Below are positions 1 to 64,000 of a stretch of DNA of 64,000 bases, one piece after another. Each line of letters starts with the position of its first letter. Positions within the stretch are counted from its first letter, which is position 1. Under the pieces are notes generated by a model. That model was not told the origin of the DNA. It saw nothing but the letters and a program-made list of their open reading frames with translations, and searched no databases. Origin of the DNA: Colius striatus (lineage: Eukaryota; Chordata; Aves; Coliiformes; Coliidae); the NCBI RefSeq assembly GCF_028858725.1, contig NC_084763.1, forward strand, positions 5,394,001 to 5,458,000. Reading direction: 5' to 3'. The translations under genes were made by a program, and so were the position numbers.

Positions 1-115
1 AGTTCATTATGATTTGGAAAAGAGATCCAGAAGGTGGAGGAAGAACAAAACATTCTCTGAAGAGTTATGCGAAGAAGAAAATCCCCCAAAAGCCAACAAG
101 ATGAATTTAAGTCAG
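1..115 (+). CDS. MYRIP: MYRIP coding exon, 5' end cut by window edge
   Basis: The frame starting at base 2 is open for 38 codons and is strongly charged (motifs [11 protein letters not shown] and [10 protein letters not shown]). It ends in phase 0 at a good donor, CAG followed by GTAACT. The acceptor lies outside the window. Assignment rests on frame continuity with the next exon and on the basic/acidic composition expected of the middle of MYRIP, so it is slightly less certain than the later exons. Confidence 0.8.
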
Positions 116-3100
116 GTAACTGTGTTTGAGCTTACCCAATGCAGTCTCAAAAAGAGCTGGGCTGAACTAATTAAGCAATGCTGGCAATAACATGTGAATC
201 GGGAGTGGGAGGTGGAGTGTTCTTGCAAGCTTTATCTTCCTCATGCCTCCTAACCAAGAAGCAAAGGCTTAAATATACCATGAACAGGCTTTGCTTCTTT
301 CTCAAATGTGCCACTTAGAATCACAGAATGGTAGGGGTTGGAAGGGACCTTTAGAGATCATCTAATCCAACCCCTCTGCAGAAGCAGGTTCGTCTAGATC
401 AGGTCACACAGGAACATGTCCAGGTGGGTCTTCCATCTGATCAGTGGTGTTGTTGATCCTGTAAAATACAGTGTTCTTATTAAAAAACTCCAGACCACCT
501 CAGGATCTGCCAACAGCTAAGAAATGTTGACTAAACACTCCTTTTGTCATGTTGAGGGTTTTTCCAACTCCTTCATTCTTGGAATAAGAAATAACTTGTA
601 TGCCTGGGAACCTTCTGTGTGCTGGTTGCAAATGTCCTGGTGAGCGATAAAGCTCAGGAGCAGCAGGAATTCAAAGGGGGCTTTTTTTGAAACAAGAGAG
701 TATTGACTCTTTGTCAAGTTTCATTTCCCACATCCTGCCCCTCTTAAATCCTAGAGCTGCATCATTGCTGTAGCAGAATAACAGTAAGCCTGAAGCAAGG
801 AGCTAAGTGCTGCCTTCTCCCTGTGCCTCTGGCTACAAGCAACCCAATCCACTCTTTAAACCAGCTGGAGCAATTGTAAGATGCTTGGAGTTGGTTTTGC
901 TTGCATTACTAGCCTGTATTTCCTATGAAAGACATCAGTACATGTGATTGTAGCCAAGATTAGGATTCTGGCACTTCAGCAGGTTTTAGTGCTGGGAATA
1001 AGATTGTTAATTCTGTATCTATTCCATCTGCCTTGAGGAGACAGATGTGAGTGTACTAAGTGTTTTGTACTTGTTCATTTATACTCATATCCTTATACAT
1101 TTATAACCAGTTGTTGAAGGTGAGTTATGTATGGTAACGTTCTCCAGCAGTGACCCTCCAGCAACATTCTCCATCAGTGACCCTTCATGACTTCTTAGAA
1201 CATCAGGCAGAACTACAGGACTTTCCAGGACTTTACTGCACAAAGACAATGTTTTGCACACAGACTTCTGCATTTCCCTTTCTGGTTTTTCATATCTGTG
1301 CATGTTCTCTGTGTGTCTGTACCCTTCTTGTGGTTACTGCTGCTCCTGCAGCGTGTAGAAGACTGGAGCTCACAGGGAAGGTTCTGGAGATTAGATAAAA
1401 TCATAGAATCATTTTGGTTGGAAAAGACCTTTAAGATCATCTGCAAGCACCACTAGACCACGTCCCTCTACGTCACATCTACACGTCTTTTAGGTACCTC
1501 TGAGAATGATGAATCAAGCACTTGCCTGGGCAGCCTGTTCCAAAGTTTAATAACCTTCTTTTGATGAAGACATTTTTCCTAATATCCAATGTAAACCTCC
1601 CCCATGTTCTTCCAGTAAAGGTCAGAAAGGCAAGGTGCTTCCAGAGGTAGATGATGGCATCATTCAGCAGCTGAGTGTGTGCTTCAAAGTGCAAGCCAGT
1701 GCACAAAGTGATTGTTCTTTCCAACTCTCTTGTGAGTTGCATTCTCTCTTAAGTGCTACTTATACCTCTCTGGTGTGCTCAAAATGTGAGTTTTGGGATT
1801 CTGACTCGCTGTTCCCTTCATTTTATCCTTTAGGGCTAAAAGAAACAGCTGCTGCTGTCCTGCTGCCTCAGCCACAGTGCAGCAGGCAGAGGCACACTGC
1901 CTCCACATCACACTAGTGTTTCCACAGCAATGACGTTCTCCCTGGGAAGGTTATGGATGGGTGGGTTTGCATACATTCAGCTTGTGTTTCAGGACACACA
2001 CACAGCCTGGTGGTGGCTGATTTGGCAGCTGGTGCCCACATTTAGAGAACTGTTACTCCAACCTCTGGTACACAAACAGTACTGGGAGCAGGAATGCACT
2101 GGCTACTGCAATTTATAGCAGGGATGTTGCACAGTTGAACAGTTCTAGGAAGCAATTAAAATTACCATGAGCATAAGGAAAATGATTGGAGGTATGAAAA
2201 TAAATTAACCAGACATCATTTATGTTGCTTAGAAAAATGAGATTAAAGAGATATTAGATTTTCATATCATCCCCAAAGTAATATGTTGATCTGGGTAGAA
2301 TGATGGAGGCTGCCTCAGAGAGCAAAAAGGCTGTACACAATGATCCTGTAGGTGCCTGGAGAACTGCAGAGAGCATAAACTGAAGGAAGCTTCGTTGTGG
2401 GGTCTTAAATCAAGTGTGGGGTTTTTCACATGCTGAAGTTATACAGACCTGGTAGAGGGCATGCCAAATTCTCTTCTAAAACACATTGCATTGGACACTG
2501 AACAACTGATCATATGTAAACTGGGGTGAGGAAATGTGCTTTTCCCATACTTTAGTTGGTCACAATAGTAACCTTACATTACTGCATTGTATTAATAAGA
2601 TGGCAATTCATTAACCATTAGGTTTTCATTAGTGCTGGAGACAGGATTTCAGTTTAGCAGTCTATTCATAGAATGGTAGGGGTTGGAAGGGACCTTTAGT
2701 CCAACCCCCTGCAGAAGCAGGGTCACCTAGATCAGGTCGCATAGGAACATGTCCAGGGGGGTCTTGAAGCCCTCCAAGGAAGGAGCCTCCACAACCTCCC
2801 TGGGCAGCCTGTGCCAGGGCTCCCTCACTGAAACAGGGAAATAGTTTTTCCTTATGTTTAAGTGGAACTTTTTATGTTCCAGCTTCATCCCATCACCCCT
2901 TGTCGTGTTGCTAGCTACTATAGAAAAAAGGGATGTCCCAACCTCCTGACACCCACCCTTTAGATATTTGTAAATGTTAATAAGATCACCCCTCAATCTA
3001 TTCTTATTTTTACTTTTCAATTGGTGAAGGTTGCTTTCTTCTTTGCATAATGGCAATGAGCCCTTTCCTCTCTCACTGCCCCAACCTAGAGAATTATAAG

Positions 3101-6100
3101 CCATTACATTCTGGATCAACTGAAGCCATTTCACAGCTTGCTATCGAATTATCCATTACCTAGATTAGCATAATACTGTGGTGCTTTTGTTGTTGTTTTT
3201 GTGTGTGTTTTAGACTCAGCACTGGAATGCTGACTTTGTGACTGAGAGAAAATTCATTGTGTATATAGTCTGGAGTGACTGAGAAAGGGAAACCTGAGAA
3301 GGCACATCAGCTGTATTTGGGGAGAGATTTTTTTGCCACTTGATGATAGGTAAAGGAACAACTTGCTTTACTGGGTTGCTCGTAGGGTGCTGTAAACACA
3401 GTCGTGAAGCAAATATATGAAGCAAGGCATAAATGTTGCCCTGATAAAACCTACAGTAATAAATGTCTGATAACCTGTTTGCTTATGTACCACAGGCATA
3501 AGTTCCTGTGGACACTGAACTGGGAAGTGCAGCCTAGCTTTTAACCATAGAACTACAGAATGGTAGGGGTTGGGAGGGACCTTTAGAGACCATCCAGTTC
3601 AATGCCCCTTGCCAAAGCAGGTCCCACCTAGATCAGGTCACACAGGAACGTGTCCAGGTGGGTTTTGAAGACCTCCAAGGAAGGAGCCTCCACACCCTCC
3701 CTGGGCAGCCTGTGCCAGGGCTCCCTCACTGAAACAGGGAAAGAGTTTTTCCTCATGTTTAAATGGAAGTTTTTTGTGTTCCAGCTTCATCCCATCACCC
3801 CTTGTCCTGTTGCTGGATACAATAGAAAAAAGTGCTGCCCCAACCTCCTGACACCCACCATTTATACAGTTACAAATATTAATGAGTGTGAATTATTATG
3901 AATGATAATGATCCATCAGCTTTTATTATCATTTTGAGATGAGATGGTGCTCAGTGCAGCTGCAGTTCTCATGTTTCTGATGAAAAGTGTAGTGTCTTAA
4001 TTGCTTCAAGTGAAGGAAATGCCCTCATTAGGACTTTGCTGCTTTTCTCAGGAGACAGAAATCCCTCCCCCCTGTTAGTTACAGCTACAGCCGGGGAAGG
4101 GCTGAGCGCTGCCGGACTGCTGCTCCCCACGGGATGGCGCTTGGGATGTATTTATTGCAAAGAGCTGCCCTGCATTTACACCTTCCCTCGCTGGGAAACT
4201 ACCTGCAAACCTCACAGTTCGTGTCTTTTCTCCTAAAAATTGTAGCTTCTGGTTTTCTTTTGTTTCCTTATGTGAATGGAGCTTTCTCACAAGGGTTTCA
4301 ACTAAAACATGGACTTGGTTCTGGAGCCTGCAAGCCAGTACTTTGCTTGCTTGCCTTTTTTTGTTTGCTAGGATTACGTTATCAGCCATTTGCATGCAGG
4401 GATTTGGACAGTGGGTATGAGGAAAGGTGTGTTTCCTAGTGCACTTTCTGCTAAAGGATTTGTGCTTGCGTAGAAATGCTTGATCTGTTATTGGCCAGGG
4501 TGGTGGCTGTGTTGGTCTGCCAGCCCCTCAGTGAAGCTGTTTTCAGGTAAAGCAGAGGCCCTTCATTCTTGTTTGTAGATGTGAATGTTTCTGAAAGATG
4601 CAAATGAGAATTCACACCACGATTTACGTGAACACAAAGGTGTTGTTAAGCTTCTGAGGTAGAGCCAAAGCGTGAACAGTGAAGAATGATCAAGTTTAAG
4701 ATGGCATCTATGAAATAATACAACAGTAGCTTTGAAATTCTTCATTTTCATTGTTGTCATGGCTTGTAATATATTTTTTTAGTTGGTTAATCCATGAAAG
4801 AGGCACCATCTCCTCACAAATAGTTCACTGCCACCCTCTGAACAGCTCCATGCACGAGCCAGGCAGCCCATTAGTAGCAGAAAGCACAAAGTGTGGTACT
4901 ACAGGATATCCTTATCTCTGCATGTGAGCAGGAACTAACAGCTCTTGCAAGTGTAAATACTCCACCTGCTCATTGTGGGGAGGGTGGAAAGCTGCAAGGT
5001 GGATAACAGACATACTGAAATCCAGCTATAGTAAAATCAATACCCTGAAGGCGAGTCCTCCTCCAAGAAATGATGTGTGTTCCTAGCACGATTTTGGCTA
5101 ACGTGGAATAAAACCATAGGGATGCCAAGGCAGCTCGTGACTTTCACCTGTGCTGCCAATGTAGCAAAAAACCTGTTTAAGTTTCCCAACCAATGAGTTA
5201 GGAAAACTCTTTGATATGTGTTAAAGCTTAAGCTAGAATCAGGAACGTTTTGGGATCAGTGGCTAAGGTAAAGTAACAGCTTGCTGCTGCCAAAACAGGA
5301 GTGAAATGAATACCTCCTTCGTGCCTTCCCTCCACCTGCCTCCATCTGGTTCAGTACCTCTCCCTTGTCAGCTCTAGCACACATTTGGGCCTGTTTGCCA
5401 ACCTACATACTCCTTACAGCCAAGTGCAGGACAGGAAGGTGTGGGCTGACACTCTTGTAGCAGCACTAGGTCGTTAGAGTCATTTACCGTGTCTCATAGA
5501 ACCCCATCCTCATCTTTTTTTATCCTGCTGAAGCTGTGCAGCTTAGCAATATGGTCCAGCCATGCCATCCTCTGAAATAAATGGAAGGGCTGCTGTATGG
5601 CTCTACAGGATTTCACTGAGCTTTGGATAGGGGCAGTAGAGATCAACCTAAAAGGTATGATCCTAGGAAGACTGATGCTTTTTCAGGGTGAAGAGGAATT
5701 GTGATTCTACTCTTGTCAGTATAGATTGTTTGCATTAACTGAGGTGTGTATGTATTGCTACGCCAAAAGAGCTGCTAAGCACTTAAAGCTAAGCAGGTCT
5801 ATAAAAAACCTTCCAGGGGAATTGTGGATGTCTTGCTGCATGATGAAGTTTGGCAGTACTTCATGGTACAACAGTGAGGTGGAAACATGGGGAAGATCTG
5901 CCCCTCTGGACTGCCAGAGCTCCCTAGCAAATCTTGTGTCCTAAACCATATGTTTTGATAGGCAAGAGAGGGTTTTTCAAGGTACTTATTAAATAAATGG
6001 AGGTAATGCAAGTAAAGAGAGATTCTAGTAACTAGCTTAGACTAGATACCTAACTGTAAATAGCTCGAGTTTAATGAGGTATATCTCCACTAAGCTACAC

Positions 6101-9100
6101 TCTCCTAAAATACAAGTGCAAGGTTTAGCCACAACTTTCCATCTCGTAAAGCTCATGATTGTTTCTCTCCTGGGTACAAATGATGAACTGATTTAGCACA
6201 GCTTTCAGATCTTTTTGCTAGTAGTTGAGCAATATCTGAGTGTTTTTCATTAGCTGATTGTTGAGCAGGGATTGGAATGAGCTGTTGAATGACCTGCAAG
6301 ATATGTCTGGAAAAAAATTCTCTTTGTACAATTTGAGGAACCACCATGATGATAAATACAGATTTTGAATTAAGAAAGGTGAAATGACACCAGACTTCTA
6401 TGTGTATGTAAAAGCTTGTCATAACATATTGTAAAGCTAAAGTGGAAGCACACCAATTTGCAAAGCTCACTTGGCAGAAAAGGCTTTTTCTTCTGCAAAA
6501 GCTGATTGATTAGGAGAACAAATCCCAGGATAAACCCATGGTTCCCTTTCTATTGTAGCTAGCCATGTACTTTCAAATCCTGATTCTCCAAAAGGGCCTG
6601 CTGCATCCTGAAGGTGAGCTATAAGGCAATAATTTAGCTGTGTAATTGATTCATAGATAACTGAGACAAAAATTGGGCAGAAAGCTGGTGAAGTGCTACA
6701 CACCACAGCACAGTTTGCTGCGTGAGAGATGAGGACACATTACAAACACGATGTGTCAACCCAGGAAGAGCAGTCTGACTAGTAGGGTTTGTGAGAGAGT
6801 TGTCAGAATTCAAGCTTCATGGGAGAGCTGGAGGTGAGTGACCCATCCATAAATACTGCTGCCAAGGGAGTGGTAGAGACAACACAGCTTTTTGTCTCTC
6901 CAGCAGTGTCTGGTCCTGTTGTAGTAGGAGAGTGATTTCTGTCTGAGAATTGCTCTAGATCATCCTCTTAGACCTGTTGAGATGTGCCTACCACTTCTGG
7001 TCCCAGGCTGCATTCTTCTTTGCCTCCTCCTGGGTGGTTTTGTCACGGTTATGCTCCGCTCCAAAGAATTCATCACTTTTCAAACCACCTAATTCCACCT
7101 TACTTCATGGACTTAACTGAAGCACTAAACAGACTGTCTAATTATTCAAAACTTTTCTCTTAGCAGTCAACAGAATGTTTCCAGAAGCAGATAGCATTAC
7201 AGGTGAAGCAGGTTGCTCTGAGAGATGCCCGTCTCTCTATGGACTGCAATAGAAATGAAGGGAAATTGGGACCTAATCAGATAGTACTGGTCCAGAAAAT
7301 GAGTCAGTATGTATCTGGACAGTAGTTGTTTTAACAGCCATGAGATATTTTCAGACTTTCTGCAAGGGCTGACAAAAATATCTCCCTTTACACGTTATGA
7401 AATGTTAGGCAGGCACCCTGCTGAACACACTAGCAAAATGATTTTGCTTTTCTTCTGTTCAGCTTCCAAAATAGGAGACTTGTGGTCTAGTCTGTAACTC
7501 CCACTGTACTTAACCGAGCCTCTGAATACTTGCTGCCTTTACAGATCCAAGAATAAGAAAAGAAGGTGATCCTGAAGATGAAACATGTTTCCAAGGAGGT
7601 TGGCATCTTGAACACAGACCTCCCTGTAGAGGATCTGCCTACACAAATAATCACTGGGAAAGCTGAGAGTCTTAACCACCATCATGTAATAAAAGAGAGT
7701 TTTTGTTCAAAACTTGATTCCAGTAGTCTGATGACATAGATGAGGCTCAAGACCAAGAGGTCAGGGGGAATGTTCAGCTGAAATCTGGACACAAATGCCA
7801 CGTCACAAGTTACTTCATTCCTACACTTGACTTTCTTCTTCTGCAGCATGCCTGAGAGTGGTGGCAGTGCAGAGCTGGGCATGGGAAATGCCACTGAGGC
7901 ATATTTTAGTCATTGCACACAGATACATAATTTTGGTAGTTTTTCCACAATATAAAATGAAGCAGGAATGATAACTAGAATCCAACAAGTATGAGTTTAC
8001 TGTCATTCTTCTGTAAAGGCAGGTTATTTTTTATCAACATGTTTTCTTTCTAGCTTCCCTGGAGAGTGCTCATACCTATACTTTTCTAGGAAGCTGTTTT
8101 TCTTCCTGTGCCTCTACAGTAATTCTACCATTCTTCTGATTTGTTTGAAGGATTTTGATGATCTATCAGAAACAGACAGAAGCAGTGAGGATCAGCATCA
8201 TGGTATCGAGCCTGATCTTATGGACGAGGAGCTGAAATCCAGGTTGTTTCAGCTCGCTGCAAAAATGAGTGACAAGGAAACATCTTCTGGTGAAGATCAA
8301 GAGTCAGAACCTAGAACAGACCCTGAAAGCCAGAAGGAGAATTTATCCTCAGAGGAAAATGGCAGAAGTATTCAGGAAGAGTTAAAGAAGGTGAGTGGTC
8401 ATTGTAGAGGAGCTGGGACAGTATTGTAAAGGTTAGAATCCACAAGGAGAAAACTCTGGTTAGAAAATGGAACATATTTGCTTTAAAAACCTTCATGTTT
8501 AAAAAAAAACCCACTGTGTCTGAGCCTGCAACCCTTGTGCAGGTAAAACTTCAGTTAAGGTGTATGTTCCACCCTATGAGCCTACTGCATCCATTCAAAG
8601 CAGCAAACTCAGCTTGTGTGATGAACCTGTTAAGTGGCTGATGCTAATGGAATGATGTCAGTTTATGCTGACTGAGAGCTTATACATCTTTATTTAAGAA
8701 CATAGCCAGTTCTTTTTACCTCCTTGCTAACCAGCTGATGTAAGTGGCATTTTGGGTCCTTTGGGGTTTTTTTTAACTCTGCCCCTTTTAGTACCATGTA
8801 TTTCTTTCTGATGTCATAGATTCTTCTTGTGCCTCCCTGTTGGAGTCTTCCATGACACTTTAAAGCCTTTCAGCCCTGTTACTCTGTCAGTTAATAGGCT
8901 GCTATGAATAGTATCATGCTCTAGTGAAACTGAAATCTAGTGTCAATTCTGATAATGTAAAAGATGCTCAGTTTGTGCTGTTTCTTCCTTATGATGAGAT
9001 ACTTGATTTCAGTGTCTCTCCATGGGATTTAGCACCTGTTCTCCTGCATTTCTACCTCAAAAGCCCAGTGATACCTCTTGCCAGTCAAGCATTCTTTTCC

Positions 9101-12100
9101 CTTAGATCCACTTAGGCTTGTTCTTGTGTGCTGTGTGTCTTGACTCACCCCTTGGGGTCTTGTCTGCAGAGCAGCTCAGCTTTGGCAGGGGCTGTGGACT
9201 GCTTTCTGAAGGAAGTCTGTTTTTCATCATTTTAAAAGTGTTTTGTTCAAATTATACAAAGAACTAACACACGAGGAGGTGGAATCAGGATCAAATGACT
9301 CCAGTGGATGATAGAGATGCTGCCAAAGTGTGTAGAAATGATGTTGGCAATGCCAATGCCCATCCTGGAGTTGAATCTAGTGAGGGACACAAAGGGAAAT
9401 AAAAAAGGTTCCTACAGCAGCAAAAGTCAGATGTGGGAGCTGGTGAAAGATAACAAGAAGGTTAAAGTTACATGATGTGGTTTGCACCTCAATTTACAGG
9501 TTATATTTGCCCCTCCAGAATCCCAAGCCCCTGAGACCTATGAGAGATCAAACAAAAGCCTTATCACCAAGACTTGTGAGCAGCATTCAGTTTAGCTTGT
9601 CTTTGGTATACAGAGGCAAACCAACAATATCAGATTATCCAACAGCATATATAGGCTAACTGGGGTATAATATGATGCAATTAATGTCCAGAATTAAAGG
9701 CTGGGAATAGGACTCTCTGAAACACTCCTGTGGGGTAAACTGAGCACAGAAAATGGCAAATGTATGTTTTGTGGTGCTTATTCAATCTGCCTGCATCTAC
9801 AAAGTAATATTAGTTATTTTTTCCACCTCTAATTTTATTCTTCCTTCAACATTTGTATGTCACTTATTTAAAATAAAGGTAAGGGTTCTTTCCCCTCAGT
9901 AAAATGTTCTTGAATGTAAAGAAATAAATGCCATGCCAAGTCCAGCAAAAAGGGAATGCTTGGAGTTCCTAATTCCTAGTTTTGGATGGATAAAAAGTGT
10001 CTTGTTCATGGAGGCAGTATATATTCCTTCTGTCCATAACAAAGAAACTGAAATATCCCAGTACTATTCATGGTCATGACTTCAGCAGAATTGATGGAGG
10101 AACTTGCTCCAGCTGCAGAGAAACAAGGAGGCTGTTTTCATTGTTGTTCCTGACAGTTATCTTTAAAGGTGATTTAAAATCTTCTGATGCGTGCCCTTCT
10201 CTTTGGAAAACTGACTGACCAATATCTTACAATGAAATACTGAAGGTGACAGTGTGTGATACCAGTTGTGGCTATGGTAACCTAAAATACAATGACATAG
10301 CTAAACTGGTAACACATGCAATGACATTAAGATGAGTAGATGGCTTGTCTCGGTGCAAAGAAGCATAGAAAAAGTATTTTCAGGGAACCAGTAATTTTAG
10401 ATGCCTTAAAAATGTCTCAATATGCTGTCTCTTTAAGAAGCTTGATTTTTGGAGAATGTGTGTGTAGGGAATTAAAGATCTTTCAGACTGGCATTCAACA
10501 TTCTCAGCCAGAGACTCAGACTTCTGACTTGGGCATCCAGTTGCAAATCAGGTATCCAGAAGCACCAATTCTAGAGCATTAAAATCAGAGCTCAGGTGCC
10601 TGCAGTCTCCTCTGAGCTCCTCACCACAAATTAAATGCTATATTTTAGCCATCTTGCTTACATTTTAGCCATGCTGCCTGCCTTTGTTAGCATTTAGTCT
10701 TCTATTCTCACAAGCTTATTCTGGAACACATTAGCAACCTTAAATCACCTGGAATTTCTACTTATAGTACCCTTGACAGTAGAGGAAGATTTTGAAAACA
10801 TGTTTCTTGAGTCAGTAGAAATTAAGTACCTGGTGCTCAGGAAAGTCTTTCACATGTCTGCACCTATAAAAATCTGGACTTTTGATTCTAATGGAAGCTG
10901 GAAGTGTCATATAATCACATGTTTAAAGCCAATGCTTTAAAAAGGGTACTCAGTATATTAAGATCTGAAGCAATGGCAAGAACTGGCACATCTGGAGTAA
11001 GAAGTTAGCTGAAGCTGAGCTTTTATGGGTTCTCAGTTCTCACTCCAACTGAGCTGTTGAGTTGTATGTCTGCCTTTACAATACAAGCTTGAAAACGTGG
11101 GCTGCTTCGTTAGTTCTTGTGGGATACTTGAGGATTTAAATGGGTGTTCATTAACACAAGTTAATTTGATGTCTTAGGCTTCAATCCTCTCAGACCTACA
11201 GCACAATAACTTTCAACATTCTGAAGTCTGTAACTAAAATGATCTTAAGGAGATCCACAGCTCTGTAAAAAAAAAACACCCCAAACCATAACCCTGCAGC
11301 AGACTTGTTTTTATGGACTTGTTTTTATGTAGTTTGTGGTCTTTCAGGTGTCTGCAGACCCTGAAAAGCCTGCTTGTCTCAGTCATACAGTGAAAGCCTG
11401 TGGAGGCCTCTAAGCTTGGAGCAGAGTTATCCTTTTTTCAGCCCCTCTAGACTTCAGATGTTGACAAAACACGAATCACATTGTGCAACTGTTGTATTAA
11501 TTAAGCACCTTGTTAGTACAGAGATTTGCACAGTGATTTCTGCCTTGCTCTTTTTTTTCCTCTTTGGTTGGAGTTTTATTGCTTCACAAACCAAATACCT
11601 GAAGAAAAAAGCAAAATGTAAATCCCCTTGGAAGGATGTTAATGGCACCAATGCTGAGAGTGGCAAGCCTGATAAATGGAGTGTATTTATTTCTTGCTCT
11701 TCTATCCTCTCTCTTCTTTTAATGCTTTCATGAAGATGAATAAGCCAAGTCTACATTTCATGCTATATCCCAGAATGACATTCTAGAAGGCAGTTTCAGC
11801 AGTGCCTGATGCAGACTGCATTTTGAATGCAGTATAGCACTGTGGCCACTTGATCAGAACCTATAGAGATGCTGCCTAAAAAACACAACAGCTCCTGCTA
11901 TTTTTGCAGTTTGCCCCACATAGCATAAAAACTGCAATAGCTGTTAAAACCTTGCTAGTATTTCTCTTCTTGTCTCCTACTTTGTACTCCTCCTTGCTTA
12001 AGATATGCAAAGGAGTGAGTTAAACTTCAGGAGTAACAGATTTCTCTCCCCTTTGCATTAGTTGATGCAACCTGCTGTGTGCTTGAGGTATTTTCTTTAA

Positions 12101-15100
12101 CCCCTTTATGCATTTATTTATGCTCAGGGAATCTTACAAGCAAGGCTCAGTAACTGTTTAAATCCTGCTGGTTTCTGTTGACCTTATTACATGACCACAC
12201 ACACAATAGCTCTTCTCTGAGTGACAACCTGTGAGATTAAATAACACAGTGGGATTCTGTTTTCTAAGTGAAACCTCCCAAGTTCCTTGACAGTATGAAT
12301 AACAGCATAAATATTCCTCCCATAAAAGATTATGGTTCTCTGGAAACACCATATTCATCTTTGGGTTTATAAAGCTTTATTTTAGGGAAGGTATGTACTA
12401 CAAGGATCATCTTCATGTGTATTTGTAGCAGAGGCCTGTACTCTTTGTTTCAAGAGTACATCTTATGTTTTTCACCAGGTAAATGAGCACTTTTCAACTG
12501 CTGGTGTAATGATGGACACTTGGTAGAAAGTCTGCCTGGCCCTTCTCTTCAGTGAGAAGAATAGCTGTGAATGGGGATGCATGTTACTGCAGCAGGAGAG
12601 ACAGCCAGCAGCCTGGTGTGGCTGTGCCTGGAGCTGGCCTTGGAGAGGGTGGCCAGGGCTTAGTAAGGGATCAATCAGGCAAGAGAGAGCTCATGGAACT
12701 TGGTTGCTGGAGAGAAACACACTCAAAGCCTTGATGGAGCTGGAGAAACCATTGGACATGCACATGTCAATGGATCCCTCCTGTGTGTCACTAACCTGTG
12801 AAAGCATCACAGGAGGGATGGCTGTTGTGTTCTGACAGCAGCTCAATAAAAACAAGAGAGAACCTGCTTGTGATCCCTACCTTGCAGCTCCCTGAACTCC
12901 TGTGCCTCTGGGTTGGTGCACTGGTCTAGGCAGGGCTTAGCAAGAAACTTCCATCCAGCTTCATATGCCTGAAAGCTTTAGAAATGACAGTGAAAGTTCC
13001 TAAATGAGCCAGAACCCCAGGACTCACTTAAACAAGAAAACATGATAGCTTTCCTGGGAGCTTTGTTACATTGCTACTCTTGTGCTAATAAATCTGAACA
13101 GTATAATACAATGACATCTTCCTGGGTTAACAACTCAGAATACCATCGTGTGCCTGTTGTCTCATTTTGGTTTTAATGCAAGATGCTAGCAGTAATTCCT
13201 GTGTTTGGGTGGACTGTGGCTTTTATCATGGTGTTAATTATCTGGGCAGTCTTCCAGAATGCAGGATTGAAATCTAAATATGGGCAGCATTGTAAAAAAT
13301 GGTCTTTAAAGTTTATGAACTGCAGATAAATCTGTGCCCAGGGTTTTGAGTGACAGGAGAGAAAAAAAAGCTTTTGGTTAAATGTGAAACAGTGGCTCTT
13401 TCTTCTAAAGGAGATATGAGACTTTAATCTTCATCTTGGACTAATGAATCCCAAGATTTAAGTTGTCAGGTCAACAAAGCAGTGAAGTCCATGTTCAGTT
13501 TTAAACTGAGGATGAAGTAGTTTGCTGGACAAAAATGCCATTTAAGAGATTTCTCCCAAATATTTACTGTTATTGATTCACATTTAGTATGAAAAATTGA
13601 GTTGATCCTGTAAGTTTATTTTGTCAAAATCTGAGTCTTCAGTTTCAAGCAAAATAGTTGCTTCACGACCATAAATATCTGGGGTTTTTTTATAAGCTTT
13701 TAAAAGTGAGAAGTAATCACAGAATCTTAAGGGTTAGAAGGGACCTCAAAAGCTCATCCAGTGCAACCCCCCTGCCAGAGCAGCACCACCTAGAGCAGGG
13801 CACACAGGGACTCATCCAGCTGGGTTTGAATGTCTCCAGAGAAGGAGACTCCACAGCCCATCTGGGCAGCCCCTGCCAGTGCTCCCTCACCTCAACAGGG
13901 AACAAATCCTTCCTTGTGTTTCTTTGGAACCTCTTTTGTTCCAGCTTGTACCCATTGCCCCTTGCCCTATCACTGGCCATCACTGAGAACAGCCTGGCTC
14001 CATCCTCCTGACACCCACCCTTTATGGATTTGTAAACACAAATGAGGTCACCCCTCAGTCTCCTCCAAGCTGCAGAGCCCCAGCTCCCTCAGCCTTTCAT
14101 CACAAGGGAGATGTTCCACTCCATTATCTCTGTGGCCCTGCACTGAACTCTCTTCAGCAGCTCCCTGTCCTTCTGGAACTGAGGGGCTCAGAACTATTCC
14201 TCCAATTCTGATGCTATCTGGGCTCAATACAGTTGCATAATATATAGACAGTCCACCTGAGATGCCCAAGTGTATCCTACAGGACCTTAAGCTGCTAGTC
14301 CAGAGGAAATGTGCATCTCATGGGTCCGTGTCACATCTGACAGCAGGGTTGGAAAATCCTCAAATACTTCAAGCTGTTTCAAACTGCACCTTGTCAGCCT
14401 GTGTTCAAGCAACTGAACCAAAGCCCTGTTAAATCTACCTGGAGAAGTGCAGAATAGGTGAGATTTCAGCTGGCTTCACATGGGGGGAATGGAGCATCTT
14501 TATAAACAAGACTCTCCTAGTCTCAGGTTTGATACTTTTGTGTGTGCACACCCAAGTCAGCTCTGTCCAATGTGCAAGTAACGGGAATCTCCTTCAGTTG
14601 TCTGGTCACCAAAGATTGAAAAATGTAAAAGCCATTTTACAGCTGCAGAAGACTAGTGAAGTAAGTTGCTGTAACAGAATGGAAGGAAAATAGACTGGAA
14701 CAAAAAAGTTACTATTTCCTTATCATCTTTTGGAAGCAGCCCAGAGCCTCGACAGTGACAGATGAGCTCTTCCAGACCTAGCTGAAAGAGTTTCCAGAAA
14801 ATGCTGCTCTTCAGTTGGACAATGCTTCTGTCATGGCATAAACAACAGGGTAATTGTGGTTGGGTCATTACTTCAAGGCAAAACCAGCTAGTTTAGTTTA
14901 AATGGACCGAAGTAAGTTAGGAGGATTAATTAAGGTAAGCCTACTGACTTGGCAGTGGATAGTGATAGTAAGAATGGGTTTACTTGGACAGCAAAGTCCA
15001 AGATAGAAACTACAGCAAATGGTAGGAAGAGATTTGTCACAAGAGGTTTTATTTAACTCATCCCAGGTGTTTCTGATGTGAGCATCTGACCACAGCATAA

Positions 15101-18100
15101 GTGAGGTATAGACCCTATTTTAACTAGAAATGCACGTAGCATCTAAATTGTAGGCTCAAAAAAAAAAAGGAAGATAATTGGCTTTTTCTTGACAGTGCTG
15201 CAAAAGCCTTTTTCTCCTGCTAGTTCTGGTTTCTTTTGTGGTGGTGGAAATCAGTGTTTCCCATCAATTTCATTTCATTCAAAAGGGATGTAATATTTGT
15301 CTTAATGAGATCTGTTATTCTTAATTCCACAAAGAAAGATGAATTAGGCTTTGCTTTACTGTATTTCAGCAATAACTGTAAAATCTAAGTTTTATGGTGT
15401 TTTATATTTGCTAGTGTCTTGATCCTCTCTATTCATCCTAAAGTTCTCTGTAAGTCTGAACCTATATGAATGTTAACTTTTGCAGCTGTTAATATAACTT
15501 TTCTGCCTTTTCATTTAACTGCTTTCCCACTATCTAGGAAAAACAAAAGGCTTTTGATCTTCATTTAAAGCTGCAGTTTTTATCCACTGTGTTGCAGCAG
15601 GTGAGAATGCTTTGTTTTCTCTGTGTCTTTTTGCATCTCTTACATAGTAAGAGATGCTGTAAAGGGATATTGGGGGTTTCCACGTTTCCCAAGCAAAACT
15701 CTCAAGTTCAAAATGTTTTCCTGGAAATATCAGACCTGAAAAATCCTACCTTTCAGCCACAGTCAGTAATCACTGCAGAGCATTGGTTTACAATCAAGTC
15801 TAGCCCTGTGTAATGATGGGAGTGATGGGCATGAAGGAGACTTGTGGAGCAGAATGACTCTCTTCTTTGGCTTTGTGGTGAGAATTTGGTTGTATCAAGA
15901 AAGAAGAGAATTTGATTGTATCTAGCCTCGTGTAACGATGGGAGTGATGGGCATGAAGGAGACTTGTGGGGCAGAATGACTCTCTTCTTTGGCTTTGTGG
16001 TGAGAATTTGGTTGTATCAGGAAAGAACAACAGAGGGCAGAGGCAAAGGTGTGTAATCTTCCTTCTCTCCTGTACTTGCCTACATGAAGAAAGTTGAAAC
16101 GCAAAAGATTAACATTGCAGCAATAAGGTTTTTACTTTTCTGGCTATAGTGGTCTTCAAAAACCTTTCTAAGCTCCAAATTACAAAAGTAAACAAAAGCC
16201 TTAATTCACTGTAGAGGCTGTACATAGTGTACACATAGAGTAGGCACTTTCTCACTTTGCTACTACCGTCTGTTGTTACCATGTGTCTAGGCGAGAGGAG
16301 GTTTCATATTGTGTGCTTTTTGAGTCTCAGATCATGAGAATCAGATATTGAAGCAGGTTTTCATTTTATTTCCTCAGCAAATATACTTTTATCTTGTATT
16401 TTAAAATACATGTTGCTTTTTGTGTTGTACATAGTGCTAAGCAAATTCGGTCCCTAGCATTCTCTCAGTCACAGGAATCACTTTTTTCGTGTCAAATGTT
16501 GATGCTCAATTCAGCAAAACACTCCTCAGCTTTATTCTTACTTTCAGAGTTAAATTTTGTACTGTGAATTTTAATAACCTTTTACTCCCTTTGATTTTCT
16601 TTATTTGCTCCTTAAACCATCCTCAGCATTTTTACTCTTTTACCATCTTTGCCCTGCCATCAGCCTGTGCCCATGGTAGTTACTCCTAGAGAAACCTGTG
16701 CAGATTTTAAGACTGTAATATTTCCATTTGGAGCTGGGATCATACTATTTCACTTCTTGGTAAATAACTTCCTTTCTTGTGATTCTAGGCAACTTCTCTC
16801 AAGGCACGAGGCATTACAAATGATTAGGAATAACATCTGTAACCACATTAGGACAATGAATTGAATTCATTAGTAAAAATCTCATATTCAGAATTACCTG
16901 GCACGATTAAAGAGAGAGGCTGTGTATCTCTGTCTCACATGTTGGAGAAAGTCAGTAGGGCAATAGTAAGACAATTTAGCTTTCTTTTTCTAAACAGTCA
17001 AATTCAAGGCAGGAAGTCTTCAACTTGCACAGAAGATTAATTCCTTAATGCCATAGTATATCACAGTATAATTGTCTTCCATCAAGTATCAAGACAAATT
17101 TTAGCTTCCTTTCCTAGTCTTTTTGGTAATGAGTGCTTAGGGATCACTTTTAGGCCAAAGATCTTTTGAAGGTCAGGGCTGACAACTGCCATTTTGATGG
17201 CTGGGCATTAATGGCTCTCTTCCTCCCACACTTGACTGGTGTCCCAGATCCTGCTTGCCTGGGAAGGAGATGGATGTCTGGTGGGCTTTTCAGGTCCTGC
17301 TCAAAGCTGTACAATGAGCTCCTAAGGAGTGGGAAGATGAGGGAGGCAGGTTTGGAGTTTGGTTTTGTTGTGGTCAAGTTTGGATTCATTCAAGTTGATC
17401 TGAAATAAATGAATCAAGCAGTGGCAAAGCAAAACTTGTCTTCTTCCCAGCCCCTCTCAGCTCCTTACAAAAAACGTGAGGGATATCAACTGTGAAACAG
17501 GCAGGTGACCTGAAGCAGGTGACTTGAGACTAGGCAATACTGCCAGGGCTGCTAGTGATGGGAAGGTTTTTCTTGCTCTACCTCTTGATCTAACTGTTGA
17601 TGTCATCTGTTCTGTATTGAAGTGCATATCATTGCCTCCCATGCCAGTTCAACAGAGCCTAGCAATGGCATAACATTATAGTAGCAAAAAGGAGAAGATT
17701 CTCGTGGCTCACTGCAACATGGAGGAAAAAATCAGTGCAAGTGGTAGAGAACTGAACTACTTTAAGAGCATTAAAAATAAAAGCAACAGTGGTCATGCAG
17801 AGGAACCTCTGAGGAAGTGTCACAGGCTGCTGAGATGCTTACAAGGACTTAATGCTCACCTACTCTCAACACTTTGGCCAGTTAAGGTTGATTCACTTTC
17901 ACCGTCTTGCTTTCCTTCAGTTACTCATCATCCTTTGTGCAAGGATGCAAATACTGCTCTACAAAGAACCTTCTAGTGTAATATCCTTAAGTAAAACAAC
18001 AGAAGAAACGTTGGCATTAGCAGGGCAAGGAAATGGCCAACAGTGAGCAAGAGCTAGCTTAGACCACTTCAATAAAAGAGGAATGCTTTCCATCTGTCCA

Positions 18101-21100
18101 ATCACACATAGAAATGAGAGCAAAGAAGTTTTACAAGATGCTGTTTGTTACATTCAGTGCACACACACGTGTGTCTGTGCTTGCATACCCACACCTTTTT
18201 AGTATTTCATGGGGTTTAAAACTCCCACAAAGGATCTGGGGAAGTGAGCATCTCATTTAAACTGTGTCTTTAACATATTTGTGACTGTGGGCATTAACTA
18301 CCATTAAAAATAAAAGATAAATGCATGCTTTCCTCATTTCATTAACCTCTTAGTCTCAGATTCAATAAAAGATGGCATCCTCAAACCAGTAGAAAGAGTC
18401 AAATTTGGACCAGATGCATTGGTTTAATTTGGGAGTGGTTGTGTTAATCCATAAGTAGGTTAGCACAGTTGAATTCAGAATGCATCCCAGCATGTTGAGA
18501 ATGGTTGTGCTTAGCTTTTCTGTGATAGATATTTGTAACAGAGATCACTTTCTGTGTCTGTCACATCCGTATCAGTTCTTTGACTCAGTTGACAAGACAG
18601 ACAAGAAAGACTTCCTCGTGGCATGAGAGCTGTCTCTGATTCACTTACAGATGTTAGCAATGACCTTTGCTGCAAGGGCAAGATGAATTACACAGCCAAG
18701 AGGTCTTGACAGCAATTTGAAATGTCCACCTACCAGGATGATGTTGGGGGGGGGGGTGTGTCTGTGAATTTTAGGTGATTTGTATAGAGCCTGATAAATC
18801 CTGAGTTTGGTATGGGAGGGAGGGGAGAGGGTTGTGGAGGACTAAAATTCCAGGAGGGGGTTTTTTTCACTTACACATTGTATCTAGAGTACCCCACTAG
18901 GTTTGCAAACTGGCCATTTTGGAACATGAGCTGTTTTAACAGCTTTTAACAGTTGTAAACACATATGCAAAACCATGAATTCGGTATCCAGTTTTCCCCA
19001 TTTGAAAACATTTGATCCCCCTACATGTTGAATTTCTGTCTCCCTCAGGCAGACATTTCTCTCTTCTTCTCTGTAAAATGCAATCCAGAGCAAAGCTGAG
19101 TTCTAGATATCATAGAATCATAGAATGGTAGGGGTTGGAAGGGACCTTTAGAGATCATCTGATCCAACTCCCTTGCAGAAGCAGGTCCCACCTAGATCAG
19201 GTCACACAGGAACGTGTCCAGGTGGGTCTTGAAGACCTCCAAGGAAGGAGCCTCCACACCCTCCCTGGGCAGCCTGTGCCAGGGCTCCCTCACTGAAACA
19301 CTGAAATAGTTTTTTCTTACGTTTAAGTGGAACTTTTTGTGTTCCAGCTTCATCCCATCACCCCTTGTCGTGTTGCTGGCTACTATAGAAAAAAGGGATG
19401 TCCCAACCTCCTGACACCCACCATTTAGATATTTATAAATGTGAATAAGATCTCCCCTCAGTCTCCTCTTCTCCAGACTAAACAGCCCCAGTTCCTGCAG
19501 CCTTTCCTTGTATGAAAGATGTTCCATTCCCCTGATCATCTTGGTGGCCCTGCACTGGCCTCTCTCCAGCAGTTCCCTGTCCCTCTTGAGCTGAGGAGCC
19601 CAGAACTGGACACAGGACTCCAGATGAGGCCTCACCAGGGCAGAGTAGAGGGGGAGCAGAACCTCCCTTGACCTGCTGCCCACACTCTTCTTGATCCATC
19701 CCAGGCTGCCATTGGCCTTCTTGCCCACGAGGGCACATTGCTGGCTCATGGTCAGTTTATTATCAACCAGCACTCCCAGGTCTCTCTCTGCAGAGCTGCT
19801 CTTCAGCAGGTCAATCCCCAGCCTGAGAACTAAGAACTTACCTCAAAATTCTAGAAAAGCTAAAATCACACTTGTGCACCAGGGGAAGTTTAGACTGGTA
19901 ATTAGGACACATTACTGAGAAGGAAATCAAACCCTGGAATAGGCTTTCTAGAGAACTGGTTGATGCCACACACCTCTCGGTGTTTAAGAGACATTTGGAC
20001 AATGCCCTTAATAACATGCTTTAACTTTGGGTCAGCCCTGAAGTGGTCAGGCAGTGGGACTGGATGATCATTTTAGGTCTTTCTAAGTGAAGAAATACTC
20101 TATTCTATCCTATCCCTATCTCTATCCCTATCTAACCTATCCCTATTTCTATCCCTATCCTATCCCTATCCCTATTCCTATCTATCCTATCCCTATCTAT
20201 TCTATCCCTATTTCTATCCCTATCCTATCCCTAGCTATTCTATCCCTATTTCTATCCCTATCCTATCCCTATCTCTATCCCTATCTATCCTATCCCTATC
20301 TCTATCCCTATCTTTTCTATCCCTATTTCTATCCCTATCCCTAGCTATTCTATCCCTATCTATCCTATCCCTATCTCTATCCCTATTTATCCTATCCCTA
20401 TCTCTATCCCTATCTATCCTATCCCTATCTATCCTATCCCTATCTATCCTATCCCTATCTCTATCCCTATCTATTCTACCCCTATCTCTATCCCTATTCC
20501 TCTTGCTGGACTTTTCTTCCCTATCCATTACCTATTGAAAAGGTAGAGTATTTCACTCAAAATCTTGATTTTTAGGAAGCTTTCTGCCACAGAACACTTT
20601 ACCAGGAAAGCAAGAAACCAAAACACCTGCTCTGTAGTAATGAATCTGTAATAAATGCCAATGTAAATCCTCATGTTCTGGTGTAAGAACACTTTTTTTT
20701 CCCAATTTCATTTAATCTTTTTTTAGAAATCCATCATTAACCACAAAAGATAATTAAAAAGTTAAGAAATAACTCACTAAGGTGAGGCTGCAGTTCTTGA
20801 AATGGAGTGAAAATGATGAAGAAAACGCTGCAGCGCCCGGCCTTTATCTTTTTTTGTCCACTACTTGTAGAATACAGTAAGAATTATGTACTTGTAAGAG
20901 CAAATAATACAACAAAGTAACATTGATTTCTTCTTCAGTCCTATAAAATTATTGATCTGTTTTTAAACTAATTGGTACTTGTGAAAATAAATGGGGAAAA
21001 AAAGGAGTAGGCTATTGATGGGGTTCAGGTATTTGTTCTGGGAAAGTGAGTCTGGGGCCGTGTTGGCTGCACTAACAAGCTAAAGATCTGAGTGCTGTAA

Positions 21101-24100
21101 CATACTGTATTTGCTTTGTCTTCCTTCTCTTTAATCTCATGCCTCTGATTATGTCTTGTAATTCAGAGCAGTGATTAATATATTGACACACAGCAATTGA
21201 GCACGCTGCTAAAACAGTCGTTTCTCGGTAAAAGTCTTACCTAACATAAAAATGAGCAGTGAATTAAAGGAAAGAGATAATAAAAGAGGTTTTCCAGTTC
21301 AACCCACCAGAGCTTGTGTGATTCAAAGGAAAGTTACTTCTACATCCTTGCCTAGGAGGTCAGACAACATATTGATGAATACGATGTTTACATAACACAG
21401 AGATGGTTTTAATCAGTTTAATCCTCTGTTCTATAGAATTTACCATATAGAATTCAAAGACTGTCTGCCTCCTCAAGTTTGATCCTCTGATCTGTTGTTT
21501 GTGGGGAAAATTTACAGATGGGTGGGCACCTAATTCACATGCATAAGCACTTGCAGGTTTGAAGGATTAATTACATTTAGATCTAAACTTCTCCCACTTT
21601 CTTTTAGGCAAAGCACTGCTAAAGGGTATTGCATGTAAATCCAGTGACAGTACTTGTATTGGCTTCATCAGACTTGGGCTCAGTCTCCAAGCTGTATAGT
21701 TTGGATGTTGAACTTGATGCTTGAAGGCACATCAGAGGAGTTGTTCTGAAGCCTGAAGCTCTGTGAGAATCATCCTTATCAGGATAGTTAATTATCAATC
21801 AGCCTTCAGGAACACTGATAAGACAAGAAAACATGGATAAAACTGCATGCTTTTCCTTGGTATTTGAAACAATATGTTTCATAAATATAGAATTACAGCT
21901 CAACCTTTGGGTTTTGACTTATCATGTCATTGGCAGCAAGCATCTTTATAGAATGCTCTGCTCGCAGGGCTGCTGAAGATTTGCTGTCCCCTCTTTGTGG
22001 CTGCAATGCAAAAGCTCCTGTGGATATGGAGACAGATGATTCCACATCTGTTTGCCAGTACCCAAAAAGGAAGATAGTGTTTTAAAACCTGTCTAAAACA
22101 CTATTGCAAAAATAGCCATATCTAGCTCAATGAGGATTTAACAGCTGGATATTTGTGTGCTCACTAAGACTTGGACCATCCTTCCAGGAGAAACCATGTT
22201 GCAGAAGACTTGCATGTTGTTTTGCATGCTGTAGCAGTGTGCATATGTGAAAAAGGGAGGGAGAAAAAGAAGTAGATTCCAATTTCATTCCCTAGTTCTT
22301 GTGTCTGTTCTCAGCAGGTAGCCAGGTGCATTGTTTTAGCCTGGCTAAAGCTGCCAGCTATTAGCGAGGTGATTTTACATGTTACCCCTCTGTGCTAATT
22401 TAATGCTGTTGTTTTCTCTGTCTTGTAACAAAACAGAAGTACTCTGCTGTCTCTCTCTGCAACATATCTACAGAAGTCCTAAAAGTCATCAATGCCACTG
22501 AAGAACTGATAGCAGAATCCACCGGTCCCTGCGATTTCCCAGCTGACGCTCAGGACAGGGGAAGAGGGACCTTCCCTCTGGGGACAGACCCCGTGAGACT
22601 TGATGAGCAGCTCACCACGCTGGAAGAGAATGTAAGGACATGAATCAGGATGTGAAGGTGTGGTGGGAGTGAGGGACAGTACCAATGTGTATGTGCCAAT
22701 TGGAAAGGGGAAACTCGTTGGCAGCATCAGTGCATGTTCAGAATTAACTTGGAGTGAGCAAACAAACACGCTAACCCAACAAAAACTCCTATTTCAAAGG
22801 GGTGCTCAGCTGCAGTGTTGGGTTTTGAGATTGGTTTTTTTTAATGTGTACTTTAAAATATTTGGAGAGTTGGGTGTTTTGGGATTTACAACTAATTTTG
22901 GAGTCTCTATCTCTAAAGTTAACTGGACAGTGCCTGGCTGAAAATCCACATCTCCAAGTCCCAGCAGTGCCTGATGACTGTAAGGACAGGTAGGGAAAGC
23001 ATGTCCTCAGTCACACAGAGAAGTGGAGGAACTCTTCCTCCACTCACACATCTCAGGCATACTGCACTAAGCACCCAGGGAGCTGGAGCAGGGGAGAGAA
23101 GCCAACATAAACATTTGTTTGGCCATGTCTGAATCATCCATCCTTTTCCATGAGTACCTGTTATCTGCAGGAAAAAGTGCAATGCTGAATCAGAGGGAAG
23201 TCACTACTCACTGGAATTTTTTATGCATCCACTTAATAGAGTTGGTTCACTTGTAACTTTGGATTTTCTCTTCTTCCCACATTTAACTGATTACATTGCA
23301 GTGATTTTTCTTCCTTCCTTGGGAGCTCTTAAAGATCTCCTTAGAATCTGGGCTGTCCCAGTATGGCATCCTGATCAATTCAAGAACAGTTTTCCTTAGC
23401 CCCAGAAGACTTTCAGACAGAATCTCTTCTTGAGGAATAAAATCCGCCACAAAAACACACTTCCACAACAGCCCCAGGCTAGGGACTGAGTGGGATATAA
23501 TCCATGGCAGTAACAGCCAGACCTGACACTGGGCCTGTCCTTCTCCACAGCCTTCCCACCAGTCTCACAGCTCCCCAGTCCCTCTCACCACACCTTTTTC
23601 TCAGCTCGAATCTCCCAGCCTTGCTTTGGTTTGGAGGTTCGCACACTAGATCCTACCCCTCCTAACCTCATCTGCTCCAAAAGCTTTTTCATTTCAGCTG
23701 TTTCCACACCAACATGGCTCAGGGATCTGGCCCCAAATCCTGTTGACTTGCTCCCTGAACCATGAAGTCAGCCACAGAACATGTTTCATTCATGCTAGTT
23801 TTATAGCACCACAGTCTTTACTGCTACTCGAGTGAGGGAGGCTAGGGGAAAGCCAGAATATGTATTTCATTTCCCCTGTGATGTTACCAGCTTCATGGAA
23901 AGAGTCTCTGGGCTCTCTAGTGCAGTGTTTGCACAGGTCTGCACCATTTTAAGCACAGATGTCAAAAGCTAATGCTTGAAAACTGCCCTTTTTTATAAGC
24001 CAGAGACCTCCATCTGGCCGTGTGCCACCGATTCCTCTGGAAATGGGTGGAAAGGAACTGGGTGGAAAAGGAAACCTTTACCTGCAGTTATCAGAGGTAT

Positions 24101-27100
24101 CATAGATGGGTCAGAACATTAGAATTTAGAGGTCTTCCCCACACAGCTTTTAAAGTCTGTTATGTAGCTCAGGTAAGTCTATTGACCCTCCATGGGTTCA
24201 CTGCAAAGGGCTAAGAGGCAGGAAGGTTTTGGCTGCTGTGCATTTGAGTGAGAGCAGGGTGGAATGGAAAAGCTGTTGTATGTGTAAGTGCAGTTACTCT
24301 GCAGGACATGAGTAGCCACGTGCTGCTGAACACTTCCTTTTACAGAGTTTGGGTTGCCAGAAGGCATTAGCTGTGTTTCAATAAACACAGCTTCAGGTGA
24401 GGTGTGATCTGTTGGCTTCCACTTGTAGAGTCAGGGGGATTGTTGTGAAACTGAGCACCAAAGAATCCAACTTTTCAGCTTTGCATTTTTATTCTGGTGA
24501 ATCTGGAACATACCTGGTTTGAGATATCATCATAGCACCCACGAAATGTGGAGTGCAGCCACCTCATGCCTCCCTTCTCCTTGTGGAGATGTGTTTCCAG
24601 AGTATGACCCCCGTGACTTTCCTCCTCCAGGTAAGTCTTTCTGTAGTAGTTTAGTAAGGAGGCAACACCAAAGCTCTCGTGGAAGATGCAATCTGCTCAC
24701 ACCTCTCGTGCCACACAAAGCAGACATCACCACCACCTGTCCCTGCCTTGGCCCTGCAGGTGTACCTGACAGCCAGCACGGTGTACGGCCTGGAGGGGCA
24801 GCTCAGCAGCCTGGAGGACGCCGCGCGCAAGATCACCAGCGTCACTGCCGAGTCCGAGCTGGCCGAGCTGGAGGATCAAGTGGCCACGGCGGCCGCCCAG
24901 GTTCATCATGCAGAGCTGCAGGTGAGGACAGCAGCTCCTCCCTGTGTCTGCAGCCTTTACCTAGTTTTTTAGGTTGAACAAAAGCCTCTCGAGGTTTTCT
25001 GCCTAGTGCTTCTCTGTTCTCTGCACGCATGTACTTTCAATGAGCTTTTGCACTGCAGTGGACTGATGTTCTAAGGATGCTGTCCCAGATGGGTTGTGGA
25101 CTCTCCTTCTCTGGGGACATTCCAAACCCAGCTGGATGAGTTCCTGTGTGACCTACTCTAGGTGGTCCTGCCAGGGGGGTTGCACTGGTGGGTGATCTTT
25201 CAAGGTCCTTTCCAAACCTTAAGATTCTGTGACTCTGTGGTTCTGTCTGCATCACAGGAGCTGAGCAAGCAGAACTGAGCTGCGTAGTTCAACCCAGCCA
25301 GACGTGCTGTAGTTGTTTGTTTCCTCCCCCAGCCTGCTGATGGACATGGGAGCACAACAGCCTGTTACTGCAGTGCTAACACTGCTCCTTGCTGCCAGGC
25401 AGCTCACGCGCTGCGCTCCGTGTCACACGCCTGGCTGTGGTCAGGCTGCAAATACAGTCTGAGGCAGTTTATCCGCTCAGATGATTGTAAAGCACTCCCC
25501 AAAAGAAGCCAGTGTCAGTACTGTTCTACCAAAAAAAAGGTAAAACAGTCAGCTGCTGAGCAAAGCACAGCACCTGCACACTGCCTTGGGGCTTAGCTGC
25601 TCAAGCAGCGCACATCCCAGCCTAAAGACAAGGGCTCTGCCATCTAGAATCTCCATAGCAGGCTCCAGAAAATCCAGAGCTCAGGAGGGAACAGTGTGAT
25701 GTGGTGTTAAAAGCTGAATAAGGGAACCCTGCCAGGTCTCAAGAAACAACTGCTATCGACTGGCTGCCAGGGATGTCGCTGACCAGGCTGTACAGAGTGA
25801 AGGACTTTCTCCTGCCTGTGCTAGGCTGAAAAGGGAAGCAAAGCACCTGGAGATTTTCCTCAGTAGGAGCACGCTCACTTGAGGACTGAGCAAAGATGTG
25901 AAGGTCTGACATCTCTCTCATGTCAGAAGCACCTTGCTGCACTAGTGACAAGCTGGTGCAGTGACGTTTTGTTGGCTTCAGTCATTGCTTTACAGTAAAT
26001 AATGTTACTGGGAATGAGAGCTGAAGAGGAGAGAGGCCAAAGCTGGGCTAGGTAGGAGGATGACAAACAGACCAACAGAAAGCCTTCCTCAGAGTGAGCA
26101 GTTTCAGGTGTCATCCTGACTCAGGAGCTGAGTTATATGTCTGACTCCTCTGACACTTCTTTCCCTTTTGGCATCATTTGTTTCCACCGGTCTCAGCATC
26201 CAGCTACTTCTCCCCCCAGATATTTCCTTCCTTGGACTTTTGTCTTTTCCTGGCAATTTGTTTTCCACTGAGTTTTTTAATGTGGTGTGTACCTGCATTT
26301 CTGCATGTTGGCGTGTAGCACACACCCACACCTGAACTGAAAACATCAAAGATTCTGTGAGGAAGGATGGACTTTGTGTGTGCATGAGATTCCTTTTGGA
26401 TTAGGAAATGTCTCCCACAAAGTCCATCTTTGAATGTAGCCATTGAAAAACACAGCTTGAGTGAACCTGGGATCGTAAAGGTAAAAGCAACTGGGAGATG
26501 GCAGATGCAGGTTTTCTCTCCTCCTCTCTTATGGTTTTTTCCTTCCTCAAAAGGAGGAACATGCCTCTTCCTTGGAGTCACAAGGTAGGACTGTTCTTTT
26601 ACTCCACCTTTACTAACAAATTAAGTCCCTAAAGAGTACAGGAGAGTGTCAGAATTGCAGGAGCAGCCATCTGTTTGTATTCTGTGATTAAAGAGGATTT
26701 GACTGGGGGAGGGATGTATTTTAGCAGTGGCATCCACAGTAATTTTAAAACCTCTTTTTCCCCCTCCCCATCTTTCTGTCTCTCTCTCTCTTTTATTTCC
26801 TTTGAAGATTTCAGATATTGAGAGCAGAATATCAGCTCTCACTGTTGCAGGCTTGAACGTGGCTCCATGTGTTCGCCTGACAAGGAAACGGGATCAAAAG
26901 CAAACAAACCAGGTGCCAGAACATTATGTAGTATTCACAAATACATTGGGGAATTCTTGCCTCTTTGTCTGTTACAGAGTTGAGTTAATGCATGTGTGTT
27001 GTTTACAGATGCATACCATAGACACATCAAGACAGCAGAGGAGAAAACTTCCAGCTCCACCAGTAAAAGGTGTGTTGAGCTCGTTACATACCTTACAGAC

Positions 27101-28688
27101 AGGGAATCTCTCTTTAGAAGGTTCAATGTAATGTATAGTTCAGCAAAGTCAGGGAAAGATTAAGCTAATAAAAGGGACTAAATTTAAGATTAAGATAATA
27201 AAAGCCTCAATATGTCCATCCTCCTCATTTCCCACTGTACTTGCATGGCATAAGAACCCATTTGTCACCTTACAAAGCATCACTGGAGGTTGTGATGGTG
27301 GCAAATGAATAAGAGCAGAAGCGGCAGCAGAAGGCTGGGGAATGCACAAAAGGGGAATGCTGAGCCTTGCCCTGCAACAGGGCTGCCACTGCTGCAGTGT
27401 GCCCAGGCTCAGTTTGTGAGCCCCAAGCAGTTTTACAGTGTTTGGTGATCAAAAGCCCCATTGCGCCCCTCCACAGCCCACTGTTAGCTCTCTTAAAGCC
27501 AACGTGTGCTGATTTCAGTCCAGGTGATGTGGCTCAGCTGCATTCCTGGTGTGTTAGGGTATGGCTGTCAATTGGCTTTATAATCTTTTGTCTTCTTTTT
27601 TAACCCCCACAGTGCATTACCTCTGACAATTCTAGGGCCCATTTCACCTTGCATTTCTCTTGTTTTACTCTTGTGTAATTCCATTAATTGACATGACCCG
27701 AATCCTTAATAAATTTGGAGTATCCCAGCCTGATGGTTTTTCATTAAATTAAATCCAGCTCTCCTCACACATCCTAGGGGAAATTACAGGAGTATTATTA
27801 CATCTGTTTCAATCTGTTATGTCAAAAATCTCCCTTTTTTTGTGTTTTTCCTAGGTGAAAAAATAGATGGTTCTCCAATTACCACAGTCAGAACCTTTAA
27901 CAGAAACTTCATGCTTCAAGGATCCCTGACACAAAGGACTAAAGAGAGGAAAAGCACTGCCAAGGACTTAATGGTAACCTCCTAACAAATGCTTTTTAAA
28001 CTACTGTTAAAAGCAGTAAGTAGCCAGTGGTATTTGTTTAGGCAGATGTAGTTCAGCATCTTCATAAAACTTCTCTTAATAGTTTGAGGAAAAAGAGTAC
28101 AGGCTGTTGTAGCAGCTGTGAATAAATGCAACTGGTACCCTGGAAGATATCTGACTATAAACTGAGGAAAAAGAATACAGGCTGTTGTAGCAGCTCTGAA
28201 CAAATACAACTGGTGCCCTGGAAGAAATCTGACTCTATACTATAGTGTAGCAGCTGCTGAATGACAACCTGTGTGAATGTACCCTGGCTGCCAGGTCTCC
28301 AGGAATGTGCTTCCCTTATGGTTTTTTAACAGAAACAAGTTAATTGTCCCCCACATTTCAGGCTTCTGAGCCTGACTCTTCACAGCAGCAGCTGCACACT
28401 CGCTCAGCAGGTGAGAGGCATTGGCTCTGCAGTGTCTGCACAAGTAGGCTTCACTGGACAGCTGTCAGTCATTTCCCTACAGCAGCCATAGAGGGCTAAG
28501 GGAAAAAGCTGAGTGTCCCAAAGCAGTCTGACACTCCAGGTGTGGAAAATAGGCAGGGATGTGAGAAGGGGAAGGACACGGCTCACTAGAAGCTTTCAGG
28601 AGCTTGTTTTGTGTTCCACTCATGTTGGTTTCTTTCCTGTCCCTCTCTGTTCTAGGAACCTGCTATAGGATCTGCTGTGATGTACTAA
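1..28688 (+). CDS. MYRIP: MYRIP, 3' part of the coding region (join of nine exons)
   Basis: Join 1-115, 8151-8390, 22437-22631, 24760-24921, 26808-26912, 27009-27069, 27855-27973 and 28656-28688; eight segments are read here, the first cut by the window edge. They give about 342 residues in one frame, with every junction phase-compatible and every intron GT-AG. The protein is known to bridge Rab27a-GTP on melanosomes and secretory granules to myosin VIIa/Va and actin, and to anchor PKA near the exocyst; the N-terminal Rab27-binding domain lies outside the window. Visible here are an acidic Ser/Glu-rich linker, then a long heptad-type coiled coil spread over the exons at 22437-26912, a basic stretch (LTRKRDQKQ), the motif RRKLPAPPV, and a terminus ending SAVMY. 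These C-terminal landmarks match what I know of vertebrate MYRIP and not its relative melanophilin. Linkage to EIF1B agrees with human 3p22. The summary counts nine exons loosely; eight coding segments are those I can place. Confidence 0.95.
318..433 (-). mobile_element. CR1 3' end fragment
   Basis: Minus-orientation CR1 tail: tcacagaatggtaggggttgg, then the conserved ctgcagaagcagg and aggtcacacaggaac blocks. About 115 bp, severely 5' truncated, as is usual for CR1. Confidence 0.9.
1399..1612 (-). mobile_element. Old, diverged CR1 fragment
   Basis: Begins with aatcatagaatcattttggt, then a diverged CR1 body (gcctgggcagcctgttccaa, cattttrcctaatatccaat-like). It is clearly a different and older subfamily than the ggtaggggttgg copies nearby. 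Confidence 0.75.
2666..3075 (-). mobile_element. CR1 fragment
   Basis: Minus-orientation CR1 running from tcatagaatggtaggggttg through the [16 protein letters not shown]-encoding segment. The CR1 reverse transcriptase C-terminal frame is still partly open on the minus strand, ending near 2727. The inner end decays near 3075. Confidence 0.9.
3545..3888 (-). mobile_element. CR1 fragment
   Basis: Minus-orientation CR1 of the same subfamily as 2666-3075: gaatggtaggggttgggagg, then the cctccctgggcagcctgtgc block. Truncated near ttacaaatattaatgag. Confidence 0.9.
8151..8390 (+). CDS. MYRIP: MYRIP coding exon (80 codons, phase 0-0)
   Basis: Opens D-F-D-D-L-S-E-T-D and runs through an acidic, Ser-rich region ([16 protein letters not shown]) to IQEELKK at the donor AAG|GTGAGT. 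The acceptor is ttgtttgaag, an AAG rather than the commoner YAG, preceded by a pyrimidine-rich stretch. I prefer it to the upstream ctctacag at 8119, which would add a hydrophobic stretch and does not match the phase of the preceding exon. The acidic linker carries many potential phosphorylation sites. Confidence 0.93.
13715..14235 (-). mobile_element. CR1 fragment, second subfamily
   Basis: Minus-orientation CR1 whose tail reads aatcacagaatcttaagggt and whose body carries gtgcaaccccc and catctgggcagccc. It is a different subfamily from the ggtaggggttgg group. About 520 bp, 5' truncated. Confidence 0.9.
15801..16030. repeat. Two-copy tandem duplication, 122-bp period
   Basis: The segment starting tagccctgtgtaatgatggg at 15801 recurs as tagcctcgtgtaacgatggg at 15923. 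The copies differ at only a few positions across about 105 bp. The near identity points to a recent local duplication. The duplicated open frames on the minus strand are a by-product of it. Confidence 0.93.
19110..19828 (-). mobile_element. Longest CR1 copy in the window (about 720 bp)
   Basis: Minus orientation, from tcatagaatcatagaatggt to the segment encoding [18 protein letters not shown]-like residues. The minus-strand frame at 19773-19192 is still open for 193 codons and encodes the C-terminal part of the CR1 reverse transcriptase polyprotein ([20 protein letters not shown], then [10 protein letters not shown]). It lacks the 5' part and is not an autonomous element. The intact frame suggests a fairly recent insertion. 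Confidence 0.93.
19866..20097 (+). mobile_element. Old CR1 fragment whose 3' tail runs into a satellite
   Basis: Plus-orientation, diverged CR1 (ccaggggaagtttagactgg, gactggatgatcattttagg). Its 3' end reaches the point where the ATTCTATG-type octamers should follow; instead, repeats of tattctatcc/tatccctatc begin. Confidence 0.75.
20098..20505. repeat. TATCCC/TATCTC satellite array (about 400 bp)
   Basis: Imperfect array of tatccctatc, tctatcccta and tattctatcc units with higher-order variation. It has no stop in one plus frame (YPYPIPI-type repeats) and none in one minus frame (DRDRDRID-type repeats); both are artefacts of the period rather than genes. Confidence 0.97.
22437..22631 (+). CDS. 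MYRIP: MYRIP coding exon (65 codons, phase 0-0)
   Basis: The acceptor is cttgtaacaaaacag and the donor is GAAGAGAAT|GTAAGG. The exon starts [20 protein letters not shown] and ends [13 protein letters not shown]. The [17 protein letters not shown] segment is, from knowledge of the family, one of the most conserved parts of the C-terminal half. Its end starts the heptad pattern that continues into the next exon. Confidence 0.96.
22632..24759 (+). other. MYRIP intron (2.1 kb)
   Basis: Unique sequence with no repeat I recognise and no additional exon. Small open frames are unsupported. Confidence 0.7.
24760..24921 (+). CDS. MYRIP: MYRIP coiled-coil exon (54 codons, phase 0-0)
   Basis: The acceptor is ccttggccctgcag and the donor is CTGCAG|GTGAGG. 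The peptide [20 protein letters not shown] ... [20 protein letters not shown] ... has leucines and other hydrophobics at heptad spacing and is the core of the C-terminal coiled coil. The exon is strikingly GC-rich and keeps several CpGs (for example gacgccgcgcgcaag), unlike the AT-rich flanking introns. Confidence 0.97.
24922..26807 (+). other. MYRIP intron (1.9 kb)
   Basis: Contains one plus-orientation CR1 (25082-25245). The acceptor end carries a long pyrimidine tract (26755-26800). Nothing else was recognised. Confidence 0.75.
25082..25245 (+). mobile_element. CR1 3' end fragment
   Basis: Plus orientation: tcccagatgggttgtggact, then gtgtgacctactctaggtgg, ending in the tail attctgtgactctgtggttctg. 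About 165 bp. Confidence 0.88.
26808..26912 (+). CDS. MYRIP: MYRIP coding exon (35 codons, phase 0-0)
   Basis: The acceptor is tttatttcctttgaag after a long CT tract; like the exon at 8151 it uses AAG. The donor is AACCAG|GTGCCA. The peptide begins [20 protein letters not shown], the end of the coiled coil, and finishes with the basic segment [13 protein letters not shown]. Confidence 0.96.
27009..27069 (+). CDS. MYRIP: MYRIP coding exon (61 nt, phase 0-1)
   Basis: A short exon only 96 bp after the previous one. The acceptor is gttgtttacag and the donor is GTAAAAG|GTGTGT. It encodes [20 protein letters not shown], a conserved family motif with a proline-rich core. Confidence 0.96.
27070..27854 (+). 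other. MYRIP intron (0.8 kb)
   Basis: Unique sequence. No repeat or extra exon seen. Confidence 0.75.
27855..27973 (+). CDS. MYRIP: MYRIP coding exon (119 nt, phase 1-0)
   Basis: The acceptor is tgtgtttttcctag and the donor is TTAATG|GTAACC. It completes a glycine codon with the last base of the previous exon and encodes a Ser/Thr/Arg-rich segment ([30 protein letters not shown]). Confidence 0.96.
27974..28655 (+). other. MYRIP last intron, with tandem duplication
   Basis: This intron of 682 bp holds a two-copy tandem duplication (28086-28238, listed separately). No other feature. Confidence 0.75.
28086..28238. repeat. Two-copy tandem duplication, 78-bp period
   Basis: gaggaaaaagagtacaggct at 28086 recurs as gaggaaaaagaatacaggct at 28164, with the following gttgtagcagct and ccctggaaga blocks also repeated. 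Several substitutions separate the copies, so it is older than the duplication at 15801. Confidence 0.92.
28656..28688 (+). CDS. MYRIP: MYRIP last coding exon and stop
   Basis: The acceptor is ctctctgttctag. It encodes [10 protein letters not shown], then TAA at 28686-28688. The short terminal exon and the SAVMY ending match the known end of MYRIP, fixing the C terminus. Confidence 0.95.
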   Translation, partial: EPAIGSAVMY

Positions 28689-30390
28689 ACTTACCCCTCC
28701 CTACTGCCAATAACACACTGCCTAAGGCTGTACACAAGAGTGCCTTTACTTAACAGCCATTGCATATGTCCACCTGAAAATGGACCCTCAAGAACCCACA
28801 ATGCCTCAGTTACAGGGCTTCGTTTGGATACCTCACTGAGAAAGCTGTCCAAGTCTTCAGCATTGTGGTCTGCTAAAGGAAACTCTGCCTTAAAGTTCTC
28901 ACAAGACTCTAGAAAGGATGCTGAGTTTCAAAAAGCAAGGCTCCGACGTTTTAAGATGCACTTTTACCCCCTAATGATTGTACTGAAGTATGTCGTCCTC
29001 AAACCACAGATCTGTTTTTGTACACAGTCAGCCGTAGCCATAGGCCAATGTTTTTGTACAAAAAGAAAGAGCAAAGCAGACCTGTGATCCACGTTTGCTG
29101 GCCTCTCGCTGTTCATGTAGGCATCTGAGCAATAAGAACAAGGCTGTGTGTGGCGTGTGCCGCTTTCCAGCTGCGTAGTGGGAGCGGGCAGTCGGCGTCC
29201 CCAGCTCCCAGGGAGCCAGGGCACCTGTGTAGGGATGCAATGTTCCCTGAGGGTAATGCTGGGCAGTTAGTGCTCTGGCCCCAGAGCTAAGTATGTGTCT
29301 CTTGATGGCAGGGGGAACGTGGATGTCACGTTGAGCTGTGAGTTGGTGGCAGCACACGTGGATGTCCCTGTCTGTCGGTGTCTGGATACGTGCGAACGCT
29401 GCTGTGAAACCCACACCTCTGTCTGTCTTGTTCTCCTCAGTGGCATTGTCTGCTTGGTGGTGTCCAACCACGCTGCAGCTCACCGTCAATTCTGAGCAAA
29501 TCTTTAAGGCTGGAGGAAAAAAAGGGTTAAAAAAATAAGTAAAAGCATTGTGGATGAGATCTCTGCTGGCTGTAGGGTGGCTGCAGCCTGCAAGAGATTC
29601 CCTTCTGCCATTTCCTGGCTTCTCTAAGGAAGGGGCAGATGTAGCCTCTTTCTTTACTGGTCTCTAGCCAACATAGAGCAGCTGGTGCCACGTGCACCCC
29701 ACTCCTATGGGACCACTCTGAATTGGATTGTGTTATAGTAAAATTCCTTCTTCCATTTCTTGAGACGTTCAAAAAGTGAGACAAGATGCAAGGCCCTTGA
29801 GCAGGTGGAGGGAAGATGCTGCTTACAGGGTGTCCCTCTCACTCTTTGGAGGAGGACTGTGCCAATTTGTGGTATGTTTTGCTCTGAAGAATACAAAGGA
29901 GGTAGTTAGAGGAGGTGATAAGCCAGTGAATCCCTTATCTTCATGTAGAATGCAGAGCAGGCACCCACAGACTGGGTTGTGTGGCACATGCAGGGAAGGA
30001 GGGCACGGGCTGGCAGGTTCCCCCTCAGCGTTAAGGGCTGCCCTCCCCAAGAGCAGTGGGTACCAGGGAAGGAAGGAGAGCTGCTCCTTTCCCTGTGCTC
30101 CCAGCCAACACCCACTAGCAGAGCGATGCACGTTTCCTGCCCATGGTACGAGACACCAGGCCCTGAAATGTCTGTAGCTGGGCAAATCTGAGAAAATCCT
30201 GGCAAATGTCCTGGCTAGGCTGGATGTAGGGGGGCAGCTGGGGAAGCTGAGAAATGGCTGGTTGGGACTGTTGGAAAAACAGTGCCAGCTGCAAACCTGC
30301 CACCCACATTTGACATCTAGCTTGTCAGTGCTCTGATGTCCGGCTGCATGTAAGGAACCCTCGGAATAAACACAACCATCTTCCCACCTA
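28689..30390 (+). other. MYRIP: MYRIP 3' UTR (about 1.7 kb)
   Basis: It runs from the stop codon to the first canonical AATAAA downstream (30365-30370). No CR1 lies inside it. Open frames here, including a 194-codon one on the minus strand (30407-29823), have no support as genes. The 3' end is inferred from the signal; a longer isoform is possible. Confidence 0.65.
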
Positions 30391-30405
30391 GAATCCGTGT
30401 GTGTC
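30365..30405 (+). terminator. Poly(A) signal of MYRIP
   Basis: Canonical AATAAA at 30365-30370, with a GU-rich downstream element (gtgtgtgtc) about 30 bp further on, at about 30396-30404. This is the only canonical hexamer I found on the plus strand between the stop codon and 31.3 kb. Confidence 0.65.
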
Positions 30406-32110
30406 ACTCCATCCCTTCAAGGGATTCTCATCTGCCCAAGACTTGACCCAGTGTGTTCATTCTCGGTGAAATTATGCCTTTTTTTACTTTCATGTGTTAC
30501 TAGCTCTCTGAAATTGGTTTGCACAGATGGGAGGGCAGAATCTGACCCACTCTGCTTAATATCTAAATATATATATATATAAAACAAATACATTTTATTT
30601 AGATATGCAATCCAGTAACAGAGATTAAACAGAGTGGGATGCCTTGTACCTTTTTTGTTACCCAGTCTCCTCCTCCTTCCTGACTGTTCTCGTGTACGTA
30701 TCCGATACATTCCCAGGTTCTGGTTTATGCAGGTACACGTGTTACGAAACATCATCAATGGTGGTTGGTCCCTTACATACTCGTCTAATGAATACTAACT
30801 AATATTGTGTATGTACTTATCCATACAGAAATGACTCATTTTAATAGACTAACTCTTTGGCTTTTTGTTCTGTTTGTGTGATTTAAACAAGCCAACAAAG
30901 TTTGGAATAGGTTGTTTTCCTTAAGAGGCATGAAAAGCAGCTATTATCGTGTTTAAACAATGTTCAGATATTCAAGTCTTTCTTTGACAGAAACAACAAA
31001 TGTGTGCTGTGTAGGCATTGCAAAAAAAAAAAGGAGAAAATCCAAAAAAAAAAAAGATCCCTCCTGCTATCTAAAGCATCTGGATTTTTACCAATGTTTA
31101 TTGTGCCAAATGTGTGCGAGGATATCATTCACTGTTCTAAAGGAATCGTAAAGGCGTGTGTTACAGCACACAGAGGATTATTTTGTCATCGAGTGATTTC
31201 AAGCTCTAGTGTTAAATATTTATATTTAGAATGAATTTTTATAAATGAAAATATTTTAATGGGTGAAATGAAAGACGACACGATCTGTTTGGTTAAGTCT
31301 GAGTGGATGTTAAGCTTGCGTTGTCGTTGTTATCTGCGTACTCGCCGAGAACCGTTGTCAAGAGAAACTACAAAAGAGTAAAAGCGATTTATCAAAAGAA
31401 TGCTTTTTCCAAGGACTTGATTCATAAAAAAAACCAACCCAAAAGTTCCTTTCTGTTGTTTAGACTTCTGTGCTCAGGTCGTGCCCTTCCAGGAGTGACC
31501 CGCTGAAGCACAGAAGAAGGCAGCTCTGCAGAGTGAGGAGGGGAAGAACGGGCCTTCACTCACTGGCTTTGCCTTTTTTCCGCAGGGGCTGGGGTGGGAG
31601 TGATCCTGTGAGCAACATTTGATGGCTCATCTTCTCCCCAAGCTGCTGAGGCTGTCGGGCAAAGTAGTATCTTGAACAGAAATCCTCCTAGGGATGGCTA
31701 CAAAGCCACAAAGGGAGCGAGGGCCCTGCCAGAAACCTTGGTCTCTAACTTCTAAAGTTCCCTGTGCCAAGTGCTGATCACTATATTCCTTTCATCACTA
31801 TATTTTCCCCACCATGAGGGCATTGAATTCAACTGGTCCATTTTAAGGAACACTTCAAGTCAGGAGATATGTAGTATTGTATAAATTACTACCTTACTAT
31901 AACAAAAATCTTCTCCTTGCTACAAACCATTTGCAACGAGGAAAAAGAAGAGGTCAAAAAGTTCTCTGCAATGATTAATTCAACCAGCGTTCAATGTTAG
32001 TAGTAATTCTAACACAGCACAACTAGGGATGCCAGTTCATTCTGATTTGCCTTTTGCAAAATGATTCATGGCTTTCAGTTAACCATCACTCAGTAGCTAA
32101 ACTGTAAACA

Positions 32111-32224
32111 GAATCACATAGAATCACAAAATCTCAAGGGCTGGAAAGGACATTGAAAGCTCATCCAGTCCAACCCCCCTGCCAGAGCAGGACCACCTAG
32201 AGTAGGTCACACAGGAACTTGTCT
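32111..32224 (-). mobile_element. CR1 3' end fragment
   Basis: Minus orientation: acatagaatcacaaaatctc, then tccagtccaacccccctgcc and taggtcacacaggaactt. About 115 bp. Confidence 0.9.
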
Positions 32225-32410
32225 GCAATGTAAGCCATAGGTTTTAACTGCATTCAGGTAGTGTTGCTGGTAAGAGTTATTAATCAAGAGCAGTGATATT
32301 GTAAATAACACTTCTTATTAAATTAATGTCATAACTACTATGACAAATGTGAGTACTGAGCCACAACCCCAGGCTTACTGATGTAGACATGCAGTGGATC
32401 ATTAAATATA

Positions 32411-32618
32411 AGCAAAAACTATTTCACTGTGAGGTGAGGGAGCCCTGGCACAGGCTGCCCAGGGAGGATGTGGAGGCTCCTTCCTTGGAGGTCTTCAAGA
32501 CCCTCCTGGACACGTTCCTATGTGATCTGATCTAGGTGGGACCTGCTTCTGCAGGGGGGTTGGACTAGATGATCTCTAAAGGTCCCTTCCAACCCCTACC
32601 ATTCTATGATTCTATGAT
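32411..32618 (+). mobile_element. CR1 3' end fragment with intact octamer tail
   Basis: Plus orientation: gtgagggagccctggcacag, through ggggttggactagatgatct, to the tail accattctatgattctatga. The two octamer-type repeats mark the complete 3' end. Confidence 0.93.
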
Positions 32619-32999
32619 ACATGGCTCATGATCCTCATGGAGTGACTTTAGTTCGGTCACACAGTGTACTTACAAACGACGACACTGTTTGGAAGGGAAT
32701 CGGCTCATTTAGGCCCTTACCCTTTTTGGGTAACACTGCACGATTACATGCAGTTTAATCAGCCAATTGTGGGGGTTTGGGGTTTTTTTTGTTCACCAGG
32801 GAGCAAATACTTTTGTTTCATAGGAGCTTTTTGTTCATTAATCTATCTCTCCAGCAGTAGAGGAAGAGTGGTGAAGGGCCAGTGGGTAGTGCAGGGCTCC
32901 ATTTCTACGTGTGAAAGTTAACAACCGACAGCAGAGCATCAGCGTTCCACACCACTAATGCAGGTACATTACAAATTACTGAGAGGCTTTTGCTTTCTT

Positions 33000-33408
33000 T
33001 CTTTCAACCACTACTTCTTTATTTTTACATATCAACAGCCATGGGCCTTGAAATGCAACAGGAAGGTTTCATGGTAACACTTTTAACACCGCAGAGTTTA
33101 AATCCCAGCACAAAAACTGTGTCTGGTTTGGGGAAAAAAACCCTAACGTTACAGTGAACAGCATCAGGAGACTGGTGGGGATGTAAGACAAAGGAACATT
33201 TTGTTAAGCTGTGGTGGCACTGAGGTGGCACCTGGTGCTAGTGTCTATGCATTGTCTTTTACCCTCCCCCTGAACACGTTTCCTTGTGAAGGAACTTGCA
33301 CGGGGAGCAGGAAGAAAAGCAGTGTGGGATTGCTCAGCAAATGCAGAGCCAGAGGCCTAAGGTGATGGGGAGGGTGAAAATTTGAAGAGCAGAGGTTGGT
33401 AACAGAGA
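33000..33408 (-). other. PRLH2: PRLH2 3' UTR and poly(A) signal
   Basis: On the minus strand AATAAA lies at 33023-33018, about 390 bp past the stop codon. It is the first canonical signal in that direction, so a 3' UTR of about 0.4 kb is inferred. Confidence 0.7.
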
Positions 33409-33581
33409 TCACCAGTCTTCTGTGTCTGCCACTTTTTGCTGCCACAAAGCGTTGAGGATGAAATCCAGGCGTGTGCTCACAGGCCTCGGCCTACCGCGGC
33501 TGCTCCTCGGCTGCCTCTTCCCAAACCGCCCGATGGGGCGGACGCCACGGCCCACGTACCAGAAAGGATCAATCTCAGGAC
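33409..33581 (-). CDS. PRLH2: PRLH2 exon encoding the mature RFamide peptide
   Basis: The acceptor on the minus strand is tgattgctttgaattccag; the exon begins with the last two bases of the Ser codon. It encodes PEIDPFWYVG, RGVRPIGRF, G-KR, then the spacer QPRSSRGRPRPVS and the tail TRLDFILNALWQQKVADTED-W, stop TGA at 33411-33409. The segment is GC-rich with many CpGs inside AT-rich DNA, which helps it stand out as coding. Confidence 0.95.
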
Positions 33582-35601
33582 CTGGAATTCAAAGCAATCA
33601 GTGAAAGGCACTTAAAGGCAGCGTTTCTTGAACGTCTCAAGAGTGTTAGATGACTTATTGCTCGTCTAGCAAAAAAAACCCCAAGGCTACAGCCAGATGT
33701 AGAACCTGCTGGTGCCTTTGAGCGTTGCTTTCCATGTGGAGAGCCCAAAGATTCAGCTGATTAACTTTCATCCATCTGGGCAGCAAGCTGCAAGTATAAG
33801 CCAACATACCCATTGAGTTCAGGAGGGCACAGCGTGCTTTAAAACTCATCTGAACACTGGAAGAGGTTGTAATGCAGCCTACATCCAGAAAGGCCACCAT
33901 AGCTCGCTGTGTCCCCACTTTGAAACTGTCTCCTCTTAGCTGAAGAAGTCCTGGAGCTCCTATTGCCCGGCCTCCCCTTGTGCTGGACGCACCAGGTAAG
34001 CTATCTCTACAGGCTAACAAACCCACTGGGCTGCAGAAGGGGTTCCTACACGAGAGGTAAAAGTGAAAAGCTCATTCTTGTTTGCTTATGAAGTTGTTTT
34101 GGTGGATGGCTTGTTTCTTATAAAGCATCTGAAGTACACTTGATTTGTTCTTACAGACTAGTTTTAGTGGTGGGGGGGTATAGTTGTATTAAAAGACTAG
34201 GACATAGCAACGGGGAAAATCTGCAAAGCACCAAGGAAAGGCCAAATAATTCCAAAGCCAGAGAACTATCAGGAGGAGGAGAAAAACATCAATGTAAGAG
34301 CATTATATATCACAGAATGGCTGGAAGGGACCTCAGAAGCTCATCCAGTCCAACTCCCCTGCCAGAGCAGAACCACCTAGAGTAGGTCACACAGGGACTC
34401 ATCCAGGTGGATTTGAATGTCTCCAGAGAAGGAGACTCCACAATCCATCTGGGCAGCCCCTTCCAGTGCTCCCTCACCTCAACAGGGAAGAAGTTTTCCC
34501 TTGTATTTCTTTGGAACCTCTTCTGTTCCAGCATCTACCCATTGCCCATTGTCCTGCCATTGGCCATCACTGAGAACAGCCTGGCTCCATCCTCCTGACA
34601 CCTTCCCTTTAGGTAACTGGGCAAGGCAGCAGGATTTTCCCTTGTGTGTTTTGATGCTTGAACATAGAAAATTAAAAATCCCCATTGGCTGTAAATTTCT
34701 CCATAAATACATCTTTTAAGTCTTTCTATGCAGTGTTTGACACCCCTCCTGCCCACCACAACCCAAGTAACTTCATGTATTTCACCTGGATGCCTAAAAA
34801 CTGAGGCTCCCAACATCTCCAGTCATCTTTTTTATGGTGAAAGGTGTTCCACCAAGAGCCCACACACCTTATTCCCACTTGACATGGTATCATCAGCCTT
34901 TGCTCCTTGTGGAGAGGTGAGATTTCCTGATACAGATATTCTCAGAAGCGTTTTGGACTGGGGGTTAGCTTTTACTGGGGCTGTATGGGACTGCCCCTCA
35001 CCCAGCCAACCTCAATTCCTCACAGCATCTCTGAACGGAGGCACCTCAACCATTTGTATTTTGCCTTTCAGACAACTTGTGGTTCCAGACAGAAATGAAG
35101 ATCTCTGGAAAGCACACTGAAGCTTCAGGCCTTTGCTTTCTTGTCACTGTATAGAAGTAGTTGTGAACTACCCCAGGTCTACAGAAGACAGAAATTTGAT
35201 GGTATGCTGCCTCACGTTTTCTTTGTCCATCTCTTGGACATTAGTGTCTCTGAAATTCTGCAGCTTGCCTTGGCCAATGAAGGGCTGTGAGGAGGACATT
35301 AGGTTCTGTGCATGCACTTACAAGTGTAAATGGAAATACAGGACCCCCTCCTTTCCCCACAGGAACACCCACATGGCTTTGCAGCTGCCTGACAGCCCGA
35401 TCCTGATCCCTCAGCGGCACCATCGCCTTACATCAGGTGACGCTTGTACTTACTCCTGTTGTCTATCTGATGTTTCGATGGCCTGCTCTGTCCTGAAGCA
35501 AAGCTGAGCGAAACCAAGAGCACCAGCACGTAGACAGTGACCAGCTTTAAGTGCTTGGGTGACCACTGGGCACGTGGTGTCCACAAGATCAGATGCCACA
35601 T
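33409..35601 (-). CDS. PRLH2: Prolactin-releasing peptide 2 (C-RFa) preprohormone
   Basis: Complement of join(33409-33581, 35454-35601): 321 nt, 106 residues plus TGA. Residues 1-37 form a signal peptide (hydrophobic core LVTVYVLVLLVSLSF; likely cut after ASG). A single Arg (residue 49) precedes SPEIDPFWYVGRGVRPIGRF at 50-69, followed by Gly (amide donor) and Lys-Arg (dibasic cleavage). An Arg-rich spacer and a C-terminal tail ending ADTEDW follow. The Arg-Phe-amide end, the IRP/VRPIGRF core and the peptide length are those of carassius RFamide / PrRP2, the paralogue of PRLH; mammalian PrRP has a different mid-region. The split Ser codon (A|GT) joins the exons exactly. It is a secreted ligand for PrRP-receptor-type GPCRs. 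Symbol use varies (PRLH2, PRRP2, C-RFa). It lies convergent to MYRIP and divergent from EIF1B. Confidence 0.94.
33582..35453 (-). other. PRLH2 intron (1.9 kb)
   Basis: Phase-1 intron separating signal peptide from hormone. Contains a CR1 copy at 34311-34612. A 123-codon minus frame at 34026-33655 is not supported as coding. Confidence 0.85.
34311..34612 (-). mobile_element. CR1 fragment in PRLH2 intron
   Basis: Minus-orientation copy of the second subfamily: tcacagaatggctggaaggg, tctgggcagcccc, then cctgacaccttccctttagg at the truncated end. About 300 bp. Confidence 0.9.
35454..35601 (-). CDS. PRLH2: PRLH2 exon encoding the signal peptide
   Basis: ATG at 35601-35599 has A at -3. The reading frame gives MWHLILWTPRAQWSPKHLKL, then the hydrophobic core, SFASGQSR and KHQIDNR, ending in phase 1 at the donor GGA|GTAAGT. 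Translation from this ATG gives a rather long n-region for a signal peptide. The exon body starts at 35623 after the acceptor tttttatccttgcag, so the in-frame ATG further upstream would be intronic. No other in-frame Met lies before the core. Confidence 0.9.
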
Positions 35602-35623
35602 GATGGAGCAAGCAGTGGGAAGG
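35602..35623 (-). other. PRLH2: PRLH2 5' UTR part of the signal-peptide exon
   Basis: 22 bases between the acceptor (cattttt-atccttgcag) and the start codon. Together with the leader exon near 38.27 kb this gives a 5' UTR of roughly 75 nt. Confidence 0.6.
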
Positions 35624-38243
35624 CTGCAAGGATAAAAATGAACGAGGAACATTTGTGAGTTAAAGCTCTGAAGGTAAAGGAAGGTGGTAACTTTATGTTC
35701 CTACCCATCAGAGATGTTTCATGACTAAATTCTGTGAAACATTGATGCTGGGACAAGCTTTTCCTCTTTAGATCAAGAGGGAAGGGCCTCAGGTTGTGCC
35801 AGGGGAGGTTTAGATTTGATATTAGGAAAAACTTCTTCACTGAAGGGTTGTCAGCCCCTGTGCCAGGCTGTCCAAGGAAGTGGGGGAGTGCCCAGCCCTG
35901 GAGGGACCCCAAAGCTGTGGAGCTGAGGTGCTGAGGGCCGTGGGTGAGTGATGGGCTTGGTAGGGTGAGAGGAGGGCTGGGACTCCAGGAGCTTAAAGGG
36001 CTTTTCCAACCACACAATTCTGTGGGGATGTTGTGGGTATTTCTGTTTGAAGGCAAAGGCTTTGCAGTGAGCTGGCTACAGAGGCAAGCCTGTAACTGCA
36101 GGGGTTTTCTCACCGCCAGTGAAAGCCTCGTGTCAGGGCTTCACACTCGAGTCCTGGCCCTCAGCTCACTGCTGGCTTGGTGTGTCCCTGGGCACTGGCC
36201 ACCAAAGTGTGTTTTATCCACTACCTCCATCATCCTTCCCTCACTTGCAAACTATGTCTAACATTGACATTTTACCCACTGTTTTTACAACAAAGTGCAT
36301 TTCAGTATGAAAAGGAACACTCCTCCTGTGTCCCCACTCCCTTTCCCAGCCAACATGCAGAACTGCCACTTCCAGGTATGGTTTCCACTGGTAGATGTCC
36401 TGATCCTGTAAATGCTCTCAGGTACAAACAGATCAGAAATATCCCCTGCACACACTCCCTGAGAAGGGCTGTGCAGCACAGCAGGTGCTGAGCTGGGACA
36501 ATTGCACCCAGAGGTGGAGGATCAGGCTCAGGCTTCCCTGCACCCCATCCCTGGCGCTTTGTAAAGGCTTGTTTGCAGCGCTGGCACAGGCTGTCCCGTA
36601 GATACACAGGTACAGGGAATCTTCCCAGCTCTGCCTACACTGAGGCTTCTCTTTGTGTACTGGTGGCATTTGCCCCTCCTTGCTGCCCACAGCTGCTTTC
36701 AGTACAGGCAGAGCAGGAACACAAAGCTCTCGATGCAGGATGCTCCCAGGCACACTGCACAGACACCTCAACAAAAGCACTTGGAGAACCTGCTCGTGTC
36801 TTTCATCAAAACCTCCTTAACCTTTAGTTTCCACTCGGGGTTTGTTGATTTTTTTCCCCCCTACACTGACAATTACTTGACAGGCAGCTTACTAAAAAGT
36901 TACTTTACCCCCTGACTTCCACAGAACTGTGGATTAACGTTTTCTAACTTGAGTATCTCACAACAGTCAGGACTAGATGCAAAACGACACAGGATCAATT
37001 CTGCCTTCAGGTTCAGCTGGTGTCTATCTCTTGTTGCTCACAGGACTGCTGACAGGGTTTCCAGATTACTCACAGTCTGCTTTTGTGACTTGTTTTTCTG
37101 GGAACTGATCAGAAAGGAAAGGCTTGCTGTGGGCTCACTTTTGTTGATAAAGGACAAAATACAGTGGAAAGCTTTTAGCACAAGCTCCTTCCTAAGCAAT
37201 GCTGTGTCTCAGCCTCCTCCAGCTGGTCCTGTACCTGAGTCTGCCATTCTGGCCACCTTCTAGAGTTGCCATCAGTTATTGAACTTTCTGCTCCTACCCT
37301 TGACCTGGCTGAGATTTCAGTGAAGAACATACTGCTTGCTGCTCCTCACATACCCTCCCTAAATAATCAGGGGGCTCAGCACCTCCGATCCTCTCTACTT
37401 TTTCCTCCTTCTAATCATCCCACCCCTGTTTATATGGAGAGAAACCGAGGCAGAGATAACAACACAAGCTTGACTCACACACTCCATTTCCAACCATTAA
37501 ATGACCACCAAAAAGTTTTACTGGTTTCAGCAAAACTTGACACAATTAAAGTTTCAGGAAAAACTCTGGAGCTCAGCAAAAGTTTAGGTCAACTTGCCAC
37601 CTTCTGCTTGGTCCCTAAGCTTTCAATTTTGGCTGAGCAACACCACTGATAGGAGAGGAGAAAGTTAAAGCCATTAGCCAAGCTACAGGGAAGCAGCAGG
37701 GTCGCAGCTTGCCATGGGTCTGCCCCACATGAGCAGTGAGAGACCAGCCTGGCTCTCCCTCTGGGCACACAGATTTCTCTCAGCACACCAAACTCACTCT
37801 GCTGCAGATCCATCAGGTCTAAGCTTACTGTGAGGACAAGATGCTATTAACTCTCTAAAATAGCATCTTACTTGGACTCAGCAGCTGTGTACTCCCCCTG
37901 CGCTGCAAAAGCGAGTAGCTTTCGTGTTGGAAAGCAGCGTTGGCAATCCCTGCAGGAGATCAAAGCCTGGGTGAAGCCAGGCCTGTGGCCACAGCCCTCA
38001 GTGCAGGGCTGGGGGACAGGAAAAGCAGCCTGGGTGCTGCAGGCTCCTGTGTGCTCTCCCTGCAGGGCACCTTCAGCCAGGCTGCACCGGTGCCCTCTCC
38101 ATCACTCCAAAAACTGGGCACAAGAGTGCAGAGTGCAGCTGCCTACATTAGTTCAGGGGAGGGAAAGCCCCAAAGGAAAACAAGGAAACCCAGAGGGAAA
38201 GAGCCAGGGAGAAGCACTGAGGCAGATAGAGGGAGGCACTCAC
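35624..38243 (-). other. Inferred PRLH2 5' UTR intron (2.6 kb)
   Basis: It joins the leader-exon donor CAG|GTGAGT to the acceptor at 35624. It contains an old CR1 at 35785-36025. Open frames inside are unsupported. Confidence 0.55.
35785..36025 (+). mobile_element. Old CR1 fragment
   Basis: Plus orientation, diverged: gggaggtttagatttgatat, aggaaaaacttcttcactga, and the end gcttttccaaccacacaatt. Same old subfamily as 19866-20097. Confidence 0.8.
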
Positions 38244-38295
38244 CTGTCTGCAGCCAAGCTGCTCCGCAGGTAGCCACAGCTCCGAGCAGAAGCTG
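38244..38295 (-). other. PRLH2: Inferred PRLH2 leader exon (5' UTR)
   Basis: On the minus strand, about 30 bp after a TATA box, a short stretch ends GGCTGCAGACAG|GTGAGTG, a near-perfect donor. The transcription start is inferred at about 38295 from the TATA position. No ATG-started frame is needed here; the exon would be purely untranslated. Confidence 0.55.
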
Positions 38296-38318
38296 GGCAG
38301 CTGCTGGGGGCTCGTGCC

Positions 38319-38325
38319 TTTTATA
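38319..38325 (-). promoter_or_regulatory. TATA box of the PRLH2 promoter
   Basis: TATAAAA on the minus strand, within ccagTATAAAAGGcacg. A strong TATA box about 30 bp before the inferred leader exon fits a tightly regulated neuropeptide gene. No CpG island is present here, in contrast to EIF1B. Confidence 0.65.
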
Positions 38326-38356
38326 CTGGAGGGAAGTGGGCTTGAAGCAGGGGGGG

Positions 38357-38386
38357 TGAGTCAAGAGGTGGGCCAGGAGGACGTCA
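38357..38386 (-). promoter_or_regulatory. AP-1 and CRE-like sites upstream of the TATA box
   Basis: A perfect AP-1 core (TGAGTCA / TGACTCA) lies at 38357-38363 and a one-mismatch CRE (minus strand TGACGTCC) at 38379-38386, about 35-60 bp upstream of the TATA box. CREs at this distance are typical of neuropeptide promoters such as somatostatin and VIP (established knowledge). Their use here is inference. Confidence 0.45.
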
Positions 38387-41300
38387 GCAGTACTAGTGAG
38401 CAAAATTTAAATGTACAAAAGGAGGGGTAGGGAAGTGTGGCTCTGTTGGAAAGCCATTGATCAGGGCAGGGAGCAGGAGCTGTGGTGGAGCTGGGGGATT
38501 CTGAGGGGGGACTGGCAGGACAGAGGGCTAAGGGCCCCAGCCCACCCAGGGGAGAGAGGAGGGGAGGAGGCTGCTGCTACGTCCCTGGGGATGAGGGGGG
38601 GACACAGGCAGAGCTGAGCAGCACCAGCAGCCATGCTCTGCACCAAGGAGCCAAGCTCTGCCTGCTGCCCAGCCAAGACATGGGCCCTGAGGCACGTCTG
38701 CAGGGGCAGAACACCCATGGCAAGGGAGTGAGGTGTGGGGAGGAAGAGGGGACACGCAGTGGGAAGCTCTCAGGGCCACCAAGCTGGAGCAGTCAGTGCA
38801 CACCCCCCTTCCCAGCCCTTGTTCCTCTTGCTGTTGTCCCTCCTCTGCTTTTTGCCTGGGATCTCACTTGATGGCAGCTCTTGTCCCATCCAGCCCTTAA
38901 CCCACAGCCGGCGTCAGTGCACCCACACGTAAGATTTAGGCCGTGTGGCAATGCAGCACCCAAGCAGCTGATGAAATCAGTTGTGATTGAGTGCTTAAGC
39001 AAGTGCTTACTGGTAGGAAGTCGGATGTGCATCAGGTTAGTATCTGGAGCAATATTGTGTTTGTACAATAGGCGTCTCTTCTGCGCTGGTATTTTTAGCT
39101 CTGTCTCCTAAGTAAGGTGTCAGTGCAGTCTTGCCCTTGGAGATCTCACTGTTTTAATAGCTGAGACTGTGTTGCCTGTCAAAGTTTGTGGAGGAGCAGC
39201 AGTGGAACTGGCAGATGTTTCATTCCCTGGGCACCATCCTACGAGAGGCTGAGATGGGAGGCATCTCTGGGCTGCCCAGGCACTGCAGGCTCCCTTGCTG
39301 AGGCCTTTGCAGACGCAGGGTTGTGCTCTGCTCCTGGTGAGACTCACTAACCTGAAGAAACCACTAAGCTGTGCTTAGAAGAGGGGGCTCAGAGGCATGA
39401 CCTGATCCACAAGCAGAGGCTGGGTAGGAAATGCTGCAGTCCCATTAGGATGAAGTGGAAGTTGAACAACAAATCTATCACAGGCTTTGTCTCTAAAGAT
39501 GCTTCCAGTTGGGAAAGCCTCAAAGTACAAATGACACTGTTGCACTGCAGGCACCTCCCAAAAGAAATGAGATTATGGGTTTTTCCCTAGGGACAATTTG
39601 CGGGGTGCTTCTACAAGGGAGCTTCTACTGGCATTGTTCCCGGCTCTGCCCTTACTCAGTACCCAGGCATCGAGTGGGTGACCTCAGCACAGTGGGGTAT
39701 GGCCACCAACTGTGGGGACTGCAAGAATTGTCTCATTTCTGTGTAACAGTTTGCTCTGGGGCATGTTTATGGACACAAATGGTAAAGAAGCCTGAGAAAC
39801 ACTCTTCCGTTCTCCAGTTTCCAGCTAGTAACAGCTACAACAAGAGTCTTCCTCATCCAGGCTTTCAAGAGTTTACTCAGACTACTCAGGATGACAACTG
39901 CAAAACATGGAGAGCACTTCAAGTCCACGATAGCACAAAAGGTCTTTCTCCAGCTAACACAATCAATAATGTATATCCACACTTTCCTCAGCAGCCTCCT
40001 TTCAGCGTGTTCCCTTTGAACCTGCCAACGCTCCCTACCTAAAGATCAATCTGACCCGGGAACCAGGCTTCCGCTGCATGAGCTCTGGCTGCAGCGTGGA
40101 GGGGGATCTTCTTAAAGCTCCTCGTGGTTTTGCATCATAGATATCTTCCCTTACAGCTCTTCACATTGTTTTTTAGACCAGAAATGTGGGTATCCTTTCT
40201 TGATCTCTAGCGAGCGACTGCTGGAGTGAGGGCTTTTTCTCTCCGGGATATGTAGGAAGGACCCTGCCCTGCTCAGCAGGGGATCATTTGAGATGATCCT
40301 GTCATCTCAAAACAGAAGTAAAAGCCTTTTTCATCCTCTTTTTCTAGCCTTGCTGGTGCTGCAGCACGAGCCTTTGGGTGGCCCGGATCGTTTCCACCGA
40401 TCGATACCTGCGTGGCAGTTCCCACGGCAGATCAAACTGCAGCGCTTTCATCTCAACGTGCTTTGCTTGTTGGGAAAAGCTGCCTGCAAAATAACATGCC
40501 ATACAAGGGAAAATCATTATTAGGAGAGACAGCATTTCAAATGCTCTAGTGTGACGAGGACTGAGGTCTGTCTACTGCTGTTTCTTGTTTTTTGCTGGTG
40601 GCCAGCAAAGAAGAGCTCGGGAAGAGACTTAACAATTAGCAATGAAGACTAATAAACCATGTGGCAGTCTATTTAAATGAGGCATTCCTCTTACCAAAGT
40701 ACTGCTTTACTTCATCCTCACTGACTGGTAGTTATCATTTCTTTCCCCCAGCCCGCAGCTGATCTGCCAGAGTGTTCTTTTCAGTACTCAGAAGCTTCAC
40801 AGAAGTCATCCTGACTTCTCAGGGCCTTTGCAGCAGCTGCCACTTTGTTTCATTTTACTTTGTCACCCTGCTCATAGCAGGGCTGAGGAAAGCTGAGGTC
40901 ATGCAGCACAAAAATGGGGAAGCCACTCAGATTTGAGAGGAACTGGAGGGGGAAGAACTGTCAGGGGAAAGGGGTGATGCAAGAGGGAACAAGGGAGATC
41001 ATTTAGCGGACAGCCTGGTCTGCAGTGAAGAGGCAGAGGTTTGTGGGTTAAAACCTTCCTCTTTTTTCTGTGGTTCTGAGAGGCTGTGCACATGCTCTCT
41101 TCTTGGGAAGGTCTCATGTCCATCAGTTTCCTACCCCACACCCAGCCAAGGGCTTCTGCACATAAATCTCCCGTGTAGGTTATGGGAGGCAGGAGTAGGG
41201 CTGAGCCTGCTGTTAGCTGAAACATCTCAGTACCAAACTCCACAACCTGGGATGCTCTAAACCCAGAACTTCTATCTGTACTTCTTTTAGAAGGAGCCTT

Positions 41301-42108
41301 CCACAAACAGTAGGTGAAAACCACCAAAGCAAAATCATTGGATGCACCTGGATGGAGAAACATACACTCTCTCCCCCCTACCCCCCAGCCTACAAGTCGT
41401 TGTTTCACACACCAGTATGTGAATAGTTTGCAAATGTCACAAACCACTGCCTGCCCCATGAATCCACCCATTCTTCTGTACAGGACTGCTGTGTGTGAAA
41501 TGAAATAAAACCTTGCTGGTTTTGCTCAGCCTTGAATGAGAGGGAGGGATAACACTGCCCCTGGTGCTGCCTGGAGCTGGGATTCTTAGTTGGGAAGTAT
41601 TCGATGACTGGTAAGAGGCCCGGCTGCACCCATTGAGTTTGGGGGATTCATGAAAAGTTGTATTGAAATCTATTCGGGAAGCCACATCAATCGAAGCAAC
41701 TAGGTGGGACTGTTAATTATGTGTGGCTTTACACCGCTGCCGTTCTCTGCTAACGTTCAGGCTCAAAGGGAAAAATGGGTCTGGCTTCATTTAGGAGCGT
41801 TTTTCAATCGGAGGAAGGGGACCATCTAGTGGTTAACACAGAAATATCGTCTCGCTTTTAATCACTGAGCTCGGAATGAACCTCCACACCTCAAATCCAA
41901 CCGTGTACCGAAGCGAAACCAAACTGCATAGAACACAGCTTCTGGTAAGTCAGACTGCACAGACAAGTGGTTACTGCCAGCACAATTCCCAGTTTGCCCA
42001 GTTCTTCCAGTTAGCTCATGCTTTCTGGAACAGTTAGCATGTAAGTGGGCAGCTCATGTGTAGGCTACAGCCCAGGACATCAGTCTGGTCTCCCCACACC
42101 CTCCTCAG

Positions 42109-42270
42109 AATCAGAATCTCAAGGATTGGAAGGGACCTCGAAAGCTCACCCAGTGCAACCCCCCTGCCAGAGCAGGACCACCTAGAGTAGGTCACACAGG
42201 AACTCAACCAGCTGGGTTTGGAATGTCTCCAGATAAGGAGACTCCACAACCCATCTGGGCAGCCCCTTCA
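42109..42270 (-). mobile_element. CR1 3' end fragment
   Basis: Minus orientation, second subfamily: aatcagaatctcaaggattg, gtgcaacccccctgccag, catctgggcagcccc. About 160 bp. Confidence 0.9.
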
Positions 42271-43242
42271 TCAGCACGCTGCTGAGGCTTCACAACCGAG
42301 TCAGAGCTCGGGTGGAAAAATCCAAGTCAGGCTTGGCATGGTTACAGCCACCTCTGGAGCCATTCTGCTGACAGTACAGAGAGAGGGAGAGGACTTCTTC
42401 TGATTCTTTGGTTGTTCTCCCTCCCTGCCAGGAAGCTTTTGCACAGTGGTTGCAGATGTGCAGCCTCCAAACCCAGCTGGGTATGGTGAGTAGAGCCATC
42501 TAAGCAAGAGCAGGGAAGACTGCAGTCCCAGGAAACAGAGAGAAAATCAAGGAAGGAAATATTTTTGCCTCTCTCAAACATCCAGCACTTGGATGTTATT
42601 TTCAGGGTGCCAACATTAGGCCAGCAACAAAGGCTTGTTTCCAGCACTGGAGTGGAGTGAGATACAGGACAGAAATTTGCACATTCCATGAGCAATCGCT
42701 TTGTCAGGCAACTTAAACTGCTCTTTGAACACTGCACGCTTCAAGCAGCAGCTGCCTGGGTTTCCAGGCTTTGCTGAGGCCAGGTCAGCATGTGAGCATG
42801 CCATTTCTGGGGGCAAAGCACACTGCAGGACTAAGTCCTGCAGGGGATCTGTTTAAAGGAGCAATGCTTCATTACATGAAACTAAATTTTGGCTTTGTAA
42901 AGGCTCCCACGGGATAAAACTTTGGCTGTTATGGTGCTGCCCATGAAAACAATAGTGGAATGTATTGGAAAAGTGTCTGTAGGAAATGTAAAACAATGTT
43001 GTTGTTTGTGGTTATTTTAGGTACTCATAAATAACCTCTAATGACTCACAGCTTGAGAGATGAGCTAAAACACAGCAAAATACAAGCATGGGGATCTCTT
43101 GTTGCTATTCATAACCAGGGCTTAAATAGCTTGAAGACATGATCAAGATAATTAGAGATGATGTTCTCTTCCAGCACAATAGTTGCCAGATTATACATTA
43201 GTCAGGAAAAGGCAAGAGTCTCACTCCCAATCCATTGATTAA

Positions 43243-43492
43243 ACACCTTTTAGGTACTTGTAAGTGTTGATAAAGTCTCCTCTCAGCCTTCTCTTCTCCA
43301 GACTAAACAGCCTCAGGTCCCACAGCCTCTCCTCATAAGGAAGATGCTCCAGTCCCCTGATCATCTTGGTGGCCCTGCCCTGGACTCTCTCCAGCACTTC
43401 CCTGTCCCTCTTGAGCTGAGGAGCCCAAAACTGGACACAGGACTCCAGATAAGGCCTCACCAGGGCAGAGTAGAGGGAGAGGAGAACCCCCC
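43243..43492 (-). mobile_element. Internal CR1 fragment
   Basis: Minus orientation, encoding the CR1 segment [20 protein letters not shown] and [18 protein letters not shown]. It starts abruptly inside the element and lacks the 3' tail, so it is truncated at both ends. Confidence 0.9.
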
Positions 43493-45074
43493 ATGAGACA
43501 CTGGCCAAAGGCCTATTGCCACCAATGGCTGCTCTAGAGAACTGTTCATGGTGGTTTTAAGGATCTTCTTGGCTTGTAAAGAAGCTTTGTTGTCTCCCAG
43601 TCACCAAATCTCAGTTGTCTGTCAACTGTGTGATGAATCCCACAGATGTCCAATGAGCCCATAGGTCTGGGGCAATCCTTCAGTGACAACTAGAAGTAGA
43701 AAACTATTTTAAGTGGATGAAGATTCAAAGCAAGCACAAGAACTGCCCCAGTGAGCAAACAACTCACCTAAATCTACAGAACTTGGACTTGGGATTTGTG
43801 TCTGGAGACCCACTGTCCCCTCATCCATGGCCAAGTCTGTCCCCAGCCTCTGTCCTCTTTGGTTGTCCCAGCACAACCGTGGCAGGATTATGGTTTTAAC
43901 CTTTGAGTTTCTTTTTTAACTCACATCAGTTTGCTGATCTGGCTCACCACAGTGCCCCACACACAGTGGTACTGGCCCAGGCCAGGTGGTAAAACCCAAA
44001 GGTTTCATGGGATGATGATGGGGGAGCAAAAGGCAGAATAAAATTTTACAGAGAGATGTAGAGTTTGCAAAACTGCATCGCAGCCAGAAGTTCCCCACAT
44101 CATTAGTAGTAATGTAAGGTGCCTGAGAGGGGTGCTGCATCTCCCCATCCTCCCGTTACAGCCCAAATCCAGCCTTATGCAGCTGAGTGGGAAAGAGCTG
44201 GACAGCCTCTGCAGCCCCTGCTGCAGCGAAAGGCGTCATCAGCAACGACAGCAAAGGGGAAGCAGAGGTGGTGTACCATGGCAAATGGCAATGTGTTCCC
44301 CAAGAGAAAAAGGAAAGCTTCCTGCAAAGTGCCAGGGAAAGAAACTGTCTGAGATTGACACTCATTGACATTCGTAAAAGTACTGCAGTGCTGGCCCAGG
44401 CCTTGGATCTCAGGAGAGAAACATCCCTTTCGTTTGAGAACACCAAAGCTTAGCATAAAAGCCATAAAACCAGAGAGATACAGGTTGTGGCACTTGTGCC
44501 AACACAACGAGGTTATGGTACATCTGCAACGCCATTAATCCCCTCCTGAAGACTGGCACGGGGGATGGTTCCTCCTCTCCTGCACATTTGCGTTACCGTT
44601 ACACGTACACTGCACACACATTGAACTTATTTACGTGGGGTCTGTCCCCTTTGGGCACATGCTTTTAATCACAGGCTCTCTGGGTCGTCATCTCCGTGTT
44701 CTTTCAGCCCAGAGCATGGGCATCACCAGTTTGTCAATGTCCTTCCTCCCTATCACCGTCACTACTCCTTCACCACCGAGTTCCGACGCTTTGCTTTGTG
44801 TCTTGCTCTACGTCTTACACCTACGTCCTGGACGTCTGCAGGTAGCCGACATCTGCACCCTAGGTGTTTTAAGGCAGATGAAGCTAAAGCTAGAAGGGAA
44901 CGTTCTATGTCAAGGCCATAAGCCTCAGCACGGGTTCTCCCACACCGCCTGAGCGGAGCACGGCTGCGCGGAGCAGGCAGCCGGCGGGGAACGGAACAAA
45001 ACGGGGCGGGGGGCGCCGTGGAGCGGCAGCGCGGCTGTCAGGGCCCGTCCTGCCCCGCACCGTGCCGCCGGGCT

Positions 45075-45257
45075 CTCTGGGAGCTGTAGTCCGCGGCTGC
45101 CGGGGCCGGTCCTGCCCGGGAGCGAGCGGGCGGGCCCGTGCCGGCGCCGGGCTCTCTGGGAGCTGTAGTCCGCGGCTGCCGGGGCCCGTCCTGCCCGGGA
45201 GCGAGCGGGCGGGCCCGTGCCGGCGCCGGGCTCTCTGGGAGCTGTAGTCCGCGGCCA
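45075..45257. repeat. 79-bp tandem repeat with ZNF143-like motifs
   Basis: The block ctctgggagctgtagtccgc starts at 45075, 45154 and 45233 with an exact 79-bp period; intervening DNA (gcccgggagcgagcgggcgg) is also repeated, giving about 2.3 copies nearly identical in sequence. The reverse complement of the block reads ACTACAGCTCCCAGAG, close to the ACTACAAYTCCCAG part of the ZNF143 (SBS) promoter motif. Confidence 0.9.
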
Positions 45258-45578
45258 GGGCGGCCGGGCACGGCCCTTCCCGTGGGGCAGCGCGGCCCGG
45301 CCGAGCCGCCATTTCGGGAGGCCGAGCGTTGGTCGCGCTCGGTAACGGTGTCGTCGGGCGCGGGGCGGGTGCTTCCACCCTGTGCTCTTTCCCTTTACGC
45401 CTCCTTCCCCTCCTTTGACTCCTTTCTATCTCTCGGGTCCGCCTCCCCTCCCTCCCTCCCGTTCCCACCCTCCCATTCCCTCCCCTCCCCGCCGGGCACT
45501 GCGGGGCCGGAGCCGTGACCCGAGCAGACGCCGCCGCGGCCTTTTCCCCGCTGCCAGAGGCTCTCGTCGCGGGGTCGC

Positions 45579-45609
45579 ATGTCCTCTATCCAGAACCTCC
45601 AGTCCTTCG
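45579..45609 (+). CDS. EIF1B: EIF1B coding exon 1
   Basis: ATG at 45579 inside the CpG island. Encodes [10 protein letters not shown] plus the first base of Asp; donor TTCG|GTAAGA (phase 1). Confidence 0.97.
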
Positions 45610-48600
45610 GTAAGAGCCGCCGGCGCCGCGGGGCCCCCAGCCGCGCCGAGCCCCCAGCCGCGCCGAGCCCCGCCGGGCCGTGCCTCGGAGGCTCGCTGCC
45701 CCTGCAGCCCCGCCTGCTCCCGCTGCCCCTGCAGCTACGGCATCCCAGGGAGATACTGCTCAGTGCCTGCTGGCATCCCAAACTGGGCTTTTCTGTCAGC
45801 TCTCGGCCCCAGAGTTGCCATTTTTGTGCGTGGGTGGGGTGGCTGTGCTTCGTGTCCTCTGCTAAGGAAGGGGACGGTCTCCTCAGTTCCCGTTGCTTGT
45901 GGGTTGCTGCTTGATCTCCTTGCCGATGTCCCAAAGCCTGGTAATACGCCCTGCAAAGGGTACTGTTTATGTAGGCTGAGCTGCCGATGGTCAGTCATTT
46001 CTCCTGTATTAGTGTCCTGGGCTGGGGTTTGCCTTTCCTATCTGTAGGCAACAGAGCAGGTTAACACTTTATACAGTAACTTTATCGGGCTTTTGGTCTC
46101 AATTCAATCTCTAATCTTCTGCACATAAAAAGGTTGCAGTTGTCACGATTTGGGAGCTGCTCCTGTGCCCAAAGGATAGGGTTGAAGTGATCCAGTGTTA
46201 ACACCTTCAGCTCTAAACCAGCTCTGCTAAGTGATCTTCACACTCGAGTTCCCTCTTTCTGTCAGCTTTTATTTGACTGGAATGTTCTAGTAGTTTTTGT
46301 CCCACAGGCTCTGGAGCACAGTGAAATGCCTTAGTAGGTGTTAAGCCAGTCAAGCTTCCCAGTTCCTGTGCTGTTTGCATCCTCGTCCTGCTTTCCTATT
46401 GCTTTAGTGCTCTTGTCAGTCTTGGTTCTCCAAGGGTAAATCTGTCTGCAGCTGAACTACTTCTGTTCTATTTTTCTGCTGAAGGTTTGCTCTCTCGGGG
46501 CATTTGTTTCAAGTGGTTGGCAAAACTTGTATCGGTGGTTTTAGGTTTGAGTTTTGGATGGAAGTTGGAGAAATGCCTGCACTTCAGGGTGGTTCTGATC
46601 AGTATCAAAAACTAGTTCTGGTTTGTCTTCAGGCACTTCATGCATAAAGATGTGTTTGGAGCTAATTATTAGGGAACTTGTGAGGCTGTAAAACCTCTCG
46701 ACAGTGGGAGTGTTCGGTGTGAGAACAGAGACTTGCAGAAATATAACTTGGAAACCCTCCTTCTTCCTAAACTCCTGTGCTAGATTAAATTTAAGCTTGG
46801 AAGGATTTGGGAAGCGACCTTTCTGTAGCTTAAATGAACTTTGTTACAATTCTTGCCTGAAGCTACTGACTGGCAGCCGGGTGCTGGTTTACAGACAGCC
46901 TCTGGCATCTGTTAGTGTCTGTTGTGTTTTGTTTACAGCAGCAGCCAAGGATTACATCCCTGCCTTAAACCACTGGTATTGTGGTAGTTCAGGTATAAGG
47001 CTTTATGTTCCAGACTTGTAAAGGGGCTGGTTTTATTTCTCTGTCCTTATCAGTTGATCTGAGAAAAGATAAGGCTTTGCTGTCTGACATAAAACACGTG
47101 GCTAAAACTCACGTGCACTTGCTGCTTAGGTGCATGTGATGTCTCCTGGAACCGTGGAAAAAAGCTGGAACACAAAAAGTTCCATTGAAACATAAGGAGA
47201 AACTATTTCCCTGCTGAGGTGAGGGAGCCCTGGCACAGGCTGCCCAGGGAGGGTGTGAAGGCTCCTTCCTTGGAGGGCTTCAAACCTGTCTGGACACCTT
47301 CCTATGTGACCTGATCTAGGTGAACCTGCTTCTGCAGGGGGGTTGGACTGGGTGATCCCTAAAGGTCCCTTCCAACCCCCACCATTCTGTGATCCAACAG
47401 TTCTGTGTTTTGAAATGTAGGCTTTCAGAATTTAGAGTTTGCAAGAAGTCTGACCTGATCTAGGTGGACCTGCCTGTGAGACTGCATCTGGAATCTTGTG
47501 TCCAGTTCTGAGCCCCTCAGATCAAGGACAGGGAGTTGCTGGAAAGAGTTCAGCACAGGGCTGCAAACATGATGGATTGGAGCATCTCCCTTGTGATGAA
47601 AGGCTGAGGGAGCTGGGGCTCTTCAGCTTGGAGGAGACTGAGGGGTGACCTCATTCATGGTTACAAATCCATAAAGGGTGGGTGTCAGGAGGATGGAGCC
47701 AGGCTGTGCTCAGTGATGGCCAGTAATAGGCCAAGGGGCAACGTGGACAAGCTGGAACACAAGAAGTTCCAAAGAAACACAAGGAAGAATTTCTTCCCTG
47801 TTGAGGTGAGGGAGCACTGGCAGGGGCTGCCCAGATGGGCTGTGGCGTCTCCTTCTCTGGAGACATTCAAACCCAGCTGGATGAGTTCCTGTGTGACCTA
47901 CTCTAGGTGGGCCTGCTCTGGCAGGGGAGTTGCACTGGATGAGCTTTCCAGATCTCTTCCAGCCCTTGAGATTCTGTGTGACTCTGTGAAACGGTGAAAT
48001 AAATGGCTACTGAGAAGCGTTGGAGCAGCTGGATGTGATCGTCACGAGCGCTGTCATTACAGTACTCTGAGCAGCGTATTTTTAAACGGGGAGAATACAG
48101 CAAGGTTTTTCCTTAAATAAAGCTCTTAGTGAAGCAAGCAGCTCAAGCTTTAGTTTCTGAGCGTGGGTGATTGCATTTGTGGGAATGAGCTGAATCTTTC
48201 TCCTCCTGCAGACCCCTTTGCTGATGCAACAAAGGGCGACGACTTGCTCCCGGCGGGGACTGAGGATTACATTCACATAAGGATCCAGCAGCGGAACGGC
48301 AGGAAGACACTGACAACTGTCCAGGGAATTGCAGATGATTATGACAAGAAGAAACTTGTGAAAGCTTTCAAAAAGGTGAAGTTGCTGATTTGATAATATA
48401 TTCCATGAAGGGATTTGATAGACTCACCTGGACATGTTTCCTATGTGACCTGATCTAGGTGACCCTGCTTCTGCAGGGGGGTTGGACTGGATGATCTCTA
48501 AAGGTCCCTTCCGACCCCTACCATTCTATGATTCTGTGATATGATGTTTCTTCACTCTTACCCAAGACACATCACTCATTCAGGGTGACCCTGCCTTCCT

Positions 48601-50330
48601 GTGTCTAGTGACACTGATTTTTGCTACAGAGTTAAACAGTTTGTTCCTATAAAGAGTTAAATGATATTCTGAAGGTTTCACTAACATTTCCAAGGTATCT
48701 GAATGTGAAGGATAAAATCAGTTTAAAGCAGAACTGTTGAAAGTAGAAGCATTCCTGCTGCTGCCATAGCTGGATTGCTGCTGAAAATGGACATCTGGAG
48801 TTTCCCCAGGACTAAAACATTTATTTACAAACAATGTGCAGTGGGAAGGCCATGTCTGATGACTTTGTTTTCCATTCTTGCAATGGATGTTGGGCAGTTC
48901 CTTCTGCATAGCAGCCAGCCTTTGCCTGAATTTACCATCAGCAGTCTAGTTTGTGTATGTATGTGGCAGTAGATAAGCGTGAAATAGATGTAGCCTTTGC
49001 TTTTCTTGGCATCAGTAAGCAGCTTCTGTGACCAAGTTCTGCTGAAAGGACTTAGTAAGCAAATTGGTAATGTTACATCAGATGTCTTACAAGATGAATG
49101 TTTCTCTCTAGAAATTTGCTTGTAATGGCACTGTGATTGAACATCCTGAATACGGTGAAGTTATCCAGCTTCAAGGTGACCAGAGAAAGAACATTTGCCA
49201 GTTCCTCTTGGAGGTGAGAGACTGCAGATAAATATCTAAACCCCTCTGGAAGCAACACAGTGACAGGTGGAACTGACATTAATTAACCAGCTAAAGATGT
49301 CCACTAGAGTTCCTTTGCATTTTCAGCCAAATGGTAAAATGACACTTGCACTGTGAGACTGAAGCCCCTGGTAAGAACCAGAGCACTGTAGGATGCCTTA
49401 ACACACACCACTTGTTCTGCAGCAGAGCAGCTGGGCTTCTTCCTTTGTAAAATCAAGTGTTTGGTGCCTGCTGTAATGTCGAGGCTGATAACACTATAGA
49501 TGACAGAGTACTGTGGAGTCCTGTGTCCAGTTCTGGGCTCTTCAGCTCAAGAGAGACAGGGAAGTGCTGGAGAGAGGCCAGCACAGGGCCACCAAGATGA
49601 TCAGGGGAGTGGAGCATCTTCCTTATGAGGAAAGGCTGCGGGGACTGGGGCTGTTTGGAGAAGAGGAGACTGAGGGGGAATCTCATTCATATTTACAAGT
49701 ATACAAAATGCTCGGTGTCAGGAGGGTGGGGCAGCACTTTTTCCTATTGTATCTGGTGGCAGGACAAGCAGTAATGGGATGAAGCTGCAATGCAAACAGT
49801 TCCATTTAAACATAAGGAAAAATTATTTCCCTGTTGAGGTGAGGGAGCCCTGACACAGGCTGCCCAGGGAGGGTGTGGAATCTTCTTTGGAGGTCTTCAA
49901 GACCCACCTGGACATGTTCCTGTGTGACCTGATCTAGGTGACCCTGCCTCTGCAGGGGGGTTGGACTGGATGATCTCTAAAGGTCCCTTCCAACTCCTAC
50001 CATTCTGTGATTCCATGATTTACTGAGGGAAATCACGATCAGAGGTGTTGCACTCTCAAAGAATGAGTGCTGGGACTACTGAAGTCATCAGATGTCCATT
50101 AAGGTTCTCTTATTTGTGTTAGTTCTGCTTGTCCCAGAAACATTCTGGAAACTAGAAAAATGGTTTATTGAGTAGATACTGTATTGCAGTTTCTTTAATC
50201 AAAAGAGAAGGTTGTAGTAACTTGGTATCAGTGTAATCCTGTAAATGTTTGAGCTTTACTGAAATATGTTGCTTTTCTCCTTTAGATTGGCATTGTCAAG
50301 GAAGAACAACTGAAAGTTCATGGTTTCTAA
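45579..50330 (+). CDS. EIF1B: Eukaryotic translation initiation factor 1B
   Basis: Join 45579-45609, 48212-48375, 49112-49213 and 50286-50330: 342 nt, 113 residues, the exact family length. eIF1-type proteins bind the 40S subunit next to the P site and enforce stringent AUG selection, leaving on start-codon recognition; they act in the cytoplasm in the 43S/48S complexes. The protein carries the whole SUI1 domain (ITTVQG-type core seen as [20 protein letters not shown]) and ends LKVHGF. The start [16 protein letters not shown], and the tail [18 protein letters not shown] identify the EIF1B paralogue, not EIF1 (which has FLVEIGLAKDDQ). All introns are GT-AG and phases match. Being split, it is not a retrocopy. 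Confidence 0.98.
47161..47394 (+). mobile_element. CR1 3' end fragment
   Basis: Plus orientation: aagctggaacacaaaaagtt, ggagccctggcacaggctgc, ending accattctgtgat. About 230 bp. Confidence 0.92.
47451..47990 (+). mobile_element. CR1 copy (about 540 bp)
   Basis: Plus orientation, second subfamily: gtccagttctgagcccctca, through gggctgcccagatgggctgt, to the tail attctgtgtgactctgtg. The first ~20 bases (tgacctgatctaggtggacc) look like a piece of another CR1 subfamily joined at its 5' end. Confidence 0.9.
48212..48375 (+). CDS. EIF1B: EIF1B coding exon 2
   Basis: Acceptor tttctcctcctgcag; 164 nt encoding [20 protein letters not shown] through [10 protein letters not shown]; donor AAAAAG|GTGAAG (phase 0). 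It holds the first half of the SUI1 domain. Confidence 0.98.
48425..48540 (+). mobile_element. CR1 3' end fragment in EIF1B intron 2
   Basis: Plus orientation: acctggacatgtttcctatg, ggggttggactggatgatct, ending ccattctatgattctgtgat. Only 50 bp downstream of the exon 2 donor. Confidence 0.92.
48541..49111 (+). other. Remainder of EIF1B intron 2
   Basis: Unique intron sequence ending in the acceptor tttctctctag. Nothing recognised. Confidence 0.8.
49112..49213 (+). CDS. EIF1B: EIF1B coding exon 3
   Basis: 102 nt, phase 0-0, encoding [20 protein letters not shown] through ICQFLLE, the second half of the SUI1 fold; donor GAG|GTGAGA. Confidence 0.98.
49214..50285 (+). other. EIF1B intron 3, half made of CR1
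   Basis: About half of this 1.1-kb intron is the CR1 at 49510-50019; the rest is unique and ends in the acceptor ttgcttttctcctttag. Confidence 0.85.
49510..50019 (+). mobile_element. CR1 copy in EIF1B intron 3 (about 510 bp)
   Basis: Plus orientation, from tactgtggagtcctgtgtcc to the tail accattctgtgattccatga. An open frame (49513-49782) encodes the CR1 peptide [20 protein letters not shown], then shifts. Confidence 0.93.
50286..50330 (+). CDS. EIF1B: EIF1B coding exon 4 and stop
   Basis: Encodes [14 protein letters not shown] then TAA at 50328-50330. Confidence 0.98.
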   Translation: MGIVKEEQLKVHGF

Positions 50331-50670
50331 GACACCTGTACTCTCCTGAAGAACCCTGCAATGTTTGATCTTCTTTGGCCTGGCTTGTCTGTGAAAAATG
50401 TATCATTGCAGTGAATGGACTTCCCCGTTACCTGAACATTTAAAGTTTGATTCGGCTTTGCCTGGCTGCCTGAAATATGTGGTGTGTAGCCTAGAAACAC
50501 ATAAGAAAACTTCAGTAAGGTGGTAATGAAGACACTTGGGAACCTTCCAGTGGAAATGTTTCAGCAAGGGTTGTTCAGTTTAGTACTCTCTACCTGATTT
50601 TAACCTGTGGGTTGTATTAAAATAGTGTGTGGTGTTGCTTAAAAATAAAAGTTCATTCATACATGATATT
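50331..50670 (+). other. EIF1B: EIF1B 3' UTR with poly(A) signal
   Basis: AATAAA at 50644-50649 (in cttaaaaataaaagttc) gives a 3' UTR of about 330 nt. A second AATAAA at 50785-50790 could serve a longer form. Confidence 0.8.
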
Positions 50671-53600
50671 CATATATTTTCTGGGATACCTGAAATGCTT
50701 TAGTTTAAGTTTTTAAACTAGCCCAACAGCTTCACTAAAGAATGGCTAAGCTGCTTTGTGGCAAGTGTAGCTCACTGCTGATTGAATAAATTGGAAAATC
50801 CACAGGATGAAGTATTAGCTAATGAATCAGGAGATTAGATCGATGTGCTCTTAGCCTGTAGCTGTAAGACTAGAGCTTTAAAGTCTCTTGTGTAGGTGTA
50901 TTTTAGTAGCAGCATGATGAGACATAAATTGTGGCTGAATAAGTAACTGGATCTTTAAAATTTACTGCAGGGGCTATGAAGTATTAGCATTAAGCTTAGT
51001 AGGACTAAAACAAGCTGAACTCCTTAAGGCTGCTGTTAGTGAGAACATGCTGAACATGTAGGTCTTGCAGAGTACTGCCTAAACAATTGAAGGAGGTCAT
51101 GGGATGTGGCATCTCCCCTGTCACTGAGGGAAGGGGAATGACAGTGAATTGGCTTCTGCCTTGACTGGGCATTTAATGTTGGCAGGCAAGGTGCTGCAAT
51201 GAGCTGGTGGTGGTAACTTCAGAAGGGAGGGAGCAGGCTCTGCACTGACCTTGGGTTTTTCCTGGTAGGAAAGGCTTTGCTGTGGCTAATGGTTAATGTG
51301 GAGGGATTTGAAGTGGGTGTTACTGTACAGAAAGCTGATGTAGTCTGCTTTTCTACCAGGCAGTTCACTCAGTGTTACCTGAAGTTCCAATAGGTTTGTT
51401 CCCCCATGCTTTTCATCTAGTTCTAGTTAGCTGTAGGCGTTTAGGTGGGTGCTTTGAATGTCTGTCTCTACAGAATGCAGTTGCTTCATTTGGTGAAACA
51501 CACAGACCTTGTCTTCTTGAGAGAGTCGTGGAAGCTTTGTGTGAAGCAGTTAAAAACATGCTGAGTTGGGAAACCATGAGAATAGGGGAAAGTGTTAAAA
51601 TACCTTCTTGTAATACCATGTATTCTCTGGACAGGAGGAGACATTTCTTTACTGCTAAGGCTTATTACTAGCTTAGGAAAAAACCTGACTACCTAAGTAA
51701 CCATAGACCAAACTGTATTACTTAATATCACTTTGCTTCCTGTTCAGACTTGCCTTTGTAAACAGAAATGATCGTTTTTAGCTCATTTGAACCTTTAAAA
51801 AGAGATTTCTTAATTGAGCCATGAACCTTTCTGGCACTAGCATCACGGAGCATTCCTATGACCATTTCTTTCTCTGTCTGGTCTAGACAATTCCACTGGT
51901 CAGAATCCAGTGTCTCAGTCTCCACAGATTCTGCCTGGTGTAACAGACTTAAGTGATCCACAGAAAGGATGTTCCAGAAAATTGTGTGCTGTTGCAGTGT
52001 GATGTGTTCAAGAGGAGGAGGAGGACACGTGGAGGGAGCTGCTGCAAAGACACAAAATCCCAGCACACAGAAGGAAAACCCAAAGAACAAGCCTTGCCCA
52101 TTTGCAGAATAAAAGCCTTGTACTGCAAGTTTACCTAGTCCTGATTCATGGATGCTGAAGTAATTTGTCCTTCAGGGGTTCATGGCAAATGCCAGGAAAC
52201 CTGATGTTCTCATTGCAAGCTTATTATCCTGTCCCAGAGGAGAACCAGGCATTCTCTTCTCCCATTTCACTGGTATTACATGAGTGTGTCTAGTGGCTCC
52301 TGAAGTGGAGATTAACAAATGATTAGCAAGTCTCATGTGTTACTGAGTCAGTCTGCCTTTTGGATGGCATTCCATTAACTTGTACTACCTGAGCTTGAGT
52401 CATTCCTCCACAGTCATTCTGCTTGGAAGAGGGAAGAAAAGGATTTGCTTTCTTCCTTTTCCTTTAAAAAGTCCTTTCTGACAGGAGGAACTTTGCAGGT
52501 GATAGGTGGCTTGGGTTTTATGCTGTAGTGCTGCTTCTTGAGTTTTGACCTTTGAAGGGCAAAATTAAGAGGGAATAAGAAGTAACACATTAGAGATGTA
52601 AATAGATGAGATTTGTTGTGGCAAACCTGTTCTTTCTAGAAGGAAGGCAGAAATTCTGTCCTTGTATTTTCAACTAGAACAGTGTCTCTATAAGAGACTG
52701 TATTGTTGCAAGCCAAAGCCTTTGTGCATGTTCTGGAGGAAAGGCTTCAACAACTGAATGTTTTATCTTTATGCTGAAACTTCTTTGTCAAAGCTCAGCC
52801 TGTTTCAGTATGTGTCTGTGTCTCAAAGAGGCTGGAAGACTGGGGAAGAACTGTTTAAATTACTGCTGTGAAAACCTACTTTCACTGGTTTGCAAGCTTC
52901 AATCTTTCCACCTCTTCCAAATAGGTAATGGTAAAGGATGTGGGCCAGAATGGTTGAGGCAGTAGAAGGGAATTAATAACACAGGACACTTTTAAGACCC
53001 ACTCATAGGACTTGAGACTGGGCAGGTACCAGCTGCAAAGGTGGTGACTTCCCTCTGAGAACATTGTGAAGTCTGTCCTCCAGATCTCCAAACCCAAATT
53101 GCTGCCTTAGTGCTCCCCAGGCTCACCCACATGCTGCAGCTGGATGTGGGAGCTGCTGTTTTGGACTCCCAGCCTTGCTCTGCGTAGTTATTTTTGGCTG
53201 TGGTAGCTGCCTCTGCGCTGGTAATGCCAGAGTCAGGTGTCACACAGTCATCTGTTCAGAGCCAGTGTCTGCTCAGGGCAGCTGTGAGCAAGGAAGCCAT
53301 TGCAATTTAAGTCTGGAAGCTGCCCACTTGTTCTTGTGTGTATTACCAGGCCCTGGGCCTGCTAAATCCAACCACGTGTTGGGGATGGATGTGAGGAGCA
53401 CAACTGCAGCCATGGTTTCCTCAGGAAGATTGTCTCAATGGTGCCTGTGCATGATGCACAGCTTCAGGGGCTTTGCTAAAACCTTACCTTCTTGCACAGC
53501 CTAAGTGAAAAGCATTTTGTTCTGGAGGACTGTTTTGGTGAGGGAGGAGGGAACCCCACAAAATAAACCACCTTAGGAAGTAAGTTTGTCTGTTAAGTCC

Positions 53601-56600
53601 ATTTTCATTAGATGGGGTTCTCCTGGACCGCAAAACCTCTGTAACATTTGTTGTTTCTGGTTAAAAATGCTAATTAAACTTCCTTCAGAGTTTGGCATTT
53701 AAAGCCCTGACTAAAAGCCCTTAGGTTAAAATTGTGAAGGGTTGTTAAGGTTTCAATGTTTGCAGTAATACTAATGAAGCGGAGCTTTGCATTTTGCCCT
53801 CTGCTGCTGTCCTGCTTGCAGTGGGGCACAGAGTGCCCTGAAGACACTCAGATCCATAGGGAGCTGCCAGTGAGAGGTAGCCCTGCTGCAGCAAGCTGCC
53901 ACCTTACAGCTTGGGTAAGGTCTGTGATGTGCTGCTCTCTTACAGGCTGTGCTGCTCCAAGCTTACAGTGTAGAACAGATGGACCTTGAGTCCCAGTCAG
54001 CAATTCTCTTTTTCTTAATCCTCCTGGAAGGCTCCTGTGTACAGGATCCATGTCTTACACCATTGTTTCAAGTGCCTCAGGTGGTTCTTACTATGAAAGG
54101 ACAAGGTTGGTATTTAGGCAATGGGGAGCCCTGGTTTGTAGGTGGCTTTGGGACCCAGCAGGGGTTCCTGTCCCTTTGGCATGCTCAGTGTTCCTCTAAT
54201 TAGTGGTTGTTCTCCAGTTGCCACAGCAAAAACTTTTGAGCTGAATAAGGGGAAGATGACATCATTGTTTTGTGTGTGCTGGATGGGTGCTTCATGCCTA
54301 CTGCTTCCAGTTTAAAACCCCCAAACCAGCTCAGAAGAGGGTTTGGACTTGGCATGCCTGTTTGGTGTTTGCTGAGGAGTGATCTCTTCTTTAACAACTC
54401 ATAACCTGAGCGTTGCTAGAGAGTTGGGCCAGCAAAGTCTTTCAACATGAAGTGTGCTAATGTTGTTTTATGTTTGCTTTCCTGAAACAAATGGAATATG
54501 ATGCTGTTATTAAGGAAGATGATTTGGATGGAAGCTAGAAGTAGTGTAATTTAGTAATTTGTAATCAGCTTCAGTTTCCTGTTAATGTTTCCTCTTGACT
54601 TTCTACCATCATCTTGCACTAAACAACTTTAAAATGTTGTGGCTTGTACTGGGATGTCAGAGCTCTAAGCCAAGATGGTCATACTGGCTCGAGGTCTGAA
54701 ATTGGAGGTGGAATATATCATCTGATTTCTTGGATGAGCGAGTGTTTTGTGAGGAAGCTGGTGTCGTGTGCTTGAGTTTGGTCTCAGCTGTTCTAGAATG
54801 TCTTGCATCTGTGAAATGTGACAGCACATTTCTGAAACTAATTTGAGGTCTGGCTGAAAGTACCTGTGCATGTATAATAAAGGCTTTTTCCCATTTTAAG
54901 CCATCTTTGCTATGATTATGCAGCAAGAAGAGCCCTCCACGATCCTCAGTTATCCAAGTTGTGAGGGGAAGAATTCAGCAGCCGTGTTTGCACATCCAAA
55001 GGTGAAGTTCCTCAAAGGCAGGATGATGTGTGATCAGAGAGCAGCTCTGGCTTAAAGATTAAAAAGGGTCCTGCTGGAAAAATCGATGGAGGGGCAGCTC
55101 TTTATCTTCTGTCCAACAGAGAAAGCTGGATACCAATGTAAGGTGAACAGAGCGGGTGGCCGTGGGTGGTACCAACATATCCATACTTGGAACACTGGTG
55201 AAAACGTGGCCCTGCAAAGGGATGCTTGTTGGTGTCTGGTGTGGCTGCTACCTGACTTACAGCTGGAACTTGAAGCCCAGGTCTGGATTAGGCCTTGAAG
55301 ATACAGAACAAAACCACTGGCCAGGTGGTCACCTGTGAATTGATCCCTCCGTTACTCAAGGTAATTTGTACCAGTGGGAATTCAGTATGAAAAAGGTCCT
55401 TAGAAGGAAGAATGGAAGAATATTTTCTTCCTTACCTACCTTTCCTTTAGGTAAGAGTCCCTTCCAGTACTAGCTGAAGTCACACTGAAACCAGATCTTC
55501 CTTCAGCAACGCTGCAGGAGATGGAAGGGGTTTCTGCAGAGGGTGGGAGGGAAGGAGGTGTCTGCATCATGCTGCCAAGCAGAGCAGCACACAGCCCTCT
55601 GGGTTGCCTCCACCTGCAGCCAGCCTGAAAAACAACCCCAAACCAGCCTGTGAAGTTGTAGAAATCATGAAGGCCAACGTTCAGCAGATGACACATGAGC
55701 ACCCAAGGACAGAGTTTTACTTACAAAAGCAAGAGCTCGCTGTGGGTAGCAGCTGAGTGCCACAGGAGGAAGACAGAGGCAGTAGGAATGCAGGGGAAAC
55801 AGAGGGCAGCACCCAGAGCTGCCTGGGAGCTCTGTGGGCCCTTCCCCAGGAGGGGGCACGTGTGTTCCTTGGAACTTTCTGTGTCTTGGCTGTGTTCTGT
55901 TTACCTGCTGCATCCGCCCTTCTCCAGTCACCCAAATTACAGGTGATGATCCCTAATCTCTGGGTTTCCAGGATATTATCAGCTGCCACTAATACTGACG
56001 CAGTTGAGGCACATTTTCAGGAGGAAAGCATTAGGGATGCTCCCAAGGGAAAGCTTAGCTGAAACTACTGGGTACAAGGAGACAATGCCAGAATCTTCCA
56101 AGTGCACAAAGTTTTGCCTGTTCACTGAAAATTTGCACAGAGCTCCACTTGATGGGACCAAAAGATCCTGAAAAGCCCCGAGTTTGCTGCCACACACACA
56201 CTGCTTTTCATGTGCACAGATCTGAACACTCTGGGTTTGGACATTCAAGCTCCTGGCACGTGTGTATGAACCACTCCTGACGTCTTTTCCTTCTGAGAAT
56301 ATGTTCCAGTGTTTCCTCTTGCTATCAGATAGGCTGTTTCTTGGGTTTCTCCAAATTCTCTGGGAATTAACACAGGATTCTTTTGAGTCATGAAGAATTA
56401 GAAGTCTAAATTTGCAGGGGGAAATGTAGAGCAGATGTAGACTGCAGTGACAGAGTCTGCTTTAAAGAAGCTCTAGCCTGTACATTTCTGCACTTAGGCA
56501 CATAGTGCATTTTCTCTCTGGTTCTGCATGGCTGTCCCTGTCTGTGCTCTGGAGGAAAGAAGCAGTAGGAAGAGTTGCTGCTGCTTCTCCTTTGTTCCTG

Positions 56601-57044
56601 CAGGAACATGCTCTCCAGCACCGTGGGATCAAGTCTGCCAACGAGCCAGGCTATAAGCAGCCTCTGGAGCTGCCAGTCCTGCAGCTCTCCTGCCTCCATC
56701 CATGAATTATGTCATGCCCTGCTGGGAAAATCTGCAGGTCAGGGCCTGTGTCATTGTCCTGGGTGGGTGAAACACCAAGCAGGGTGACTGATTTGTGACC
56801 AGAGGACAGCCACATAAATGTAATAGCTAAATTAGTAGTAGTGACTGAATAGTAGATCCAGCTACACAAAGCAACTTGCTTGCTTGTTTTCATCTCAGAG
56901 TGCTTCTGCCCTCCACACCATTGTTATCTTTTCATGTGCTTTACTTTCAGTCATGGAATCTCTTCACCTTGCTCTGGTATTCTCTGTACAGAGTGAAAGG
57001 TTCCATCAGCTGGTGCCAAGTCTGTTACTGCTCTGTGAAATCAG
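50671..57044. other. Gene-poor region downstream of EIF1B
   Basis: No gene identified and, notably, no CR1 that I can see for about 6.3 kb. Weak exon-like pieces on the minus strand (51728-52090, 54665-54863, 55440-55533) are described under findings. ENTPD3, the next gene in human, is not recognisable here. Confidence 0.55.
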
Positions 57045-57640
57045 AGAGTCACAGAATCTCAAGGGCTGGAAGGGACCTCGAAAGCTCATCCAGTACAACC
57101 CCCCTGCCAGAGCAGAGCCACCTAGACTAGGTCACACAGGAGCTCATCCAGATGGGTTTGGAATGGCTCCAGAGAAGGAGACTCCACACCCCATCTGGGC
57201 AGCCCTTTCCCTCACCTCAACAGGGAAGTTTTTCCTTGTGTTTCTTTGGAGCCTCTTCTGTTCCAGCTTGTACCCATTGCCCCTTGTCCTATCATTGGCC
57301 ATCACTGAGCACAGCCTGGCTCCATCCTCCTGACACCCGCCCTTTATGGATTTGTAACCATGAATGAGGTCACCCCTCAGTCTCCTCCAAGCTGCAGAGC
57401 CCCAACTCCCTCAGCCTTTCATCACAAGGGAGATGCTCCACTCCATCATCTCTGTGGCCCTGCACTGAACTCTCTCCAGCACCTCCCTGTTCTTCTGGAA
57501 CTGAGGAGCCCAGAACTGGACACAAGATTCCAGATGTGGTTTCACAAGGGCAGAGTAGAGGCAGACGAGAACCTCTCTCCACCTACTGCCCACAGCCCTG
57601 CTAATCCAGCCCAGGATGCCCTTGGCCTTCTTGGTGGAGG
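57045..57640 (-). mobile_element. CR1 copy (about 600 bp)
   Basis: Minus orientation, second subfamily: agagtcacagaatctcaagg through catctgggcagccc to the segment encoding [21 protein letters not shown] short deletion removes part of the usual tgccagtgctccctcac block near 57210. Confidence 0.92.
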
Positions 57641-60261
57641 AGCAGCCCCAGGGGACTGTGGTACATCAATCCTGCAAAACACGTGAGACATTTTTGATGT
57701 TAATTGCAGCTGTTCCTTCAGGCACTGGATCCATTGTGTGGAGATTACAGCAAGTTTTTTGTAAACACCAATTCTGCCGTGAGCAATTGTTATGTTTCTG
57801 GGGGGAGATGGGAGACTCCGGGCCAACAAACCGTTTTCATCAGCTTGGGGTATGTTTTAAACGCTTATGTAAAGGGACAGCTTGTTATTTGCGGTCTCTG
57901 TCCCTAGGTGTCACTGGAGGACAGCACATGTTGAAAATCAGTGGTGCTGAGGCCAGGAAAAAGGACTTGTCAAGCTTAGAGTGAGGAATGCAGAGGGGGA
58001 AATGGAGTGGTTGCAGATATAAGCCATGTGAAGCTGTACCCCAAACGTCTGAACTGAAATCTGTGCTTAGATGTTCCTCTTCCCTGCAGAGGCTGCACGG
58101 AACTGGTGACTGGGGGCTCAGTGAGTGCTTCCCCAGAGCCCGGTGTAGGAGGACAGTGCCTGTGCATCACTTCAGGGAGAAGAAAGAAATCTACTGGGAG
58201 AAGTAGGAGATGACAGCTATGGCTTCATAACAGGGGCAAGTCAGCTCCTGGCAAGAGGCAGCCCTGCCTTTGTGCACCTCCACGGGTTCCACTTGCTGGT
58301 GCTGCCCTTCCTCTGCCAGCCAGCCAGCTCTGGGAGGTGAGGTGGCAGGAGACTACTGGCTTTGGGGGGTTAAGGAGTCACTTTGTGTCCATGTAGTTCT
58401 CTGCAGGCTCAGAGGAGGGGTAGTGGTGGGTCTGGGCTGCTGGTGGTGAGGAGCTCAGGGCACGTGTGCTGGGAAGCTATGGGAGTGATGGCACACCAGA
58501 CCCAACTGCCTACAGCAAAGAGTTGTGAGCAACCAGCTTTGAAAAGCCATTTAAAACATGGCAGAAGGCAGAGGAGGCACCTGTAGGGGTCAGAAGTTTG
58601 TACAGATGATGATCATCTCCAGTGCCACCCCATGAGGGTATTTGAGTGGCTCTGCATATGGACCTGTTCCTCTCCAAGGCTGTAAGAGCTGGAAGCAGCC
58701 CATTAGAGGTGGGCTCCTCAAACACTCGCAGCACTTTGGGTTTTAGTGGGTATTTTGTTCATGAAAGGAGCCTAAACCCAGTTCTTAACATCTATAGGAT
58801 CAAAAGTATAACTGGCTTTGATTATTACTGTTCTAGAAGAGACAAATGCTCCGATTTGGTGAGTAATTGTTAGCAAGTCCTGCTAGGACTTTTGCTAAGA
58901 GAGGATAAAAGTTGCCACCACGTGACGTTTCTTTCCTGAGCCGAGGTTGTACAAAGCCTGATTTCCAATTCAGCACTTGATTCAAATGCTGTTATGAGTC
59001 AGTAGCTGTCTTTCTCTTGACCTTAGCAGGATTCAGGTGAATAAAGGGAGCTTTGTAAAACCAAAACCTTCCTTTTGTAGATTAACCTTTCTTATTTGTT
59101 TTCCAAGAGTGAAGGATCAGCTCCAGCACAATGACTTATGAGGTTACAGGTTTGGACAGTACACTGTGCCCAGCAGATCAGAGCTTCTGAAACTCTGGAG
59201 CTGGTTATATCCAACGAGTAGATGACTTGCATCGATTGAGGCCCAAGTGCATGGCCATGTGATTGCAGTCAATGCTCTGCTGGGCTAAGATATGGCTCCA
59301 GAGAAATGTGTTGGTAGTTTAAAAGCTCCCTTCCTAAAATAAGGTAAGTGTGTCTTTCTGGGCAAAGCAGAGGCACTGATCTCTCTGCTTGGGAACTGTA
59401 GATGCTTGTGGATGCTCAACAGGTGTCTTTGGTGTCAGTGTTTGATGCTCTTGGGGCCAGTGGTGGGATGCACTGTGCCTTTGTAACTGATTTCAGTGAG
59501 CAGCCTCACTGTTTAACAAAAGCTGATCCACACAGCAGTGAGAGACCAGGTTTGGGAGTGTGGGGAGAAGTTATCCCCTCTGGGATCCGTGCCATGCAGG
59601 AAAGGACTAGGCTGTTCCCTGCCTGTTCTCACTCGGGTGAGCAGACACAGCTTTCGCTGCTGACTGTCAGACCAGCTCAACATGAAGTTCATTGCACCTC
59701 TCTGACACACCTGTTCCCACTTGGCACCTGCTTTGGGCTGAGGCACTTTGAGAGAGACCCTGAAGAGGCACAGACAAGTTTCCTCTCTGCTGAAGTTGGT
59801 ATATAGGAGTGTAAGCCAGGCTCAGTGATGGAAGGAAGCAAATTGGCTATTCTCTGGCATCTATCGGAGAAACTCAGTTGGTTCAGCTCCCATAGACCCA
59901 AGAGTACACTCCATCAGAGCAATGTCCCACCTGGCAGCCGTAAGGGCTCTTTTCTGCCTGATGTCACCATTGGGAAGAGGTCAGCAGGTGAGGACAGCTT
60001 GGTTCTGGCAGCCTCCCTGCTGCCACCCATGCAGCTGGAGTGCAGAACGAGCTCTCATCCAAAATGCAGCCTATCTTCATCTTGTGTGGAGGAACTTCCT
60101 CAGGCCCTCTGGGGAATCTCCAATAAAGAAATCAATTGCATTTCTGCTGTGTAAGAAGGTACTGAATGGTTATTTGGGTTGGGGTTTTTTTTCCTGCTAT
60201 TATGAGTACATTAATTCCATTAAGGTTCATTGTGTGAAAAGTTCCAGCTGCAGATGGAAAC
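57641..60261. other. Unique region, no gene recognised
   Basis: Isolated splice-like signals (for example AAG|GTAAGT at about 59343 on the plus strand) do not connect into a gene that I can read. An AATAAA at about 60122 has no associated coding exon. Confidence 0.5.
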
Positions 60262-60645
60262 GTTGGGACCTGGGGCTGGTTAGTCTAGAAAAGACAAGAC
60301 TGAGGGAGGACCTCATCAACACTTAGAAATACCTGAAGGGTCAGAGTCGGGAGGATGGGGTGACACCTTTTTTCTGTAGTGTCCAGTGACAGGACAAGGG
60401 GTAATGGACATAAGCTGGAACACCAAAAGTTCCACTTAAACCCAAGGAAAAAGTTGTTGCTGAGGTGAGGGAGCCCTGGCCCAGGCTGCCCAGGGAGGGT
60501 GTGGAGGCTCCTTCTCAGGAGGTTTCCAAACCCACCTGGGCACATTCCTGTGCCCCTAATCAAGGGTCAACCTGCTTTAGCAGGGACTTGGGCTGGATGA
60601 GCTCTGGAGTTCCCCTCAATCCTGGCTATTCTATGATTCTATGAC
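60262..60645 (+). mobile_element. CR1 copy (about 380 bp)
   Basis: Plus orientation: gggacctggggctggttagt, gtgagggagccctggcccag, tail ggctattctatgattctatga. More diverged in the terminal region than the other ggtaggggttgg-group copies. Confidence 0.9.
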
Positions 60646-62681
60646 GTTAGCCCTGAAGAAAGGGGACTTACTCTTCTGCTTGAGACATCTTGCTGCCTCT
60701 TCCTTTGGGGGCTGGTGTATAGGTCAGGTTGTTCTGGGTAAGGCCTCTCTCAGATGTGGCAGTCATAGCCTCCTGCATGCTGTGAGGCCACAGCCAGTTC
60801 TGCAGATGAATGACAGCTGCAGCTAATTGTCCGTGGGGCAGAAGCACTGATCTCTCTGCTAGCAGGTGCTAAAAATGGTGACTTGAAAAGAGAGAAAGAA
60901 GAGGAAAGCAACCAACAGCAGGAAAGTGTCACTGAGCTCCCATCAGGTGCTGACCTTGGCTGCATTCAGGATGGCCTTGAGAAACAGCAGTAACTTCAGG
61001 TGAGTGGCTCATCTACATTATTTGAAGTTTAATTGAGATTTAAGGGTCAGACGGTCTTATATGATCACTGGTGGTCTGGTTCATGTACCTTCCTGTATAT
61101 GGGCATGGCAAGGTAACTCAGGCATGTCAATATATCCATGTGTATCTACAGAGTGATCTGCTGCTGGGCTACTCTCACTTGTGCACAGCTTAAATGGAGC
61201 CTAAAGGTGTTTTCTGATTTCATGTAAGGAAATACACGAAGCAAAAGCTTTATGTTCAGCTGTTCCCCACAGATGTAAGTGTGAGGAATAGTCTAGTTGT
61301 GCTGCCTCAGTGAGAACACAAGTCCTCTGTAGATAATGCCAGGAGACTGAAGTTGTGACAGAGGGAGATGTACTAATGGTACAGTGGCACTGAGATAAAA
61401 CTGAGGCATTTCCTCTGAGGACAAACACACAAGTTGCAATAACAGGAGTCACCCCACAGACCAGGAGCCTGTGGTACAAGACACCATAAAACATCACAAG
61501 ACAGCACCTGCTCCTCTCTAAACAGCTTGGAAATAGGCAACAGGTGTAAGGGTAGGAATAGGATTTTGGAACCACCAGCTTTGATGGCTTTGGCCTCAGA
61601 TGGTCCCTGGCTGCCCCTAAATGTGAATTAAGAGGTGGCAAAGTGAGCACAGGCAAAATGCTGATTCAGGAGATGTTCCCTCCCCCTGACATCGCCGGTG
61701 GCTGTGTGCGCCCAGGAATGGGTGCAGCCCATCTGCCTGGACAGCTGCTGCTAGTCCACCCTTTGGAAACTGCCAATATTACTTAAGGACAGGCTCCAGC
61801 ATGTCTCTTAGGTGCCTGAGTGTCTATTGATTGCTGTGGGACTGGAGGCACCTAAATAGATTTCTCTATTTGATCCAAAGCTCTTCTAATCCTTTCCTTG
61901 CCTTCCCTTTCAGGAAATCAAACCAGTGGAACTGGCTTGTTTGGGAAGCATAAAGGTTCCCTAGGAAGCAAGGACATGGGAACATGTCACTTAATTCTGT
62001 CATTTATTGATTACAAGATACAGAATCCCAAGCCAAATAGCTTGTAGGTCAGATGGATTAGCATGTAATCCTTACCAATTTCATTCCTGGTCTCAATTGA
62101 ATCTGTAAATGTAACTTGAGCATTGCACACTCCTGAGAGTAAAGACTTCTCGTGAGACACAGGGACCAACCCCATCAGCCAAGATATCAGTAAGAAAACT
62201 ACTTGGAATCATATTTAAGTAAGTTTTTAGAGTCAGTTTAATGGAAGTATTGCTACTTCATGTGTTGGGTGGGCTCAACTTCAGCTAATTTAGCAATCTA
62301 AAGATTTAATGCTTCCTACAACAGGTGAGCTTGGTCACTCACTGGAAGTGTGGAGATCTCACCTGCTGATTACCTGGGCATAAGATCTGGCTGGTTTCCA
62401 CTTAGTTAACAGATTCCCACCAAAGAGAACAGTTCTAGTTCAGGCTCCACAGCTCTCCTGGGGTCAGGAGCTTACTGTTGCATGACAAAGCAGGGTCTGT
62501 GGCTGACTCAGAGACCAACAGACCAGACACTGTCTTTTAGGAAACCAACAGACCGGGAGTCTGTCTTTTAGGAAAAGATATAATGCTGGAAAGCATAGAA
62601 ACCAGGATGAATCAGTCTTTGGGGGGAGGAATCTAGCCATTGAATTCAGGCAGATGCCATCTATATATCACTTTACAATTG
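60646..62681. other. Unique region, no gene recognised
   Basis: Contains a weak plus-strand exon-like segment near 60866-60992 (see findings), a 151-codon minus frame at 61656-61201 without support, and a short direct repeat at about 62512-62573 (accaacagacc...tgtcttttaggaaa twice). Confidence 0.5.
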
Positions 62682-62868
62682 CAGAATCACAGAATCTCAA
62701 GGGTTGGAAGGGACCTTGAAAGCTCATCCAGTGCAACCCCCCTGCCAGAGCAGGCCCACCTAGAGTAGGTCACACAGGAACTCATCCAGCTGGGTTTGAA
62801 TGTCTCCAGAGAAGGAGACTCCACAGCCCATCTGGGCAGCCCCTGACAGTGCTCCCTCACCTCAACAG
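62682..62868 (-). mobile_element. CR1 3' end fragment
   Basis: Minus orientation, second subfamily: cagaatcacagaatctcaag, gtgcaacccccctgccagag, catctgggcagccc. About 185 bp. Confidence 0.92.
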
Positions 62869-64000
62869 CTCCTCCTGAATATAGAATGAGGAGTAAAGGT
62901 TTCAAAATTGGATCTACAGTTGAGAACATAAATCTAAATCTTTGACCTCTCTTCTTATTGGAAACAGCAGCCTTATTGGGGATGTCTCCTCCTTCCTTTA
63001 GAGGCAGGGTTGGAAAGGATCTGCTGAAATACAGTATTCATCTGGTCACCTTCTTCCATGCTGCCTTCTTCAAACTTGGATCCTGTCACTGCAGCCTCTC
63101 TCCACCACCAAAAGCAGAGTGCAGAAGTGACCTCCTGTTAGTGGCACAGTGCTGTACCAGGCTCTGAAATTCAGCCTTATGGCTTCAGGCAAAGGGTTGG
63201 CCCTGCATATCTGCAAGAGCCTGCTTCTAAAGAACCAGGGAGCTGGGTGAAAAGGCATAGGGTTGGTGTTTCTGTCTTGGAGGGAGAGAGTCAAGCAGGA
63301 TGATGGAAGGGATTGGAGGGAAGGGATTGGTCAGCTCTGGTCATCATACAAATTCTGGACACATAAAATGAATGCTTGAATGAATGCATGTCTCTTCAGC
63401 ACTAACAAAATACTTCAGTGCAGACAGACCCAGTCTCTGCCCACTCTCACCAAAGAAACCAAATAACAACAGGAGTTATCTTACACAGCCTGAGATTTCA
63501 TTGGCATCAACCATCTAATATCTGTTTCTGCTCTTACTTAGTTGGGAGCCACTTTTCTCAGAAGTGAGTAATTGAGGAAGAGCTACTGGTAGTTGTAGCA
63601 ATAATGTTTAATGAACTGGAAAAGGATCTGTTTGTAGGAGGATTAATAGCTCTCTGCACATTAACCTCCTGTGGGCTGGTTAGTGAGAAGAGACAATCTC
63701 TTATCCATGGGCCTGCAGCTCTCAGGCTGAAGTCACTCCTGCCACAGCCCAGCTTTCTGAGGAGCGTTGCCTAGGTCTGGTCAGCTCAAGACCAAACCAA
63801 GTTTCTTCTCAGTGGTTTCTCTGAGCAACAAAGACTCTTAAAAAAGCCACTCTACTCTTTAGCTCTCCTGAGAAGACCTGGCCACATCAGCCACTGCATC
63901 CCTGGGGTCTGAGCTTCATTGCTGTTTTATCAATGGGAAAACAAGTGTTTGTGAGCTACCATGCCCTTAAAGCAGAACATTCTGGAGCAGACCAGAGGTG
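62869..64000. other. Unique region to window end
   Basis: I see no exon, repeat or RNA gene in this stretch. Confidence 0.55.

Follow-up and report, generated by a model that had tools for sequence, protein, structure and literature searches.

A probable bird PrRP2 (C-RFa) preprohormone gene in the interval between MYRIP and EIF1B

The stretch of DNA analysed here (the window, 64 kb) covers positions 5394001-5458000 of contig C7 in a bird genome of 1.21 Gb and 191 contigs, and it carries a short neuropeptide gene on the minus strand between MYRIP and EIF1B, which are both on the plus strand. On the MYRIP side, four of the 23 plus-strand frames tested matched this gene (between 7995 and 27985), with matches to its C-terminal profile PF04698 at 7995-8426, 24658-24969, 26703-27128 and 27734-27982. 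The open frame with the last MYRIP coding exon found lies at 27734-27985 (PF04698, E 2e-16) and ends in a stop codon at 27983-27985, and another coding exon was placed at 24760-24921, where the open frame matches PF04698 with E 3.2e-29 and the borders were taken from a simple splice-site scan. On the other side, the EIF1B coding region (45579-50330) was located with an EIF1B query sequence and is made up of exons at 45579-45608, 48211-48375, 49112-49213 and 50286-50330, which encode 113 amino acids. The placement between MYRIP and EIF1B, proposed in a preliminary description of this DNA, is thus borne out on both flanks. The peptide gene is arranged tail to tail with MYRIP, with the stop codons 5.4 kb apart, and head to head with EIF1B, with 7.3 kb between its putative TATA box and the EIF1B ATG.

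Several repeats and open reading frames are also present in the window. A 79-base unit is found in 2.4 copies with 99% matches at 45066-45255, in a CpG-rich stretch directly upstream of EIF1B, and a 78-base unit in 2.0 copies at 28085-28241, about 100 bases past the MYRIP stop codon. Further away, a 122-base unit occurs in 1.9 copies at 15799-16027, and a long CTATCC-type array at 20104-20501 is the source of an arginine/aspartate-rich ORF at 20235-20528 (minus strand), which is most likely an artefact of that array. The mutually related ORFs at 2727-3134 and 19192-19773 (minus) matched no Pfam family at E≤0.1, and we take them to resemble the tail of a CR1-type LINE. Around the peptide gene itself (33000-38500), the repeat search yielded no more than imperfect inverted pairs and two-copy matches 21-32 bases long, and no Rfam family was matched at gathering thresholds within the 64-kb window.

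Splicing of 35623-35454 to 33581-33409 on the minus strand gives a single open frame, which starts with the ATG at 35601, closes with a TGA whose last base is 33409 and encodes a 106-residue precursor, MWHLILWTPRAQWSPKHLKLVTVYVLVLLVSLSFASGQSRPSKHQIDNRSPEIDPFWYVGRGVRPIGRFGKRQPRSSRGRPRPVSTRLDFILNALWQQKVADTEDW. Exon 2 (35454-35623) carries the end of the 5' UTR, the ATG (35601-35599), the leader and the first 11 residues of a 31-residue peptide, PrRP2-31; it holds 148 coding bases (49 codons and one base), hence the junction is in phase 1, and its 5' border is set by a putative CTTGCAG acceptor before 35623. The coding part of exon 3 (33409-33581) contains the 20-residue peptide PrRP2-20, an amidating Gly, a Lys-Arg pair, a C-terminal propeptide and the TGA. 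The intervening intron (33582-35453, GTAAGT...CCAG) is 1872 bases long, and its donor (A/GTAAGT, where the slash marks the junction) and acceptor (ATTCCAG/GT) are both near consensus. The spliced translation and the GT-AG sites agree with the two minus-strand exons, the phase 1 junction and the 106 residues described beforehand.

Upstream of exon 2, a putative promoter TATA box (TATAAAA) is found at 38319-38325 (minus), together with a putative non-coding exon 1 at 38244-38295 (minus), the 5' end of which was put, as a guess, some 30 bases downstream of the TATA box and which ends in CAG/GTGAGT, a donor-like site at 38243. Between them, the TATA box at 38325, the donor-like site after 38244 and the CTTGCAG before 35623 point to a possible first exon that is non-coding. 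Downstream, a candidate polyadenylation signal (AATAAA) lies at 33018-33023 (minus). The possible exon 1, the TATA box and the AATAAA motif were all absent from the preliminary description and are added by the present analysis. Some 55-60 bases upstream of the TATA box, TGACGTCC at 38379-38386 (minus) is presumably a CRE-like site; a scan for sigma-70 promoters gave no match, which is uninformative for bird DNA.

The precursor matches the Pfam prolactin-releasing peptide family PF15172 over residues 40-75, a region that spans the exon junction, with an E-value of 1.2e-19 and 70.2 bits, which exceeds the curated cut-off of 27 bits. Exon 3 by itself scores 52.6 bits (3.5e-14) against this family and exon 2 by itself matches no Pfam family at E≤1, so that the membership of exon 2 is drawn from the 17.6 bits that it adds, from an alignment with PrRP31 in the PDB and from its hydrophobic leader. 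In the PDB, the top matches were PrRP31 (9k26_F, residues 39-69, E 1.8e-7) and PrRP20 (8zps_L, 8.9e-5), with 16 of 31 residues identical to PrRP31 by manual count. The hydrophobic stretch of the leader, judged by eye, covers residues 21-35 and is preceded by about 20 residues, which is long for a leader. Weaker Pfam rows for the precursor (LEAP-2, 0.0023; DUF1639, 0.011; CarS-like, 0.16) were each under the curated cut-off and were rejected.

The processing sites named in the preliminary description were all located at their residues in the translation: a predicted cleavage site at Arg49, a 20-residue peptide at residues 50-69, the amidating Gly70 and Lys71-Arg72. Ser50 is split across 35454/33581, with residues 51-69 of the mature 20-mer at 33523-33579 (minus) and the amidation donor and Lys-Arg cleavage site at 33514-33522 (minus). 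The sequence has the C-terminal RFamide-type end GRF-G-KR, from which amidation is predicted. The description had missed a 31-residue form, SRPSKHQIDNR-SPEIDPFWYVGRGVRPIGRF, which aligns with PrRP31 and in which exon 2 contributes residues 39-49 (SRPSKHQIDNR) and the first base of Ser50 from 35454-35487 (minus).

The locus is therefore read as the bird PrRP2 (C-RFa) preprohormone gene, with a probability of about 0.96; the identification first suggested is upheld by the PF15172 match, by the 20-mer SPEIDPFWYVGRGVRPIGRF, which is identical to the printed peptide, by linkage to MYRIP and by a separate PrRP1-type gene elsewhere in the genome. In chicken, the reported parts of the PrRP2 system are alike in the mature 20-mer (reported identical to that of teleosts), the 31-residue form and the MYRIP linkage, with a preproPrRP2 of 108 amino acids (PMC4226156) against 106 here; the chicken gene is listed as Entrez 420716 and UniProt B0LF68 (PMC2873334). 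The C-RFa-type 20-mer of grass carp is given as 100% identical to those of zebrafish, salmon, alligator and chicken, and all 20 of its mature residues are identical to SPEIDPFWYVGRGVRPIGRF, within a precursor of 118 amino acids as opposed to 106 (PMC8595397). The grass carp paper calls this C-RFa-type peptide PrRP1, so that the names PrRP1 and PrRP2 are reversed relative to the 2014 review (PMC8595397; PMC4226156). A naming slip may also let the gene escape searches. The C-RF amide peptide gene of zebra finch is another bird member of the same gene (PMC2873334).

The gene at this locus is an already known gene and not a new one. The novelty implied by the preliminary description does not hold, as both the linkage to MYRIP and the absence from mammals are stated in the 2014 review, and the zebra finch gene was catalogued in 2010 (Entrez 100226474, with EST DV949637 from brain microarray ESTs; PMC2873334). 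According to that review, PrRP2 is present in chicken, frog and fish, and shares a chromosome or scaffold with MYRIP in chicken, frog and zebrafish (PMC4226156, citing Wang et al., 2012); it has not been identified in mammals, and human MYRIP, on chromosome 3, is not accompanied by a PrRP2 gene (PMC4226156). The suggestion that mammalian remnants be sought between MYRIP and EIF1B was largely anticipated through the MYRIP linkage; EIF1B occurs nowhere in that review. In another paper, C-RFa receives only a passing mention (PMC6693279).

A PrRP1-type paralogue is present in the same genome. Across the whole genome PF15172 gave three matches at E≤10, two of them above the cut-off (exon 3 of the window gene, and C11:24015584-24015682 with 58 bits); the third, on contig C1 (E 6.7), falls under the cut-off, contains one stop and is regarded as noise. 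The control for this search gave a match in one of 14 genomes (Haloferax volcanii), with none above the cut-off. The C11 gene (L002) splices to a PrRP1-type precursor, MKMRSICLLCLLLAFLTLPIAHGHIRERSMEIR/N-PDIDPSWYTGRGIRPVGRF-GRR, in which the intron has the same Arg/xP place and phase 1 as in the window gene. This model was chosen by likeness among 10 donor-acceptor combinations; it pairs the acceptor at 1502 with the first AGGAGTAAGG donor of two. The two AGGAGTAAGG copies (L002:1216-1240) are 15 bases apart and form two possible in-frame donors, which would add or drop five precursor residues. The two genes have in common a leader, an R/xP phase 1 intron and RFG followed by two basic residues, and the C11 gene differs in its PDIDPSWYTGRGIRPVGRF core and its propeptide. 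Two paralogues with one architecture fit an origin from a single ancestral gene, as stated by the review (PMC4226156).

The paralogue bears on whether the window locus could itself be the PrRP1 (PRLH) gene. The two share a Pfam family, but the PrRP1-type gene sits elsewhere, on contig C11, and the 20-mer in the window is that of C-RFa and lacks the RGIRPVGRF ending, in a locus linked to MYRIP, so that this assignment is highly improbable. Still less credible is the idea of non-coding DNA in which an RFamide-like motif occurs by chance, which draws on the shortness of the exons and on the missing family match of exon 2 by itself; the PF15172 match of the precursor (E 1.2e-19) argues against it, as does the DNA pattern of the peptide core, which occurs at one place in the 1.21-Gb genome, with 0 places for the reversed-pattern control. 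Within the window, the pattern R[FY]G[KR][KR] has one occurrence across the six frames. Viral contigs were also scanned for relatives, and none of the 17 pattern matches was upheld by tblastn, which is no surprise for a gene from a bird.

Of the alternatives, the one we would rate highest is that the copy, although it appears intact, has fallen silent or is decaying; its probability is nevertheless very low. The frame is open, the splice sites are near consensus and TATA and polyadenylation motifs are present; the 20-mer is unchanged relative to fish and chicken; for chicken expression has been reported, and for zebra finch there is an EST. Judged on these features, the PrRP2 gene is not a pseudogene.

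Receptors for prolactin-releasing peptides were sought in the genome with a fragment of human GPR10 (at least 125 matches at E≤0.001; 150 of 232 candidates scored), and then with the bird's own best match (at least 74 matches at E≤1e-12; 117 of 314 candidates scored). Among the matches listed, the top-ranked PrRP-receptor gene in both searches was C10:32892879-32893910 (L005/L017), which is open for 361 codons between stops and for 344 from the first ATG, and is 63% identical to the GPR10 fragment over 216 residues. Nine of the 12 loci from the GPR10-fragment search (L005-L013) were translated, together with seven stretches representing six more candidates (L025-L031), and three proteins (L005, L006 and L007) were compared with the PDB. 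The best PDB match of the C10 receptor was the PrRP receptor (1.8e-131); the next best genes after it were NPY2R and an NPY2-like receptor, with L006 and L007 both best matched to NPY2R. The remaining inspected loci presumably encode receptors of the NPY, GPR83, somatostatin, bombesin, CCK, galanin and tachykinin types. The C10 receptor is read from its sequence as PrRP-R1, because PrRP-R1 is described as the orthologue of the mammalian receptor (PMC4226156).

In chicken, three PrRP receptors have been reported, one of them PrRP2-selective. Neither a PrRP2-selective receptor (PrRP2-R/C-RFaR) nor PrRP-R2 was seen among the inspected matches listed from both searches, which may reflect loss or a miss; since only part of the candidates were scored and few matches were inspected, this absence is kept as a lead. 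It is possible, though we lean clearly against it, that the PrRP2 ligand has been kept letter for letter with PrRP2-R/C-RFaR and PrRP-R2 gone, and that PrRP1 and PrRP2 share one receptor in this bird. A GPCR survey gives extra receptor sets in three birds (of five covered), in seven sauropsids, and in six for the third set (PMC6504862), which makes a loss shared by all birds less likely. Among the 10 papers listed of 719 that matched, a literature search on receptor loss showed nothing beyond the review (PMC4226156), which is not taken to mean that it is unpublished. A missing PrRP2-selective receptor would bear on the target of the peptide and not on the identity of its gene.

On the model of known systems, the leader would direct the precursor into the secretory pathway, where signal peptidase would release PrRP2-31 (SRPSKHQIDNR-SPEIDPFWYVGRGVRPIGRF), convertases would cleave at Lys-Arg and at Arg49, and the Gly would become a C-terminal amide. 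PrRP2-31 and PrRP2-20 would then act through G-protein-coupled PrRP receptors, here at least one of the PrRP-R1 type; in the human receptor, the seating of the RF-amide end and coupling to Gq or Gi have been described (PMC11369081). By analogy with reports on chicken, the peptides would influence feeding and pituitary hormones; PrRP2 mRNA and both peptides are reported from chicken brain, and feeding of chicks was stimulated by the 31-mer and unaffected by the 20-mer (PMC4226156, section 6 for feeding). In zebra finch, the C-RF amide gene gave no response to song (P 0.69, 0.43 and 0.69; PMC2873334).

The PrRP2 gene described here represents a known neuropeptide precursor in a clear form from a bird, and since two short exons share its coding sequence, it can help annotation. 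The MYRIP and EIF1B flanks refine the published linkage to an exact interval in which mammalian remnants can be sought. The receptor count, if real, would outweigh the gene itself, as it raises the question of which receptor has kept the peptide so perfectly conserved; receptor loss, if true, would show in nature a peptide that has survived the receptor dedicated to it, and possibly a halfway stage of the loss seen in mammals.
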